Source: an uncultured Spirochaetota bacterium
GTDB taxonomy: Bacteria; Spirochaetota; Spirochaetia; JAFGXN01
Length of the DNA: 56,320 nucleotides
Assembly (NCBI GenBank): GCA_944390005.1
Contig: CALXOJ010000011.1
Span: 1 to 56,320, forward strand
Direction: 5' to 3'
The translations under genes and the position numbers were made by a program. Under the pieces are notes generated by a model. The model was not told the origin of the DNA, did not search any database, and worked only from the letters and a program-made list of their open reading frames with translations. This document shows, piece after piece, positions 1 to 56,320 of this stretch (position 1 is the stretch's first letter; each line of letters starts with the position of its first letter).

Positions 1-294
1 TTTGCTAAGAAGATAGCCCGCTTTAAAGAGACGCAGCAGTGGAGAAAAGGAAACATGAAATACGAATTAGATTTACAGGACGCCCGTGCGGAAGGCATTG
101 AAATCGGACGAAGCGAAGGACTGGAAGAAGGATTGGAGAAAGGACTGGAGAAAGGACATTCCGAAGGGCGCTATGAAATGGCTGTCCTTATCACAGAAAA
201 TATGATGAAGCAAGGGTTAACGCCCGAGCAGACGGCGGCGCTGACGGGGTTAACGGTTGATGAGGTGGAAGCGCTGCGGAAGCGGATTCGGTAA
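1..294 (+). CDS. Rpn/PD-(D/E)XK-family transposase-nuclease, C-terminal part
   Basis: The reading frame is open from the first base of the window, so the gene begins upstream and only its last 97 codons are visible. The text FAKKIARFKETQQWRKGN followed by repeated GLEKG/GLEEG units and a short helix-turn-helix-like tail (LTPEQTAALTGLTVDEVEAL) is typical of the C-terminus of Rpn-family recombination-promoting nucleases, which are multicopy PD-(D/E)XK proteins. The catalytic domain lies outside the window. An ATG at 55 is internal and should not be taken as the start. Family assignment rests on the tail only. Confidence 0.75.
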   Translation, partial: FAKKIARFKETQQWRKGNMKYELDLQDARAEGIEIGRSEGLEEGLEKGLEKGHSEGRYEMAVLITENMMKQGLTPEQTAALTGLTVDEVEALRKRIR

Positions 295-381
295 AACGTG
301 AAGGTTGAGTCTCAATTTGTGATGCGCTGCTCGATTATGCAGTTTGGGAAACGAATTTTTGATAAAATTTCGAAAAATGAA

Positions 382-410
382 TTGATTGATTGTGACTTCA
401 GGGATATAAT
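382..410 (+). promoter_or_regulatory. Sigma-70-type promoter for the lipoprotein gene
   Basis: TTGATT (382-387), a 17-bp spacer and a consensus TATAAT (405-410). A GGAG ribosome-binding site follows at about 421-424, before the ATG at 432. Confidence 0.7.
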
Positions 411-431
411 TTTTTCATAGGAGATACTTTT

Positions 432-1097
432 ATGAAAAAGATTGTTTCGTTTTTCATCTGCACGGCTTTGTTAGCAAGCTGCGGCGGCGTTGGCGGCGAA
501 CCGTTGAACGAAGATCAAAGTTTGATTGCCCAGCAAGCATTGTTGGGAGTTTGGGGAGTAAGTCAGTCTCAGGGATTACCGAATGGGCAAATCAGAGACA
601 TAGAAACAATATCGGGAAGCGTTAATCTTCCCGGAGCGGTTTTGGATTATCGGATGACAATCAGTACGTCAAAAAATTCAGGAAAAGTTCGGCTTGTCTT
701 TACTGCTGATTGCGACGAGACTTATTCTGTTCCGGTTGATATTTTATATGGAAACAATACGATTGCAAAAAGTTGTACGGTATCTTTTTCCGGAAAGATG
801 AAAACAGAAATGACTGTAAAAAACTCAGCGGATACTCTCAGTGCAACAAGCGGAGCGTCCTTTAAAATTTACAATCCGAATGCAGGCGGAGCCCGCCTGA
901 CGGTTAAAGACGGTAGTGAGACGATTTTCGATCAGAAAGTGACCTTTCGCTTTACATCTTCGTATAAAGCCGATTCGGATATTGTGGTCGGAACCAAAAG
1001 TGACGAGGACTACACAACAAAAATTAACGGAGAGACGTTGAGTGACGGAGGATTAATTGCGGACATCAATATATGGTCAAATTTCGACTTGATGTAA
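432..1097 (+). CDS. Putative lipoprotein of unknown function
   Basis: A 221-residue protein with a lysine-rich start, a short hydrophobic segment and the lipobox LLASC around residues 14-18. It should be exported, cleaved by signal peptidase II and lipid-anchored. The rest is rich in Ser, Thr, Gly and Lys and alternates in a beta-sheet-like way. I recognise no domain. The start is supported by a GGAG 8 nt upstream and a good promoter just before it. It converges on the XRE gene downstream with about 10 bp between stops and no clear terminator hairpin. Function is unknown. Confidence 0.75.
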   Translation: MKKIVSFFICTALLASCGGVGGEPLNEDQSLIAQQALLGVWGVSQSQGLPNGQIRDIETISGSVNLPGAVLDYRMTISTSKNSGKVRLVFTADCDETYSVPVDILYGNNTIAKSCTVSFSGKMKTEMTVKNSADTLSATSGASFKIYNPNAGGARLTVKDGSETIFDQKVTFRFTSSYKADSDIVVGTKSDEDYTTKINGETLSDGGLIADINIWSNFDLM

Positions 1098-1107
1098 CCG
1101 CCTCAGT

Positions 1108-1509
1108 TTATTGCGGAAAGCGGCGGCGGAACAGGTAAAGTGCGGTGCCAACGAGACCGACGCCGGCAAGCGTCAGACCGCTTTGTAAATCGATTGCATT
1201 GAGAACTGATGTCACGATGAGACAGACGCCCATCGCTAAGGCAACGGCCAACGGCGCCATTTCTGCTGCCTGATGCATGCCGCTGCTCTTCGGCGTTCGT
1301 TTGATTTCACATTTCAGCAGAGCGTCGACAGATGTTTCCAGAATCTCCGTCAGCTTTGAAAGCGTCGTAATATCCGGATAGGCTATATTTCGTTCCCATT
1401 TGGAAACAGCTTGTTCGCTCACATTCATTTTTTCTGCCAAATCGGCTTGCGTCATTCCTTTCTCTTTGCGCAAATGGCAAATAACTTCTCCGATGGATTG
1501 TGTTTTCAT
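1108..1509 (-). CDS. XRE-family HTH regulator with C-terminal membrane segments
   Basis: 133 residues. Residues 7-63 form a Cro/CI-type helix-turn-helix (LRKEKGMTQADLAEKMNVS, EQAVSKWERNIAYPD), a DNA-binding fold common in small Firmicute-like regulators. Residues about 82-128 contain two hydrophobic stretches (PLAVALAMGVCLIVTSVL and LTLAGVGLVGTALYLF) that look like membrane helices, so the repressor may be membrane-tethered. The ATG at 1509 has AAGGAG 6 nt upstream and its own promoter. Its targets and signal cannot be read from the sequence. The neighbouring DUF2085 gene lies upstream on the same strand. Confidence 0.85.
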   Translation of the reverse strand: MKTQSIGEVICHLRKEKGMTQADLAEKMNVSEQAVSKWERNIAYPDITTLSKLTEILETSVDALLKCEIKRTPKSSGMHQAAEMAPLAVALAMGVCLIVTSVLNAIDLQSGLTLAGVGLVGTALYLFRRRFPQ

Positions 1510-1526
1510 GATGACTCCTTACGCTT

Positions 1527-1555
1527 ATCATAGAAAATCGGTGCGGAAAAAACAA
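1527..1555 (-). promoter_or_regulatory. Promoter for the XRE regulator
   Basis: On the minus strand TTGTTT (1550-1555), 17 bp, TATGAT (1527-1532). An AAGGAG Shine-Dalgarno follows before the ATG at 1509, so the regulator probably forms its own unit. Confidence 0.55.
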
Positions 1556-1576
1556 GAAACCGTCGGTTGGAATCGC

Positions 1577-2302
1577 TCAACTGTCGGTTGAACCTCGTCG
1601 GTGCCGATAAACGCCGGGGTAGTCAAGAATCAGCTGGACAATTTCGTCGATAATTGCTGTCAGCGCATATCCAAAAAGAAGTCCGGTTGTCATGCGCCAT
1701 GCGTTGTTGCTTTCGTAATCAAACGAAAAATATTGAACAGTTCCGTCGATAATCAGCGGAAGAAAAAGTGCAGCGTATGTCCCGATGTGAAGGAGTCCCT
1801 GTTCCCACCGTTGAAGACCGGGAATTTCAAATGCATCCCAAATGAGAAAATCGAAGGTTCCAAGAAAGTATCCGATAGTCATTCCGTGACAGCGGGCGCA
1901 CAGCGGAAAAAGACGCCCGTTTGAGGCGGTAAAAGTTCGTTGAGGAAGTTGATGGCATTGCCGTGAAAAAAATTCGTAAACACCTTGATTGGCGGCAGAG
2001 AGCGGGTTGCCGAAAGGCGCCGCGTTAACAGTCAGCATGAGCGGAAAAGTGACTCCCATGGTGACGGTTTTGGAGAATCCGTAAAGACCGTCTTTAACGC
2101 GGTTGTCAATCGGAATATAAGTTGCGCTATCCGAATTCGGAGCCGATTCTTCGACAGCGGTTTCTGTAAAAGGGTTCTCGGTTATCGACAACGGCGTCGG
2201 CTGCGTTTGGGCAAACAACGCGGTTGAAAGCGACAGTGCGCCAAAAACGGCGAGTTTACTGCAAATTCGGGTGGCCCAATCGGGCTTCATATTCAGCTTC
2301 AA
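1577..2302 (-). CDS. DUF2085 integral membrane protein
   Basis: 241 residues. The central motif CHQLPQRTF...LFPLCARCHG, with paired Cys/His residues inside hydrophobic segments, is diagnostic of DUF2085, a family of small membrane proteins of unknown role. Several membrane helices follow (GMTIGYFLG, YAALFLPLIIDG, MTTGLLFGYALTAI). The start is a TTG at 2302 preceded by GGGGA with 6-nt spacing; an ATG lies four codons inside (2290). Either start overlaps the end of trmH, so the two are translationally coupled at the distal end of the long minus-strand cluster. The Cys pairs suggest metal or redox chemistry, but no reaction is known. Confidence 0.8.
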   Translation of the reverse strand: MKLNMKPDWATRICSKLAVFGALSLSTALFAQTQPTPLSITENPFTETAVEESAPNSDSATYIPIDNRVKDGLYGFSKTVTMGVTFPLMLTVNAAPFGNPLSAANQGVYEFFSRQCHQLPQRTFTASNGRLFPLCARCHGMTIGYFLGTFDFLIWDAFEIPGLQRWEQGLLHIGTYAALFLPLIIDGTVQYFSFDYESNNAWRMTTGLLFGYALTAIIDEIVQLILDYPGVYRHRRGSTDS

Positions 2303-2939
2303 TTTTATCCCCTTGTTTGATGCAGCGACGGATCCATCGGTAACGCAATTGCGCCAGCTCTTCGGCGGAGAGTCGCCAGTCGATGTCCGAGGCCCGCAAT
2401 CGCTTCGTTAAATCGTGAAGAATCAGTGCGGCGGAAACAGAGACATTAAACGATTCGGTAAATCCGTACATGGGAATTGTAATGAACTCATCTGCAAGAT
2501 TTTTGATTTCCTCCCCTGTGCCGTCGGTTTCGTTTCCCATGGCGACGGCCACTTTTCCCGCAGAGAGATTCAATTCGGTGAACGGTTTAGCGTCTGCAGT
2601 CGGCATAGCGGCGACGATGCGGTAACCGGCGGCTTTTAACGCGGCAGCGGCCTGAGCGGCGGGTTGATTGGTTTTTCGGTGAATGTCGACCCAGAGGGAA
2701 GCGCCTTTGGCGACGTCACTGTTCAGCCGTCCCTGCGTCGCTGTTCCGATTTGGTATAAGTCCTGAATACCGAGACATTCGCATGTGCGGGTAACGGCGC
2801 TGAAGTTTTGTGTATAAAAAATGTTTTCCAAAACGACAGTCACATAACGGGTGCGGTCGGCAGAAACGCGCATAATTTTCTCTAACCGTTGAGGTGTTAG
2901 ATGGCGGGACAGCAGTTCGATTTTTTGTTCTATCTCCAT
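2256..2939 (-). CDS. trmH: SpoU-family tRNA/rRNA 2'-O-methyltransferase, TrmH-like
   Basis: 227 residues with all three SpoU/SPOUT motifs: motif 1 NFSAVTRTCECLG (about 43-56), motif 2 KVAVAMGNETDGTG (about 127-141) and motif 3 IPMYGFTESFNVSVSAALI (about 153-172). It would transfer a methyl group from S-adenosylmethionine to a ribose 2'-OH, most likely Gm18 of tRNA. The C-terminal extension (ELAQLRYRWIRRCIKQGD) matches the TrmH subgroup. The ATG starts 1 nt after the antiporter stop, so it is coupled to that gene. The exact RNA target is inferred from family resemblance. Confidence 0.85.
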   Translation of the reverse strand: MEIEQKIELLSRHLTPQRLEKIMRVSADRTRYVTVVLENIFYTQNFSAVTRTCECLGIQDLYQIGTATQGRLNSDVAKGASLWVDIHRKTNQPAAQAAAALKAAGYRIVAAMPTADAKPFTELNLSAGKVAVAMGNETDGTGEEIKNLADEFITIPMYGFTESFNVSVSAALILHDLTKRLRASDIDWRLSAEELAQLRYRWIRRCIKQGDKIEAEYEARLGHPNLQ

Positions 2940-2940
2940 T

Positions 2941-4452
2941 TCAGTTTTGCTCCGAGCCGCTGAGCGCGGGAGCGTCCATATCGGCGTGTTTGATATTGCT
3001 GAAGTAGTTTGTCAGCTCCTGTTCGCGGTTGCGCGGCGCCAAAATGAAAAGCGTGTCTTCTTTGCGCAGAACGGTGCCGCCCCGCGGCGGAATCATTTTG
3101 TTTTTACGAATGATAACGGTGATAAGCATATCTTGCTCCAGCGGCAGTTCGGAAATTTTCTTTCCTTCCAAATCGCTTGCCTCATCGAGCTGGACCTCAA
3201 ACATATCGTATTCGGTTTCCTTCATTGTCAGCAGTTCGACTGAGTAAAACGACTGCGGTTTCGGCGGAATCATCAGCTTCAGTGCTTTTCCGACGGATGA
3301 AAGCGTAGTTCCCTGCAAAAGGCATGAAACGGCGACGACAAAAAAGACGATGTTAAAAATAGCGGCTGTTTCATTGAAGTATGGCGAATCGGGGTTTAGG
3401 TAGAGACTCGGATAAGTTGCCAAAACGATGGGAACCGCCCCTTTCACTCCTCCCCACGTGATCATGGTGCGTTCTTTCCAATTAAATTTGAAGAAAGCGG
3501 TGCAAATCCAAACCGTCAGCGGCCGTACAATGAAAATCAAAGCGGCAGCGATGATGAGTCCTTCTTTCCAAATGGTTGTCATTTGCGACGGAAAAACCAG
3601 AATTCCCAATAAAAGGAAGACGATAGTGTTTGCCAGAGTCGACATTCCGTCGATCATGAAGCTGAATCCTCGCTTGAAAATGAAGTTGCTGTTGCCCATC
3701 CAGTAACCGGCAAAGAAAACCGCCAACATAGCGCTGACCTTCGTTTCGATTCCGACGCCGTAGATAAGCAGAACAACAGCGGCGCTGAGAACATAGTAGT
3801 ATCCTTTATTGTCGCTGTTCAATTTACGGAAAAGAAAAATGCCGACTTGCGCCATGATGTAACCGAGAAGAATGCCGCCGCCGAATTGCCAAATCAGTTC
3901 GGCAGTGAACAGCGCGGGGTTGCCGGTACCGCCGTTCATGATGTTGATCATCAGCAACGTCAGCAAAATTGCCATCGGATCGTTGGCAGCCGATTCGATT
4001 TGAAGCGTGGAAGCGACTTTTTCCCGAACAGGGCGCTGTTTTAGAATCGCATTGACCGCCGCCGCATCGGTGGAGGAGATAATCGATCCAATCAGCAGTG
4101 CCGTTTTAAAATCAATACCAAGTAAAAAGGAAATCAGCACCCCGAGTCCGAGAGCTGTCAGCACAATGCCGACTGTCGCCAGTGAAAGAGACGGCCCGAA
4201 ATATTTTTTCAATGCGCTTCGTTTGGTACCGAATCCGCTCTCAAAGAGAATGAATGCGAGCGCAAGGTTCGCGATGTTTCCCGCCAGCGTTTTGTCTTCG
4301 ACCGTTGCGCCGAAATCAATGAGGTTCAATCCGTCGCTGCCGACAGCCATTCCGAGTGCTAAAAAAAGCAGCAGTACGGGAACGCCCAATTTCCCTGTCA
4401 GTTTTGTTGAAAAAGTACCCGCCAACAGTAACACAGCTAGGATTAAAATCAT
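2941..4452 (-). CDS. CPA1-type K+(Na+)/H+ antiporter with C-terminal TrkA-C (RCK) domain
   Basis: 503 residues, inner membrane. About twelve hydrophobic helices make up residues 1-385, typical of NhaP/CvrA-type exchangers, with SSTDAAAVNAILKQRP (about 126-141) carrying the conserved acidic ion-binding region and GVKGAVPIVLA (about 333-343) in a later helix. Residues about 405-485 (FEVQLDEASDLEGKKISELP, VLRKEDTLFIL) form a TrkA-C/RCK ligand-binding domain that usually senses nucleotides. It would exchange K+ or Na+ for H+ and help with pH or ion balance. A GGAG-type site precedes the ATG; a 62-bp gap separates it from the sensor gene upstream. Confidence 0.88.
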   Translation of the reverse strand: MILILAVLLLAGTFSTKLTGKLGVPVLLLFLALGMAVGSDGLNLIDFGATVEDKTLAGNIANLALAFILFESGFGTKRSALKKYFGPSLSLATVGIVLTALGLGVLISFLLGIDFKTALLIGSIISSTDAAAVNAILKQRPVREKVASTLQIESAANDPMAILLTLLMINIMNGGTGNPALFTAELIWQFGGGILLGYIMAQVGIFLFRKLNSDNKGYYYVLSAAVVLLIYGVGIETKVSAMLAVFFAGYWMGNSNFIFKRGFSFMIDGMSTLANTIVFLLLGILVFPSQMTTIWKEGLIIAAALIFIVRPLTVWICTAFFKFNWKERTMITWGGVKGAVPIVLATYPSLYLNPDSPYFNETAAIFNIVFFVVAVSCLLQGTTLSSVGKALKLMIPPKPQSFYSVELLTMKETEYDMFEVQLDEASDLEGKKISELPLEQDMLITVIIRKNKMIPPRGGTVLRKEDTLFILAPRNREQELTNYFSNIKHADMDAPALSGSEQN

Positions 4453-4514
4453 CTTTTCTCCGCCTTAATAAAGAAATCGATCTTTTAAATTTTATTAAAA
4501 TATATCCGTCCGTT

Positions 4515-6266
4515 TTAATTTGCGGCCGGCAAGTCGACATAAAATGCAGCGCCTTTCTTTTTCGGATTCAGAAAACGAATTTGTCCGTAATGAAGAAAGA
4601 CGATTCTTTCCGCCAGACAGAGTCCCATTCCGTCGTGATCGATTTTTGTTGTAAAATACGGTTGAAAAATCTTGTCTTGAATTTCGGGAGCCACGCCTTT
4701 CCCATCATCCTGAATGACAATGCGCCAATAACGGTTTTCGTTCTTGCGAATGCGGTCAATGTCCCAGATGATGCGGCCGTTTTCGGCAATCGCTTCCACG
4801 CTGTTTTTCAACAGCTGCGTAAAAAGGTTGACCAGCATCGATGCGTCGCCGGAAACCAGATATTTGTCGCTTAAGTAATTCATTGAAATTTCAATGTTTT
4901 TTGATTCGGGAATCGAAACACTGCGGACAGCTTCATCGAGACAAGTCCTCAAATCGCAAGGCAAGGGATTTTCGACACTCGGTAAATCAAGCGATTTGTA
5001 AAGCGAATCAATTTTTTCCGAAAAAGCGGAGCATTGAGTTCTGAGATGTTCCAGGCTGCGAATACTGTCGCCGTTATTTTCTTTTTTATTTTTTTCCATT
5101 TGTATGACAGCATCAACGCTCTTCAACAATTCTTCGGCCTTTCCGCTCAAATTGTTTCTGAGAATGAGAGCGAATTCCGACCATGACTGCATTTTTGTGC
5201 TTTCATATTTCTCTTCGTTTTTTCGCTCGACTGTCGACAACATTTTATTGAAACTGTTAATGATTTTATTGAAGTCTCGGTTCTCTTTTTCAATGATGCG
5301 GACGGACAAATCGCCTTCCATAATGCTTTGAGAAGCGTTTTCTATTGCCAAAATCGGTCTTGTGATACTTTCGGAGATGTAAAGAGCCAGTAAAATAATG
5401 ACCAAAAGCAACGGAAATGAAATAATCGCCAAGATCATCGTGAAATAAATGATAATGTTGTGTTTATAAAAATCCAGTTCGATGTAATAAGTATAAAGGT
5501 TGGAAAGCGGTCCGGCGGCATTGATTAAATGATTTGACAATGCGGCAGTCAGAAGCGCCGAGTAGGGAATCCCGTTGTATGAAAACGGTCGATTATACCG
5601 AATCAGAGTTTCGTTTCCTGTGTTGACGCGCGCCAACATCTCCTCTGCCGGAAGAGAAGATCCGCTGTAAAAGAATGTTTCGTCTCCCAATGCGTGAATT
5701 TGAGTGCTGCCCTGATAGATTTGAAGTGCTTTTACCGAGGGATTAGAAAATGAAATCATTCCCCACGCTGCCTCCGGATTGGTAAAGACGGTGCGAAGCT
5801 CGGAAATTAAATAGCCGTTTTCGCAAAAATCCTGAAACTGAAGGACTTCGTTCCGATAAGATTCAAGAATTTGATTGCTGCTTTCTTGCAAAACAGGAAT
5901 GGTTTCGTCCGGCAGCCAAGTATTTGCCGTTTTTTGGATGAAGATGAGCGTCAGACCGGTTTGCGGCAGAATAACAAGAATAATCAGAATCACAAAACCG
6001 AAAACAATTTTCGCTTTATACCGCTGTCCCGAGTTGCCTCGTTTTGCATCCGCGTATAACTGGACAATTTTTCCGGCAATGATTCCGATAAATGTCAGCG
6101 GAATCAGAATCGAAAACAAAACCAACGCCGGAGCAATTTTTTGGGCATAGTCCAACCCGGAAAGCAATCGGGCGACCAGCATATAAATCAAAATAATGAA
6201 AAAAAGGTAACTAACAGAGAGTGTGATTAAACTGAGTTTTGAAGATCCTTTAATTCGTTCGCTCAT
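4515..6266 (-). CDS. NtrY-like membrane sensor kinase lacking the phospho-acceptor histidine
   Basis: 583 residues. Three N-terminal membrane helices (about 13-115), an extracytoplasmic sensor region, another helix at about 278-300, a HAMP linker (ITRPILAIENASQSIMEGDLS) and a C-terminal HATPase domain with N box (LLKNSVEAIAENG), G1 (DDGKGVAPE), F box (FQPYFTTK) and GMGLCLA. Where NtrY-type kinases have W-x-x-x-A-R-R-I-A-H-E-I-K-N-P, this protein has WSEFALILRNNLSGK: no histidine. It can probably bind ATP but not autophosphorylate in the usual way. Its start overlaps the ptsH stop by 4 nt, placing it with HPr and downstream of rpoN. No response regulator is in the window. Confidence 0.8.
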   Translation of the reverse strand: MSERIKGSSKLSLITLSVSYLFFIILIYMLVARLLSGLDYAQKIAPALVLFSILIPLTFIGIIAGKIVQLYADAKRGNSGQRYKAKIVFGFVILIILVILPQTGLTLIFIQKTANTWLPDETIPVLQESSNQILESYRNEVLQFQDFCENGYLISELRTVFTNPEAAWGMISFSNPSVKALQIYQGSTQIHALGDETFFYSGSSLPAEEMLARVNTGNETLIRYNRPFSYNGIPYSALLTAALSNHLINAAGPLSNLYTYYIELDFYKHNIIIYFTMILAIISFPLLLVIILLALYISESITRPILAIENASQSIMEGDLSVRIIEKENRDFNKIINSFNKMLSTVERKNEEKYESTKMQSWSEFALILRNNLSGKAEELLKSVDAVIQMEKNKKENNGDSIRSLEHLRTQCSAFSEKIDSLYKSLDLPSVENPLPCDLRTCLDEAVRSVSIPESKNIEISMNYLSDKYLVSGDASMLVNLFTQLLKNSVEAIAENGRIIWDIDRIRKNENRYWRIVIQDDGKGVAPEIQDKIFQPYFTTKIDHDGMGLCLAERIVFLHYGQIRFLNPKKKGAAFYVDLPAAN

Positions 6267-6529
6267 TCGTTCTCGAATTTCGAATCAAAGAGAGCAGCCA
6301 TGGCGTCGGCAGCCTCTTTTTCGTCTTCTCCTTCCGTAATGATGCGAAGCGGTGTTTTGTAAGTTGCCCCCAACGTTAAAATAATCATAATCGATCGCGC
6401 GTTGATTTGCAGATCGTCTTTTTTTAAGAAAATTTGAGATTTGAAACGATTGGCCGTGTCGACAATCATTGTTGCGGGGCGCGCATGTATTCCGGCCCGG
6501 TTTAAAACAATCACATCCCGAACTTCCAT
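6263..6529 (-). CDS. ptsH: HPr phosphocarrier protein
   Basis: 88 residues, the normal HPr length. The active-site motif GIHARPA places His15 in the canonical position, and NARSIMIILTLGA gives the regulatory Ser46 that HPr kinase phosphorylates. Both phosphorylation sites are therefore intact. In organisms without sugar-transporting PTS complexes, such HPr works mainly in regulation; no EI or EII gene is seen here. AAGGAG precedes the ATG. It lies 10 nt after hprK and overlaps the sensor gene by 4 nt, a layout that suggests a shared signalling role. Confidence 0.95.
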   Translation of the reverse strand: MEVRDVIVLNRAGIHARPATMIVDTANRFKSQIFLKKDDLQINARSIMIILTLGATYKTPLRIITEGEDEKEAADAMAALFDSKFENE

Positions 6530-6539
6530 TTTCCGCTCC

Positions 6540-7523
6540 TTAAAATTGATCTTCGTTTTTGAAATATAAATCGCGCGTGCGCTTGTTTTCCAGCCATTCC
6601 AACATATTTTCGTTAAATTCCCTAGCCGCGTTGTATCCCAACTTTTTCAGCCGTTCGTTCATGGCGGCGATTTCCACCAAAACGGGAATATTTCTCCCTG
6701 ATTTAACCGGCATTTCGATAAATGGCGTATCGATGCCTAAATACGTTTTTGTAACATCCTGAGCTCCGAATCGATCGTAACTTTTTTGCGAATTCCACTC
6801 TTCCATGTGAATAATCAGCTGAATCTGCTTCTTTTCGCGGATTGCGCCGACACCGAAGAGGTGGTTAATATTTAAAATTCCCAATCCTCGGACTTCCAAA
6901 TGGTGGCGAGTGACTTCATTTGCTCCGGAACCCATCAAAATTTCGCCGCTGAGGGCAAATAGTTTTACTGCATCATCGGCAATCAGCCGATGTCCGCGGG
7001 AAATCAGCTCCAACGCTGTTTCGCTTTTCCCAATTCCGCTGTCGCCTTGCAGCAGAACTCCGATTCCGTAAACTTCTACCAATGTTGCATGGATGATTTC
7101 CGACGGAGCAAAATAATCACCCAATACGGTTACGATTCGCTGTGAAAAATCGGAAGAGTTCAGTTCGGTTTTTAAAATCGGAATATTGTGTTTTTCGCCG
7201 ATTTCGACAATATCTGTTTCGCTGTCGTATTCCGAAGTGATGATACAGCACGGAATCGGAAATTCGAAAAGTTTTTCAAGCGCCGTCCTTCTTTCATCCC
7301 GGCTCATTTTTTTTAGATAAGCCAATTCACCGCGCCCGAAAATTTGAATACGGTCGTGCGCAAACTGATCAAAAAATCCACTGAGAGCGAGCCCCGGTCG
7401 GTTGACATAAGAGGTTCCGATTTCCCTTGCAAGACCTTTCCGACCCGCTGCGACAGACAGCTTTAAATCTTTATTGGCTTTGCAGTTCAAACCCAATAAA
7501 TCGAGCACGGTGAGAACGTTCAT
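6540..7523 (-). CDS. hprK: HPr kinase/phosphorylase
   Basis: 327 residues. Residues 1-130 are the N-terminal HprK domain and 131-310 the catalytic domain. It contains the P-loop GDSGIGKSE (160-168) and the HprK signature EVRGLGILNINHLFGVGAI. The enzyme phosphorylates or dephosphorylates Ser46 of HPr in response to energy state; its partner is the adjacent ptsH. No Shine-Dalgarno precedes the ATG. Instead a promoter-like pair inside the end of hpf (TTGCCG, 17 bp, TAGAAT) lies 5 nt before the ATG, so besides read-through from hpf a leaderless internal transcript is possible. Confidence 0.95.
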   Translation of the reverse strand: MNVLTVLDLLGLNCKANKDLKLSVAAGRKGLAREIGTSYVNRPGLALSGFFDQFAHDRIQIFGRGELAYLKKMSRDERRTALEKLFEFPIPCCIITSEYDSETDIVEIGEKHNIPILKTELNSSDFSQRIVTVLGDYFAPSEIIHATLVEVYGIGVLLQGDSGIGKSETALELISRGHRLIADDAVKLFALSGEILMGSGANEVTRHHLEVRGLGILNINHLFGVGAIREKKQIQLIIHMEEWNSQKSYDRFGAQDVTKTYLGIDTPFIEMPVKSGRNIPVLVEIAAMNERLKKLGYNAAREFNENMLEWLENKRTRDLYFKNEDQF

Positions 7524-7528
7524 AATTT

Positions 7529-7557
7529 ATTCTATAATATTTATTTGCGTTCGGCAA
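7529..7557 (-). promoter_or_regulatory. Internal promoter giving a predicted leaderless hprK mRNA
   Basis: Minus strand TTGCCG (7552-7557), 17 bp, TAGAAT (7529-7534), then five bases (AAATT) and the hprK ATG. It overlaps the hpf stop region. The expected +1 falls on or beside the start codon. Confidence 0.5.
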
Positions 7558-7834
7558 TCTTTTCTTTTTCTTTTTTTATTTTTTTTACTGTCTTGTCGAC
7601 TGCTTGGTTGACGGCTTTGTAAAGTTTTGACGAACCGCACGCAATGTGCGACGTGCCGCCCCATTTTGTATGGGTGTCGATCTTGACGGTGTAACCGTTT
7701 TTTTCATGAAGCACCAACATTTTAAAATCGACAATGTCTTCTTTTAAAACTTCCAGTTTTTGGAGTTTTTTGTTAATGTACTCTTGAGCTGAGTTGCTTA
7801 ATTCATAATGAATTCCCTGAATGAAACGTTCCAT
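7541..7834 (-). CDS. hpf: Short-form ribosome hibernation promoting factor / RaiA-like
   Basis: 97 residues, matching the short HPF/YfiA class that lacks the C-terminal dimerisation domain. MERFIQGIHYELSNSAQEYINKKLQKL and the basic C-terminal helix (KAVNQAVDKTVKKIKKEKEK; residues about 72-92) are characteristic of the beta-alpha-beta-beta-beta-alpha fold that sits in the 30S decoding channel and silences ribosomes in stationary phase. GGAGG 6 nt before the ATG supports this start, which lies 32 nt inside the end of rpoN. The rpoN-hpf pairing is a classic arrangement and links hibernation to the sigma-54 operon. Confidence 0.92.
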   Translation of the reverse strand: MERFIQGIHYELSNSAQEYINKKLQKLEVLKEDIVDFKMLVLHEKNGYTVKIDTHTKWGGTSHIACGSSKLYKAVNQAVDKTVKKIKKEKEKIAERK

Positions 7835-9185
7835 TTTTTCCTCCTGAACGGTTTATTTGAGAGCGGTATTTGCATACGGTTCGTTTGCAGATACCGATTC
7901 CCTGCATTTTTAAAAGGCGGCTCATCCGCGCATCGCTCATTTCTCCGTATTCTTTCCGCAAAGCGGTCATAGCGGCTTCGATTTCCTCACGGCTGAAACT
8001 GCCGTTTCCGCTTCGGTCAAGCAGTGCGGCTGTCGGCACTGTAAACGAACGAATGACTTCATCTCCGTTTGCTGCTTTCAATTTAATTTCAACTACCTTG
8101 TTTTTAAGCAGTCGGGAGAGTTTAGGCGGGTCAGTGCCGATAGCGGCGGCAATTTGCGATTGAGTGAGGCGGCTCTTGGCGGCAGTTTTGCCGGTTAAGT
8201 ATTCGATCTGGGTTTCGACAAGTTTGTATACAGCCGCTTTTAAAAGCCTGCACCGCTCTTCGGCAGTGTAAAGCACCGTTTCGGCCAGACTTCGTTCGCC
8301 CGCCGAAGAGCGGCCGTCTTCCGGTTCAGTCAGCTTCAAACCGCTTAAGATACGGTCAGCCGGTAAGGAAACAGAAATGATATTTTTGCCGGCGATGACA
8401 ACCGTCGCATCGGGAACGGCGTCGACCGGTTGCGGTTGACTGCTTCCGGGCGACGCCGGAACCGGCAGGCGCGAAACCGATTCGACCGTCTCTTCTCCGA
8501 ATTTCTCTTTGAGAATCCGTGGAATTTCGTTCCAATCCGTTCCGCTTTCGGTCAGTGCAAACAATTCAGCGTAAAAAATCTTAGCGGTCGGAGGATAATC
8601 GGGGTCATCTGCGGCGATGACGGCGGCGGCTTCAAAACGGTTTTTGGTTGCCGTTCCCGGGGGATCGAAGCGGCGGATCACCGTAATCACTTTGTCGATC
8701 ATCGCCGTGTTTTGAGGCTGCCGCTTTTTCTCGCTTTCCGGAAACGTTTCACCGGTCTGCGGGTCTCGGATCCAGAAGCCGTTTTCATCCAGTCCGCTGA
8801 TCAACAATTCCCCGATCTCTGTCTCTTCTCTCGACATCCGTTCCCATCGTAATTGCTCGGTTAAAGACGATTTCAGAGTCGAAGTGGTGGGAGCGGTTGC
8901 TTCCAAAATATCAGTGACGGACGACGGTTCGGAGAAGAAGGTTCGCCGCGAAGTGTTTCGAGTTGAAAGAGTCGGAAAAAACAGCCGATCGACGGAAGGA
9001 GCATCGGAAGAGTATGAAAGAAAATGATTTTCTTCGGTGAAACGGAGCAGAAATTCTTCAAAGTTGCCGGACGGCGCGGAAAAAAGGCGTCCGCGTAATT
9101 TTAAAAGCGCTGCCTGTTTGGGAATTTGTTTTAAGGCGGCTGTTTGCCGTTGGGTGAGTTTCATCGTCGAAGCTGCAGGTGCCAA
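7803..9185 (-). CDS. rpoN: RNA polymerase sigma-54 factor
   Basis: 460 residues. Region I, which contacts activators, begins KLTQRQTAALKQIPKQAALL. The core-binding domain includes LLISGLDENGFW. A weak helix-turn-helix (LTQSQIAAAIGTDPPKLSRLL) and the RpoN box, here CKRTVCKYR instead of the usual ARRTVAKYR, follow near the C-terminus. The TTG at 9185 has GGAG at good spacing, while the ATG at 9164 has none, so I prefer the TTG. It directs transcription from -24/-12 promoters with NtrC-type activators. No activator is encoded here; the NtrY-like sensor three genes on may belong to such a circuit. Confidence 0.9.
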   Translation of the reverse strand: MAPAASTMKLTQRQTAALKQIPKQAALLKLRGRLFSAPSGNFEEFLLRFTEENHFLSYSSDAPSVDRLFFPTLSTRNTSRRTFFSEPSSVTDILEATAPTTSTLKSSLTEQLRWERMSREETEIGELLISGLDENGFWIRDPQTGETFPESEKKRQPQNTAMIDKVITVIRRFDPPGTATKNRFEAAAVIAADDPDYPPTAKIFYAELFALTESGTDWNEIPRILKEKFGEETVESVSRLPVPASPGSSQPQPVDAVPDATVVIAGKNIISVSLPADRILSGLKLTEPEDGRSSAGERSLAETVLYTAEERCRLLKAAVYKLVETQIEYLTGKTAAKSRLTQSQIAAAIGTDPPKLSRLLKNKVVEIKLKAANGDEVIRSFTVPTAALLDRSGNGSFSREEIEAAMTALRKEYGEMSDARMSRLLKMQGIGICKRTVCKYRSQINRSGGKNGTFHSGNSL

Positions 9186-9243
9186 AAGACTCTCCGTTTA
9201 TTTCATTATCACATGCGCAGACAGATAAGTCAAATCTTTTTTG

Positions 9244-9972
9244 TCACATGCGGAAGTTTTCGCCGAGGTAAATTTTGCGCGCCATTTCGTTTTTGAGAAT
9301 GTGGGTTTTGTCGCCGTCAACCAAAATATCGCCTAAGTGGATGATGTAGGCGCGGTCGGTGATTTCCAGCGTATCGCGGACATTGTGGTCTGTAATCAGA
9401 ATACCGATTCCTTTTTGCGCTAACTCTGAAATAATACCTTTAATTTCCGAAACGGCAATTGGGTCGATTCCGGCAAACGGTTCATCGAGCAGCAGGAATT
9501 TCGGTTCTATTGCCAGAGAGCGGGCAATTTCCGTTCGCCGTCGTTCGCCGCCCGAAAGAGTGTACGCTTTCTGTGTGCGCAATCGGGTAATTTTCAGCTC
9601 TTCAAGAAGGAACTCCAGTTTTTCTTTTTTTTCGGCTTTATTCAAATCGTTGCGTGTTTCCAAAATCGCCCAGATGTTCTGCTCTACGGTTAACTGCTTA
9701 AAAACCGACGCTTCCTGCGGCAGATAAGCGATACCGCGCCGTGCCCGCTTGTACATCGGTTCGTTGGAGATGTTGGTGCTGTTGAGGTAAATGTGTCCCG
9801 ATGTCGGTTTGATGAATCCGACAATCATGTAAAAAATCGTCGTTTTGCCTGCACCGTTCGGTCCCAGCAGACCGACGACTTCGCCTTCCTTCATGCCAAA
9901 CGAAACTTTTTGAACGGCGACTTTTTTTCCGAAAGTTTTTCTCAGATTTTCGACACCTAAAACCGATTTCAT
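9244..9972 (-). CDS. lptB: LPS-type export ABC transporter ATPase LptB
   Basis: 242 residues, the usual length. Walker A GPNGAGKT (37-44), signature LSGGERRRTEIARSLA, Walker B FLLLDEPFAGID, and the switch histidine in ITDHNV. LptB drives lipopolysaccharide-like glycolipid extraction from the inner membrane together with LptF/G, which are not in the window. The ATG overlaps the lptA stop in an ATGA, so it is translationally coupled. If the host is a Treponema-like spirochaete without classical LPS, the cargo could be another lipid; that is inference. The chromosomal link lptC-A-B-rpoN-hpf is a well-known conserved order. Confidence 0.93.
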   Translation of the reverse strand: MKSVLGVENLRKTFGKKVAVQKVSFGMKEGEVVGLLGPNGAGKTTIFYMIVGFIKPTSGHIYLNSTNISNEPMYKRARRGIAYLPQEASVFKQLTVEQNIWAILETRNDLNKAEKKEKLEFLLEELKITRLRTQKAYTLSGGERRRTEIARSLAIEPKFLLLDEPFAGIDPIAVSEIKGIISELAQKGIGILITDHNVRDTLEITDRAYIIHLGDILVDGDKTHILKNEMARKIYLGENFRM

Positions 9973-10628
9973 GCCGACTCTTCCTGTTGAATGGTGCCGC
10001 GAACGCGTCCTTCCAGACGGATTTCGTCTGTATCGATATTGATAATGATTCTGGTGGCGCGGTATTCGTCTCCGTCTTTGATAACGTAGGGCGAGCTGGA
10101 AAGTTCGAGCTCTTTTGTTTTGCGATTGTAGACGGCTGCTTCGCTTCGGCAGACAATGTTGTCTTTGATAATCCGGACACCGATTTGAATAATGGTGGTT
10201 TCCGATTCCTGCGAATCTTCAAGAAAATTGCCTTTAACGACAAGATTGTTTTTTTTGTCTACCATTTCCGCATATTCTTCAATGCGGCTGATCTTTTTTT
10301 CGCGGTCAAAAAATAAATTTTCGCATTTGAGGTAGATGCCTTGTTTTGAGTCGCGGACGCGCACTTGACCGGAGCAAAGAGCGTAACGGAAGTTTTCTCC
10401 GAACAGTTCGATTCGATTGGCGTTGATCAGCGTCTGCCCTGAAAGAATGCGGGCGTTTCCTTCCAGAACGGTCATCTCTTTTCCTTTACTCAATTCTATC
10501 GAAGTCTTGTCACTGCTGAATTCGAATTTTTCGGCAGACTCTTTTTCTTCTTCTTCATCGGCCGCAAACACCGGAAAAACCAGCATCGCAGCCAGAAGCA
10601 GCAGCGATAAAAAACGGATTTTACTCAT
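9969..10628 (-). CDS. lptA: LptA-like periplasmic OstA-domain protein
   Basis: 219 residues from the ATG at 10628; this start gives a clean signal peptide (MSKIRFLSLLLLAAMLVF followed by PVFAA). The mature part has repeated beta-strand units with the OstA/LptA look: KTSIELSKGKEMTVLEGNA, NANRIELFG, YRATRIIINIDTDEIRLEG. LptA forms the periplasmic bridge between the inner and outer membrane Lpt complexes. The start overlaps the lptC stop by 8 nt and the stop overlaps lptB by 4 nt. A longer upstream extension of the frame runs antiparallel to no signal and lies inside lptC, so I rejected it. Confidence 0.85.
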   Translation of the reverse strand: MSKIRFLSLLLLAAMLVFPVFAADEEEEKESAEKFEFSSDKTSIELSKGKEMTVLEGNARILSGQTLINANRIELFGENFRYALCSGQVRVRDSKQGIYLKCENLFFDREKKISRIEEYAEMVDKKNNLVVKGNFLEDSQESETTIIQIGVRIIKDNIVCRSEAAVYNRKTKELELSSSPYVIKDGDEYRATRIIINIDTDEIRLEGRVRGTIQQEESA

Positions 10629-11244
10629 CGGCTGTCTCCGTGGCGGAATCTGTCGAATCAATCGAATCAGGCGCCGCTTCGTCCGTTTCTTCTTCGGAAG
10701 ATTCGGAGATGTACTCGCCGCGGACGCCGTTTCTGAATTCCGCTTTATTCTGCTTCGAATCGACGTAAAAGCCTTTGCCTGCAAAAAAAGTTCCATCTTC
10801 TTTTGAGATACGAATTTCGTCCGTAATGTTTCCCGAAAGAACGCGGTCTTTGTTTTGCCAGAGCAGGTAATCGCCTTCGATTAAAACTTCTTCTTCTTTC
10901 GAATCGATCTGAATGTTGTCAGTGATTTCCACATTGCCGGTTGCATTGAAACGAACGGCTTTTCCCGCTTCGCCCGTTGCCGACAGTTCGCCTTTGTTGT
11001 TGAATTGTTCGAATTTCATCGAGTGAATGACGATTTCGTTCCGTTCGTCCGTATCGAACATTTCGGCATCTGCCGATTGAGCTCTGTAACGAACTTTTCC
11101 GCGCACGATGTCATTATATTCCATGTCGTAAATGCGGACTGCGGGAATGGAATCATACAGCGCATTGAGTTCTTCGTCTGACATCGTTCTGATTTTACAC
11201 GAGAAAAACGATAGAAAAATCATCAAAATCGCCGAAATTCTCAC
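10621..11244 (-). CDS. lptC: LptC-like lipoprotein, first gene of the lpt-rpoN cluster
   Basis: 207 residues starting at a GTG. The N-terminus MRISAILMIFLSFFSC has a hydrophobic segment and a lipobox-like FFSC, so it may be a lipoprotein rather than the single-pass protein of E. coli. The central part (RVRYRAQSADAEMF-type strands, FEQFNNKGELSATGEAGKAV, EVLIEGDYLLWQNKDRVLSG; about 50-150) resembles the LptC/YrbK beta-jellyroll. The C-terminus is very acidic (ESSEEETDEAAPD). There is no Shine-Dalgarno; the GTG lies 5 nt after a TATACT, so the mRNA is probably leaderless. Assignment rests on fold-like pattern and gene order. Confidence 0.75.
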   Translation of the reverse strand: MRISAILMIFLSFFSCKIRTMSDEELNALYDSIPAVRIYDMEYNDIVRGKVRYRAQSADAEMFDTDERNEIVIHSMKFEQFNNKGELSATGEAGKAVRFNATGNVEITDNIQIDSKEEEVLIEGDYLLWQNKDRVLSGNITDEIRISKEDGTFFAGKGFYVDSKQNKAEFRNGVRGEYISESSEEETDEAAPDSIDSTDSATETADE

Positions 11245-11249
11245 AATTC

Positions 11250-11278
11250 AGTATAACAAATCCCGCCGCTTGCGGCAA
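11250..11278 (-). promoter_or_regulatory. Promoter of the lptC-rpoN-hprK cluster (leaderless)
   Basis: Minus strand TTGCCG (11273-11278), 17 bp, TATACT (11250-11255), then GAATT and the GTG start of lptC. The predicted +1 falls at or within 1-2 nt of the GTG. Confidence 0.65.
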
Positions 11279-11306
11279 CATTCTTTCCGAAAATCTTTTT
11301 TGCGTG

Positions 11307-11335
11307 TTGCCTATTTGATTTTTATCGTTTAAAAT
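11307..11335 (+). promoter_or_regulatory. Promoter of the rbgA operon (leaderless)
   Basis: TTGCCT (11307-11312), 17 bp, TAAAAT (11330-11335), then exactly 6 nt to the GTG at 11342. It is arranged divergently with the lptC promoter, and both are predicted to give GTG-initiated leaderless messages. Confidence 0.65.
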
Positions 11336-11341
11336 AAAACG

Positions 11342-12205
11342 GTGAATATCAATTGGTTTCCCGGGCATATGAAAAAGACCGGCGATTTGCTGAAGACGAA
11401 CATCGACCGCGTCGATTTGACTGTCGAAGTGTTGGATGCCCGCATTCCGTTGTCGGGACTGAATCCGTTTGTTGAAGAAATTGTCTCTCGGAAACCGGTT
11501 TTATATGTTTTGAATAAGGCTGACTTAGCTGACGAGAGTGAGACAAGGCGGTGGCTCTCTTACTTTCAAAAAAGGAAAGATGCAGCGGCGGTGGTTTGCT
11601 GCGCTGTCCGTCCGCAGGAGGCGAAAAAAGTGACAGCCGCCTGTTTCGCGCTGTGCCCGGAGGCCAAAACCGGCCGCCGCGGAGTGCGGGTGCTGATTAC
11701 CGGCATTCCGAACGCGGGAAAGTCGACATTAATCAACACGCTGTGCGGAGCTGCCAAAGCAAAAACCGGCGACCGACCGGCGGTGACCAAAACGCTGCAG
11801 CGGATTTTGACGCCGGGCGGTTTGGATTTGTATGACACGCCGGGTATTTTATGGCATAAATTCGAAAATCGGGATGCGGCATACCGATTGGCGGCGACCG
11901 GAGCGGTTCGGGATGAGGTTTTGAATTTGCCGGACATTGCGTTATATACGATTGAGTTTTTGCAAAACCGCTACCGCGATCCGTTTGCGCAGCGGTTTGC
12001 GTTGGGCGGCGCTGTCGGCGACGCGCCTTTGGCGATATTAGATAAAATCGCCTTGAAACGAGGGTGTACGGCCAAAGGCGGCGTCGTTGACCGGGAAAAG
12101 GCGGCGTCGGTTTTTTTACGCGAAGTCAGATCCGGAAAAGTCGGGCGGCTGACCTTCGACCGCGTTGAAGAAGTGCCGACGTTTGAGGCGGCTGATGGCG
12201 TTTGA
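11342..12205 (+). CDS. rbgA: Circularly permuted ribosome-biogenesis GTPase RbgA/YlqF
   Basis: 287 residues. The G motifs appear in permuted order: G4 LNKAD (about 57-61), then G1 GIPNAGKSTL (about 121-130), then G3 DTPG (about 162-165). The start NINWFPGHMKKT is the family hallmark. RbgA helps late assembly of the 50S subunit. The GTG has no Shine-Dalgarno and sits 6 nt after a -10 hexamer, so initiation is probably leaderless. It overlaps the glycosyltransferase gene by 11 nt and heads a four-gene plus-strand unit. Confidence 0.93.
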   Translation: MNINWFPGHMKKTGDLLKTNIDRVDLTVEVLDARIPLSGLNPFVEEIVSRKPVLYVLNKADLADESETRRWLSYFQKRKDAAAVVCCAVRPQEAKKVTAACFALCPEAKTGRRGVRVLITGIPNAGKSTLINTLCGAAKAKTGDRPAVTKTLQRILTPGGLDLYDTPGILWHKFENRDAAYRLAATGAVRDEVLNLPDIALYTIEFLQNRYRDPFAQRFALGGAVGDAPLAILDKIALKRGCTAKGGVVDREKAASVFLREVRSGKVGRLTFDRVEEVPTFEAADGV

Positions 12206-13028
12206 GGTTTCGGCTGTCATTCCGCATTTCGAACGGGAAGAATTGTTGGCGCAGACGCTGGAGTCGATTGTCAATCAAAGTGAACCGCCTGCGGAAATCA
12301 TCGTTGTCGACGACGGAAGCCGGCGGCCGCCCGAGTCGGTCTGCCGCCGCTTCGGCGCACAGCTGCTTTCAATCCCTCACACCGGCAAACCCGGCGCAGT
12401 TCGTAACCGCGGCGTTGAGGCGGCCGTTTCGCAGTGGATTGCGTTTGCGGATTCCGATGACTTGTGGCTTCCTGAAAAACTGAAAACGCAGCGGCTGCGT
12501 TTGGAACGCGATGGCGAAACAGCATTGTGTCACACTCGGGAAATTTGGCTGCGAAATGGGGTGACGGTCAGCCAAAAAAAGCAAAAACACCGCCGTGAAG
12601 GCGATCTTTTTTATGATTCGCTGAAAAAGTGCATTATCGGACCGTCGACTGTTTTGCTGCGCCGTTCGGTCTTCAAAGAGCTTGGCGGTTTCGACGAAAC
12701 ATTGGAAATTGCCGAAGATTACGAGTTTTGGCTGCGCTGGACCGATCGTTTTCCGGTTGTTTACTGCGATGAACCGTTGATTGTCAAACGTGCCGGCAAT
12801 TGGCCCCAGCTGTCAACCCGTTACGGGCAAATCGAAATTTTCCGTCTGCGGGCGCTTCTGCTTTTATTAAAAAAGCGGATGTTGTCGGAGGAGCATTGCT
12901 TTCAGGCAGCGGAGGAGGCGGCGCGCAAAGCGGAGGTCTATGCGCTCGGTTGCCGGAAACGGGGGCGAACAGACGAAGCTCTCGAATGGGAGAGAATTGC
13001 CGGAAATTTGAAGAGGAGCGACGGATGA
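12195..13028 (+). CDS. Family 2 glycosyltransferase
   Basis: 277 residues. GT-A fold motifs: SAVIPHFEREELLAQTLESI (about 5-24), EIIVVDDGSRRP (about 33-44) and ADSDDLWLPEKLK (about 80-92), where the D-x-D holds the metal and nucleotide sugar. A later IIGPSTVLLRRSVFKELGGF and EDYEFWLRW are the usual acceptor-side signature. It would transfer a sugar from an activated donor to a surface glycan or lipid; the acceptor is unknown. The ATG at 12195 is inside the end of rbgA and the stop overlaps the next ATG (ATGA), so the genes are tightly coupled. Confidence 0.9.
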   Translation: MAFEVSAVIPHFEREELLAQTLESIVNQSEPPAEIIVVDDGSRRPPESVCRRFGAQLLSIPHTGKPGAVRNRGVEAAVSQWIAFADSDDLWLPEKLKTQRLRLERDGETALCHTREIWLRNGVTVSQKKQKHRREGDLFYDSLKKCIIGPSTVLLRRSVFKELGGFDETLEIAEDYEFWLRWTDRFPVVYCDEPLIVKRAGNWPQLSTRYGQIEIFRLRALLLLLKKRMLSEEHCFQAAEEAARKAEVYALGCRKRGRTDEALEWERIAGNLKRSDG

Positions 13029-14332
13029 GAAAAAAAGGATGGTTTGTGTTTTTTTGCCTTTTGCTGCTTTCGTTCGAATTGGTGCGCCCGGCGGAAATTG
13101 TTTGGTTCGGCGTTTATTCCGACACGGAATCTCTGACCGATTTACAGCGCTCCGCTCTCGAAAAAACGATCCTGCAAAATATCGAGGATCGGGGTGAAGT
13201 GACGCTTTTGCATTCGACCGAAAGCGTTGAAATGCCGGCTGACTTAATCGACGTCAAAAGAAAATTTTATGAATTTCTGAGAAACCGGGAGAGTCGATAC
13301 GGAGTATTTGCCTGGCCGGAAACGGACGGCAAAAAGTCTGTGCTTAGAATTTTCATTTTGGACGCCGAAAAAGAGAGCGAAGCGGAAGGACGCGGTGATT
13401 ACCGTTCCCGATATGATATTTTTGCGGCTGTTCTTCCTGCCGTCGAAGATTTGGTTTCAAAGTGGAAAACTCCTGCCGAAGAACCGAAAGAGACGGTTGA
13501 ATATGTCGAACGCAATTGGATCAAAATTACCGGCGGTTTCTTTAAAATGGGGGAAGATTACCACAAAGCCGACAATCGTCCTCAGCATGAGGTTCAGATT
13601 TCCGATTTTTGGATGGATCCGTATGAAGTAACGGTGCTTGAGTTTCGAAAATTCGTCGAAGACACCGGTTACTATATTGCTCAAGGTGCGTTTATCCACA
13701 ATGAACAAATGCAGATGGGGTTTGAACGTTCTTTGAATTTTGAAAATCCGGGCTACGCCGTTTCTGACCGACAGCCGGTTTCCTGTGTTTCATGGATTGA
13801 TGCACTTCACTACTGCAACTGGAAGAGCCTTCAACGCGGACTGACGCCGTGTTACGAGATTGACGAAAAAGGCGTTCGTTGGAATCGTAATGCGGACGGT
13901 TACCGTTTACCAACCGAAGCCGAATGGGAATACGCCGCTTCCGGGGGGAAGCCGCAGCGGACGCGAATTTTTGCCGGTTCGGACAATATCGCTTCAGTAG
14001 CGGTTCACGCCGCCAACAGCAACGGTGCGCCTGCCGTTGTCGGCAGTTTAGAGCCGAACGAATTGGGACTCTATGACATGAGCGGGAACGTTTTTGAATG
14101 GTGCTGGGATATTTACGGCGAAAATTATTACGGCGAATCGTCTTGGGCTGCGGATCCGACCGGTCCCAGCGAAGGTGCTTACCGCGTTTATCGCGGCGGT
14201 TCGTGGTTCAGTCCGCCGATGATTTGTCTTACATTTAATCGTCTTTCCAACAATCCGCAGCTGCGTTCTAATCTGGTCGGATTCCGATTGGCCCGCAGCG
14301 GTCCCGACTACGGATTCGACGTTTCACGCTGA
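13025..14332 (+). CDS. Exported SUMF1/formylglycine-generating-enzyme-like protein
   Basis: 435 residues from the ATG that overlaps the previous stop. A signal peptide (KKGWFVFFCLLLLSFELV) is followed by about 130 residues of unassigned sequence. The SUMF1 domain then runs from WIKITGGFFKMGEDYHKADN to GGSWFSPPMICLTFNR...GFRLAR. True formylglycine-generating enzymes use two cysteines near this end; here only one (PPMIC) is in place, so it is more likely a C-type-lectin-like binding or surface protein than an oxidase. Many bacterial SUMF1 proteins are of this sort. No sulfatase is nearby. Confidence 0.85.
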   Translation: MRKKGWFVFFCLLLLSFELVRPAEIVWFGVYSDTESLTDLQRSALEKTILQNIEDRGEVTLLHSTESVEMPADLIDVKRKFYEFLRNRESRYGVFAWPETDGKKSVLRIFILDAEKESEAEGRGDYRSRYDIFAAVLPAVEDLVSKWKTPAEEPKETVEYVERNWIKITGGFFKMGEDYHKADNRPQHEVQISDFWMDPYEVTVLEFRKFVEDTGYYIAQGAFIHNEQMQMGFERSLNFENPGYAVSDRQPVSCVSWIDALHYCNWKSLQRGLTPCYEIDEKGVRWNRNADGYRLPTEAEWEYAASGGKPQRTRIFAGSDNIASVAVHAANSNGAPAVVGSLEPNELGLYDMSGNVFEWCWDIYGENYYGESSWAADPTGPSEGAYRVYRGGSWFSPPMICLTFNRLSNNPQLRSNLVGFRLARSGPDYGFDVSR

Positions 14333-14407
14333 CTGCAATTTTAAAGAAAGAAAACTCAATAAAGGAAGATTTCAAAAATGCCGATAAAAACGCAGAGGGG
14401 CATAAAA

Positions 14408-15943
14408 ATGAAAAAAACTTTATTGATGTTGATTTTTTCCGGATTGAGTATCTCCGTTTTTGCCGATTACTACATTTGTTACGGCTCGTTCCGTAATCAG
14501 GACAATGCGTTTGCGGAGAGCGCAGCATTACAGGCCGCCGGAATCGAATCGGCAGTAGTCGAAATGAAAACCGACGGTGCCGTTCTTTATCGAGTGATTC
14601 ATCCAAAAGGTTATGCGGACAGCGATTCCGCAAAATGGAAAATAAAGTACATTGTTGCCGAACTGGAGTCTCCGTATCCGACACAAGAGTCGTTCTGGGT
14701 GTTTGAATCGGTCGATGCACCGAAAACGGTTGTGCAAACCGATGCAGCGGTCAAGGAAGCAGCAGAGATGAACGATGATTTGTCGGTTGATGCAGCGAGT
14801 GGTGCCGAATTGACCGATGAATCGGCAGTCGAAGAGACGAATGAAGTCATTGCGGAAGAGACAGCTGACGGAGAAATTTCCGAAAATTCAGATGAAGCGG
14901 TTGCTGCGGATTTAGAATCTTCGAATGAAAATGTAACGGAGATTTCAAATAACGAGCGGAGCGGCAATTCTTCCGCTGACAGCGAAAAGTCGGAGGAGGA
15001 AATTGCGCAAAGAGTACGAAGAGATGCGTTTGCTGAAAAAGCTTCCGATAAATTTGACGTCGAAGGTGCCGAAGAGGCGGCCGACGGCGAAGTTTCCGAA
15101 GAGCTGACGGTTGAAGAGGACGATGAGACGCTTGCCGAAGAGGCAGCCGACGGCGAAGTTTCCGAAGAGCTGACAGTTGAAGAGGGCGAAGAAGCGCTTG
15201 CCGAAGAGGCGGCTGACGGCGAAGTTTCCGAAGAGCTGACGGTTGAAGAGGGCGATGAAACGTTTGCCGAAGAGGCGGCTGACAGCGAAGTTTCCGAAGA
15301 GCTGACGGTTGAAGAGGGTGATGAAACGCTTGCCGAAGAGGCGGCCGACGGCGAAGTTTCCGAAGAGCTGACGGTTGAGGAGGACGATGAAGCGCTTGCC
15401 GAAGAGGCGGCCGACGGCGAAGTTTCCGAAGAGCTGACGGTTGAGGAGAGCGATGAAACGCTTGTCGAAGAGGCAGCTGACGGCGAAGTTTCCGAAGAGC
15501 TGACGGTTGAGGAGGGTGATGAAACGCTTGCCGAAGAGGCGGCCGACGGCGAAGTTTCCGAAGAGCTGACGGTTGAAGAGGACGATGAAGCGCTTGCCGA
15601 AGAGGGTGGTAAAGCGGCAGTTTCCGAGATTCGATTTACTTTAAAAAATCAATCCGTTTACAAAACTTTGTTTGATTCGCCTGCGACAGTTTACGCCGTC
15701 ATTCCCGAGGAGCTGACAAGAGGAAAAGTGCCGGTTGATTTTACCGTTAATCTTTACCGCGATCGGGAACGGGTCGCTTCGAAAACCGGTGATTTCATTC
15801 CCAATCTCAATAAATTCAGCATCACGGAGACCTTTCCTGAAGCGATGTTTAATGACGTAACGCGGACGTGTGAATACACCATCGAGCTGATTTTTAACGG
15901 TGAAGTGATTGCCGAAAATTCGTATCTTTATTTTATCGACTGA
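14408..15943 (+). CDS. Secreted acidic repeat protein with SPOR-like N-terminus
   Basis: 511 residues. GAGGGG lies 7 nt before the ATG at 14408, which gives the signal peptide KKTLLMLIFSGLSISVFA. Residues 20-90 (YYICYGSFRNQDNAFAESAAL) resemble a SPOR/septal-peptidoglycan-binding module. Then comes a Glu/Asp/Ala-rich stretch with eight tandem copies of a 22-residue unit (EEAADGEVSEELTVEE plus a six-residue variable tail, residues 222-397), and a final about 110-residue domain (EIRFTLKNQSVYKTLF...) that looks beta-rich. The repeats are nearly pure acid and probably form an extended spacer. Role is unknown; location suggests the periplasm or envelope. Confidence 0.8.
   Translation: MKKTLLMLIFSGLSISVFADYYICYGSFRNQDNAFAESAALQAAGIESAVVEMKTDGAVLYRVIHPKGYADSDSAKWKIKYIVAELESPYPTQESFWVFESVDAPKTVVQTDAAVKEAAEMNDDLSVDAASGAELTDESAVEETNEVIAEETADGEISENSDEAVAADLESSNENVTEISNNERSGNSSADSEKSEEEIAQRVRRDAFAEKASDKFDVEGAEEAADGEVSEELTVEEDDETLAEEAADGEVSEELTVEEGEEALAEEAADGEVSEELTVEEGDETFAEEAADSEVSEELTVEEGDETLAEEAADGEVSEELTVEEDDEALAEEAADGEVSEELTVEESDETLVEEAADGEVSEELTVEEGDETLAEEAADGEVSEELTVEEDDEALAEEGGKAAVSEIRFTLKNQSVYKTLFDSPATVYAVIPEELTRGKVPVDFTVNLYRDRERVASKTGDFIPNLNKFSITETFPEAMFNDVTRTCEYTIELIFNGEVIAENSYLYFID
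15071..15598 (+). repeat. Eight tandem copies of a 66-bp coding repeat
   Basis: The unit begins GAAGAGGCGGCCGACGGC and encodes a 22-residue acidic block. Copies differ mainly at the codons for the last six residues (DDETLA, GEEALA, GDETFA, GDETLA, DDEALA, SDETLV, GDETLA, DDEALA), and copy four has Ser for Gly. The high DNA-level identity suggests recent expansion and likely copy-number variation among strains. Confidence 0.95.
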
Positions 15944-16676
15944 TTTCCCAGTTGTAAACGGAGAGAATTTCGTAAGCGCCTGTCGTTCTGTCTGAATGAA
16001 CGACATTTTGAGCCGCATCGTAAACCTTTAGTTCAAGGGTAAACGACGGCTCTTCGTCCATCTGAGCGATGACATACCAGTTTCCGCTGAGGTTGCGGAT
16101 GTAAAATTTCGTATCCGTAATGCCGCCTGAAAACGAGGGCGGCGTTTTATTTTCAATGACGGCGGTTTTATCGATAATGTTTTTTCGGTTGTCCGGTCCC
16201 TGATAGATGATTTCGGAAATATTGGTAAACACGGGAACCGGACCGGCATCCGTTTTCATGGAAATTTCCACCGTGAACTGCGGCTCTCCGTCTGTCGGTG
16301 AGGCGTCACCGCTCCATTCTGGGTTATGCAGTTTACGGTTCAATTCCAATCGAACGGTTGTCGTCTGTTCATCATAAACCAAAGCCTCTTCCGAAGCCTT
16401 TTCGTAACCGTCCAGTTCGGCAACGACTCGGAACCGTCCGATACCGATCATGTCGATTCGCAGCGGTGAATTTCCCGCATATGCCGGACCGTTTTGAAAA
16501 CGGGGATCCTGCGTCCGCAGCCCGGATTGATCTTTCGGAATTTTTATGTCGCCATCGTCCAGATACTGTAAATAAATGCGTGCTCCGGACGGAACCGTTT
16601 GAACTTCGATGTTTCCGGCCGCTTGTAAATGAGAAGAAAAACTCAGCAACAAAAACAAGAATGCAAACTTTCGCAC
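15933..16676 (-). CDS. PEGA-domain exported protein
   Basis: 247 residues with a GTG start, a signal peptide (RKFAFLFLLLSFSSHLQAA) and, at about 22-105, a PEGA-like module: IEVQTVPSGARIYLQYLDDG, then SPLRI and FRVVAELDGYEKASEE. PEGA modules are found on envelope-associated proteins that bind cell-wall or surface polymers. The C-terminal half is beta-rich and unassigned. There is no Shine-Dalgarno; a consensus TATAAT ends 7 nt before the GTG, so the mRNA is likely leaderless. Its stop overlaps by 11 bp with the stop end of the convergent repeat-protein gene. Confidence 0.75.
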   Translation of the reverse strand: MRKFAFLFLLLSFSSHLQAAGNIEVQTVPSGARIYLQYLDDGDIKIPKDQSGLRTQDPRFQNGPAYAGNSPLRIDMIGIGRFRVVAELDGYEKASEEALVYDEQTTTVRLELNRKLHNPEWSGDASPTDGEPQFTVEISMKTDAGPVPVFTNISEIIYQGPDNRKNIIDKTAVIENKTPPSFSGGITDTKFYIRNLSGNWYVIAQMDEEPSFTLELKVYDAAQNVVHSDRTTGAYEILSVYNWEISR

Positions 16677-16683
16677 CGCTGTT

Positions 16684-16712
16684 ATTATAATGACGTTTGA
16701 TTTCTATTGCAA
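16684..16712 (-). promoter_or_regulatory. Promoter of the PEGA gene (leaderless)
   Basis: Minus strand TTGCAA (16707-16712), 17 bp, TATAAT (16684-16689), 7 nt to the GTG. Confidence 0.65.
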
Positions 16713-16761
16713 GAGTTTTCCGGGAGATTTTGTTTTTCAAAATCGGCTTTAAAAGAAAAGA

Positions 16762-16790
16762 TTGACAAACAAAATTAGAGCGTCTACAAT
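16762..16790 (+). promoter_or_regulatory. Near-consensus promoter for the SPOR-like protein operon
   Basis: TTGACA (16762-16767), 17 bp, TACAAT (16785-16790). The first ATG is only 9 nt further on; a second in-frame ATG at 16812 has a GAGG 6 nt upstream. Confidence 0.7.
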
Positions 16791-16799
16791 GGGCGTATT

Positions 16800-18470
16800 A
16801 TGAGGTTTACTATGCCATTCGGAAAAATATTTGCGGCGGTTGTTCTTTTTTGTTCTCTTTCCGGGTTTGCCCAGACACGAATTTGTTTCGGGACCTTTCT
16901 GAACGAAAATTTTGCCGAAGCGTTGGCGGCGACGCTGGCGGACGAAGGAGTCGGGGCCGAAATCATTCAGGAAGAGCGTTATCCCGGTTCGGTCTACCTT
17001 TTTGTCGTTTCGCAGGAGTTCGCTTCTGAGAAAGCCGCTGCCGCCGAAATCCGGAAACTCAAAGCCGGCGGGGTGATTGAAAAAGCGGGAGCCGGCGAAC
17101 CGCGCACGGCGGTTTTCAAAGATCCGGTTTTTTACGGATTCAAAAGCGCGGCTGCCGTGCAAAAAAACGATTTTCCGCTGACGGAAGAACTTCCTTATTC
17201 GGTTTTTCTTGAAAGATATAAAGAAGAATCCCGCGCCGAAAATGCCGAATCCCGCCTCGAAGCGCAGGGAATCGATTCGTACATCGTGAAAAAGTACGAT
17301 GATGAAACGCTGATGAGTTTCGATTTGCATTCAGGGGCCTTCTCTTCGGAAGAAGAGGCGGAAGCGTACCGCCGGCAGCTGACGGAAAAAGGCGTCGAAG
17401 CGAAAGAGGTCAGCCATCTGGATGAATTCCGCGGGGCGGCCGAACGGTTTGACAAACTGACCGATGAAGAAGATATTGTCCGCTTTAGAGAAAATTACCG
17501 GATTCCGGAGGAGCTTCCGCCGGTTTTAATCGAGCAGCTGAGTTATTTTCCTCTGCACGCCGATTACGCTCTCTCTTCGCTCTATCTTTTCGATATAAAC
17601 AACATCGCCGGCCTGGTTTACGACTTCGACAACGAGATTTTTCGGCAGCTCAGTGAAATAACGGAAGAGCTCGGCCGGCGGGACGTCTGTTCGCTTGCCG
17701 TCTATGAAAATGCACTTTTCGGAAAAACCGTAACCGTGATGATTTTTTCCGGTGAAAATCCGACGGATCAGACGTTTTATTTTGAGGAAAACTCCGAAGC
17801 AAGGCTTCCGTACAAAGGCAAGTACGGTCTTTTGAATTTTTACCGGACGGATTCCGACACGCTGGCCGGCGTTTCGGGCGACCGGAAGCATGTGATTTTC
17901 CTGAATGCCGGTCCGTTTACTGATGAAGAGTGGGAGGATTTCATCTCCCGCTCGTGGAACGATTCTGACCGTTTTATCTATCCCGAAATCCGGGAAACGC
18001 TCTTCATTCTGCCGAAGACCGGAGACAGCGACCGCCGCTTCCTTGCGTTTGAATTGTCGCGCGTCGGTCAGTCTTATGCCGAAGAGAAAGGAAACGAGTT
18101 GTGGGCGCGCCGGATTGTCGGCCATTGGAGTTCGGCGATTATTTTCGACTGCCGGAACGCGCTGACCTCCGTTTCGTTTTTCAACCTCGATTACGATTTG
18201 AACGCCCGCAAAACGCACGACCTGTTTATGAAAATGCACAGGGAAGTTGTTGCCGATTGGTACTGGCACATCAGTGAAGAGAAGTCCGTCAACGGAGTGA
18301 CGGGGTGGTTTTTGGAGGCGAATGATAAAAATGAATTGAGTTTTTCGTTCGGACCGTACATCGTTGCCGTCGGTTCCACCCGTTTGGAAAATGCGCTTTT
18401 TGATTACAACGAAATTTTAAAACTTGCTTTGGATTTGCAGATATGGGAGATTGAATATGAAAATCAATGA
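16800..18470 (+). CDS. Exported protein with SPOR-like repeats, unknown function
   Basis: 556 residues. A signal peptide (FGKIFAAVVLFCSLSGFA) is followed by two modules resembling SPOR units: RICFGTFLNENFAEALAATL at about 25-95 and YSVFLERYKEESRAENAESRL at about 130-200, both alternating a short strand with an Ala/Glu-rich helix. The remaining 350 residues are unassigned and rich in aromatic and charged residues. The start is uncertain: ATG 16800 lies 9 nt after the -10, while ATG 16812 has a GAGG and would leave a 12-15 nt leader; I lean to 16812 but give the longer form. It overlaps purU by 14 nt. Confidence 0.75.
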   Translation: MRFTMPFGKIFAAVVLFCSLSGFAQTRICFGTFLNENFAEALAATLADEGVGAEIIQEERYPGSVYLFVVSQEFASEKAAAAEIRKLKAGGVIEKAGAGEPRTAVFKDPVFYGFKSAAAVQKNDFPLTEELPYSVFLERYKEESRAENAESRLEAQGIDSYIVKKYDDETLMSFDLHSGAFSSEEEAEAYRRQLTEKGVEAKEVSHLDEFRGAAERFDKLTDEEDIVRFRENYRIPEELPPVLIEQLSYFPLHADYALSSLYLFDINNIAGLVYDFDNEIFRQLSEITEELGRRDVCSLAVYENALFGKTVTVMIFSGENPTDQTFYFEENSEARLPYKGKYGLLNFYRTDSDTLAGVSGDRKHVIFLNAGPFTDEEWEDFISRSWNDSDRFIYPEIRETLFILPKTGDSDRRFLAFELSRVGQSYAEEKGNELWARRIVGHWSSAIIFDCRNALTSVSFFNLDYDLNARKTHDLFMKMHREVVADWYWHISEEKSVNGVTGWFLEANDKNELSFSFGPYIVAVGSTRLENALFDYNEILKLALDLQIWEIEYENQ

Positions 18471-19326
18471 CGAAGATCGGGCTGTCATCCTTTTTTCTTG
18501 TCCCGATAGGCGGGGGATTGTTGCGGAAACGGCACATTTTGTCAGCACTTACAACGGAAACATCATCCATTCAAGTCAGCATAAAGATGATGACGAAGGA
18601 ATTTTTTTCATGCGCATCGAGTGGTCGCTAACCGATTTTGCGATTCCGAAAGAGAAAATTTTTTCTGCGTTTGAACCGATTGCGCTCAAATATAAAATGG
18701 ATTGGGAGCTGAAGTTCGGAAACGAGCGGGCAAAAGTGGCGGTTTTCGTTTCGAAATTCGATCACTGTCTGTATGAACTTCTGATTCGCTACAAGGAAGG
18801 CGATTTGCCGTGCGACATTGTTCAAATTGTCGGCAATCATGAAGATACAAGGAAAATCGCTGAGTACTTCGGGATTCCTTTTGTCTGTATTCCGATTTCG
18901 CCTGAAACGAAGGCGGCCGCCGAAGCGGAGGAGCTGGCGCTTTTGGAGGAGAAGAAGGTCGATTTGATTGTTTTGGCGCGTTATATGCAAATTCTTTCCC
19001 CTGTTTTTGTTGAGCGTTATCGCAATAAAATTATCAATATTCATCACTCGTTTTTGCCGGCGTTTATCGGCGCCAAACCGTATCATCAGGCGTATAAACG
19101 CGGTGTTAAACTCATCGGCGCAACGGGGCATTACGTCACCGGCGATTTGGATGAAGGACCGATCATCGAGCAGGATGTTGTGCGTATTTCTCACCGCGAT
19201 TCGATTCGGGATTTGATTCGAAAAGGAAAAAATCTTGAAAAAGAGGTTTTGGCGAGAGCGGTGAAACTGCATTTGGAGCACAAAGTCCTTTCTTATTCGA
19301 ATAAAACCGTTGTTTTCGATTACTGA
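18457..19326 (+). CDS. purU: Formyltetrahydrofolate deformylase
   Basis: 289 residues from an ATG with GGGAG upstream. Residues 5-85 form an ACT domain (AVILFSCPDRRGIVAETAHF). Residues 90-289 are the formyltransferase fold with VGNHEDTRKIAEYFGIPF, NIHHSFLPAFIGAKPYHQAY and GATGHYVTGDLDEGPIIEQD, containing the His and Asp of the active site. It hydrolyses 10-formyl-THF to formate and THF, balancing one-carbon pools and supplying formate to purine synthesis. It is coupled to its upstream neighbour (14-nt overlap) and to the QueG-like gene downstream (TGATG). Confidence 0.93.
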   Translation: MKINDEDRAVILFSCPDRRGIVAETAHFVSTYNGNIIHSSQHKDDDEGIFFMRIEWSLTDFAIPKEKIFSAFEPIALKYKMDWELKFGNERAKVAVFVSKFDHCLYELLIRYKEGDLPCDIVQIVGNHEDTRKIAEYFGIPFVCIPISPETKAAAEAEELALLEEKKVDLIVLARYMQILSPVFVERYRNKIINIHHSFLPAFIGAKPYHQAYKRGVKLIGATGHYVTGDLDEGPIIEQDVVRISHRDSIRDLIRKGKNLEKEVLARAVKLHLEHKVLSYSNKTVVFDY

Positions 19327-20246
19327 TGATTGATTTTCGGGAAACAGTCGAATGGTTGAAAGAGGACGGTTTCTGTGGTGCGACGGCAATCGGATTCGGT
19401 GAAAAAACGGCAGTGACGGCGCTGTTTCCGTATCGGTTGGAAAGACCGACGGCGGTTTCGGCGGCTGCTTCGTATATCGATCCGTTTGCGCTGCGCAACA
19501 ATTATCGGGAAATGGCAGCTCGGCTGAAAACGGCTGCAGTCAAAATAAGAAAAGCGGCCGGTTTAAACAAAAGCGAAGTTCGGATTTTTGTCAATTCGTC
19601 TTTGCCCGAAAAGGCTGCTGCCGCCTTTGCCGGCCTCGGTTTTTGCGGCAAATCCACACTGTTGATTTCTCCATTGTACGGCGTTAACACCCTTATCGGC
19701 GGAATACTGATTTCTTTGCCGGCGGCGGACGGCCTTTCCCGCTTCGACGGCGCGCCGCCTTCGTCGGCTGCACGCTGCGGTGCCTGTCGAAGGTGTATAG
19801 ACGCTTGTCCCGTCGGCGCTATCGGTGAAAACGGAGTCGACCGCAGCCGCTGCCTGCAAAGCCTCGCCTCCCGTTCCGGAGCGGTTCCCGCGGAACTGCT
19901 GCCGCATTGGGATATTCTTTACGGTTGTTCCCGCTGCCGCGACGCCTGTCCGTATAGCCGCTTCAACCGCAGAGGCGTCATGCATCGCCGTGGAGAAATC
20001 GATGAAAGCGAAACGATCGGCGAATGGCTGCAAACGGCGGCGGAGAGCGAAGAAGCGTTTTGCGCCCGTTTCAAAGGGACGGCGCTGGCGATGTCGTGGA
20101 TTGATAAGCGGGCGCTGCTGCGAAACGCTGTGATTTTAAGCCGCCGTTTGGGAATTTTCAACGAAGAGACCGAACGCGTTTGCCGTCAGTATAAAAACGA
20201 ATTTTCACAACTCCTTTCGGTTGACATTCCGCCCCTTTTGCGGTAA
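19326..20246 (+). CDS. QueG-like double [4Fe-4S] protein, possibly divergent epoxyqueuosine reductase
   Basis: 306 residues. Two ferredoxin-type clusters: RCGACRRCIDACPVGAI (about 157-173) and CSRCRDACPY (about 199-208), with the QueG-like GLGFCGKSTLL (about 100-110) before them. QueG reduces epoxyqueuosine to queuosine in tRNA with a cobalamin cofactor. The proposed catalytic aspartate lies in a V-D-T/S-x-P-V motif; here the matching text is FVNSSLPEKA, with Asn. The protein is also shorter than most QueG proteins, which have about 350-380 residues. I call it QueG-like rather than QueG. It starts on the purU stop. Confidence 0.7.
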   Translation: MIDFRETVEWLKEDGFCGATAIGFGEKTAVTALFPYRLERPTAVSAAASYIDPFALRNNYREMAARLKTAAVKIRKAAGLNKSEVRIFVNSSLPEKAAAAFAGLGFCGKSTLLISPLYGVNTLIGGILISLPAADGLSRFDGAPPSSAARCGACRRCIDACPVGAIGENGVDRSRCLQSLASRSGAVPAELLPHWDILYGCSRCRDACPYSRFNRRGVMHRRGEIDESETIGEWLQTAAESEEAFCARFKGTALAMSWIDKRALLRNAVILSRRLGIFNEETERVCRQYKNEFSQLLSVDIPPLLR

Positions 20247-20249
20247 TCT
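20221..20249 (+). promoter_or_regulatory. Promoter for the aminotransferase gene
   Basis: TTGACA (20221-20226), 17 bp, TAATCT (20244-20249); GGAG precedes the ATG at 20286. The -35 lies inside the end of the QueG-like gene. Confidence 0.55.
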
Positions 20250-20285
20250 TAACAGAATCTTCATCAAAATCAAACGGAGACGGCT

Positions 20286-21572
20286 ATGGACTCATTGGCA
20301 ATCGAACTGAATCAGACTTTGAAAAATACAATTGCGGATGTTTTTCTTTCCGATTACGGACGGCGGATGTACTTTCCTGTTTACGGAATCGTCGAACAGT
20401 CGGCGCAGGCGGGAAAAGACGCTAAATTGTACAACGCTACAACCGGAATGGCTGTCCACAACCGCAAACCGATTATGGTGCCTTTTATCCGAAAACAGTT
20501 TACCGAATTATCTGAAGCACAAATTGTCTCTTATGCCAACTCTTACGGTGAAGCGGAGCTGCGCACGCTGTGGAAATCGGAAATTTATCGGAAAAATCCG
20601 ACTCTCGGAAAAGCACTCATTTCTCTTCCTGTGGTCGTTCCCGGGTTGACCGGAGGGATTTCTCAGGCTGCTTCGCTTTTTATCGGTGAGGGAGAAAAGG
20701 TTGTTTGCAGTGATCTTTACTGGGAAAACTACGACATGATTGTCGACGGAATGAGAAATGCCGAATTGGCGCATTTTCCGTTTTATACGCCGGATGGAAA
20801 ATTCAATATTGATGCATTTTGCCGCTGTATTGTCGAAAACGCTTCAGATAAAAGAGTGACAGTGATTTTAAATTTTCCGAACAATCCGACCGGTTACACT
20901 CTTTTGAAAAAAGAGGCGGAAGATATGAAAAACCGCATACTCGGTTTGGCTTGCAGCGGATACAAGATGAATTTTATCATTGATGACGCTTATTTCGGAC
21001 TTTTTTACGAAGAAGATGTTTATTCTGAGTCTCTGTTTTCGCTTTTTGCCGATTTGCATGAAAATGTGATGGCAATCAAAATTGACGGAGCGACAAAAGA
21101 ACACTTTGTTTGGGGTTTTCGAATCGGATTTGTGACTTATGCGTCAAAAGGGCTGAATGAAGATCACCTGAAAGCGTTGGAAATGAAGACGGCCGGAAGT
21201 ATCCGCGCCTCCGTGTCTAACTGCTCGAAGACAGCGCAATCGATTCTTATTGCAGCGTTGAAAGACGGTGAATACGAGTCGGACCGCAAAAGTTACGATG
21301 AAATTCTTGAAGCTCGTTACCGCAAAGTCAAAGAATCAATCGAGGCGTACAAAGGAACCCGATTGAAAGCGTTGCCGTTTAACTCCGGATACTTCATGTG
21401 TTTTGAAGTCGACGGAAATGCTGAAAAACTGAGGCAAAAATTGCTGAAGGAATTTGCTATCGGAACGATTTCCGTGAAAGATAAATATTTGCGGGTTGCT
21501 TTCAGTGCCGTTGACTTGGACGGAATTGAAGAGCTTTACGCGAAAATCTTTAAGGCAGCCGAATCGCTTTAG
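20286..21572 (+). CDS. PLP-dependent class I/II aminotransferase
   Basis: 428 residues, fold type I. Visible elements are the glycine-rich SLPVVVPGLTGGISQAASLF (cofactor phosphate region, about 115-134), NFPNNPTGYTLL (about 197-208), IIDDAYFGLFYEED (about 231-244) and KIDGATKEHFVWGFRIGF (about 263-280), where the Lys before EHF should bind PLP and the Arg bind substrate carboxylate. The N-terminus is unusual for aspartate aminotransferases (VFLSDYGRRMYFPVYGIV), so the substrate is uncertain. It has its own promoter and a GGAG site. A strong ncRNA-type promoter follows 60 bp after its stop. Confidence 0.87.
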   Translation: MDSLAIELNQTLKNTIADVFLSDYGRRMYFPVYGIVEQSAQAGKDAKLYNATTGMAVHNRKPIMVPFIRKQFTELSEAQIVSYANSYGEAELRTLWKSEIYRKNPTLGKALISLPVVVPGLTGGISQAASLFIGEGEKVVCSDLYWENYDMIVDGMRNAELAHFPFYTPDGKFNIDAFCRCIVENASDKRVTVILNFPNNPTGYTLLKKEAEDMKNRILGLACSGYKMNFIIDDAYFGLFYEEDVYSESLFSLFADLHENVMAIKIDGATKEHFVWGFRIGFVTYASKGLNEDHLKALEMKTAGSIRASVSNCSKTAQSILIAALKDGEYESDRKSYDEILEARYRKVKESIEAYKGTRLKALPFNSGYFMCFEVDGNAEKLRQKLLKEFAIGTISVKDKYLRVAFSAVDLDGIEELYAKIFKAAESL

Positions 21573-21631
21573 AAAAATCCGGCAAAAAAAGAAGAATTTT
21601 TGAAAAAAATCCGCGAAAAAGAAAAAACCGG

Positions 21632-21660
21632 TTGACAAATTTAGTTTAATCTAATATAAA
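21632..21660 (+). promoter_or_regulatory. Strong promoter reading into a gene-free region
   Basis: TTGACA (21632-21637), 17 bp A+T-rich spacer, TATAAA (21655-21660). Expected +1 near 21667. It is one of the best promoters in the window, yet no open reading frame follows. Confidence 0.75.
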
Positions 21661-21666
21661 TAGTTA

Positions 21667-21854
21667 TCTCTATTAAAGAGTTTGAATCTTTCAGTTCCGT
21701 AATAACGCGATCGGCAGCTCGTTCTCCGTATTAACGCTTCCGACAGCGTTAGCTAAAGCCGAACCCCCTGTCGGCTGTCCCGGTTCCGGAAAGATTCGTT
21801 GCCGTTTCTCCTTTTTATTTGCCTGCCGCGCCTTTATGCGGCAGGTTCTTTTTA
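21667..21854 (+). ncRNA. Candidate structured small RNA, about 187 nt
   Basis: Between the aminotransferase and pckG there is no credible reading frame, but a strong promoter and an intrinsic terminator bracket about 187 nt. Visible structure: a 9-bp closing stem GAATCTTTC (21684-21692) with GAAAGATTC (21789-21797); a hairpin AACGCT/AGCGTT (21733-21738 with 21745-21750); a hairpin AGCCGA/TCGGCT (21757-21762 with 21771-21776) with a C-rich loop; and the terminator. A 12-of-13 direct repeat (CCGTAATAACGC, CCGTATTAACGC) lies inside. Size and layout fit a housekeeping RNA such as 6S, but I see no signature of 6S, SRP RNA or a riboswitch class. Confidence 0.6.
21822..21854 (+). terminator. Intrinsic terminator of the small RNA
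   Basis: Perfect 8-bp stem CCTGCCGC (21822-21829) and GCGGCAGG (21838-21845), loop GCCTTTAT, then TTCTTTTT. Confidence 0.9.
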
Positions 21855-21857
21855 ATG

Positions 21858-21885
21858 TAAAAAGCCCTCCTTGAGGGGAGGGCTT
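21858..21885 (-). terminator. Intrinsic terminator of pckG
   Basis: Stem AAGCCCTCC (21862-21870) with GGAGGGCTT (21877-21885); read on the minus strand it ends in a T-run. It lies 18 nt after the pckG stop. Confidence 0.9.
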
Positions 21886-21902
21886 CGGTACGCGTTTAAT
21901 GC

Positions 21903-23732
21903 TTATGCCTTATTCAGGCGCTCTTCCAACGCTGCCAGTTCAGCCGACAGTTCTTTGGGAAGCTTGTCGCCGAATTTCTTGTAGTGCTCTTTAATACCTT
22001 CGACTTCTTTTTTCCAGCCGTCGACGTCGACGTCCAACAATTGTTTCATGTCGTCCAAAGTTGTGTCTTTCATACCGGAAATATCGATGTCTTCGGGTTT
22101 CGGCATATAACCGATAGCGGTTGCGCGCGCTTCAATGGCGTTGTCGCAGCGGTCAAAAATCCACTTCAAAACGCGGCTGTTATCGCCGTATCCGGGCCAC
22201 AGCCATTTTCCTTCCGGAGTTTTGCGGAACCAGTTGACGTAGAAAATCTTCGGAAGTTTGGAAGCGTCGGCTTTGGCGCCCAGATTGACCCAGTGTTTGA
22301 AGTAATCACCCATATTGTATCCGCAGAAAGGCAGCATTGCAAACGGATCGCGGCGGATTGTTCCGGCTTTCAGATCCAACGCGGCGGCGGTGATTTCCGA
22401 TCCGATAATGGAAGCCATGAAAACACCGTGGTTCCAGCTTGTCGCTTCATGGACGAGGGGCACTGTTGACGGGCGGCGACCACCGAAAAGGAAGGCTGAA
22501 ATGGGAACGCCGTTGGGATCTTCCCATTCGTCGGCAATGGCCGGACAATTGGAAGCTTTAGCCGTGAAGCGGGCGTTCGGATGAGCGGCTTTTTCACCGG
22601 AATCTTTGACCCAGACATTGCCCTTCCAGTCGATCAGTTTTTCACCCGGATCGGTTTCCATTCCTTCCCACCAGACATCGCCGTCTTCTGTCAGCGCCAC
22701 ATTGGTGAAAATGGTGTCTTTTTCGATGGAGTGCATTGCGTTCGGGTTGGAGCTCATCGATGTTCCCGGAGCAACGCCGAAGAAACCGGCTTCCGGGTTG
22801 ATGGCGTACAGACGTCCGTCTTTTCCGAATTTCATCCAGGCAATGTCATCGCCGATAGTTTCGACTTTCCAGCCGGGGATGGTCGGAATCAGCATCGCCA
22901 GGTTGGTTTTTCCGCACGCCGACGGGAAAGCGCCGGTGACGTATTTGACTTCGCCTTTCGGATTCGTCAGTTTTAAAATCAGCATGTGCTCAGCCAACCA
23001 GCCTTCATCACGAGCCTGAACGGAAGCAATCCGCAGAGCCAGACATTTTTTACCGAGCAGCGCGTTTCCGCCGTAACCGGAACCGTAAGACCAAATTTCT
23101 CTGGTTTCGGGAAAATGCGCAATATACTTTTTCTCAATCGGAGCGCACGGCCAAACGCCGCCGTCGCTTTCACCCGGAGCCAACGGTTTTCCGACAGAGT
23201 GCATACACGGAACGAATTCGCCGTTATCGCCTAAAATTTCCAAAACGCGGGTGCCGACGCGTGTCATTACGTGCATGTTGATGACAACGTAAGCCGAATC
23301 GGTCAATTCGATGCCGATTTTAGCGATTTTTGAACCGAGCGGTCCCATCGAATACGGAATCACGTACATGATGCGGCCATGCATACAGCCTTTGTAAAGA
23401 TCCAGCATCGTTTTTTTCAGTTCTTTCGGATCGATCCAGTTATTGGTCGGACCTGCGTCTTCCTGTTTTTCGGAAGCGATGTAAGTTCTCGCTTCAACGC
23501 GCGCTACGTCGGAGACGTCAGAGCGGAAAAGCAGACTGTGCGGCCGCTTTTTTTCGCTCAGACGGGTTGCCAAACCGCTTTCCACCATTTCATTCGCCAA
23601 TCGGTCGTACTCTTCGGCGGATCCATCGCACCAATAAACGCCTTCCGGTTCGCAAATGGAAGCCCATTCATCAACCCAGGCGAGCAATTTTTTGTTGTTT
23701 GTTAAAGCTTTGTTCAGGTATTTTACACTCAT
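21903..23732 (-). CDS. pckG: Phosphoenolpyruvate carboxykinase (GTP)
   Basis: 609 residues, normal for the GTP-dependent enzyme. Key parts: [14 protein letters not shown] near the N-terminus, [16 protein letters not shown] (substrate loop), the kinase P-loop [15 protein letters not shown] with its active-site Cys, and [17 protein letters not shown] for the guanine site. It interconverts oxaloacetate + GTP and PEP + CO2 + GDP; in anaerobic fermenters it often runs toward oxaloacetate. The ATG at 23732 has GGAGG 8 nt upstream; a TTG five codons earlier lies in the Shine-Dalgarno itself and is rejected. It has its own promoter and terminator. Confidence 0.97.
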
Positions 23733-23766
23733 CTCAAAGTCCTCCAAATAAGAATGATTTCGGCTT

Positions 23767-23795
23767 ACTATATCAAATTTCCGCTTTTTTTACAA
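23767..23795 (-). promoter_or_regulatory. Promoter of pckG
   Basis: Minus strand TTGTAA (23790-23795), 17 bp, TATAGT (23767-23772). Confidence 0.65.
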
Positions 23796-23810
23796 TAGAA
23801 GAAATTCTTT

Positions 23811-23840
23811 TTGGACAAACAGCGCCGTGCGGGGTATAAT
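23811..23840 (+). promoter_or_regulatory. Promoter of the YjbQ-family gene
   Basis: TTGGAC (23811-23816), 18 bp, TATAAT (23835-23840). The leader to the ATG at 23858 is only about 11 nt and carries GGAG. Confidence 0.65.
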
Positions 23841-23857
23841 TGAAGCGGAGAGAAAAA

Positions 23858-24259
23858 ATGGTTTTTGAATACGAATTACAAACTCCGCGAGGCGGTTTTC
23901 TTGATATTACGGCGCAGGTTTCGGCGGCGGTTGCGAAGTTTTGCGAAGAAACAGGGCGGACAGAGGCGTCGTGTCTGGTTTTTTGTCCGCACACGACAGC
24001 TGCCGTTACCGTCAATGAAAATGCCGATCCCGATGTGCAGCACGATTTGCTCATTGCATTGGAAAAGGCATTTCCGGATCGGCCGGAATTTCTTCACAGC
24101 GAAGGGAATTCAGCCGCGCACGCCAAAAGTTCCTGCGTCGGCGTTTCCGAACAGCTGATTGTCAAAGGCGGTTCACTGCTTTTGGGAACATGGCAGGGAA
24201 TTTATTTCTGCGAATTCGACGGACCGCGGCGGAGGCGGTTTTTTGTTCAGGTGAACTGA
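23858..24259 (+). CDS. UPF0047/YjbQ family protein
   Basis: 133 residues. The family motifs TPRGGFLDITAQV (about 8-20), CPHTTAAVTVNENADPDV (about 45-62) and GSLLLGTWQGIYFCEFDG (about 107-124) are intact, with conserved His and Glu/Asp residues that form a likely metal or phosphate site. Some members show weak thiamine-phosphate synthase activity when overproduced, but the physiological role is not settled. GGAGAG precedes the ATG at 23858; an upstream TTG at 23840 overlaps the -10 element and is rejected. Confidence 0.9.
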   Translation: MVFEYELQTPRGGFLDITAQVSAAVAKFCEETGRTEASCLVFCPHTTAAVTVNENADPDVQHDLLIALEKAFPDRPEFLHSEGNSAAHAKSSCVGVSEQLIVKGGSLLLGTWQGIYFCEFDGPRRRRFFVQVN

Positions 24260-24271
24260 GGTAAGTCCGGT

Positions 24272-24787
24272 TCAGTCGACAATTTTCGTGACTGTTTTGT
24301 TTTCTTTTGCGGATGGCCGGTCGGCGCGGTAACCGACAGCGGCGCAGCCGTAAACGCCGTGATTTTCCGGAATACCGAATTCATTCAGCAGCGCCCGTAC
24401 CTGCGGATTGTCAAAACAGTCTTTCAGCTGATTGATCCAGACACAACCGAGACCGAGTGCTTCGCTTGCCAAGTAAATGTTTTCCATGGCGCAGGCGTTA
24501 TCGACTTCACGAAAAACGTTGGTTTTGTCATTGGATGTGATAATCAGCACCGCCGGATTGTACATATCATAATTTTCTCGGCCGAGCGCCTTTCCGACAG
24601 CGGCTGCCAGCTTTTGAATTTTGTTGCGGTCGGTGAGAGCGGTAAATTGACCGAGTTGTTGATTTCTTCCGCTCGGTGCAGCCGCCGCGCACGCCAAAAG
24701 TGTTTGCACATCTTCCGTTTGAACGGATGCTTCGGTAAAAGAACGGCAGCTGCGGCGGCTAAGAATGGTTTGAATAACAGTATTCAT
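24272..24787 (-). CDS. Nitroreductase-family flavoprotein
   Basis: 171 residues. TILSRRSCRSF (about 6-16) binds FMN phosphate, and AAAPSGRNQQLGQF (about 37-50) and LGCVWINQLKD (about 121-131) are typical of the small FMN-dependent NAD(P)H oxidoreductases. Such proteins reduce nitro compounds or quinones; the natural substrate is unknown. The ATG at 24787 has AAGGGA upstream. It is a single gene that converges on the YjbQ gene, with stops about 12 bp apart. Confidence 0.88.
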   Translation of the reverse strand: MNTVIQTILSRRSCRSFTEASVQTEDVQTLLACAAAAPSGRNQQLGQFTALTDRNKIQKLAAAVGKALGRENYDMYNPAVLIITSNDKTNVFREVDNACAMENIYLASEALGLGCVWINQLKDCFDNPQVRALLNEFGIPENHGVYGCAAVGYRADRPSAKENKTVTKIVD

Positions 24788-24963
24788 AAGCAAGTCCCTT
24801 TTAAATTAAAATAATCAAATTAAAATAAATAAGCAAGGAAAAAAGAGAAGAAATAATAACAAAAAATTAAAACACTAAACCTCTTTTTTACTAATTATAA
24901 TTTGAAAAATTATTTCCGATTTGTTAGTATAAAGTGTTTTAAAATTGGAGTTCTCGTTTTTGA

Positions 24964-26094
24964 ATGATAGATGTGATTAATAATTATTTTCTGTCACGTA
25001 AATTGGAAGACAGTATTATTCCCCGAAATCGGGAGATAATCGCCAAATCCAATTTGGAGACATTAAAAATCGGATTGATTGTCAGTTTTGTCGTTTTCTC
25101 CGGGGCGGGGATTTATTATCTCTTCCGTAATCCAATGCGCAGCATACCTGACTTTGTTTTTTCTGTCAGTCTGGTTGTCATCTATTTTCTTGTCAGGAAA
25201 CTGAAAAATCCGAGTATCGTTTTAATTTGTCTCTATGGTGTTTCCGAATATTTTTGTCTGTTTACAATGAGTTTATCGTTTGTTCAGCCGAATATGTTGG
25301 CGGTTGTCGGCGTCTGTATTTTATGCGTTTTGCCGTCCGAGATTTTGGATCGTTCGCAGCGCGTTGAGTTTTTTTCGCTCTTCAATACGATTCTGATGTG
25401 CATTGTTTCGCTTTGTGTCAAAGATCCGTTTTTCGGTTTAAAAGATTCAATTCATTTTTTCGGAGCTTTTTTGATCGGTGTTGCCGTCGGTGCGCATACG
25501 AGGGTCGGACATCTTCAGCAGTTTGAACTGCAGCGGAAAACGGAGTCGCAGAGGATTATCGATTTTCTGACAGGATTGATGAACCGGCGGAAGTTATTTG
25601 ACGATTTGTCGATAATGAGAAAAGAAAATAAAATGATAGCGTTTGCGGTGATGATCGACGTCGATTTTTTTAAGGAATTTAACGATACTTACGGTCATCA
25701 AAGCGGGGATTTGATTCTTCAGAAGATCGGCAACGTCCTTTCCGAAGAGGCTGATCGTAATGGAATTGTGTTTTACCGGTACGGAGGGGAAGAGTTTATC
25801 GGTATCGGAACTTGTTCGCAGATCAACGTTCCCTCTGTCTGTGAGTCTGTTCGTATGCAAATCGAAAGTCTGAATATCAGATTCGAGGAATCTCCGTTTT
25901 CAAAAGTCACTGTCAGTATCGGCTATGCAACAAACGAAAACAATCGGTTTAATCAAGATGAGTTGATCCGCATGACCGATTCTGCCCTTTATCACGCCAA
26001 AAGAGCCGGTCGGAATCGGACGGTTGCCTGGGAAGGCGAATTCGAATTTTTAAAGGATTTGGCGTTGCGGCTCGATGACGAATTGATTGTCTGA
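24964..26094 (+). CDS. Membrane diguanylate cyclase (GGDEF domain)
   Basis: 376 residues. Residues about 29-175 contain five or so hydrophobic helices of an uncharacterised membrane sensor. The GGDEF domain spans about 200-365 with DFLTGLMNRRKLF, VMIDVDFFKEFNDTYGHQSGD and the active-site RYGGEEFIGIG; GGEEF is a functional variant. The RxxD inhibitory site normally five residues before GGEEF is absent, so product inhibition is not expected at that site. It would make cyclic di-GMP from two GTP. TTGAAA-17-TAGTAT lies upstream. A run of 13 T follows the stop. Confidence 0.9.
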   Translation: MIDVINNYFLSRKLEDSIIPRNREIIAKSNLETLKIGLIVSFVVFSGAGIYYLFRNPMRSIPDFVFSVSLVVIYFLVRKLKNPSIVLICLYGVSEYFCLFTMSLSFVQPNMLAVVGVCILCVLPSEILDRSQRVEFFSLFNTILMCIVSLCVKDPFFGLKDSIHFFGAFLIGVAVGAHTRVGHLQQFELQRKTESQRIIDFLTGLMNRRKLFDDLSIMRKENKMIAFAVMIDVDFFKEFNDTYGHQSGDLILQKIGNVLSEEADRNGIVFYRYGGEEFIGIGTCSQINVPSVCESVRMQIESLNIRFEESPFSKVTVSIGYATNENNRFNQDELIRMTDSALYHAKRAGRNRTVAWEGEFEFLKDLALRLDDELIV

Positions 26095-26159
26095 TTTTTT
26101 TTTTTTTGAAAAAGCGCTGTTTTTGATAAAAATCTTCATTAATAACAATGGAGGTTTTT

Positions 26160-26483
26160 ATGTTTCGGATGAGTCTGATTTTATTTTTAGCGGCGGCGCT
26201 GCCGGCGGCAGGAGTGGATCCTCAAGCCGCTATCGATCGTTTGAAGACTGCGGAAACGGCGGTTTCGGTTTATGACGGAGGCGGCGGCGAAGCGCAATGG
26301 ACGGAAGATCTGCAGGCGTTGGAGACGATGTGGGACTGTGTTTCGCCGCAGATGCGTGCCGAGTTTCGAGATTTTTTACTGCCTCTTTATATGCGCGAAT
26401 CAATGGGAATTCCGCTCTTTGAAGAGGGTGACAGTGAGTGGCTTGAAACGGCTGAAAAACTGCTGTTCGATGATTCGTTTTAA
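26160..26483 (+). CDS. Small exported protein of unknown function
   Basis: 107 residues. GGAGG 5 nt before the ATG at 26160 decides the start, and an ATG at 26148 overlaps that site. FRMSLILFLAAALPAAGV is a signal peptide. The mature part is acidic with several aromatic residues (QALETMWDCVSPQMRAEF, MGIPLFEEGDSEWL) and looks helical. I recognise no family. It lies between the diguanylate cyclase and pheS, and its stop is 32 bp before the pheS -35. Confidence 0.65.
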   Translation: MFRMSLILFLAAALPAAGVDPQAAIDRLKTAETAVSVYDGGGGEAQWTEDLQALETMWDCVSPQMRAEFRDFLLPLYMRESMGIPLFEEGDSEWLETAEKLLFDDSF

Positions 26484-26514
26484 GTCGTTTTTCTTTTGAA
26501 GCCGAGCTTCTCCG

Positions 26515-26543
26515 TTGCGAAAAAAACCGATTTGATGTACAAT
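26515..26543 (+). promoter_or_regulatory. Promoter of pheST
   Basis: TTGCGA (26515-26520), 17 bp, TACAAT (26538-26543). Expected +1 near 26550 leaves a leader of about 10 nt beginning at the AAGGAG itself. No T-box or peptide attenuator fits here. Confidence 0.6.
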
Positions 26544-26559
26544 GCAAAAGGAGAAGTTT

Positions 26560-27603
26560 ATGTCGAAAAAGACGGAGCAAATCAAAGCGGATTTTCTTAA
26601 AGCGATTGAAACCGTCCGGACTCAACCGGATTTAGCCAAACTGAAAGCCGATTTCATCGGAAAAAAAGGTGTTCTGTCCGAAATTTTAAAAGAAATGAAA
26701 GGTCAGCCGCCTGAAATCATCCGCGAAATCGGACAGGTTGTCAATCAGCTGAAAACGGAAATCGAAAAGACTGTCGACGATAAAATGAAGAAGATTGAAG
26801 CGGCGGTGATTGACGAAAAGCTGAAGCGGGAGAGAATCGATGTCTCGTTGCGTGAATCGCTTTTTGATCGCGGTCTGACGGACGCCGGTTATCATCCCGT
26901 AACGCTGATTCAGCGGGAAGTCGAGGACGTTTTTACATCGATGGGATTTGAAATCCTTGACGGACCCCACATCGAAGACGATTACCACAACTTTGTCGCG
27001 TTGAATATTCCCGAGCATCATCCCGCCCGCGATATGCAGGATACTTTTTGGTTTTCCGATCTGAAGCATTTGCTGCGGACCCACACCTCTCCGATTCAGG
27101 TGCGCGGAATGGAAAGCCGCAAACCGCCGTTTAAGTTTGTCGGTCCGGGAAAAGTTTTCCGTAATGAAGCAACTGACGCTTCTCATGAAATGGTATTTCA
27201 CCAAATTGAAGGGATGATGGTTGACGAAAACATTACCGTTTCCCATTTGATTTATTTTATGAAGACGCTCTTGAGCGAAATTTTCGGTCGAAGCGTCGAA
27301 GTGCGTCTGAGACCCGGATTTTTCCCGTTCGTCGAACCGGGGTTTGAGTTGGACATTAAATGTCTGATTTGCGGCGGCAAAGGCTGTTCTGTTTGCAAGC
27401 ATCAAGGGTGGTTGGAACTGCTGCCGTGCGGAATGGTGCATCCGAATGTTCTGACGTACAGCGGCATCGATATTAAGCGTTACAACGGATTTGCTTTCGG
27501 ATTGGGATTGGATCGTCTGGTGATGATGCGCTACGGAATCGACGACATCCGTCACTTTCACGGCGGCGATTTGCGTTTTATTCGTCAATTTAAATCCTGT
27601 TAA
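26560..27603 (+). CDS. pheS: Phenylalanyl-tRNA synthetase alpha subunit
   Basis: 347 residues. An N-terminal coiled coil (1-85) binds tRNA. The class II catalytic core contains motif 2 (FVGPGKVFRNEATDASHEMVF) and motif 3 (GFAFGLGLDRLVMMRYG). The Cys cluster CLICGGKGCSVCKHQGW is common in the family. It charges tRNA-Phe as an alpha2-beta2 enzyme with PheT, encoded 14 bp downstream. The ATG at 26560 has AAGGAG; an ATG at 26542 overlaps the -10 and is rejected. Confidence 0.97.
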   Translation: MSKKTEQIKADFLKAIETVRTQPDLAKLKADFIGKKGVLSEILKEMKGQPPEIIREIGQVVNQLKTEIEKTVDDKMKKIEAAVIDEKLKRERIDVSLRESLFDRGLTDAGYHPVTLIQREVEDVFTSMGFEILDGPHIEDDYHNFVALNIPEHHPARDMQDTFWFSDLKHLLRTHTSPIQVRGMESRKPPFKFVGPGKVFRNEATDASHEMVFHQIEGMMVDENITVSHLIYFMKTLLSEIFGRSVEVRLRPGFFPFVEPGFELDIKCLICGGKGCSVCKHQGWLELLPCGMVHPNVLTYSGIDIKRYNGFAFGLGLDRLVMMRYGIDDIRHFHGGDLRFIRQFKSC

Positions 27604-27617
27604 AGCGGAGCGGAAAA

Positions 27618-30041
27618 ATGAATGTTTCAATCAACTGGATTCGGGAATTTGTTGATTTGCCGCAGGAGACCGGCAGTGAATTGGGAGCGAAATTTACACT
27701 TTCGACCTGTGAAGTCGAAGAGGTGAAGACGGTTAACGAATATCTCCAAAATGTCGTTGTGGCTGAAATTGTCGAAATCGAAAATCATCCGAATTCCGAC
27801 AAGCTGCATTTGGTGACGATTAATAAAGGAAAAGACACACAGCGGGTGGTTTGCGGAGCGCCGAATGTCCGAATCGGAATGAAAGTTCCGTTTGCGCCGA
27901 CGGGAACCGTTTTACCCGGCGGATTCACTTTAACGCCGAAAGAAATTCGCGGAGTTGTTTCAGAAGGAATGCTGTGCAGTGCTGCCGAACTGGAAATCGG
28001 TAGTGATGACAGCGGTTTGCACGAGTTTCCTGCCGATGCTCCTGTCGGCGAATCTTTGGAGCGGTATTTGAACCGTCCTGTCGACATCATTTTCGATATT
28101 GACAACAAATCGATTACTCACCGCCCCGATTTGTGGGCACAGTACGGTATGGCGCGGGAATTTGCGGCTGTTTTTAAGAGTTCGCTGCGCAATCCGTACG
28201 ATGAAAATTGGCAGAAAGCGTTGGAAGCCAAACTTGGCAAAGGCACTTCTCCGATTGCGGTTGAGGTCGATGAAGATTCGGCGTGTAAAATTTACTGCGG
28301 CTTGTATGTCAAAAACGTGACTGTCGGCGAAAGTCCCGATTGGATGAAAACACGGCTGAACGCTTGCGGTGTACGCTCCATCAACAGTTTGGTCGATATT
28401 TCCAACTATGTCATGCTTGAATTAGGAATTCCAAACCACATTTTCGATGCTTCGCAAATTGCCGGCGCGCGCATTCATGTCCGTCGGGCGGGAACGGAAC
28501 AAACCTTTGTAACACTGGATGAAACGGAACGGGCGATTCTGCCGCAGGATACAATGATTTGCGACGCCGAAAAACCGGTGGCGATCGCCGGCATCATGGG
28601 CGGATTAAATTCGGGAGTGACGGAATCGACTACCGATGTGTTTATTGAAGTCGCTAATTTTACGGATTCCGAAGTGCGGAAAACATCGACGCGGCTCGGT
28701 TTGCGTTCGGATTCCTCAATTCGCTACGAAAAGTCGCTGGATTCTCATTTGGTACGACGTTCATCGCTGCGGATTCTTGATTTGATTTTACAGCTTTGCC
28801 CGCAAGCTGAGCCGGTGGGAACGCAGGTGATTGCCGGAAAAGACAATCAGCCGTATCGGGCGCCGGAAATCGAAATTTCGTGCGATAAAATTCGATCTGT
28901 TTTGGGAACCGATTTTCCTGCGGATGAAGAAATTATCGATATTTTGACGCGGTTGGATTTCGGTGTGCGGAATCAAAACGGCAGTCTGACCGTTTCTGTT
29001 CCGAGCTGGAGGGCAACAAAGGACGTGGAGTGCGACGCCGATATTATCGAAGAAGTCGGCCGTATCGTCGGATTCGATAACATTGCCGCCCGGGCTCCGC
29101 TGATTCGTATTGAGGCCGTTCGTCTCTCTTTGCCAAAACAGCTTCACCGCAAAATTCAGGATTTTCTGGTGCTGCGTGGACGTTCGCTTGAAGTGATGAC
29201 TTATCCGATGATCGGCGAAAAACTTCTGCAAAAGGCGCATTGGCCGGATTTGAACGAAAGACTGATTCTGAAAAATGCTGTCAGCAAAGACAACGACCGA
29301 ATGCGGCCGTCTTTAATTCCGACTGCATTGCAGACGGCGGCTTTAAATGCGAAAAATTTCCCCTCATTCCGCTTCTTTGAACTCGGACGCGCTTACTTTC
29401 CCGATGAGAACACTTTTTCGATTGAGAAAAATCAAGTCGTTATCGGTTTTTTTAACCGTAAAGAGGATTCGTTTTTGCCTTTGCTGAACACCGTTGAACA
29501 GATGCTCGATTATCTCGGTTATCCGGCGGTTATCGGCGACAACGGCGGGCGAGCGGCGATGCTTCCGAAAGATTGGGACGGTGTTCATCCGTATGAGTCG
29601 GTTGATTTGAGAATTCTGGGAAAACCGTGCGGCGCTGTGTTTTCCGTTCATCCCTCTTTGTTGAACGAATGGAAAATGCGCGGAAAGCTGACACTGGCGC
29701 TTATCGATTTGTCCGAATTTGAAAATATCAAACCGAAGGAGAAGGTGAAGTACAAACCGCTTCCGAAGTATCCCGGCAGCATTTTCGATTGCACGGTGAC
29801 AGTTCCGAGGGAAACGGCCGCCGCCGAAGTTTTACGTGCGTTGAAAGGAGTCAAATACAAGGAGCTGGAATCGGTGCGGATTGTCGATATTTTTTATCCT
29901 GAAGATCCGGCTGTTAAACTGATGACGGTTCGCGCTGCGTTTTCGGCGCCCGATAAAACGCTTGACGGTGCTTTTTTGGAAGAGGCTCAGAATAAAGTCG
30001 TTTCCGAATTGGCAAAAGCAGGGTTTCCGTTGAAAATATAA
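27618..30041 (+). CDS. pheT: Phenylalanyl-tRNA synthetase beta subunit
   Basis: 807 residues. Domains in order: EMAP-type tRNA-binding (about 39-150, VVVAEIVEIENHPNSDKLHL), B3/B4 editing (about 210-385, VDISNYVMLELGIPNHIFD), B5 (about 400-475), the catalytic-like core (SVPSWRATKDVECDADIIEE onward), and the C-terminal ferredoxin-fold anticodon-binding domain (YPGSIFDCTVTVPRETAA). It recognises tRNA-Phe and edits mischarged Tyr. It follows pheS with GGAG at its start, and a strong terminator lies 1-2 nt after the stop. Confidence 0.97.
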   Translation: MNVSINWIREFVDLPQETGSELGAKFTLSTCEVEEVKTVNEYLQNVVVAEIVEIENHPNSDKLHLVTINKGKDTQRVVCGAPNVRIGMKVPFAPTGTVLPGGFTLTPKEIRGVVSEGMLCSAAELEIGSDDSGLHEFPADAPVGESLERYLNRPVDIIFDIDNKSITHRPDLWAQYGMAREFAAVFKSSLRNPYDENWQKALEAKLGKGTSPIAVEVDEDSACKIYCGLYVKNVTVGESPDWMKTRLNACGVRSINSLVDISNYVMLELGIPNHIFDASQIAGARIHVRRAGTEQTFVTLDETERAILPQDTMICDAEKPVAIAGIMGGLNSGVTESTTDVFIEVANFTDSEVRKTSTRLGLRSDSSIRYEKSLDSHLVRRSSLRILDLILQLCPQAEPVGTQVIAGKDNQPYRAPEIEISCDKIRSVLGTDFPADEEIIDILTRLDFGVRNQNGSLTVSVPSWRATKDVECDADIIEEVGRIVGFDNIAARAPLIRIEAVRLSLPKQLHRKIQDFLVLRGRSLEVMTYPMIGEKLLQKAHWPDLNERLILKNAVSKDNDRMRPSLIPTALQTAALNAKNFPSFRFFELGRAYFPDENTFSIEKNQVVIGFFNRKEDSFLPLLNTVEQMLDYLGYPAVIGDNGGRAAMLPKDWDGVHPYESVDLRILGKPCGAVFSVHPSLLNEWKMRGKLTLALIDLSEFENIKPKEKVKYKPLPKYPGSIFDCTVTVPRETAAAEVLRALKGVKYKELESVRIVDIFYPEDPAVKLMTVRAAFSAPDKTLDGAFLEEAQNKVVSELAKAGFPLKI

Positions 30042-30042
30042 G

Positions 30043-30074
30043 AAAAAAAGAGGTTCAAATGAACCTCTTTTTTC
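30043..30074. terminator. Bidirectional terminator between pheT and thrC
   Basis: AAAGAGGTTCA and TGAACCTCTTT form a near-perfect hairpin with an A-run before it and a T-run after it, so it can end both pheT (plus) and thrC (minus). Confidence 0.92.
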
Positions 30075-30076
30075 GT

Positions 30077-31381
30077 TTATTTCAGTTTTTCCAGAAAAGC
30101 GGCGAGCGCTTCGTCGTCGGCATCGATTTTTTCCGCAATTTTCGGCAAAGCCTGAACTTTCTTTAGCGAAGTCGGCAGCGGAACGGTGATGTTCAACACC
30201 TTTTCAATTAAGTCGGCGAATTTGGCGGGATGCGCCGTTGCCAGCGAAACGATTTTTCCCGGTTGTTTTTTCAAATGCTGATAGGAAGCGACGATTCCAA
30301 CAGCCGTGTGCGGACAGATAAACTGCTGAGTTTTCTCGTAAACGGAACTGATTGCTTTGATGGTTTCCCGACTGTTGACCGAATAAGACTCAATTTCTTT
30401 GCGCATATTATCGACCGATTCATAAATTGCCAGAAGCCGTTCGAAGTTGCTCGGATTGCCGACATCCATCGCGTTTGAATAGGTAGCAATACTCGGTTGC
30501 GGTTTAAATTCTCCCGTCTCCAGATAGTCGAGAAAGACTCGGTTTGCGTTGACGGCTGCAATGAATTTTTTAACCGGCAGTCCGCAGAGGTGAGCCCAAA
30601 CGCCGCCGGTCAGATTGCCGAAATTGCCGCTCGGAACGGTAAAAGTCAAATCATCCGCTTCAGACTTTGGTGTTTTCAGTTGAGAACGTGCCCAAATGTA
30701 ATAAAATGTCTGCGCTGTCAAGCGGCCGAGGTTAATGCTGTTGGCGCTTGTCAAATTGAGAGATTTCTTTAAATTCGTATTGCCGAATGCATTTTTTACC
30801 AACCGCTGACAGTCATCGAAAGTGCCGCGCACTTCGAGAGCATGAATATTCTCTCCCAAAGTTGTCAGCTGTTTTTCTTGCAGAGGACTGACTTTTTCCG
30901 ACGGGTAGAGAATGACAACGTCGATGTTGGCTTTTTTATAGAAGGCTTGAGCGACGGCACTGCCGGTATCGCCGCTGGTTGCGGTCAAAATGACGGCATG
31001 GTGCGACTGCTTGCCCAAAAACGCTTCCATGGAGGCTGCCAGAAACGAAGCGCCGAAGTCTTTAAACGAAAGCGACGGACCGTGAAAAAGCTCCAGAAGG
31101 ATGATGTTGTTTCCGAGGCGGTTCAGTTTCGGTTCAAAGTGAAATGCCGACTGAACAATGTCTCCGACCTGTGTTTCGGTTAATTCATCGCCGAGAAAGG
31201 CATAGGCGGTTGCCGTTGCGATTTCGTTAAAAGATGTCTGCGGCGTAAATGAATCAAAAAGTTGAGATAAATCGGGATTTTTGTCGGCGTAATAGAGCCC
31301 TCCGCTCTCCGCCAATCCGGTAAAAATCGCCTGTTGAAAAGAAACCGAAACGTTTCGATTCCGCGTGTCCGTAAAACGCAT
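30077..31381 (-). CDS. thrC: Threonine synthase
   Basis: 434 residues, the longer E. coli-type class. PLP lysine in LSFKDFGASF (about 106-115), cofactor phosphate loop ATSGDTGSAV (about 134-143), and the GNFGNLTGGVWAHLCGLP segment (about 245-262). It converts O-phosphohomoserine to threonine. AGGAGGG precedes the ATG. lysC lies two genes upstream on the same strand, with purB between; a 151-bp gap before thrC suggests a separate promoter. Confidence 0.96.
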   Translation of the reverse strand: MRFTDTRNRNVSVSFQQAIFTGLAESGGLYYADKNPDLSQLFDSFTPQTSFNEIATATAYAFLGDELTETQVGDIVQSAFHFEPKLNRLGNNIILLELFHGPSLSFKDFGASFLAASMEAFLGKQSHHAVILTATSGDTGSAVAQAFYKKANIDVVILYPSEKVSPLQEKQLTTLGENIHALEVRGTFDDCQRLVKNAFGNTNLKKSLNLTSANSINLGRLTAQTFYYIWARSQLKTPKSEADDLTFTVPSGNFGNLTGGVWAHLCGLPVKKFIAAVNANRVFLDYLETGEFKPQPSIATYSNAMDVGNPSNFERLLAIYESVDNMRKEIESYSVNSRETIKAISSVYEKTQQFICPHTAVGIVASYQHLKKQPGKIVSLATAHPAKFADLIEKVLNITVPLPTSLKKVQALPKIAEKIDADDEALAAFLEKLK

Positions 31382-31532
31382 TCGTACCCTCCTAAAACCT
31401 GTTTTATCATATAACGATGAAAAGTCGCGGCTTCATATTCTTGTGAAAACCGATACTGCTCTGAGTCCGATTTCCATCGTTATTTTTTGTTTTCTTTGCG
31501 CTTGATATCCGAAAGAAATTCGATCGGGTTTT

Positions 31533-32957
31533 TTACAAAATAGCGCCCGGGGTGTATTCCGCTTCTTTCGGGAAACGGCTTCGCCAAACCTCAGTCCGCT
31601 GTACAAAGTCGTCGACTTGCGTCGCCGCTGAGCCGGTCAGTTCGTCGGCGCGGTCAAGAATCGCTTGCAGCTGCTCTTCACTCAACCCGATGCGGGAATC
31701 TTTAGCCAGCCGTTGAATCAAATCGTTGTGTGCGATTTTTCCGGAACGAAGGTCGCGGGCGACGGCGACCGCTTGCTCTTTGATGGCTTCATGGGCGGTT
31801 TCTCGGCCGGCGCCGTGTTTGACAGCCTCCATTAAAATGGTGGTAGTCACCAAAAACGGAAAGTAGCGGCGGTTTTCGTTTTGGATGGCAGCTTCGTAGA
31901 CTTCCATTTGATTCAAAACCGTCAAAAACGTTTCCATTAAACCGTCGGCGGCAAAAAAAGCATCAGGCAAAGCGACGCGGCGAACAACCGAACATGAGAC
32001 GTCGCCTTCATTCCATTGATCACCGGCTAATGCGGAAACCATTTCTGCATAACCGCAGAGAATGACTTTAAACCCGTTGATGCGTTCGCAGGAACGGCTG
32101 TTCATTTTATGAGGCATAGCTGATGAACCGACTTGACCTTTTGCAAATCCTTCGGAAGCGGTTTCGTTGCCGGCCATCAGCCGCAAAGTTTTGGCGAACG
32201 ATGAAGGGGCGGAGGCTGCTGCGACCAAAGCCGACACCGCCGCATAATCCAAACTGCGGGGATAAACCTGACCGACAGCCTTTAATGTCCGCGGAATTCC
32301 CAAATGAGCGGCGATTTCATCTTCAAATGCACTCATTTTTGCCGCATCTCCGTCGAAAAGCGTCTGTAAATCGAGGCAGGTTCCGACGGCTCCTTTGATG
32401 CCGCGTACGGCGAAGCGATCGATCAGAAAATCGAGTTCCTCCAACGCTGCCATCAAATCCTCTCCAAACATGGCAATCCGTTTTCCGAAGGTCGTCGGCT
32501 GGGCGGCGACATTGTGTGTGCGCGCCGTGATGACAAGGGTTTTGTATTGCTCTGCTCTTTGAGCCATGCGGTTCAGCGCCGCCACCGCTTTCGCTCGAAT
32601 CAGCAGAAGACTGCGGTAAATCTGAACTTGTTCGACGTTTTCGGTTAAATCGCGGCTGGTCATTCCTTTGTGAATCTGCTCGAAACCGGCCAAATCGCAA
32701 AATTCTTCAATGCGCGCTTTGACATCGTGGCGGGTGATTTGTTCTCTCGCACGGATCGATTCCAAGTCGACTTTGTTTTTGACTTGTTCGTAAGCGTCAA
32801 TTGCTTCCTGCGGAATGTCGACTCCCGCTTTTTTCTGAGCCTTCATTACGGCAATCCAAAATTCCCGTTCCATGACAATGCGGCCTTCCGGCGACCAAAT
32901 AGTCTTCATTTCAGGGGAGGCATAGCGTTCCGCCAAAACATTTTCAATTATATTCAT
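31533..32957 (-). CDS. purB: Adenylosuccinate lyase
   Basis: 474 residues of the fumarase/aspartase superfamily. The signature GSSAMPHKMNSRSCERI is complete, TSRDLTENVEQVQ (catalytic region 1) and ARTHNVAAQPTTFGKR (catalytic region 2) are present. It works twice in purine synthesis, cleaving SAICAR and adenylosuccinate and releasing fumarate. The ATG lies 2 nt after the lysC stop with GGAG inside lysC, so the two genes are cotranscribed and probably translationally coupled, an odd functional pairing. Confidence 0.95.
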   Translation of the reverse strand: MNIIENVLAERYASPEMKTIWSPEGRIVMEREFWIAVMKAQKKAGVDIPQEAIDAYEQVKNKVDLESIRAREQITRHDVKARIEEFCDLAGFEQIHKGMTSRDLTENVEQVQIYRSLLLIRAKAVAALNRMAQRAEQYKTLVITARTHNVAAQPTTFGKRIAMFGEDLMAALEELDFLIDRFAVRGIKGAVGTCLDLQTLFDGDAAKMSAFEDEIAAHLGIPRTLKAVGQVYPRSLDYAAVSALVAAASAPSSFAKTLRLMAGNETASEGFAKGQVGSSAMPHKMNSRSCERINGFKVILCGYAEMVSALAGDQWNEGDVSCSVVRRVALPDAFFAADGLMETFLTVLNQMEVYEAAIQNENRRYFPFLVTTTILMEAVKHGAGRETAHEAIKEQAVAVARDLRSGKIAHNDLIQRLAKDSRIGLSEEQLQAILDRADELTGSAATQVDDFVQRTEVWRSRFPKEAEYTPGAIL

Positions 32958-32959
32958 TT

Positions 32960-34342
32960 TTATACTCCGAAAAATTTTTTATGAACGGCTTTAACGGCGG
33001 CTTCTTTGTCCGCGGCTGAAATAATCGCCGAAACGTTGCGTTCGCTGGAGCCCTGCGCAATTGCCAAAACGTTGACGGAGGCGTCGCCCAATGCCGAGAA
33101 AATTTTCCCCGCAATTCCCGGACTGCCGATCATGTTTTCCCCGATGACGGCGACGGTAACGCAGTCGGCAGTGGTCTGAATACCGGAAATGATGCGCTGT
33201 TCGAGATATTTTGCCAGATCGCATTTAAGGGCGTCCGCGGCGTCGGCTGCTTCTTTGCGGCTGCACGCGAAACAAATTGAATGTTCACTGGAGCACTGCG
33301 AAATCATGATGACGTTGATTTTCCGTTTTGCCAGGGCAGAAAACACCTCTGCGGCGATTCCCGGCTTTCCGATCATACCGCTTCCTTCAATATTAATCAG
33401 ACAAATGTCATTCATTACGGCGATTCCGGTAATCGGAGTTTCATGCAGAACCGGCGTACAGACGATTTTTGTTCCGGCTGCTGTCGGGTTCATTGTATTT
33501 TTAATAAAAATCGGGATTCCCTTTTCCAAAGCCGGAGCCATGGTTGACGGATGAATGACCTGTGCGCCGAGATAAGAGAGCTCCATTGCTTCAAAAGAGC
33601 TGATTTCGGGAATAACGAGCGCTTTTTCAACAATCCGTGGATCAGCCGACATAACGCCGTCGACATCGGTCCAAATTTCGATGCGGGAAGCGTCCAGGGC
33701 ATGCCCCAAAATACCGGCGGTGTAGTCCGAACCGTTGCGGCCGAGCGTTGTGGAAATGCCGTTGACCGTCGATGAGATAAAGCCGGTGACCACCGGAATG
33801 CCTTTGACGGCGGCGATTCGGCTGCGGATCAGCGGAACAGAGACGTCAAAAAGGACGTTGGCGGCTCCGTAGTTGTCATCGGTTTTGATGATTTCCCGTG
33901 CATCGATATAAACGGCTGGAGTGCCGGTTGATTCAAGATAGCGGGCGATGATGTAGTTATTCATCCGCTCTCCCATGCCGGCAATCAAATCAGCGCTGCG
34001 GGGCGAGCAGTTTTTGACAAGGGAAACACCGATCAAAATCTCTTCCCATTCCTGCAAAAATGTGTCGATACCGGCTTTAACGGAGGCTTTGTCGGATCCG
34101 GAAAAGAGCTCTTCAATCGCTTCATACTGCCGGTTCCGGACTTCTTCGATTGCCATTCTGTAGCTTTCGTCCCGTTTTTCGGCTGTTTTTCCTGAAGAAA
34201 TCAGAGCTTCCGTGACGCCTTTCATCGCCGACGCGACCACCGTTACTCGGTCTTCTTGCGCCGTTTTTCGAATAATTTCACACGCTTCGCGGATACGATT
34301 TGCCGTTTTGACTGACGTTCCGCCGAATTTCATCACTATCAT
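32960..34342 (-). CDS. lysC: Aspartate kinase, monofunctional
   Basis: 460 residues from the ATG at 34342, which gives the family start MIVMKFGGTSVKTANRI. GRNGSDYTAGILGHAL and EIWTDVDGVMSADPRIV mark the catalytic amino-acid kinase domain; two C-terminal ACT domains follow (VMNDICLINIEGSGMIGKPG, CVTVAVIGENMIGSPG). It phosphorylates aspartate as the first step to lysine, threonine and methionine, with feedback through the ACT pair. No Shine-Dalgarno is visible; the ATG lies 6 nt after a TATAAC, so leaderless initiation is likely. The frame extends 35 codons further upstream through the promoter and was rejected. Confidence 0.94.
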   Translation of the reverse strand: MIVMKFGGTSVKTANRIREACEIIRKTAQEDRVTVVASAMKGVTEALISSGKTAEKRDESYRMAIEEVRNRQYEAIEELFSGSDKASVKAGIDTFLQEWEEILIGVSLVKNCSPRSADLIAGMGERMNNYIIARYLESTGTPAVYIDAREIIKTDDNYGAANVLFDVSVPLIRSRIAAVKGIPVVTGFISSTVNGISTTLGRNGSDYTAGILGHALDASRIEIWTDVDGVMSADPRIVEKALVIPEISSFEAMELSYLGAQVIHPSTMAPALEKGIPIFIKNTMNPTAAGTKIVCTPVLHETPITGIAVMNDICLINIEGSGMIGKPGIAAEVFSALAKRKINVIMISQCSSEHSICFACSRKEAADAADALKCDLAKYLEQRIISGIQTTADCVTVAVIGENMIGSPGIAGKIFSALGDASVNVLAIAQGSSERNVSAIISAADKEAAVKAVHKKFFGV

Positions 34343-34348
34343 AAATCT

Positions 34349-34377
34349 GTTATACCGTTTTTGACGGGATTCTTCAA
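34349..34377 (-). promoter_or_regulatory. Promoter of lysC-purB (leaderless)
   Basis: Minus strand TTGAAG (34372-34377), 17 bp, TATAAC (34349-34354), 6 nt, ATG. Confidence 0.65.
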
Positions 34378-34440
34378 TATTGGTATTTGAAAAAATAATC
34401 TTTTCCGATTTTAAATTGCGGGAAAAAAAGCCGCGGATAT

Positions 34441-34469
34441 TTGACATTAATTTTCTCGATTGATAGAAT
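34441..34469 (+). promoter_or_regulatory. Promoter of the first MATE gene
   Basis: TTGACA (34441-34446), 17 bp, TAGAAT (34464-34469), divergent from lysC. The ATG at 34474 is too close to the -10; the ATG at 34504 has GAGGA. Confidence 0.7.
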
Positions 34470-34503
34470 TCGGATGAAAGTTGAAGAAGTACAAGAGGAA
34501 GTT

Positions 34504-35910
34504 ATGAGTGAAAATAAAATGGGAACGATGCCGGTCAACCGGCTTTTGGTTTCGATGTCTGTGCCGATGATGATTTCGATGTTGGTGCAGGCGCTTTACA
34601 ACATCGTCGACAGTATGTTTGTTGCAAAATTGAGCGAGAACGCGCTGACCGCCGTTTCTTTTGCTTTTCCTGTTCAATCGTTGATGATTGCAGTGGCGAC
34701 CGGAACCGGCGTTGGAGTCAACGCGCTGCTTTCCAAAAGTTTGGGAGAGAAAAACTTTGCGCAGGCGAACAAAGCGGCAAATAATGCGATTTTTTTGGCG
34801 TTCTGCAGCGCTGTTGTATTTGCTGTGGCAGGCTTTTTTCTCTCTCGTATTTTTTTCGAATTCCAAACCGATGTAGAAGAAATTGTCGATGGCGGAACCG
34901 CTTATTTGCAAATTTGTACGGTTTTCTCCTTTGGAATGTTTTTTCAGATTATGGCGGAACGGCTTTTGCAGTCAACAGGAAAAACTTTTTACACGATGAT
35001 TACGCAAATCACCGGAGCCGTGATAAACATCATCCTCGATCCGATTTTGATTTTCGGTCTTATCGGATTTCCAAAAATGGGTGTCGCCGGAGCGGCTGTT
35101 GCAACGGTTATCGGACAGACTGCCGCCGCCGTGTTAGCCGTCGTTTTTAATAAAACTCACAATCATGAAATCAGCGTTTCGCTGCGCGGGTATCGGCCTG
35201 ATGCGCACATTATCGGCCGTATTTACTCCGTCGGCATTCCGTCGATTATTTTGGCGGCCATCGGCTCTGTCATGACTTTCGGCATGAACAAAATTTTGAC
35301 GCTTTTTTCGACAACGGCTGTTGCCGTTTTCGGTGTTTACTTCAAATTACAAAGTTTTGTTTTTCTGCCGGTTTTCGGTTTGAATAACGGAATGGTTCCG
35401 ATTTTAGCGTACAATTATGGCGCCGCTAAACCGGACCGCATTATTCATACGATTAAATTGAGCGTTGTTTATGCGGTTATTCTGATGATTATCGGATTTG
35501 CTGTTTTTCAACTGATTCCCGTTCCTTTGCTGAAAATTTTCAACGCCTCCGAAACGATGATTTCCATCGGGGTGCCGGCGCTGCGCATTATCGCTGTGCA
35601 CTTTTTGGTCGCCGGATTCAGTATTGTCAGCATCTCCGTGTTGCAGGCATTTTCTCACGGTTTTCTTAGCTTAACGGTTTCGCTTATCCGTCAAATGGTC
35701 ATCCTTTTGCCGGCTGCCTATCTTCTTTCGCTGTCGGGAAATGTCAACAACATTTGGTGGGCGTTTCCGATTGCCGAAGCCGTAGCGGTGATTCTCTGCG
35801 GATCGTTTGTCTTGCATGTTTACAAAAAAGAAATTCTTCCTTTGTTCCGGCAGAATGCGGAAACCGCCGGGAGTGAGGAAAGGCGGGAGACCGGAAAGTC
35901 ACCGTATTGA
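34504..35910 (+). CDS. MATE-family multidrug/metabolite exporter
   Basis: 468 residues, about twelve hydrophobic helices. MPVNRLLVSMSVPMMISML and LYNIVDSMFVAKLSENALTA near the N-terminus and the repeated half (HIIGRIYSVGIPSIILAAIG) are typical of MATE antiporters, which export cationic compounds using Na+ or H+. The last about 19 residues (FRQNAETAGSEERRETGKS) do not look like a MATE tail: they are encoded by a 71-bp repeat found again at 39209. The natural stop was probably displaced when the repeat arrived. GAGGA precedes the ATG at 34504. Confidence 0.88.
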   Translation: MSENKMGTMPVNRLLVSMSVPMMISMLVQALYNIVDSMFVAKLSENALTAVSFAFPVQSLMIAVATGTGVGVNALLSKSLGEKNFAQANKAANNAIFLAFCSAVVFAVAGFFLSRIFFEFQTDVEEIVDGGTAYLQICTVFSFGMFFQIMAERLLQSTGKTFYTMITQITGAVINIILDPILIFGLIGFPKMGVAGAAVATVIGQTAAAVLAVVFNKTHNHEISVSLRGYRPDAHIIGRIYSVGIPSIILAAIGSVMTFGMNKILTLFSTTAVAVFGVYFKLQSFVFLPVFGLNNGMVPILAYNYGAAKPDRIIHTIKLSVVYAVILMIIGFAVFQLIPVPLLKIFNASETMISIGVPALRIIAVHFLVAGFSIVSISVLQAFSHGFLSLTVSLIRQMVILLPAAYLLSLSGNVNNIWWAFPIAEAVAVILCGSFVLHVYKKEILPLFRQNAETAGSEERRETGKSPY

Positions 35911-35911
35911 A
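35841..35911 (+). repeat. 71-bp direct repeat, copy 1
   Basis: From TTTGTTCCGGCAG to ACCGTATTGAA. It differs from copy 2 (39209-39279) at only a few bases near GGGAGACCGG versus GGGAGGAGGG. It supplies the C-terminal codons and stop of the MATE gene. Confidence 0.9.
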
Positions 35912-36033
35912 CTTTGGTTCCGTTTGGGAAAAGCGTTCCGGTCGTTTTTGACCGTTTCAGTTTGATTTTTGCTTCGCCTTCCCGTTGCGGATGACTTCGG
36001 TTAAATCGGCATAAAACTGTTTGCGCTTTCCGT

Positions 36034-36189
36034 TTTCCGGGCGCGCGCCCCGCAGGCGGGGCGCCGGGCTTTCCGCTGCAATTCGCGGCCTCCCGCGCCG
36101 TCCCCCCGCGGCAAAGCTGCCCGCTTTGCCCCGCACCGCCTTTCCGTCGGCCGCTCATTTCCGCTCCAATCCCTTGCGCCTTCGGCAGC
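36034..36189. repeat. G+C-rich dispersed repeat, copy A
   Basis: Begins TTTCCGGGCGCGCGCCCC and shares blocks such as GCCGGGCTTTCCGCTGC, CGGCAAAGCTGC and CATTTCCGCTCCAATCCC with copy B at 56090-56239. Contains a strong hairpin (GCGCCCCGC, GCGGGGCGC). No coding function is apparent. Confidence 0.85.
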
Positions 36190-36199
36190 TCTGACGGCC

Positions 36200-36360
36200 G
36201 TTTGCGGGTCTGCCGCCTTTTAACGCGGCATTCTGACTTCGGCAGGATTTTGAATCTTTTGAGAGTCTGCTGTCTTTTAATGCGGCGGTTTGACTTCGGC
36301 TGCAGCTACGGTCTTTGAAGATCTGCCGCCTTCAACGCCGGGTTTTGTGCCTTTGGTCAG
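36200..36360. repeat. Degenerate ~55-bp tandem units
   Basis: Three imperfect units share CTGCCGCCTTTTAACGC / CTGCTGTCTTTTAATGC / CTGCCGCCTTCAACGC. Parts of them (CAGGATTTTGAATC, CCTCAACGCCG, TATGCCTTT-like) reappear at 38634-38695 on the far side of the NgoMIV-like system. Confidence 0.6.
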
Positions 36361-36378
36361 AAGAAATCGTATCAGCCA

Positions 36379-37260
36379 TTATACAGCTAAATCCAACGGG
36401 AGATCGGAAATATCTTTCAGCCGCTTTCCTTGAACCAGCGTTTCTAAAGTTTCAGTAGCATCTTCGGAAGCCACTTCCTTGACCGCGCGAATCAGTTCAT
36501 AAAGAGCAAAATGATAAACACAGTCAATATCACCTGTTCCCAAGGCGAGAGAAGCAAGCCGACCTGGCATTGGCTCCGCTGTCACTACAACGATATGAGG
36601 CAGATGTCCTTTTCTATTGCGAATTAAATTCAATGCTTCAGTCCGGCTGTTTTGCGCCCGGTCGCTCCGCATGGTATACTTGGCGGATACGCTGGCGTGG
36701 AGTAGTGGTTTTCCACCGTTTGACTTGCGAATATCCGCCATTTTGCTGACATCGTCATCAACAATGCACTGAGTAGCGTTGATTTCGTTATCTTCGTATA
36801 GATCTCGGTAAATGACCACATCCGGCGCAACTAAGTAGTCGTTTCCCAATGCAGCGGCTAACTGAGCGTTCTGTACTGTAAGCTCATTCAAGTACGCCAG
36901 ATGCTCATACTGTGCAAAATCGCTGGTTTTTAGCTTGTTATTATTGCCGAGCTGAAGTATTGTCCAACGTCCGGGACGGAGGTTTTGAAAGTGCGGAAAA
37001 GTTTCCTGTAAGAAATCCATTGTTAAAGTCTCAAATTGCTTGCCAAGCGTTTGTCCGGAAATTTTATCCACCGTAGAAACCGCATGATTCTGCTCATCGA
37101 CCAGAATATCAACAATTCTGCGGGAAATCGCCTTGGATCCCCGGCTGCTGGTATCAGCGTTGGACGCTACGCCAGCCGATGTCAGGGTTAGTGTATTCGT
37201 TTCAAACAACTGCCTGTGAAAGTGAAATCTTGCGTTTGCAATCAGCGCATCCATACTCAA
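36379..37260 (-). CDS. NgoMIV-like type II restriction endonuclease (predicted GCCGGC)
   Basis: 293 residues. Long stretches match what I recall of R.NgoMIV, including the C-terminus GKRLKDISDLPLDLAV, TRSDRAQN-type text (YTMRSDRAQNSRTEALN) and ALGTGDIDCVYHFALYEL. The nuclease residues are the Asp of LVAPDVVIYRD, the Lys of SVSAKYTMRS and the Glu of SRTEAL. NgoMIV is a tetrameric enzyme that cuts G^CCGGC. The start may be the TTG at 37260 or the ATG at 37254 with GGAG upstream; both overlap the end of the methylase gene, so the nuclease is made after its antidote. Confidence 0.93.
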   Translation of the reverse strand: MSMDALIANARFHFHRQLFETNTLTLTSAGVASNADTSSRGSKAISRRIVDILVDEQNHAVSTVDKISGQTLGKQFETLTMDFLQETFPHFQNLRPGRWTILQLGNNNKLKTSDFAQYEHLAYLNELTVQNAQLAAALGNDYLVAPDVVIYRDLYEDNEINATQCIVDDDVSKMADIRKSNGGKPLLHASVSAKYTMRSDRAQNSRTEALNLIRNRKGHLPHIVVVTAEPMPGRLASLALGTGDIDCVYHFALYELIRAVKEVASEDATETLETLVQGKRLKDISDLPLDLAV

Positions 37261-38248
37261 GACACTCCTTAATTTTTTCTCCTACTGCTAGGGCAACCGG
37301 GGGCGGAAAGGCGTTGCCAATCATGCGGCAAGCCACCGTTTTCCGATTGCCAAACGTCCATGTATCCGGGAATCCCTGAATCCTAGCCATCATCCGGCTT
37401 GTCAAGCGGGGCATTCCATCGAATCCGGCAGTCGGCGCTTCGTTGGCAATCCCACGGCCATCAACTCCAAGTTCAGCCCATGCATTTCTGGCTCGTGTGG
37501 GACCGAGATCGGGGCCTCCATGCTTTTTTGATCCGCCGACCAAGGTAGGGGCAATCCGATTGGCGTGAGCAGCCCACTCCTTCGCTTTCTCCCATCCATT
37601 TTCAGCCATTAAGTCATATAGCACTTTTCCAACTGTAGATGCGCTATTCGGCTTTTCTTCGGGATATACAAATGCGCCAATTTGGTCTTTCCGTATCCCG
37701 ACAATTACAACCCTTGGGCGTAGCTGCGGAATACCAAAATTGGATGCGTTGAGCAACTTAATGTGCGTGACATAGCCTAGTTTCGTGATTTCGGAAAAGA
37801 TATGCTCCCTGTATTCATCAAATCCAGAATCCAAGAATCCGCGCACATTTTCCAGCATAACTGCTCTTGGTTTGATTTCTTCAACAAGCCGGATCGCTTC
37901 CGGAAACAAATCACGTTCATCATCTTTCCCAAGCTGTTTGCCGGCAACAGAAAAGGGCGGACAAGGAACGCCGCCAGCAAGTAAATCTACGCCCCGATAT
38001 GGGAGCCCGTCAAAATCACGGACGTCGGCACAAATAACATTCCATTCCGGACGGTTTTCCTTTAAAATCTTACAGTAGTCAGCTTCATATTCCACAAGGG
38101 CGACGTGAACAAAGCCCGCCATAGCAAGACCAAGAGCCTGTCCGCCTGCTCCGGCGCAGATCTCAACACAGGTCAAAGGGGAGGACATAAATTGATCTCT
38201 CTTGGTAATTTCGTAAAACGGGGAACCTTTTGTGTTATTTGTGTTCAT
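37202..38248 (-). CDS. Cytosine-5 DNA methyltransferase, partner of the NgoMIV-like nuclease
   Basis: 348 residues. Motif I VEICAGAGGQALGLAMAGF, motif IV GGVPCPPFSVAG with the catalytic Cys, motif VI ENVRGFLDSGF, motif VIII RPRVVIVGI and motif X IGNAFPPPVALAVG. It protects host sites, presumably GCCGGC, by making 5-methylcytosine. Two starts are possible: ATG 38248 (adds 20 unusual residues) and ATG 38188 (MSSPLTCVEI) with AAGAGAG upstream, which fits the family better. The 280-bp A+T-rich region upstream contains no controller (C) protein that I can see. Confidence 0.93.
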   Translation of the reverse strand: MNTNNTKGSPFYEITKRDQFMSSPLTCVEICAGAGGQALGLAMAGFVHVALVEYEADYCKILKENRPEWNVICADVRDFDGLPYRGVDLLAGGVPCPPFSVAGKQLGKDDERDLFPEAIRLVEEIKPRAVMLENVRGFLDSGFDEYREHIFSEITKLGYVTHIKLLNASNFGIPQLRPRVVIVGIRKDQIGAFVYPEEKPNSASTVGKVLYDLMAENGWEKAKEWAAHANRIAPTLVGGSKKHGGPDLGPTRARNAWAELGVDGRGIANEAPTAGFDGMPRLTSRMMARIQGFPDTWTFGNRKTVACRMIGNAFPPPVALAVGEKIKECLEYGCADCKRKISLSQAVV

Positions 38249-38534
38249 TACTGTCAGTAAACTCCATAATTTTGCCTATAGCGTAAAATAGGGGCAACAG
38301 ATTTTATGCGGGATTTCCCTTGAATCGAACTCGGCCGCCTCATTTGTGTGAGTACATTAAAGTTAATTCTATCACATTTCTTCTTGATCCGATTCATTTC
38401 CCTATTTATCAGTATTCTATAGCTTATCAGCATAACAAAATCTTCATTTATTCTCGAATTTACTCTTATTGTAGCACCAAAGGCACTAAAATTCAAGATA
38501 ATCTCATAAACATCCGTTTATAGACCCTCCCCAT
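38249..38534. other. A+T-rich stretch upstream of the methyltransferase
   Basis: No gene is supported on either strand. Short frames here have no ribosome-binding site and poor codon use. It presumably carries the promoter of the NgoMIV-like operon, but I could not fix it with confidence. Confidence 0.5.
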
Positions 38535-38558
38535 TTGGCGATGCGCAGAAGGCGGCAA

Positions 38559-38624
38559 TTAAACAGGCGGCGCAGGGCGCACCAGATCAATGACCGCGCC
38601 GTCATGGCCGCCTATGGTTTCAGT
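38559..38624 (+). pseudogene. Relic of the C-terminal end of an MmeI-like (type IIL) enzyme
   Basis: The translated text RRRAHQINDRAVMAAYGF matches the conserved C-terminal end of MmeI-type methyltransferases (...LRKAHQxNDRAVMxAYGF). What precedes it is frameshifted (GDAQKAAIKQAAQGAPDQ then stop in another frame), and what follows is repeat-like sequence related to 36240. It is only a scar of the original gene. Confidence 0.6.
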
Positions 38625-38630
38625 TTGAAG

Positions 38631-38700
38631 CAGGATTTTGAATTTTCTGAGAATCCGCCGCCCTCAACGCCGTATTTTATGCCTTTTCCTGCAACCTTTG
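38631..38700. repeat. Degenerate repeat related to 36240-36360
   Basis: CAGGATTTTGAATTTTCTGA and CGCCCTCAACGCCGTATTTT resemble sequences in the tandem units on the other flank of the NgoMIV-like system. Confidence 0.5.
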
Positions 38701-38759
38701 TTCCCGCTTGGGACGGCGGCAAACGCTTTATTTCTCACTGACAAACGCCTCATTTCTCA

Positions 38760-39269
38760 GTGAGAAATTTTAAAAACTCACTGAGTTTTTGGCAAAGTCC
38801 GGAAGTTCAGATTTCCGTCATTATTGTGGAGTTCTACCGCCTGCGGTTTCCCATCGACACGGGAAGCGAACACCTCAAACTGGAACTTTCCGTTGCCGCC
38901 GGTGAAATCGTTGGCCTGCTTTACGACGCCTTCGCCGCACAGTACGCCGATCCCGAAAGCGAAACGGCGCTCAAAAGTCTCAACGTGCTCTGCGTCCGCC
39001 ACGTGTTCTGCCTTTATGCGGAAGATGCCAGCGTTTTCGGCCGCCGCGGAATCTTCCACGATTATTTACAGGAATTTGACGTGCGGAAAATCAGACGGGC
39101 GGTGATTGATCTTTTTAAAATTCTTGACACGCCGCCGGATAAACGCAATCCGTATCTGAAAGACGACAATCCGGCGTTGGCGGCCTTTCCTTATGTCAAC
39201 GGCGGACTTTTGTTCCGGCAGAATGCGGAAACCGCCGGGAGTGAGGAAAGGCGGGAGGAGGGAAAGTGA
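38760..39269 (+). pseudogene. Relic of the helical-spacer region of an MmeI-like enzyme
   Basis: The frame encodes EFYRLRFPIDTGSEHLKLEL, AGEIVGLLYDAFAAQYADPE, LNVLCVRHVFCLYAEDASVF and DDNPALAAFPYVNGGL, the order found between nuclease and methylase domains in MmeI-type (type IIL) restriction-modification proteins, which normally have about 900-1,000 residues. The N-terminal nuclease part and the whole methyltransferase part are missing. The homology stops at VNGGL, exactly where the 71-bp repeat begins (39209), and the repeat supplies a foreign tail and the stop. It is a gene truncated by the repeat. Confidence 0.8.
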
Positions 39270-39279
39270 CCGTATTGAA
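39209..39279 (+). repeat. 71-bp direct repeat, copy 2
   Basis: From TTTGTTCCGGCAG to ACCGTATTGAA. It ends the MmeI relic and its last bases form the TTGAAA used as -35 of the following methylase gene. Confidence 0.9.
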
Positions 39280-39304
39280 ATTCAATTCCGTTTTGATATA
39301 TAAT
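39275..39304 (+). promoter_or_regulatory. Promoter of the second restriction-modification system
   Basis: TTGAAA (39275-39280), 18 bp, TATAAT (39299-39304). The -35 overlaps the end of the 71-bp repeat. Confidence 0.55.
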
Positions 39305-39321
39305 CTGAATGGGAGTTTGTC

Positions 39322-40551
39322 GTGAATTTATTATCTTTATTTTCCGGGTGCGGAGGTATGGATATAGGCTTTGAAGGGGATTTTCAGTGTTTAAGAAAAT
39401 CCATTAATACGGAAATTCATTCTGATTGGATAAAAGAATCGAAAGGGGATTGGGTAATCGTAAAACCGACACAATTTACGACAGTTTTTGCAAATGACAT
39501 TAAACCCGATGCGAAAACAGCATGGGTTTCTTATTTTAAGCGAAGGAAAAAAAACGCCGGAACAATTTATCATGTGGATAGTATTGTTGATTTGGTAAAA
39601 CAAGAGAAGCTGGGCGTTCATATTTTCCCCCGTCAAATTGATATTGTTACAGGCGGCTTTCCTTGTCAGGATTTTTCTGTTGCCGGAAAACGGTTGGGAT
39701 TTAATTCTCAAAAAAGCCATTTGGGCGGAAGACTGAAACAGGACGCTCCTTCAATGGAAAGCCGCGGGCAGTTATATATGTGGATGAAAGAGGTTGTAAC
39801 CATAGTTCAACCGAAATTGTTTATAGCCGAAAATGTTAAAGGTCTGGTGAATTTAGAAAATGTAAAAGAAATTATTGAGTCGGATTTTGCGGAAGCGGGA
39901 AACGGCGGTTATCTTGTTGTTCCGGCAAAAGTATTATATGCTCCTGAATACGGCGTTCCTCAATCAAGAGAGCGCGTCATTTTTTTCGGATTTAAGAAAA
40001 ATGCGTTAAATGCAGAAGCTTTACGTGCGCTTACGCAATCTGAAATTCCCGATCAGTATGATCCTTATCCGCCTAAAACACATGGCGGAAAACTGTTGCC
40101 GTTCGTTACTTGTCAGGACGCATTTGTCGGGTTGGAGGAACCGGAAAAATCATCTGATTTGGCGCAAAAGAATTATTCAAAGGCAAAATACATGGGAAAA
40201 CATTGCCAAGGGCAAATTGAAATAAAAATGAATGGCGTAAGTCCCGCAATAAGATCGGAACATCACGGAAATATAGAATTCCGTCGATTAAGAGCCGATC
40301 ACGGCGGAATTCTATTCGAAGAGTTAAACAAAGGGCTGGAAGAAAGACGTTTATCCGTCCGGGAATGCGCCAGAATTCAAACTTTTCCGGATGATTATGA
40401 ATTTATTTTGCCGAAAACAAATGATCAGAAAAATGTTTCGGCAAGCGATGCGTATAAATTAATAGGAAATGCGGTTCCGTGTGTTTTGGCTTATAATATA
40501 GCCAAAAACATTGAAAAGAAATGGAATCTTTTTTTTAAGGAATCAAAATGA
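39322..40551 (+). CDS. Cytosine-5 DNA methyltransferase of a second type II system
   Basis: 409 residues from a GTG with GGGAG 6 nt upstream. Motif I LSLFSGCGGMDIGFEG, motif IV TGGFPCQDFSVAGKRLGF with the catalytic Cys, motif VI FIAENVKGL, motif VIII SRERVIFFGF and motif X IGNAVPCVLAYNIAK. Between I and IV there is a longer insert than usual. It makes 5-methylcytosine at an unknown site. The region is clearly richer in A+T than its neighbours, which argues for recent transfer. The stop overlaps the nuclease start (ATGA). Confidence 0.92.
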   Translation: MNLLSLFSGCGGMDIGFEGDFQCLRKSINTEIHSDWIKESKGDWVIVKPTQFTTVFANDIKPDAKTAWVSYFKRRKKNAGTIYHVDSIVDLVKQEKLGVHIFPRQIDIVTGGFPCQDFSVAGKRLGFNSQKSHLGGRLKQDAPSMESRGQLYMWMKEVVTIVQPKLFIAENVKGLVNLENVKEIIESDFAEAGNGGYLVVPAKVLYAPEYGVPQSRERVIFFGFKKNALNAEALRALTQSEIPDQYDPYPPKTHGGKLLPFVTCQDAFVGLEEPEKSSDLAQKNYSKAKYMGKHCQGQIEIKMNGVSPAIRSEHHGNIEFRRLRADHGGILFEELNKGLEERRLSVRECARIQTFPDDYEFILPKTNDQKNVSASDAYKLIGNAVPCVLAYNIAKNIEKKWNLFFKESK

Positions 40552-41591
40552 TTTTTTCAGAAAATCCAAATCCCCCGAAATCGGAGTTTCAGAAACTGAT
40601 TCACAATATGGACGACCTGCTGAATAAAGACGCATTGTCGCGTGAGGATTATTATGTTACAAGAAACGGACGATTATTGGAAGAAGATGTTTATTCCGCT
40701 GTCTGTCAATGTGCAAGAGGTACGGAATTTGAAAATACAATTTATTTGGTTTCTGGAGCGTCTTTTCCTGATATTGTAATTAATAAATTTTACGGAATAG
40801 AAGTCAAAAGTACCGGGAAAAATCATTGGACTTCTATCGGAAGCAGTATACTTGAATCAACCAGAAATGAAAGTGTAGAGCGAATTTATCTGACATTTGG
40901 AAAATTGGGACGTCCTGTAAAATTTTTATCAAGACCGTATGAAGAATGCTTGTCAGGGATTGCGGTTACTCATTATCCTAGGTATCAAATTGATATGCGT
41001 CTTCGCAGAGGAGAAACTATATTTGATAAAATCGGAATTCCTTACGATTCACTGAGGTTAATGGAAAATCCGATTGCGCCGGTGTCAAAATATTACAAAA
41101 GTAAATTAAAGAACGGAGAGAGTCTTTGGTGGACGGCAAATGAAAATGAGTCTGTGCCGCCGACTGTAAAATTATGGACGGCACTGTCTGCTTCGGAAAA
41201 AGAGTCTCTCGTGATCCAAGGGTATGCTTTTTTTCCTGAATTGTTTTCGGATAGCAGTAAAAAATATAATCGTTACGCATTATGGCTTGTTGTGCGAAAC
41301 GGAGTCGTTAATACCAATATACGCGACGGTTTTTCTGCCGGAGGGAAAATAAACTTGACCGTGAATGAAGAAACGTCGACAGTTTCCGCTACACTGGGAC
41401 GCGTATGTAAATATAAAGACGAAATCAAAAAAGTTATAAATTCAACAGACGAGGAAGTCTTAGAAGAACATTGGGGGGAACAGATTTCTGCCGACAGAAT
41501 TAAACAGTGGTGTCGGTTGGTTGTTGGACAGTTTAAAAATACTTGGGAATACGAACAGGTAAAAAAATTTTTGAATCAATATTTTAATTAA
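40548..41591 (+). CDS. Type II restriction endonuclease, PD-(D/E)XK type, specificity unknown
   Basis: 347 residues. SFPDIVINKFYGIEVKSTGK (about 77-96) is a textbook PD-x(n)-E-x-K nuclease site, preceded by a helical region with REDYYVTRNGRLLEEDVY. IGSSILESTRNESVERIYLTF continues the fold. The position, overlapping the methylase by 4 nt and followed by vsr, identifies it as the cognate nuclease. I do not recognise the recognition sequence. Its A+T-rich codon use matches the methylase and differs from the flanking core genes. Confidence 0.85.
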   Translation: MIFSENPNPPKSEFQKLIHNMDDLLNKDALSREDYYVTRNGRLLEEDVYSAVCQCARGTEFENTIYLVSGASFPDIVINKFYGIEVKSTGKNHWTSIGSSILESTRNESVERIYLTFGKLGRPVKFLSRPYEECLSGIAVTHYPRYQIDMRLRRGETIFDKIGIPYDSLRLMENPIAPVSKYYKSKLKNGESLWWTANENESVPPTVKLWTALSASEKESLVIQGYAFFPELFSDSSKKYNRYALWLVVRNGVVNTNIRDGFSAGGKINLTVNEETSTVSATLGRVCKYKDEIKKVINSTDEEVLEEHWGEQISADRIKQWCRLVVGQFKNTWEYEQVKKFLNQYFN

Positions 41592-41605
41592 AAGCAATCC
41601 GATAT

Positions 41606-42037
41606 ATGCGTTCTTTGACTGTTACTCATAAAATAATGTCTTCCATAAAATCCGAGAAAACAAAACCGGAAATGATTTTAAGATCAATGTTGTGGAAGAA
41701 AAATATGCGCTATAGAATAAACTATAAAATCCTTCCGGGGAAACCGGACATAGTTTTTACAAAGGCAAAGATTGCGATATTTTGTGATGGGGATTTTTGG
41801 CATGGACATAATTGGGCGGTCCGCGGTTTATCTTCTTTGTCCGAAGAATTATCCGAATACTCTGAATTTTGGCAGAAAAAAATTTTGGATAATGTAAGCC
41901 GGGATATTATCGTGACCGCCAAGCTTGAAGAAGAAGGATGGACGGTTTTACGGTTTTGGGAGAGTGAAATAAAAGAAACTCCCGAAAAATGCGTCGAAAA
42001 TATTTTAAAAGTTTATCAGGAAAAACGATTAAAATGA
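41606..42037 (+). CDS. vsr: Very short patch repair (Vsr-type) mismatch endonuclease
   Basis: 143 residues. LTVTHKIMSSIKSEKTKPEM, then YKILPGKPDIVFTKAKIAIF and CDGDFWHGHNW carry the catalytic Asp and His residues of the Vsr family; KLEEEGWTVLRFWESEI completes the fold. Vsr nicks next to T:G mismatches that arise when 5-methylcytosine deaminates at the methylase's sites. It starts 14 bp after the nuclease and has the same base composition, so the three genes form one transferred unit. The two Cys-rich zinc positions seen in E. coli Vsr are not evident. Confidence 0.92.
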   Translation: MRSLTVTHKIMSSIKSEKTKPEMILRSMLWKKNMRYRINYKILPGKPDIVFTKAKIAIFCDGDFWHGHNWAVRGLSSLSEELSEYSEFWQKKILDNVSRDIIVTAKLEEEGWTVLRFWESEIKETPEKCVENILKVYQEKRLK

Positions 42038-42104
42038 ACAATGAGCGTAAAAATTTATTTTGAATTTCTTAAAATACTCCCGTAAATTGAATTACAGGTT
42101 TCTA

Positions 42105-42133
42105 TTGCGAAGTTTTTCTGTTTCTGATATATA
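42105..42133 (+). promoter_or_regulatory. Promoter of the pyridoxal kinase gene
   Basis: TTGCGA (42105-42110), 17 bp, TATATA (42128-42133), with AGGAGG before the ATG at 42151. Confidence 0.55.
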
Positions 42134-42150
42134 CTGAATCAGGAGGAAAA

Positions 42151-43017
42151 ATGAAACGAATTATTACCGTACAAGATATTTCCTGCGTGGGAAAATGCTC
42201 TTTGACTGTGGCGCTTCCGATTATTTCAGCAATGGGAGTGGAGACGTGCGTTTTACCGACAGCGGTTTTATCGACTCACACCATGTTTAAAGGGTTTACA
42301 TTCCGCGATCTGACGGCCGATATCACTCCGGTCTGCGAACACTGGAAAAAGGAAAATATCCGCTTCGATGCGGTTTATACCGGTTATCTTGGATCGTTCG
42401 AGCAAATTGAATTGATGCACACACTGTTTGACGAATTCGGAAAAAAGGCGCTGAAAATAGTCGATCCGTGTATGGCCGACAACGGCAAACTGTATCCCGG
42501 TTTTACACCGGAGTTTGCCTTAGCCATGGCAAAGCTTTGTTCGAAAGCCGACGTGCTGGTTCCCAATCTGACCGAAACCGCTTTTATGCTTGACATTCCG
42601 TATCCCGGAAGAGATTACTGTAAATCGGACATCGAGAATTTGCTGAAACAGTTGGCTGATCTCGGTGCAAAAAAAATTGTTTTAAAAGGCATCGAATTCG
42701 ACAAGCCGCAGCCCGGACTGACCGATACGGAAGGGAAGATCGGAATTGCTTCTTACGATGCGGCGACGGGAAATGTCGGCTGGTATTTCCACAAAAAGAT
42801 GCCGGTCAATTTTCACGGTACGGGAGACATTTTTGCCAGCGTGCTGACCGGAGCCCTCATGCGCGGTCTGCCGCTTGAAAAGGCGTATGCGTTGGCCGGT
42901 GATTTTGTTGCCGAATCGATTGCCGAAACACTCAAAAACGAAAACCACAACTGGTACGGAGTCGATTTTGAGGCGGTTTTTCCCTATCTGCTGAAGCGGC
43001 TGGCGGAAAACGGTTAG
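42151..43017 (+). CDS. pdxK: Pyridoxal/pyridoxine kinase
   Basis: 288 residues of the ribokinase fold. TVQDISCVGKCSLTVALPII (about 6-25), VDPCMADNGKLYPGF (about 107-121) and FHGTGDIFASVLTGAL (about 223-238), where the Asp of GTGD is the catalytic base. It phosphorylates pyridoxal, pyridoxine or pyridoxamine to feed the PLP pool. AGGAGG precedes the ATG. It marks the return to core-like base composition right of the restriction island. The distinction between PdxK and PdxY types is uncertain. Confidence 0.88.
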   Translation: MKRIITVQDISCVGKCSLTVALPIISAMGVETCVLPTAVLSTHTMFKGFTFRDLTADITPVCEHWKKENIRFDAVYTGYLGSFEQIELMHTLFDEFGKKALKIVDPCMADNGKLYPGFTPEFALAMAKLCSKADVLVPNLTETAFMLDIPYPGRDYCKSDIENLLKQLADLGAKKIVLKGIEFDKPQPGLTDTEGKIGIASYDAATGNVGWYFHKKMPVNFHGTGDIFASVLTGALMRGLPLEKAYALAGDFVAESIAETLKNENHNWYGVDFEAVFPYLLKRLAENG

Positions 43018-43115
43018 CCGGCCGAAACCGGTCCGGAAAAATGCAGCGCTTGCGGAAAATGTTCCGATTTTACCCCGATGGGCGAACCGGTTTTGGAGTC
43101 AACCGCAAAACGAAT

Positions 43116-43141
43116 CCGGCTGTCAGACGGCCGGGTTTTTT
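43116..43141 (+). terminator. Intrinsic terminator after the pyridoxal kinase gene
   Basis: CCGGC (43116-43120) and GCCGG (43130-43134) followed by GTTTTTT. Confidence 0.7.
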
Positions 43142-43149
43142 GTTCTTTG

Positions 43150-43260
43150 CCGGCGAAGGCGTGAGGGATTCGTCCGGGCACAAGCGCAGCGCCGTGCGCC
43201 CGCCGCAGGCGGGCCGGGCCGGACGAAGCCCGACGGCCGCCCGAGGCGGCCGGCACGCCC
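43150..43260. repeat. G+C-rich element with two perfect hairpins
   Basis: GCCCGCC-GCA-GGCGGGC and GGCCGCC-CGA-GGCGGCC lie within about 50 bp in a stretch far richer in G+C than the surroundings. It resembles the dispersed repeats at 36034 and 56090 in style but not in sequence. A short related piece (CACGGCAAAGCTGCC) occurs at 44857. It separates pdxK from the WYL regulon; no gene is seen in 43018-43283. Confidence 0.6.
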
Positions 43261-43283
43261 GAAAAATTTTCAAAAAATTCGCC

Positions 43284-43318
43284 CTCTGTCACTCCGTGAT
43301 AGAGTGGTGCGGTATACT
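43284..43318 (+). promoter_or_regulatory. WYL-regulon box 1 and -10 element
   Basis: Box 43284-43304: inverted half-sites CTCTGTCAC and GTGATAGAG around TCC. The -10 TATACT is at 43313-43318, 8 nt after the box, and the start codon follows after another 6 nt. The box occupies about -41 to -21, where a -35 hexamer would be, and no -35 consensus is present. Confidence 0.75.
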
Positions 43319-43324
43319 GACTTC

Positions 43325-44341
43325 ATGAAAACGATAAAAGAAGCGAACGAAGAACATTACCGGCCTGTGACGCAGGTTTTTTTGGAGCGTCTGCTGCGGA
43401 TTCACGATCTGATTCAGACAGAATCGTATCCGAATGCGCCGTTTCTGGCGAAGCATACCGAAGTGAGTGTGGCGACGATTAATCGCGATCTGGAATATAT
43501 GCGCAGCCGGCTCGGGGCGCGAATCGAATACAGCCGCAGCCGCGGCGGTTATTATTATGAAGAAGAGTTTCATTTGCCGACCTATCTGATTTCTGCAAAA
43601 GAGTTTCAGGTTTTGGCGGCGGTCAAAAATTTGCTGGAGTGTTACCGGACAACGCCGATTTACAGAGAAGCGTGCGATATTCTGAATCTGCTGTCGATGT
43701 CGACTCTCCATTCGGTGAAGGTGAAGTACGGCCTTTCGCGGGTGGCGGTGGCGCCGACGGCGCAGGCGGCGATCGACGAAGCGGTTTGGGAGAAGGTGTG
43801 GTCGGCATTGATGAGCGATACGGTGATCGAGTTCGATTATGTCGGCCGATGGCGAGTCGGTAAAAGCCGCCGCCGTGTCCGGCCGTACCAGCTTTTGATG
43901 GATCAGGGCGTCTGTTCTCTGTGGGGATATGACGAGAACCGAGCCGATATGCGGTTGTTTGTTCTGTCGCGGATGAGCGACCCGGTTTTGACGCAGGAGA
44001 CGTTCGAGCTTCCCGCCGACTACGATTTCACACCGCACTGCGGCGGCGGTCATTTCGGCGCCTTTTACGAAAAGCAAAAGTTTCGGTTTACGGTCGAGTT
44101 TTTCGGCACGGCGCGGCCGTGGGTGTGCGAGCGCATCTGGGCGGACGATCAGCAGATTACCGAGTGTGAAGAGGAAAATAAGACGGTGGTCTCGTTTACC
44201 GCGGCGCAGTCGATAATGGTGAAAGAGTGGATTTTGTCTCAGGGGTGCAACGCCCGTCCCGTCGAACCGGATTTTTTTGTGAAAGAATGGAAACAGGAAA
44301 TCCGCCGAATGGCGGCGCTGATTCGGGAGGAAGAAGAATGA
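43325..44341 (+). CDS. WYL-domain transcriptional regulator
   Basis: 338 residues from the ATG at 43325. An N-terminal winged helix (RLLRIHDLIQTESYPNAPFL, SVATINRDLEYMRSRLG) is followed by the WYL domain (about 180-250) with RVRPYQLLMDQGVCSLWGYD and RLFVLSRMSDP, and the C-terminal WCX-like extension. WYL proteins bind nucleic-acid or nucleotide ligands and control defence and DNA-damage genes. The mRNA is predicted leaderless: TATACT ends 6 nt before the ATG. The gene lies under the first copy of the shared box, so self-regulation is likely. It overlaps the exonuclease gene (ATGA). Confidence 0.92.
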   Translation: MKTIKEANEEHYRPVTQVFLERLLRIHDLIQTESYPNAPFLAKHTEVSVATINRDLEYMRSRLGARIEYSRSRGGYYYEEEFHLPTYLISAKEFQVLAAVKNLLECYRTTPIYREACDILNLLSMSTLHSVKVKYGLSRVAVAPTAQAAIDEAVWEKVWSALMSDTVIEFDYVGRWRVGKSRRRVRPYQLLMDQGVCSLWGYDENRADMRLFVLSRMSDPVLTQETFELPADYDFTPHCGGGHFGAFYEKQKFRFTVEFFGTARPWVCERIWADDQQITECEEENKTVVSFTAAQSIMVKEWILSQGCNARPVEPDFFVKEWKQEIRRMAALIREEEE

Positions 44342-44853
44342 TTTTGGATTTTACAGCGATCGATTTCGAAACGGCTTACTACCGAAGAGAAAGCGCCTGT
44401 TCGATCGGATTGGTGCGTTTTCGAGATGGGGAAGAGGTCGATTCGTTTTATTCGCTGATCCGGCCGCCTTCGCTCTACGTTCGTCCCGATTTTACGGCGA
44501 TCCACGGGCTGACGGTTGCCGACCTGACCGATGCGCCGACCTTCGACCGCATCTGGCCGCAGGTGCGGGATTTTATCGGCGATCTGCCGCTGACGGCGCA
44601 CAACGCCCGGTTCGACCGAAATGTTTTGCAGGAAACGGCGGCTTATTACGGCATCCGCTGCCCCGATTATCCGTTTTACTGCTCGTGCCTTACCGCGCGG
44701 CGGGCACTGCCCGGTGGCTCTCACCGGTTGACGGTGCTGGCCGACCGCTACGGCATCGTGTACGACGCCCACAACGCGTTGGCAGATGCGCAAACGTGCG
44801 GCCGCCTCTTTGTCCTGTTCCAGCAGGCCGGAACGGCGGCTGTGCGCGGGTGA
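44338..44853 (+). CDS. DEDD 3'-5' exonuclease (DNA polymerase III epsilon-like)
   Basis: 171 residues, exonuclease domain only. Exo I AIDFETAYYRRES (Asp7, Glu9 region), Exo II LTAHNARFDRNVLQE, and Exo III YDAHNALADAQTC supply the four acidic residues and His of the DEDDh class. It would degrade single-stranded DNA or short oligonucleotides. Its ATG overlaps the WYL stop, with the GAGGAAGAAGA end of that gene serving as ribosome-binding site, so the two proteins are made together. A role in producing or removing the nucleic-acid ligand of the WYL protein is inference. Confidence 0.88.
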   Translation: MILDFTAIDFETAYYRRESACSIGLVRFRDGEEVDSFYSLIRPPSLYVRPDFTAIHGLTVADLTDAPTFDRIWPQVRDFIGDLPLTAHNARFDRNVLQETAAYYGIRCPDYPFYCSCLTARRALPGGSHRLTVLADRYGIVYDAHNALADAQTCGRLFVLFQQAGTAAVRG

Positions 44854-44928
44854 GGCACGGCAAAGCTGCCTCCGGCGCGCCTTTTGCGGCGAACCGATTT
44901 TGTCGGTTATGCACGAATTAATTTTCCA

Positions 44929-44964
44929 CTCTGTCACTCCCTGATAGAGCGGGTCTGTCAGAAT
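44929..44964 (+). promoter_or_regulatory. WYL-regulon box 2 and -10 element
   Basis: Box 44929-44949 reads CTCTGTCAC-TCC-CTGATAGAG; the -10 CAGAAT is at 44959-44964, 9 nt after the box. The leader is about 13 nt and starts at the GGGAG ribosome-binding site. Confidence 0.75.
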
Positions 44965-44983
44965 CGAATCGGGAGTGTGAAAT

Positions 44984-46009
44984 ATGAAACCGAATCTTTT
45001 TGAAATTGCAACAAGAGAATTGTCTCAGGACGGATTTTTGACTTGGCTGATTCGTTATGCCGATCCGGAATGCCAAGGAGAAAATCCTGCCGTATTCGAG
45101 TGTGCACAGAAATTTGTGCGGTTTTTAATGGAAAAACAGGATGATTTTCGGATTGAGAAAGTCAGAGCATACCGTCAGTGGAACCGCATCGACATTCTGG
45201 TTGAAGTCAACGATGACAGTGTGATTATCATCGAAGATAAAACCGTTACGGGAACACACAGTAATCAGTTGCAACGGTACAGAGAAAAAGTCGAAGAAAT
45301 ATTTGGCGGAAAAACGATTTACTGTATTTATTTGAAAACAGGAAATGAGAGTGTTTTCAAATTATCCCAAAATGTAGAAGCCTACAGATACAGGGTTGTT
45401 GGACGAGGCGATATTCTGGAAATTCTGAATTCCTGCAAGACTTCCAATGATATTCTGACGGAATTCAGAGAGAATCTTCAGACAATCGAAGATAAGACAA
45501 AAAATTGTACGCAAATCGAGTCGGTCTGCTCTTCCTCTTATGCAGCCGAAGGGTTTTTTCTGGAACTGGCCGAGCAGCTGGCTGCCGATCCGGAATGCGG
45601 AGGCTCTCCCGACTGGGGATATGTTTCCAATCCGAAGGGAGGCTTTCTCGGATTGTGGTATTTCTGGCGGCAGGCGGCCGAGGCCGACGGGAACTGGCTG
45701 TATATTCAGATTGAAAATCACTTTGCAGACGGACTTCATCTGTATATTCGTATGGACAGTAGGGAAAAGAACGCCAAGACTGTGGAAAGCAGACATCTTC
45801 GTCATTATTACAGAAAAGTGTCCGAGGCCGCTTCCGAGTTCGGTCTGACAGTTGTCAAAAGATCCCGCTTCAAAGGAGGCGGAACGGGAACCGTTGCCGA
45901 AATTTCCGGTATTTTTCCGCAAACGGGAGAAATCGAAACGGATATTCTGCTGTCAAAGTTAAAACAGGTTCAGGAACTGATCGATAAAAAAATAATCGAA
46001 AAAAAATGA
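44984..46009 (+). CDS. PD-(D/E)XK nuclease-superfamily protein under WYL-box control
   Basis: 341 residues. Residues 1-150 look like the PDDEXK_4 family: FEIATRELSQDGFLTWLIRY, then WNRIDILVEVNDDSVIIIED followed by KT, giving the D...E-x-K site (Asp at RID, Glu and Lys at IEDKT), and SNQLQRYREKVEEIF. The C-terminal half (about 185-330) has aromatic-rich strands (KGGFLGLWYFWRQAAEADG) of unknown role. Members of this superfamily are common in defence loci, but whether it cuts DNA is not shown. GGGAG precedes the ATG, and box 2 lies just upstream. Confidence 0.8.
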   Translation: MKPNLFEIATRELSQDGFLTWLIRYADPECQGENPAVFECAQKFVRFLMEKQDDFRIEKVRAYRQWNRIDILVEVNDDSVIIIEDKTVTGTHSNQLQRYREKVEEIFGGKTIYCIYLKTGNESVFKLSQNVEAYRYRVVGRGDILEILNSCKTSNDILTEFRENLQTIEDKTKNCTQIESVCSSSYAAEGFFLELAEQLAADPECGGSPDWGYVSNPKGGFLGLWYFWRQAAEADGNWLYIQIENHFADGLHLYIRMDSREKNAKTVESRHLRHYYRKVSEAASEFGLTVVKRSRFKGGGTGTVAEISGIFPQTGEIETDILLSKLKQVQELIDKKIIEKK

Positions 46010-46044
46010 CTCTCTCACTCCCTGATAGAGCGGTCTGTTAGATT
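46010..46044 (+). promoter_or_regulatory. WYL-regulon box 3 and -10 element
   Basis: Box 46010-46030 reads CTCTCTCAC-TCC-CTGATAGAG, beginning at the stop of the previous gene; the -10 TAGATT is at 46039-46044, 8 nt after the box. GGGAG and the ATG at 46061 follow. Confidence 0.75.
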
Positions 46045-46060
46045 GAATCGGGAGTGAAAC

Positions 46061-48265
46061 ATGAAAAAATTACTGACGATTCTTATCGGAACTTTATTGA
46101 TGATCTTCGGGTGTAAGCCGGAGAATGATTTTGTGATCGGTGTGCAGTTGGATCAGACACAGCTGCGTCTGTCTGTCGGAGAGACCGGTACAGCGGTTTT
46201 AACGGCGACCGTTCTGCCGGAAACCGCCGCCGGTCGGGATATTTCCTGGCAGACGACAGATGATGCCGTCGTTTTTGTGACCCCGACAGGAAACAACACC
46301 GCCGAGGTTAGAGCGGTCGGCGCCGGAACGGCTGCCGTTTCCGTAACAACACAGGAGGGCGGCTTTACGGCGGTCTGCGCCGTGACGGTCGAAGCCCCGC
46401 TTTCGGCAATCCGGTTAAACATCGACCGGCTTTATCTGCCGGAAGGAAAAAGTCAGGTTCTGACGGTTTCCCGTGACGGAAACAATCCGGAAGAACCGCT
46501 GCCGGATGTCCGTTGGCGTTCCGGGAACGAAGCGGTGGCTGTGGTCAATGATGACGGAACGGTGACGGCGTCCAATGAAGGCGAAACGCAGATCGAGGCG
46601 TCCGTTGTGACCCGGGAAGGGGAAACGCTGACAGCCGTCTGCCATGTGACCGTCACGGCGACGGGGGCGACGGAGACTCCCGGCGATTTGGTTTATGCCG
46701 TTATGTTTGATTCGGATGCCGTCGATGCGGCTGTCGGAGACCGGCTGACACCGACGGTCACCGTCTATCCGCCCGAAGCGGCCGAACGTCTGATTCTGAC
46801 GGCGGACGAAGGACTGACGGTTTACGGAGTCGGAAATGTGACGGTTGAGCGGCTGGGCGTTTCCCGGCTGACGGCGGAGGTCGACGGGATTACGGACACG
46901 CTGACGGTAACGGCCGTCTCGTTTGAAGGCCCTGAATTCAGAGCGGTCACAGCACTTCCGCTGCCGACCGAAGAAAACAAGGCACTTTCTTACCGGCTGA
47001 CGCTGACAGACACCGCTTTGTCCGGAAAGCTGAAAGCGGCGCTCGCCTCAACCGATGTTTTTCCGTTCGATCTGACAGCGCCGAACGCCGAATCGGTTGC
47101 GGGCGAAGCCTTTGCCGGCGTTGCCGGATTAAAAAGTGTCCGTCTGGAGAAAGCCGTGAGGGTCGGCTCGTCCGCTTTTGCCGGCTGTACCGGGCTGACC
47201 TCAATCGAGGCGCCGCTGCTGGAGCATGCCACCGGTGAGGCGCTGTTTCAAGGCTGTTCGGCACTGACAGCCGTCCGGTTTCCCGAATTGATGGGAATCA
47301 GAGCGGGCATTTTCGACGGTTGTACTGCGTTGAGGGAAATGGAACTGGGGTTCTCCGTTGCGTCGTTTTCGGGTCTGTTCGGGGACTCATTTCCGGAAGC
47401 GTTGTATTTGAAACTGCCGAACGTGAGATCCGTGGACTCGGATGACTTCACCGGCTGCGATTGGATCACGGGTCTCGAGCTTCCCGCAGCCGAGACAGTT
47501 GAAGCACTCGCTTTTTCCGACTGCTCTTCTCTGGAAAAATTGGTTCTCGGTGTTGAAAAAATTGACTTTACCGATCAGGTTTCCACAAATCTCTTTTCAT
47601 TCTTTAATTTTTTCGGTTCGACGGATTCCTCTGTGCCGAATTCGCTGACAGAATTGAGCTTTCCCCGCCTGAAGAGTGTGGGGGATAATACTTTTGCCGG
47701 ATTAAGCAGATTGCGGAAAATCGATTTACCGCAGGTGACGGAAATCGGTGAAAGAGCATTTTACTCGTGTGTTTCTTTAACCGATGTCAACTGCCCTAAA
47801 GTCGAAATATTGAAAGAAGAAGCCTTTAAAGGCTGTCATATGCTTCGTGATATCGACTGCTCTCAAGTAACAAGTGTTGGATCACGAGCTTTTGAGGACT
47901 GCTATGACTTAAAACATCTCCTTTTTTCCTCTCTGCAAACACTTGAAGGTAATTATGCTTTTTCCGGATGTAAGAATCTTTTGCTTGAATTTCCCGGAGC
48001 AACATTGATTGATTTCAGATTTTTTTCGGCATCAAATGACAATGATTTTTATAGTAAAAATTTTTCATTGACCATCCGGCTGCCAGAGCCAGCGCAGGGT
48101 GCTTTTTATATTGCAGTTACCGACCAATCTGAAGAGTATCTTCTTAATTTTAACACTCTTTATCTTCACGAGAGCCAGGAAAAGGGAGTCAAAGATTTGA
48201 CATGGCAGCAGCGCACCTGGAAACAGATCTTCTTCGTCGACGATAACGGGAACGTTGTGCCGTAA
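46061..48265 (+). CDS. Large surface lipoprotein with Ig-like (BIG2) and BspA-type leucine-rich repeats
   Basis: 734 residues. KKLLTILIGTLLMIFGC is a lipoprotein signal with Cys18. Residues about 28-115 and 118-205 are bacterial Ig-like group 2 domains (SVGETGTAVLTATVLPE, TTDDAVVFVTPTG; YLPEGKSQVLTVSRDG), with a third degenerate one to about 290. From about 340 onward come BspA-type LRR_5 repeats (GLKSVRLEKAVRVGSSAFAG, LRKIDLPQVTEIGERAFYSC). Such proteins mediate adhesion in oral and gut bacteria. Control by box 3 links a surface protein to the WYL nuclease genes, which is unexpected. A GGGCGGTT/AACCGCCC hairpin follows the stop without a T-run. Confidence 0.88.
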   Translation: MKKLLTILIGTLLMIFGCKPENDFVIGVQLDQTQLRLSVGETGTAVLTATVLPETAAGRDISWQTTDDAVVFVTPTGNNTAEVRAVGAGTAAVSVTTQEGGFTAVCAVTVEAPLSAIRLNIDRLYLPEGKSQVLTVSRDGNNPEEPLPDVRWRSGNEAVAVVNDDGTVTASNEGETQIEASVVTREGETLTAVCHVTVTATGATETPGDLVYAVMFDSDAVDAAVGDRLTPTVTVYPPEAAERLILTADEGLTVYGVGNVTVERLGVSRLTAEVDGITDTLTVTAVSFEGPEFRAVTALPLPTEENKALSYRLTLTDTALSGKLKAALASTDVFPFDLTAPNAESVAGEAFAGVAGLKSVRLEKAVRVGSSAFAGCTGLTSIEAPLLEHATGEALFQGCSALTAVRFPELMGIRAGIFDGCTALREMELGFSVASFSGLFGDSFPEALYLKLPNVRSVDSDDFTGCDWITGLELPAAETVEALAFSDCSSLEKLVLGVEKIDFTDQVSTNLFSFFNFFGSTDSSVPNSLTELSFPRLKSVGDNTFAGLSRLRKIDLPQVTEIGERAFYSCVSLTDVNCPKVEILKEEAFKGCHMLRDIDCSQVTSVGSRAFEDCYDLKHLLFSSLQTLEGNYAFSGCKNLLLEFPGATLIDFRFFSASNDNDFYSKNFSLTIRLPEPAQGAFYIAVTDQSEEYLLNFNTLYLHESQEKGVKDLTWQQRTWKQIFFVDDNGNVVP

Positions 48266-48271
48266 AATTGC

Positions 48272-48299
48272 GGGCGGTTCCGCAGGCACGAAACCGCCC
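48272..48299 (+). other. Inverted repeat after the BspA-like gene
   Basis: GGGCGGTT (48272-48279) and AACCGCCC (48292-48299), loop of 12 nt, no T-run after it. It may protect the 3' end of the message or be a weak terminator. Confidence 0.4.
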
Positions 48300-48331
48300 T
48301 CGAAAATCGGGAAGCGAAATAAAATATTTTG

Positions 48332-48367
48332 TCATATCACATCCTGATAGATCCCGTGTCATAAAAT
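48332..48367 (+). promoter_or_regulatory. WYL-regulon box 4 (divergent copy) and -10 element
   Basis: Box 48332-48352 reads TCATATCAC-ATC-CTGATAGAT, keeping TCAC and CTGATAGA of the other copies; the -10 TAAAAT is at 48362-48367, 9 nt after the box. An AAGGAG precedes the ATG at 48396. Confidence 0.65.
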
Positions 48368-48395
48368 GTCTCATCTTAACAATAAGGAGCTTTTT

Positions 48396-48623
48396 ATGGC
48401 ACAAATGATTAATCGGGGAGCGGAACTGATCCGCATCAATGCAGCGAAAAAATGTCTGGAGTATTCGACGGACGGCGGCCGTTTCTGGCGGAACCGTTAT
48501 TCGTTTACGTCTTCGGTCGGCGACATCGAAGATTTGACCGAGAACGGCAACGAAATTCTGGCAACCACGTCGAAAGGTCTTTATTATTCGACAGACGAAG
48601 GCCGTTTCTGGCGCCGCCGTTAA
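48396..48623 (+). CDS. 75-residue protein with two Asp-box motifs
   Basis: 75 residues from the ATG with AAGGAG 6 nt upstream. Two copies of an Asp-box (S-x-D-x-G-x-x-W) occur: YSTDGGRFWRNRY at about 23-35 and YSTDEGRFWRRR at the C-terminus, with INRGAELIRINAAKKCLE before the first and GNEILATTSKGLY before the second. Asp-boxes normally occur in multi-blade beta-propellers; two blades alone would have to oligomerise or bind a partner. There is no signal peptide, so it acts in the cytoplasm. It is the last gene under the shared box and ends before a strong terminator. Function unknown. Confidence 0.82.
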   Translation: MAQMINRGAELIRINAAKKCLEYSTDGGRFWRNRYSFTSSVGDIEDLTENGNEILATTSKGLYYSTDEGRFWRRR

Positions 48624-48713
48624 CCGGTTGACTTTTTTTGGCGGACTCTGTTACCGTGAATTCGGAAATGAGGTTCTTCCGAAACGGTACTGCCGTTTAA
48701 ACCGCCTAAAAAA

Positions 48714-48754
48714 CCGATGGTTCCGTAAAAACGCGGAACCATCGGCTTTTTTTT
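48714..48754 (+). terminator. Strong intrinsic terminator after the Asp-box gene
   Basis: CCGATGGTTCCG (48714-48725) pairs perfectly with CGGAACCATCGG, followed by CTTTTTTTT. It closes the WYL regulon. The remaining bases between 48624 and 48837 hold nothing else I can identify. Confidence 0.93.
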
Positions 48755-48837
48755 GAGAAGATGTTAAACTGATTCCTGTGGCGTTGGGTTTGGCCGGCAG
48801 TTCGGCAGCTTAAAACGACGGTATGACTTTTGATCGG

Positions 48838-49770
48838 CTAAAGCGGCAGCAGGGTTTGAGGCAGCCGCCAGCGGTGCTGTTCGGCATTGCGGATAATATC
48901 GCCGGGATTTGGCACGCCGATTAACAGCGGTGAATCGGGATTGTGCCGCGCAAAACGGCTGCGCACGAGGTCTTTGTCGGCGTTGGCGTAGCAATAAAGG
49001 CAGCCGTGCGGACAACTGTTGTATTCACCAATATCGCCGCCCAAAAGGCAGGCGCACGCCTTTCGCGCACGGCACGCCGACGACGGAACTGCCAGCGGAA
49101 AGCCGACGGCTGTTTCCGCAGCGGCTTGGGTCAGACATCCGGAAACATCCGCACCGCAATCTGCCAACGCAGGAGTTTCAGCGCAAAGTTTCAACCGCAT
49201 GCCGCAGTCGGCCGCCGTTTTAGCGAAAAACGCCGTCAGTTCGCGTTGGACGGAAAACGGAACTTCCTCCGCCTGCGGAAAGTTCCGTTTCGTTTTTTCG
49301 TACAAATCGATGAAACTGACAACGCAAACGGTTGTAAAACCGCGGAGGGTGCAAGCGAGCTTTGCAAACGCTTCACGGTGAAAGGCAGCGGAGTAGGTCT
49401 CCGAGAGAAAGACAGGATCATAGCGCCAAATGCAGGCATTCGCTCCGACACGCATTGACAGCGCCTGAAACGCTTTTATCACATCGGATTTTTCAGGGAC
49501 TCCCGGCTCAATTTCTTTTCCGTATGGAGTGATGGTCACCTGCCAAATTTGAGGAAATCGGCGGATGTATTCGAGATGCGGCAGCATCGGAGCGGGATTT
49601 TTCGTGCAGAATGAAAGAATGTCGACAACTTCCGGTTCAATCCGATAGCGCAGCAGCTGCTGCGGCGCGTACGGACTGCGAACAAAGACAAACTTTTCCT
49701 TCACTCTGTTGATAAACCATCGGGAAAAAAATCCCGGAATATCCGTTCTCTGTCCGGCGTTTAAAATCAT
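48838..49770 (-). CDS. DUF1848 protein with C-terminal iron-sulfur-type cysteine motif
   Basis: 310 residues. RTDIPGFFSRWFINRVKEKF and DILSFCTKNPAPML (about 8-60), ITPYGKEIEPGVPEK and WRYDPVFLSETYS are hallmarks of DUF1848. Near the C-terminus ACACLLGGDIGEYNSCPHGC followed by LYCYAN gives C-x3-C-x2-C spacing like a radical-SAM cluster, although it sits at the wrong end for classical radical-SAM enzymes. Function is unknown; a radical or redox reaction is inference. GAGAGG precedes the ATG and there is a clear promoter. Confidence 0.87.
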   Translation of the reverse strand: MILNAGQRTDIPGFFSRWFINRVKEKFVFVRSPYAPQQLLRYRIEPEVVDILSFCTKNPAPMLPHLEYIRRFPQIWQVTITPYGKEIEPGVPEKSDVIKAFQALSMRVGANACIWRYDPVFLSETYSAAFHREAFAKLACTLRGFTTVCVVSFIDLYEKTKRNFPQAEEVPFSVQRELTAFFAKTAADCGMRLKLCAETPALADCGADVSGCLTQAAAETAVGFPLAVPSSACRARKACACLLGGDIGEYNSCPHGCLYCYANADKDLVRSRFARHNPDSPLLIGVPNPGDIIRNAEQHRWRLPQTLLPL

Positions 49771-49787
49771 TTTGCCTCTCTGCCGAG

Positions 49788-49816
49788 AGTCTATCTCGAA
49801 AACGGGAATCCGTCAA
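49788..49816 (-). promoter_or_regulatory. Promoter of the DUF1848 gene
   Basis: Minus strand TTGACG (49811-49816), 17 bp, TAGACT (49788-49793). Confidence 0.6.
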
Positions 49817-50156
49817 CGCTTCTCTCTGTTGAAAAATTTCATAGCAAAAAACGGTGCCATATTGACGGTAAAGATCCGATGTTCAAAAACACTGCCGTTT
49901 CCGACGCCGAATTGATTCAGAGCTGTAACGAAATCTGCAGTCATCTGACTGAAATTGTCGAAAAAGACGGTGGGCTTACATGCCCGCAATGAAATCGACC
50001 GCCGGAAAATAAACCGACCGAACACCGAGCGAAACAGGAATTTTTAGATTTAAAGAGTAAATTTTAAATTTTTATCATATTTAATGAAAATTTAAGTTGC
50101 AAAATTCAAAATTGTAAGTGATAATGATAATGTAAAAATACCAATAGGAGGAAAAA
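49817..50156. other. Mostly gene-free stretch with a possible gene relic
   Basis: One plus-strand frame, ending at 49992, reads SVEKFHSKKRCHIDGKDPMF and then DAELIQSCNEICSHLTEIVE. It has coding-like composition but no start or ribosome-binding site and may be a remnant. The last 120 bp are A+T-rich and carry the promoter of the next lipoprotein gene. Confidence 0.35.
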
Positions 50157-50900
50157 ATGAAAGGAAAAATCTTATTAATGGCAATTTTATCGGCGTCGGC
50201 TCTGTTGGGGTGTGGTGAAATCCAATATAAAACAGAACGAGGTATCTTTTTTAAAAATACTACAGATAGGGAGATTGATTATGCCTACAGCACAAGAGGG
50301 GTAATAGGATATCAATTTGAAGCACAAGGGAAAAAAATCGACTATGCGGCAGCGACTCTTTTGCCCGGCGAGGAAAAGGAAGCGTACGGAGTAGCGATTT
50401 ATAGACCTGATGGTGCCGATTTTTGGAATTTTTATTTCATGTTACGGATTCCGTATGAAGGGGAACAAAAGTGGCTTTGTGTTTACATGTATACTTCAAC
50501 TCAAACTCGTGTAGTGGAGATAACAGAAGAATTGATTCAGAAAATAGAGAATGAAACGAAGACATATACTGACTTACCCGATGTGCCGTTTAGTTATATA
50601 GGTAAAAACGAAATTACCGACAAGACAAGTCCGTTAGCGAATAGTGGATGGGATATGGGGGAGATCGCCTTTCTTCCTTACTGGGACAGTTGGAGCAGTG
50701 AGAGCGAGTTTCCAGTTCAGGAAGCGAAAGAGGCAAGTAGTAATAGGGAGAATAATCAGATGGAGTATTATCAGGATGCAGGAATAACCGAATTCAGCTA
50801 TATATATCAGGATATAGTGTACTCCATGTCTCTGCAGGACGGCAAACGAACCCGCATCGGAGAAATAACGGAAGACGAAAAGAATCAGGGAGTGAAATAA
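50157..50900 (+). CDS. Putative lipoprotein of unknown function
   Basis: 247 residues. KGKILLMAILSASALLGC gives a signal peptide with lipobox ALLGC (Cys at 19). AGGAGG precedes the ATG. The mature protein has NTTDREIDYAYSTRG, a region with aromatic strands (DFWNFYFMLRIPYEGEQKW; about 88-106), and a hydrophilic tail. No domain is recognised. It is a single gene with an A+T-rich promoter region and a strong terminator, and its base composition is somewhat lower in G+C than its neighbours. Confidence 0.72.
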   Translation: MKGKILLMAILSASALLGCGEIQYKTERGIFFKNTTDREIDYAYSTRGVIGYQFEAQGKKIDYAAATLLPGEEKEAYGVAIYRPDGADFWNFYFMLRIPYEGEQKWLCVYMYTSTQTRVVEITEELIQKIENETKTYTDLPDVPFSYIGKNEITDKTSPLANSGWDMGEIAFLPYWDSWSSESEFPVQEAKEASSNRENNQMEYYQDAGITEFSYIYQDIVYSMSLQDGKRTRIGEITEDEKNQGVK

Positions 50901-50903
50901 ACG

Positions 50904-50932
50904 AATCCCGTCCGACGGACGGGATTTTTTTT
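50904..50932 (+). terminator. Intrinsic terminator of the lipoprotein gene
   Basis: ATCCCGTCC and GGACGGGAT form a 9-bp stem with a 3-nt loop, followed by a T-run. Confidence 0.92.
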
Positions 50933-51001
50933 CGAATTGCACAGCGGCTGCGGCGCGTACGATTTAATGAACGGTTCAAGACTGCTGCCGTAAATCTGAA
51001 T

Positions 51002-51025
51002 AAAAAACCCGGCTTTGCGCCGGGT
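51002..51025 (-). terminator. Intrinsic terminator of nox
   Basis: CCCGGC and GCCGGG with a short loop; on the minus strand a T-run follows. It lies just after the nox stop. Confidence 0.88.
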
Positions 51026-51030
51026 CGTTG

Positions 51031-52386
51031 TCATCGGGCGGTGTAAGCCACCATTGTCATCCAGGAGAGCGGTTTGTTGTAGTGAGGCAGGAAGAAAAAG
51101 TCGGAGAGGGCGAATTGGCGGACGTTCATGCCGTTTTGAATTGCCAGTGAGAAAGCATGAATAGCTTCCGCGTGGTTGTGATTCGAAGCAATTTGAGCGC
51201 CGACCAAGCGTCCGCTGTCTTCTTCGTAAACAATTTTAACCGCAACATCTTCGTAAGTCGGCATAAACTCAGGGCGTTCGGCGTCTCGAAAAAAGTTCGA
51301 TTTGACTTTCAATCCTTTCGCTTTAGCCGCTTCTTCCGACAGTCCGGTAGAGGCCATGTTGTAACCGAATACGCAGATAGCGTTGGAGCCCTGCGTACCG
51401 ACATATTCAACCGATTGCCCCAACGCGTTGCAGGCGGCAACAATCCCCATTCGCACGGCGTTGGTTGCCAGCGCAATGTATTCATCTTTTCCCGATGCGC
51501 AGGAGTGAACCGCCGCACAGTCGCCGATGGCGTAAACATCCTTTTCGGAGGTTTCCATTTTCATGTTGACTTTGATGGCGCCGTTGGGCAGCGTTTTCAG
51601 ATGATCTTTGTAAAGGTCGCTGTTGGGGCGGAATCCGACGGATAAAACAGCCATATCAACGTCATAAGCGCCTTTGTCGGTAATCACCCGCTGCAGACGG
51701 CCGTCGCCTTCGAATTTCTTCACTGTTTCACCTAAATGCAGTTCGATTCCGGCGTCCCGAATGCGTTTTTCGGCTTCGTCTGTGATTTCTTTATCAAAGT
51801 AATTGGCCATAACGCGAGGCATGGCTTCCGTCAGAATCACCTCTTTACCGCGGTTTTTAAATGCTTCAACCAATTCGACACCGATGTAGCCGGCGCCGAT
51901 GACCATTACGCGTTTGACTTCCGGTTTGGAGATTTCGTTGATGATGTCCCGTCCTTGCTGATACAATTTGGAGAAGAAAATGCCCTTTTTCAAGCCGTAC
52001 TCGGTATTGGGATCGGTTAATCCTTCGATTGGCGGCATAACGGGCCACGAGCCGGCAGCCAGAATCAATTTGTCGTAATTGTCCTCGAACGCAGCTCCCG
52101 TCGCAAGGATTTTTCCCCGGATTTTTTTTGCACTCCAGTCGATTTCCGTTACATCGTATCCCATGCGCACGGAAATGCCTTCGCTCTCCAACCCTTCCGG
52201 AGAAGCGTAAAACAGTCCTTCCGGATCTTTAACCGTGCCGCCGACCCACAACGCGATTCCGCACGCCAAAAACGAAATGTTGTCGTTGCGATCGTATGCG
52301 ACAACTTGGCACGTCGGATCAGTCGCTTTCAGCGTTTTGGCGGCCCAAGTTCCGGCGTGATTACACCCGATGACAATGATTTTCAT
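51031..52386 (-). CDS. nox: NADH oxidase / CoA-disulfide-reductase-type flavoprotein
   Basis: 451 residues. FAD site IVIGCNHAGTWAAKTLKA (about 3-20), redox-active Cys in NISFLACGIALWVGG (about 36-50), NAD site VMVIGAGYIGVELVEAFKNR (about 159-178), second FAD motif KDVYAIGDCAAVH, and a C-terminal dimerisation domain. The single Cys at about position 42 is typical of water-forming NADH oxidases, which protect anaerobes from oxygen and restore NAD+. AAGGAG precedes the ATG. The flavodoxin-like gene is directly upstream (66 bp), possibly in the same operon. Confidence 0.92.
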   Translation of the reverse strand: MKIIVIGCNHAGTWAAKTLKATDPTCQVVAYDRNDNISFLACGIALWVGGTVKDPEGLFYASPEGLESEGISVRMGYDVTEIDWSAKKIRGKILATGAAFEDNYDKLILAAGSWPVMPPIEGLTDPNTEYGLKKGIFFSKLYQQGRDIINEISKPEVKRVMVIGAGYIGVELVEAFKNRGKEVILTEAMPRVMANYFDKEITDEAEKRIRDAGIELHLGETVKKFEGDGRLQRVITDKGAYDVDMAVLSVGFRPNSDLYKDHLKTLPNGAIKVNMKMETSEKDVYAIGDCAAVHSCASGKDEYIALATNAVRMGIVAACNALGQSVEYVGTQGSNAICVFGYNMASTGLSEEAAKAKGLKVKSNFFRDAERPEFMPTYEDVAVKIVYEEDSGRLVGAQIASNHNHAEAIHAFSLAIQNGMNVRQFALSDFFFLPHYNKPLSWMTMVAYTAR

Positions 52387-52452
52387 AAAATGCTCCTTAA
52401 AGATTTTATACTCTTTATTTTATTGCAATCATTACAAACGGTCAAGTTTTTT

Positions 52453-52965
52453 TTAATCGGATGCGATTTCTTTTTTGACAGCCTGAATCAGCGGATCGGC
52501 GAATTTTTTATCAACTTGACTGTATGAATGAGAAACGGTTCGGTACATCTCGCTCTCTTCACCTTCGGCTTTTTTGACAGCCGGAAGAAAAAAATTCCGC
52601 AGGATAAAACGGGTCGTTCGGCTCATTTTTTCCCAACAGAAACCGCCCGGCATATAAAAAAGATCAAGCCCCGCGCGTTTCTGTTTTTCGAGGAAGGCGG
52701 GCAAATCTTTGCTGTCTGCCGGAGAAGCGCCGACGGCAAACGCATACGATTTTTTAAAACGGCCGCGGTTGCGCAGAAACCAGCGGCTGCCCGGCAAGGC
52801 CGACGCCTTCACCGGCGCACCGAAGATCAAAACGGCGTCGGGATCGGGTTTGAGTTTACGGCGGTCTTTAAACGGCACAAGCTCTCCGTTTAAATCGGCA
52901 GCGATGAATTCGGCATACGCTTTTGTAAATCCGGTTTCCGATTTGTAAACAATAAACACTCTCAT
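52453..52965 (-). CDS. Flavodoxin-domain protein
   Basis: 170 residues. RVFIVYKSETGFTKAYAEFI (about 2-21) is the FMN phosphate loop of a flavodoxin fold, and AVLIFGAPVKASALPG (about 44-59) follows as the second strand. The rest resembles the Flavodoxin_5 group related to protoporphyrinogen oxidase HemG, without its specific insert being clear. It is a likely electron carrier or oxidoreductase, upstream of nox. No Shine-Dalgarno is present; TATAAT ends 5 nt before the ATG with a -35 at 17 bp, so the mRNA should be leaderless. Confidence 0.85.
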   Translation of the reverse strand: MRVFIVYKSETGFTKAYAEFIAADLNGELVPFKDRRKLKPDPDAVLIFGAPVKASALPGSRWFLRNRGRFKKSYAFAVGASPADSKDLPAFLEKQKRAGLDLFYMPGGFCWEKMSRTTRFILRNFFLPAVKKAEGEESEMYRTVSHSYSQVDKKFADPLIQAVKKEIASD

Positions 52966-52970
52966 AGCTC

Positions 52971-52999
52971 ATTATACCATTGCCGCAGTCCGAAAACAA
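52971..52999 (-). promoter_or_regulatory. Promoter of the flavodoxin-nox unit (leaderless)
   Basis: Minus strand TTGTTT (52994-52999), 17 bp, TATAAT (52971-52976), 5 nt, ATG. Confidence 0.65.
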
Positions 53000-53010
53000 G
53001 TTCGGCGCGG

Positions 53011-53038
53011 TTGCCTAAAACCGAAATTCGGATATAAT
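53011..53038 (+). promoter_or_regulatory. Promoter of the second MATE gene
   Basis: TTGCCT (53011-53016), 16 bp, TATAAT (53033-53038), divergent from the flavodoxin gene. Confidence 0.6.
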
Positions 53039-53055
53039 AAAAAGCAGGAAGCTGT

Positions 53056-54489
53056 TTGCATAAAAATTCAACAAAGAGAACATTTCCCGATAAACCGATG
53101 AAAAGCGACGCAACCCCATTACCCAACCCTCTCGGATATGAAAAACTCACAAAATTGCTTCGCAGCTACGCTGTTCCGAGCGTCATTGCCATGCTTGTCA
53201 GTTCGATGTACAATATTGTCGATCAGATTTTCATCGGGCAGGGCATCGGCTACCTCGGCAACGCGGCGACAAACGTCGTTTTTCCTCTGACAACAATCTG
53301 TCTGACTTTTTCATTATTAATCGGCGTCGGCTCGGCGATTCGGGTTTCGTTGGCGTTGGGTTCCGACCGTCGGGAGGAAGCTGCAAAAATCGCCGGCAAT
53401 GCGTTTGTTTTGATAGCGGCTGTCGGTTTGCTCTATTTGGCGGTGATTCAGCTCTTTTGCCGGCCGCTGCTGACGCTTTTCGGAGCGACGGCGGAGGTGA
53501 TGCCTTATGCCGAAACTTATATGAGAATCACCGCGCTCGGAATGCCGCTTTTGATCGCCATCAACGCCGGCAGTCAGCTGATTCGCGCCGACGGCAGCCC
53601 CCGCTACTCAATGGTTTGCAACGCCGCAGGAGCCGTCATCAACACGATTTTGGATCCGCTTTTCATCTTTGGACTTGATATGGGAATTGCCGGCGCGGCG
53701 TGGGCGACCGTCATCAGTCAGGCAGTTTCATTTGCGATTACCGTCGCCTACATTCCCCGATTCAAACAAATTCGACTGTCGTCAACGCACCTGCGTTTCA
53801 GTCTCTCCGAAACGGGAAAAATGGCAGCTTTCGGTATGAGCCATAGCGTCACACAGCTGTCGCTGACCCTTGTTCAAATTGTTCTGAATAACGCCTTGAC
53901 CCGTTACGGAGCGATGAGCGAATACGGCAGCGAAATTCCGCTGGCGGCGTGCGGAATCGTTTTGAAAATCAACGCCGTGCTGATCGGAATTATCATCGGA
54001 ATTTCGCAAGGAGCTCAGCCGATTATGAGCTTCAATTATGGAGCAGGAAAGTACAACCGTGTGCGGAAAATTTATTTGTTGGCGGTTGCCTGCGACATTG
54101 CGGCGGCGACAGCCGGATTTCTCATTTTGCAGCTTTTCCCGCGGCAAATCATTTCGCTCTTCGGAACGGGTGATGAACTGTATTTTGAGTTTGCGGTGCG
54201 CTTCCTTCGAACCTATCTGCTGATGCTGCCGCTCAACGGCGTGCAGATGATTTCATCGAATTTCTTTTCGGCTACCGGCAAGCCGGCAATCGGCGCGTTT
54301 TTAAGCCTCTCTCGGCAAGTGCTGCTGACTATTCCCGGAATTCTGATTCTCTCGGCGGTTTGGGGTCTGGATGGAATTCTCTTCGCCGCGCCGATTGCCG
54401 ACTTTGTCGCGTTTGCGCTCTCCGCCGCCTTTGTCGCCGTTCGTTTTGCCCGTCTGCGCCGCGCGGAAAAAACAAACACCGCAGTCTGA
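53056..54489 (+). CDS. MATE-family exporter, second copy
   Basis: 477 residues with about twelve membrane helices. LLRSYAVPSVIAMLVSSMYN, IVDQIFIGQGIGYLGNAATN and FSLLIGVGSAIRVSLALGSD are close to the first MATE gene in pattern but not in sequence. The start is either TTG 53056, with AGGA 6 nt upstream, or ATG 53098, which has no ribosome-binding site; I use TTG. The C-terminus ends normally (FAALRFARLRRAEK-type basic tail), unlike the first MATE gene. Substrate unknown. Confidence 0.87.
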   Translation: MHKNSTKRTFPDKPMKSDATPLPNPLGYEKLTKLLRSYAVPSVIAMLVSSMYNIVDQIFIGQGIGYLGNAATNVVFPLTTICLTFSLLIGVGSAIRVSLALGSDRREEAAKIAGNAFVLIAAVGLLYLAVIQLFCRPLLTLFGATAEVMPYAETYMRITALGMPLLIAINAGSQLIRADGSPRYSMVCNAAGAVINTILDPLFIFGLDMGIAGAAWATVISQAVSFAITVAYIPRFKQIRLSSTHLRFSLSETGKMAAFGMSHSVTQLSLTLVQIVLNNALTRYGAMSEYGSEIPLAACGIVLKINAVLIGIIIGISQGAQPIMSFNYGAGKYNRVRKIYLLAVACDIAAATAGFLILQLFPRQIISLFGTGDELYFEFAVRFLRTYLLMLPLNGVQMISSNFFSATGKPAIGAFLSLSRQVLLTIPGILILSAVWGLDGILFAAPIADFVAFALSAAFVAVRFARLRRAEKTNTAV

Positions 54490-54502
54490 GCTTCTCCGTT
54501 TC

Positions 54503-54531
54503 TTTACGAAATCCTCAAAATATGGTATGAT
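54503..54531 (+). promoter_or_regulatory. Promoter of ilvC
   Basis: TTTACG (54503-54508), 17 bp, TATGAT (54526-54531). The short leader has a small hairpin GAAGC-TCA-GCTTC followed by GGGAG before the ATG. Confidence 0.55.
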
Positions 54532-54566
54532 GCATTAAACGAAGCTCAGCTTCTGGGAGACAAATT

Positions 54567-56048
54567 ATGGGAAAAAATTACTTTAATTCCCTTCCGTGGA
54601 GGGAGGCGCTTTTACAGCTTGGTCACTGTCGTTTCATGGAAAGGGAAGAGTTCAATGATGGAACTAATGCTTTAAAAGGGAAAAAAATTGTCATCATCGG
54701 CTGCGGCGCGCAGGGTCTGAATCAAGGTCTGAATCTGCGCGACAGCGGTCTGGACGTCAGCTACGCCTTGCGCAAAGAGGCGATTGCCGAAAAACGCGCC
54801 AGCTGGAAGAATGCGACCGAGAACGGATTTAAAGTCGGCACTTACGACGAATTAATTCCGACAGCCGATCTTGTCGGCAATCTGACGCCTGACAAACAGC
54901 ATTCGAAAGTCATCGCCGCGGTGATGCCGCTGATGAAAAAAGGCGCCGCGCTCTGGTACAGCCACGGATTCAACATGGTTGAAGAAGGAATGGAAATCCG
55001 CCCCGACATTACAGTCGTGATGATGGCTCCGAAAGGACCGGGTTCGGAAGTGCGCACCGAATACAAACGCGGATTCGGAATCCCGACGCTGATTGCCGTT
55101 CATCCCGTAAACGACCCCGAAAATAAAGGATGGCCGATTGCAAAGGCGCTGGCCGTCGCAACCGGGGGCAGCCGCGCCGGCGTTTTGGAATCGTCGTTTG
55201 TCGCGGAAGTCAAATCGGATTTGATGGGCGAACAGACCATTCTCTGCGGCATGCTGCAAACCGGTTCGCTGCTCTGCTTCGACAAAATGGTCGAAAAAGG
55301 AATCGATCCCGGCTATGCCGTCAAACTCATCCAGTACGGCTGGGAAACCGTCACTGAAGCCTTAAAGTGGGGCGGCATCACGGCAATGATGGACCGCCTC
55401 TCCAATCCGGCGAAAATCAAAGCGCACAAGCTGTCGCTGGAACTGAAAACGATCATGGGCGGCCTCTACCGCAAACATCAGGACGATATTATTTCCGGCG
55501 AGTTCAGCCGCGTGATGATGGAAGATTGGGCCAACAACGACGTCAAATTGCTGACATGGCGGGAAGCCACCGGAAAAACGCCGTTTGAACAGGCTCCGGC
55601 TGCTTCCGTCGAAATCGGCGAACAGGAATACTTCGACAACGGCATTCTCATGGTTGCAATGGTAAAAGCGGGTGTCGAATTGGCATTCGAAACCATGACT
55701 GACGCCGGCATCAAAGCCGAAAGCGCTTACTACGAATCACTTCACGAAGTCCCGCTGATTGCCAACCTCATCGCCCGCAAAAAGCTCTACGAAATGAACA
55801 AAGTCATCTCCGACACCGCCGAGTACGGCTGTTACCTTTTCGACAACGCCTGCCGCCCGCTGTTAAAACCGTTCATGGAAAAAATTGACACCGACGTCAT
55901 CGGTAAAGGTCTTGCGCTTAAAGACACCGCCGTTTCCAACACCGAATTGATTCGGGTCAACGACGAAATCCGCAACCACCCCGTCGAAATCGTCGGCAAA
56001 AAACTGCGCGCCTACATGACCGCCATGAAAGCCGGCGCCGGCGTTTAA
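54567..56048 (+). CDS. ilvC: Ketol-acid reductoisomerase, long (class II) form
   Basis: 493 residues, matching the E. coli-type long enzyme with a duplicated knotted domain. NADPH site [20 protein letters not shown] (about 39-58); the residues [14 protein letters not shown] that follow fit NADPH preference. Metal and substrate residues lie in [17 protein letters not shown] and [16 protein letters not shown], repeated in the second half by [18 protein letters not shown]. It makes the dihydroxy acids of valine and isoleucine synthesis. GGGAG precedes the ATG; there is no leader peptide long enough for attenuation. No other ilv gene is in the window. Confidence 0.97.
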
Positions 56049-56061
56049 CCGAATTCAATCA

Positions 56062-56093
56062 GGCCCCCTTTCATCGAGGTGGTCTTTTTTTTT
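56062..56093 (+). terminator. Intrinsic terminator of ilvC
   Basis: GGCCCCCT and AGGTGGTC form an imperfect stem (one mismatch, one G-T pair), followed by a run of nine T. Confidence 0.8.
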
Positions 56094-56239
56094 CGGGCGC
56101 GCGCCCCTGCGGGGCGCCGGGCTTTCCGCTGCAATTCGCAGCCTCCCGCGCCTTCACCGCGGCAAAGCTGCCGCTTTGCCCTGCGCCTTCTCTCCGTCGG
56201 CAGCTCATTTCCGCTCCAATCCCTCGCGCCTTCGGCGGC
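56090..56239. repeat. G+C-rich dispersed repeat, copy B
   Basis: Begins right at the end of the ilvC terminator and matches copy A (36034-36189) over most of its length with small indels. The last 80 bases of the window hold nothing else I can identify. Confidence 0.85.
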
Positions 56240-56320
56240 GTCCGCCGCTTTCTCAAATCCGCTGCCCGAAACGGGAACAAAAGTTGCTATCAAAAGCCGC
56301 AAAATGCTGCGTTAACGGCG

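Follow-up and report, generated by a model that had tools for sequence, protein, structure and literature searches.

DivL, which controls CckA in Caulobacter, carries a Tyr in place of the phospho-acceptor His of histidine kinases. The available text of one report describes DivL as signalling to its partner by contact (PMC12189002), and that of another describes the ATPase domain of DivL as dispensable and a ChrS variant of Corynebacterium, a frameshift pseudokinase evolved in the laboratory, as likewise having no need of an ATP-binding domain; the disabled ChrS kinase still signals, and ChrS-HrrS heterodimers are reported (PMC9491836). RocA of group A Streptococcus, which acts on CovS, is a membrane-bound relative of histidine kinases that works without autophosphorylation and keeps a predicted but dispensable His, H246 (PMC7028121, available text). 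Within the NtrY family, the available text on PlrS, the NtrY homologue of Bordetella, states that the Asn at H+4 is required for phosphatase activity, and its authors infer that the H521Q variant lacks this activity as well; the same text proposes the DUF4390 protein PlrP as a third NtrYX component in beta- and gamma-proteobacteria and reports a DUF4390 partner for a subset of the NtrYX family, with a distribution described within proteobacteria (PMC13001219).

Here we analysed an NtrY-type sensor gene of a spirochaete, located in a window (the whole stretch of DNA that was analysed) of 56,320 nucleotides; this window corresponds to contig 11 in a genome of 1.95 Mb (G000). Like PlrS, the protein combines a membrane sensor, a HAMP domain, a DHp-like hairpin and a CA domain with most of the CA motifs, but in contrast to PlrS and other NtrYs of the NtrYX family it has no acceptor His, no HE..N motif, no NtrX, no gene for a PlrP-like DUF4390 protein and no PAS domain detected by Pfam (PMC13001219, available text). 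With DivL it shares a DHp-CA fold without a usable His. Since the CA is dispensable in DivL and in the ChrS variant, whereas it is strongly constrained and indeed the most constrained large region in the window NtrY, this analogy is imperfect; in the ChrS variant, moreover, the CA was destroyed during laboratory evolution, whereas here the CA is kept and the acceptor was lost naturally, at the level of a genus (PMC9491836, available text). RocA, also a membrane-bound kinase relative, keeps its H246, whereas the window protein lacks the His, the Glu, the Asn and the Pro and stems from the NtrY family (PMC7028121, available text). A search of the open literature found no description of an NtrY without its His.

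An NtrY-type sensor without its phospho-acceptor histidine

The open reading frame at 4515..6266 (minus strand, as are all window genes and features described below with coordinates for rpoN to ntrY and the flanking genes) encodes 583 aa comprising a membrane part, HAMP, DHp and ATP-binding domains. We classed its product as an NtrY-type pseudo-histidine kinase on the basis of HAMP and HATPase_c matches without HisKA and of full-length matches to syntenic NtrYs. In a first search, which covered G000 and 59 other genomes (58 further relatives being of the same class), near-full-length NtrY matches were found in 34 of the 59, with 93% identity in G001, the only other genome of its genus in the set, and 21-29% identity elsewhere; this full-length homology, together with the conserved neighbourhood, places the protein in the NtrY family. 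The N-terminal membrane/sensor part (residues 1-298) is encoded at 5373..6266, the HAMP domain (residues 300-346; Pfam PF00672, 28.4 bits) at 5229..5369, the DHp-like helical hairpin (residues 356-425) at 4992..5201 and the ATP-binding domain (HATPase_c, residues 473-582; Pfam PF02518, 55.5 bits) at 4521..4850.

These matches bear out the initial annotation, which had described an NtrY-like membrane sensor with HAMP, whereas its description of the ATP-binding domain as complete holds only in part. Most of the motifs are present, with N488, D520/G522/G524, F534, P536, Y537, T539, G546 and G548 retained, but Gln stands at the N484 position and His544 replaces the first Gly of what we take to be the G2 box (the ATP-site box names being our own assignment). 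Judged by its motifs, the domain is nearly, though not fully, complete, and these two changes mean that its ATP binding may be weak.

The former H-box WSEFALILRNNLSGK (residues 362-376; 5139..5183) aligns without gaps with W.EIAQRLAHEIKNPLTPI of the orthologues. In this alignment the codon AAC at 5154..5156 places Asn371 in the column of the phospho-acceptor His, and N372, G375 and K376 stand at H+1, H+4 and H+5, where the Glu, Asn and Pro are likewise missing; W362 and A366 of the H-box region are retained. The NtrY-family H-box (acceptor His, HE..NPLTPI) is absent, as are the Glu at H+1 and the Asn or Thr at H+4 that mark bifunctional HisKA kinases/phosphatases. Pfam gave no HisKA match for the window NtrY at E<=1, and the same search detected HisKA in the NtrY orthologues at loci L032 and L035. 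The absence of the acceptor His from the H-box, as first noticed, was thereby confirmed, and the same change is present in G001; with both the acceptor and the H+1 acid lost in the two genomes, the protein has, by motif, no catalytic competence, as expected of a pseudo-histidine kinase. A sequencing error was rejected because the second genome carries the same residues, and a local frameshift because the other two frames of the H-box stretch hold no H-box.

The extent of the change was assessed on columns conserved in at least 90% of 130 other near-full-length NtrYs. This conservation count left out G002 (locus L032), the representative of the sister genus; besides that genus and the window's own, the genome set contains none from this family. 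The window NtrY keeps 5 of the 24 conserved DHp columns, against 21 of 24 in G002, and no other sequence falls below 83%. Elsewhere it keeps 23 of 32 columns in the ATP-binding region, 10 of 14 in HAMP and 6 of 7 in the sensor. The contrast between the DHp and the CA indicates more than a point loss, with the phosphotransfer face lost and the rest largely kept. In an AF2 model of residues 291-583 (21 sequences), helices are predicted at residues 356-393 and 399-425, forming a hairpin with pLDDT of about 45-77 across the DHp, and the CA is confident, its blocks mostly at pLDDT 80-94. The best Foldseek matches of the DHp-CA model in the PDB are histidine kinases, with ZraS first and DivL (4q20) included, so that the kinase fold is, by prediction, retained. 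A full-length AF2 model from two sequences had a mean pLDDT of 42.7 and was not used.

With the His, the H+1 Glu and the H+4 Asn gone, the protein is expected to lack both autophosphorylation and conventional phosphatase action, which supports the earlier view that the sensor is not a conventional histidine kinase. A phosphatase or a decoy had been suggested in its place, and NtrY homologues are indeed bifunctional, PlrS itself carrying HEIKN (PMC13001219, available text). In the window NtrY, however, Gly375 replaces the H+4 Asn, the H+1 Glu is lost and the locus no longer has an NtrX; a decoy would be without an obvious object, and either role towards a response regulator is scarcely credible.

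Distribution of the histidine and loss of NtrX

With a His-bearing NtrY as the query, a search of 297 genomes of the class gave a match at E<=1e-30 in 160, and we read the H-box in 143 genomes drawn from these matches and from the loci of the first search. The acceptor His was present in 141 of the 143 Spirochaetia NtrYs read; the remaining two, the window genome and G001, have Asn. The initial annotation had reasoned that orthologues with an aligned His would point to a sequencing or local substitution event. Such orthologues are clearly the rule, but the conclusion attached to them does not stand, because the change is present in a second genome too and strong purifying selection acts on the gene. 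The assemblies are estimated to be 97-98% complete, and 'absent' here means absent from such assemblies.

Upstream of the window ntrY the gene order is lptC-lptA-lptB-rpoN-hpf-hprK-ptsH, where lptC, lptA and lptB are names that we presume for these genes; the annotation of the window genes agrees with the earlier statement that ntrY follows rpoN-hpf-hprK. The conserved cluster gene lptB (9244..9972; ABC_tran) holds the same place in orthologous loci, and hpf, for the hibernation-promoting factor (7541..7834), scored just above the TIGR00741 cut-off. In 18 neighbourhoods that were fetched, ptsH is usually followed by an ORF of about 180-250 aa and then by ntrY, ntrX (REC-AAA-HTH) and two further genes, presumably lexA-like and holA-like. 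In the window, the place held by ntrX in orthologues is occupied by a gene for a Na+(K+)/H+ antiporter with TrkA_C (2941..4452; Pfam), which starts 62 bp after ntrY and stands in the same order in G001. Simple deletion of everything behind ntrY is not the whole story, since a match to the holA-like neighbour is found elsewhere in both G000 and G001. The available text on PlrS describes trkAH behind homologues of ntrYX in some proteobacteria (PMC13001219); the antiporter with TrkA_C directly behind the window ntrY is perhaps a coincidence.

Among the 141 His-bearing genomes, NtrX directly follows ntrY and aligns over at least 300 of 454 residues in 132. A shorter NtrX match (150-275 residues) was found in six, several of these stretches stopping at a contig edge; in two, the contig edge was reached with no NtrX match; and in one, G002, ntrY is followed by a receiver match only. 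The G002 regulator (L032:7465-8052) is a protein of 196 aa with REC and HTH_8 (a Fis-type HTH) that has lost the AAA+ and adjoins a His-bearing NtrY. No NtrX was found at the locus in G000 or G001, although the DNA directly downstream is present, and no other match in these two genomes looks like NtrX, the best being a separate NtrC-like pair at G000:C3. The window NtrY is therefore without the adjoining cognate NtrX (REC-AAA-HTH) that defines NtrYX.

The ORF between ptsH and ntrY lies on the same strand in 12 of the 18 loci, was not resolved in three (L033, L038 and L045) and is absent in three (G001, G002 and G058). Since G058 keeps both the His and NtrX, loss of that gene alone does not cause loss of the His. 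The one such ORF run through Pfam, that of L035 (7156-7791), scored above the DUF4390 cut-off; in a genome search, DUF4390 was above the cut-off in G012, below it in G053 and absent from all three family members in the set (G000, G001 and G002). Reported beside NtrYX in proteobacteria, the DUF4390 gene thus also adjoins ntrY in a spirochaete.

Purifying selection on the retained protein

The ntrY genes of the window and G001 align over 583 codons with no indel or stop and 93.3% identity. The 46 nonsynonymous and 208 synonymous differences give a dN of 0.035, a dS of 0.925 and a dN/dS of 0.038, a dS near 0.9 from a simple counting method being approximate. By region, the ratio is 0.038 for the membrane/sensor part, 0.062 for the linker and DHp and 0.024 for the CA region (residues 434-583), and residues 299-347, around HAMP, carry no nonsynonymous difference. 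In the same pair of genomes, the ratio is 0.036 for hprK and has a median of 0.075 over 41 window genes. Selection thus maintains the gene, as seen in these two genomes, and a decaying pseudogene was rejected on the ratio of 0.038 and the intact frame.

A functionless relic awaiting deletion would be in keeping with the loss of the partner, with the strongly diverged RpoN and with the tree of 34 NtrYs, in which the branch to the G000/G001 pair is 3.2 changes per site long, the median tip being 0.8. Such a relic is nevertheless very improbable, given an uninterrupted frame whose ratio is about that of hprK and below the 41-gene median. In this tree, which has an arbitrary root, the pair is not visibly grouped with G002; as the long branch and the arbitrary root do not settle its place, orthology is based on synteny and full-length homology. 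A long branch with strong constraint after it suggests that the function changed rather than that the gene decayed. Purifying selection means that the window NtrY matters to the cell; it does not tell how the protein acts.

Proximity to HPr and HprK

The ptsH gene (6263..6529) encodes HPr with His15 and Ser46 kept, and its stop overlaps the ntrY start by 4 nt (ATGA), in agreement with the overlap reported initially; hprK, for HPr kinase/phosphorylase, lies at 6540..7523 (TIGR00679, 360 bits). HPr has genus-specific changes beside Ser46, K45R and G49I, where all 17 other genomes compared read KSIMG. HprK has genus-specific changes in a loop, from PVKPGRN to PVKSGRN, and in its signature, from GHHMEIRGLG to RHHLEVRGLG, with Walker A kept; like those of HPr, they lie close to the Ser46 contact. 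EI is present in the window genome.

The initial annotation had placed the sensor as a possible regulator of HPr or HprK. In such a reading, a membrane sensor would contact one of these proteins via its ATP-binding domain and set the Ser46 switch, and the ATGA overlap, the presence of EI and the changes in both HPr and HprK within the same genus are all consistent with it. The rpoN-hpf-hprK-ptsH-ntrY order, however, is ancestral and common to His-bearing NtrYs that stand beside NtrX, so that the adjacency gives little specific support and only the 4-nt overlap is local; the changes in HPr and HprK may also be unrelated, and the contact is hypothetical. We therefore consider this reading unlikely. 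It is quite improbable that, after the loss of NtrX, NtrY became a membrane-bound, ATP-dependent regulator of HPr/HprK, its CA re-aimed at the proteins encoded upstream and HPr and HprK changing along with it; if true, this would join an extracytoplasmic signal directly to catabolite control without a phosphorelay.

Divergence of RpoN and the remaining kinases

The rpoN gene for sigma54 (7803..9185) is strongly diverged: its CBD and DBD scored 47.3 and 46.2 bits, TIGR02395 gave 111 bits against a cut-off of 277, and Pfam found no match for the AID. Mean RpoN identity is 51.6% among the other genomes, 32.5% between G002 and these genomes and 24.0% between the window and these genomes, and the corresponding values for NtrY are 38.8, 30.7 and 23.8%. 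HprK shows a small drop (60.2, 58.8 and 52.1%), and LptB and HPr are without such a drop. Between G000 and G001, rpoN has a dN/dS of 0.194, though a GAFTGA activator persists in the genome.

The window genome has five HisKA matches and twelve or thirteen receiver domains, and one of the HisKA matches, with HEIKN, lies beside the sigma54 activator; the two form the NtrB/NtrC-like pair at G000:C3, with HEIKN and GAFTGA intact. A second sigma54-activator-type AAA match was seen at G000:C10:26810-27520, within a frame of 359 aa; no receiver match was obtained at that place. Loss of all sigma54 activation in this genome was rejected, since the NtrB/NtrC-like pair and the second AAA-type match persist.

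These remaining kinases also bear on whether the window NtrY may still be a phosphate donor, its CA phosphorylating, within a mixed dimer, the DHp His of a different kinase, with its own acceptor dispensable. No large domain is more constrained than the CA (dN/dS 0.024), most ATP-site residues are retained, and the five HisKA matches, among them the one with HEIKN beside the sigma54 activator, offer candidate recipients; but 19 of the 24 conserved DHp columns are changed, so that the protein is less likely to pair with a canonical DHp, and the G2 box is altered. A donor role is thus unlikely, albeit worth keeping in view.

A probable repurposed pseudo-histidine kinase

Across the relatives the losses form a stepwise series, and the loss of NtrX, the AAA+-less NtrX of the sister genus, the absence of DUF4390 and the divergence of RpoN together point to a stepwise dismantling of the sigma54-NtrYX module. 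The ancestor would have been an NtrY kinase encoded in the lptCAB-rpoN-hpf-hprK-ptsH-ntrYX cluster of spirochaetes. In the order that we infer, the DUF4390 gene would have been lost in this Spirochaetia family, and NtrX would have been left without its AAA+ ATPase, the state seen in the sister genus; NtrX would then have gone from the locus, and the DHp helix of NtrY would have lost its whole phosphotransfer face, including the His, Glu, Asn and Pro, with the sensor, HAMP and ATP-binding domains being retained and brought under the present strong purifying selection.

Because the His and the partner are lost yet the gene is kept intact by selection, the protein probably now serves another signalling function, and the conservation of the sensor, HAMP and ATP-binding domains favours contact signalling to a partner. 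By analogy with DivL and RocA, the window NtrY is probably a repurposed pseudo-histidine kinase in which the sensor and the ATP-binding domain are coupled to another protein by contact. It would presumably be a dimer that does not phosphorylate itself on the usual His; the sensor and the state of putatively bound ATP would alter its shape, and this change would reach a partner protein directly, in the way that DivL acts on the kinase CckA and RocA on the kinase CovS.

The relatives offer a natural record of how a two-component system is dismantled, from accessory gene to output ATPase, regulator and the acceptor of the kinase, with the kinase itself kept under selection. If confirmed, a repurposed pseudo-histidine kinase of this kind would mean that an NtrY can serve a selectable function through its sensor and ATP-binding halves without phosphotransfer, and the small genome, with the HisKA matches and receiver domains counted above, would be a defined case in which to seek that function.

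Other observations in the window

Nucleotide identity to G001 steps at about 15067-15627, from 91.5% (1106-15539) to 98.4% (15133-43013). The step coincides with apparent 66-bp tandem repeats, and suggests a recombination boundary. Further along the window, a 734-aa ORF at 46061-48265 has a dN/dS of 0.77 between G000 and G001 (100 nonsynonymous and 43 synonymous differences), far above its neighbours.
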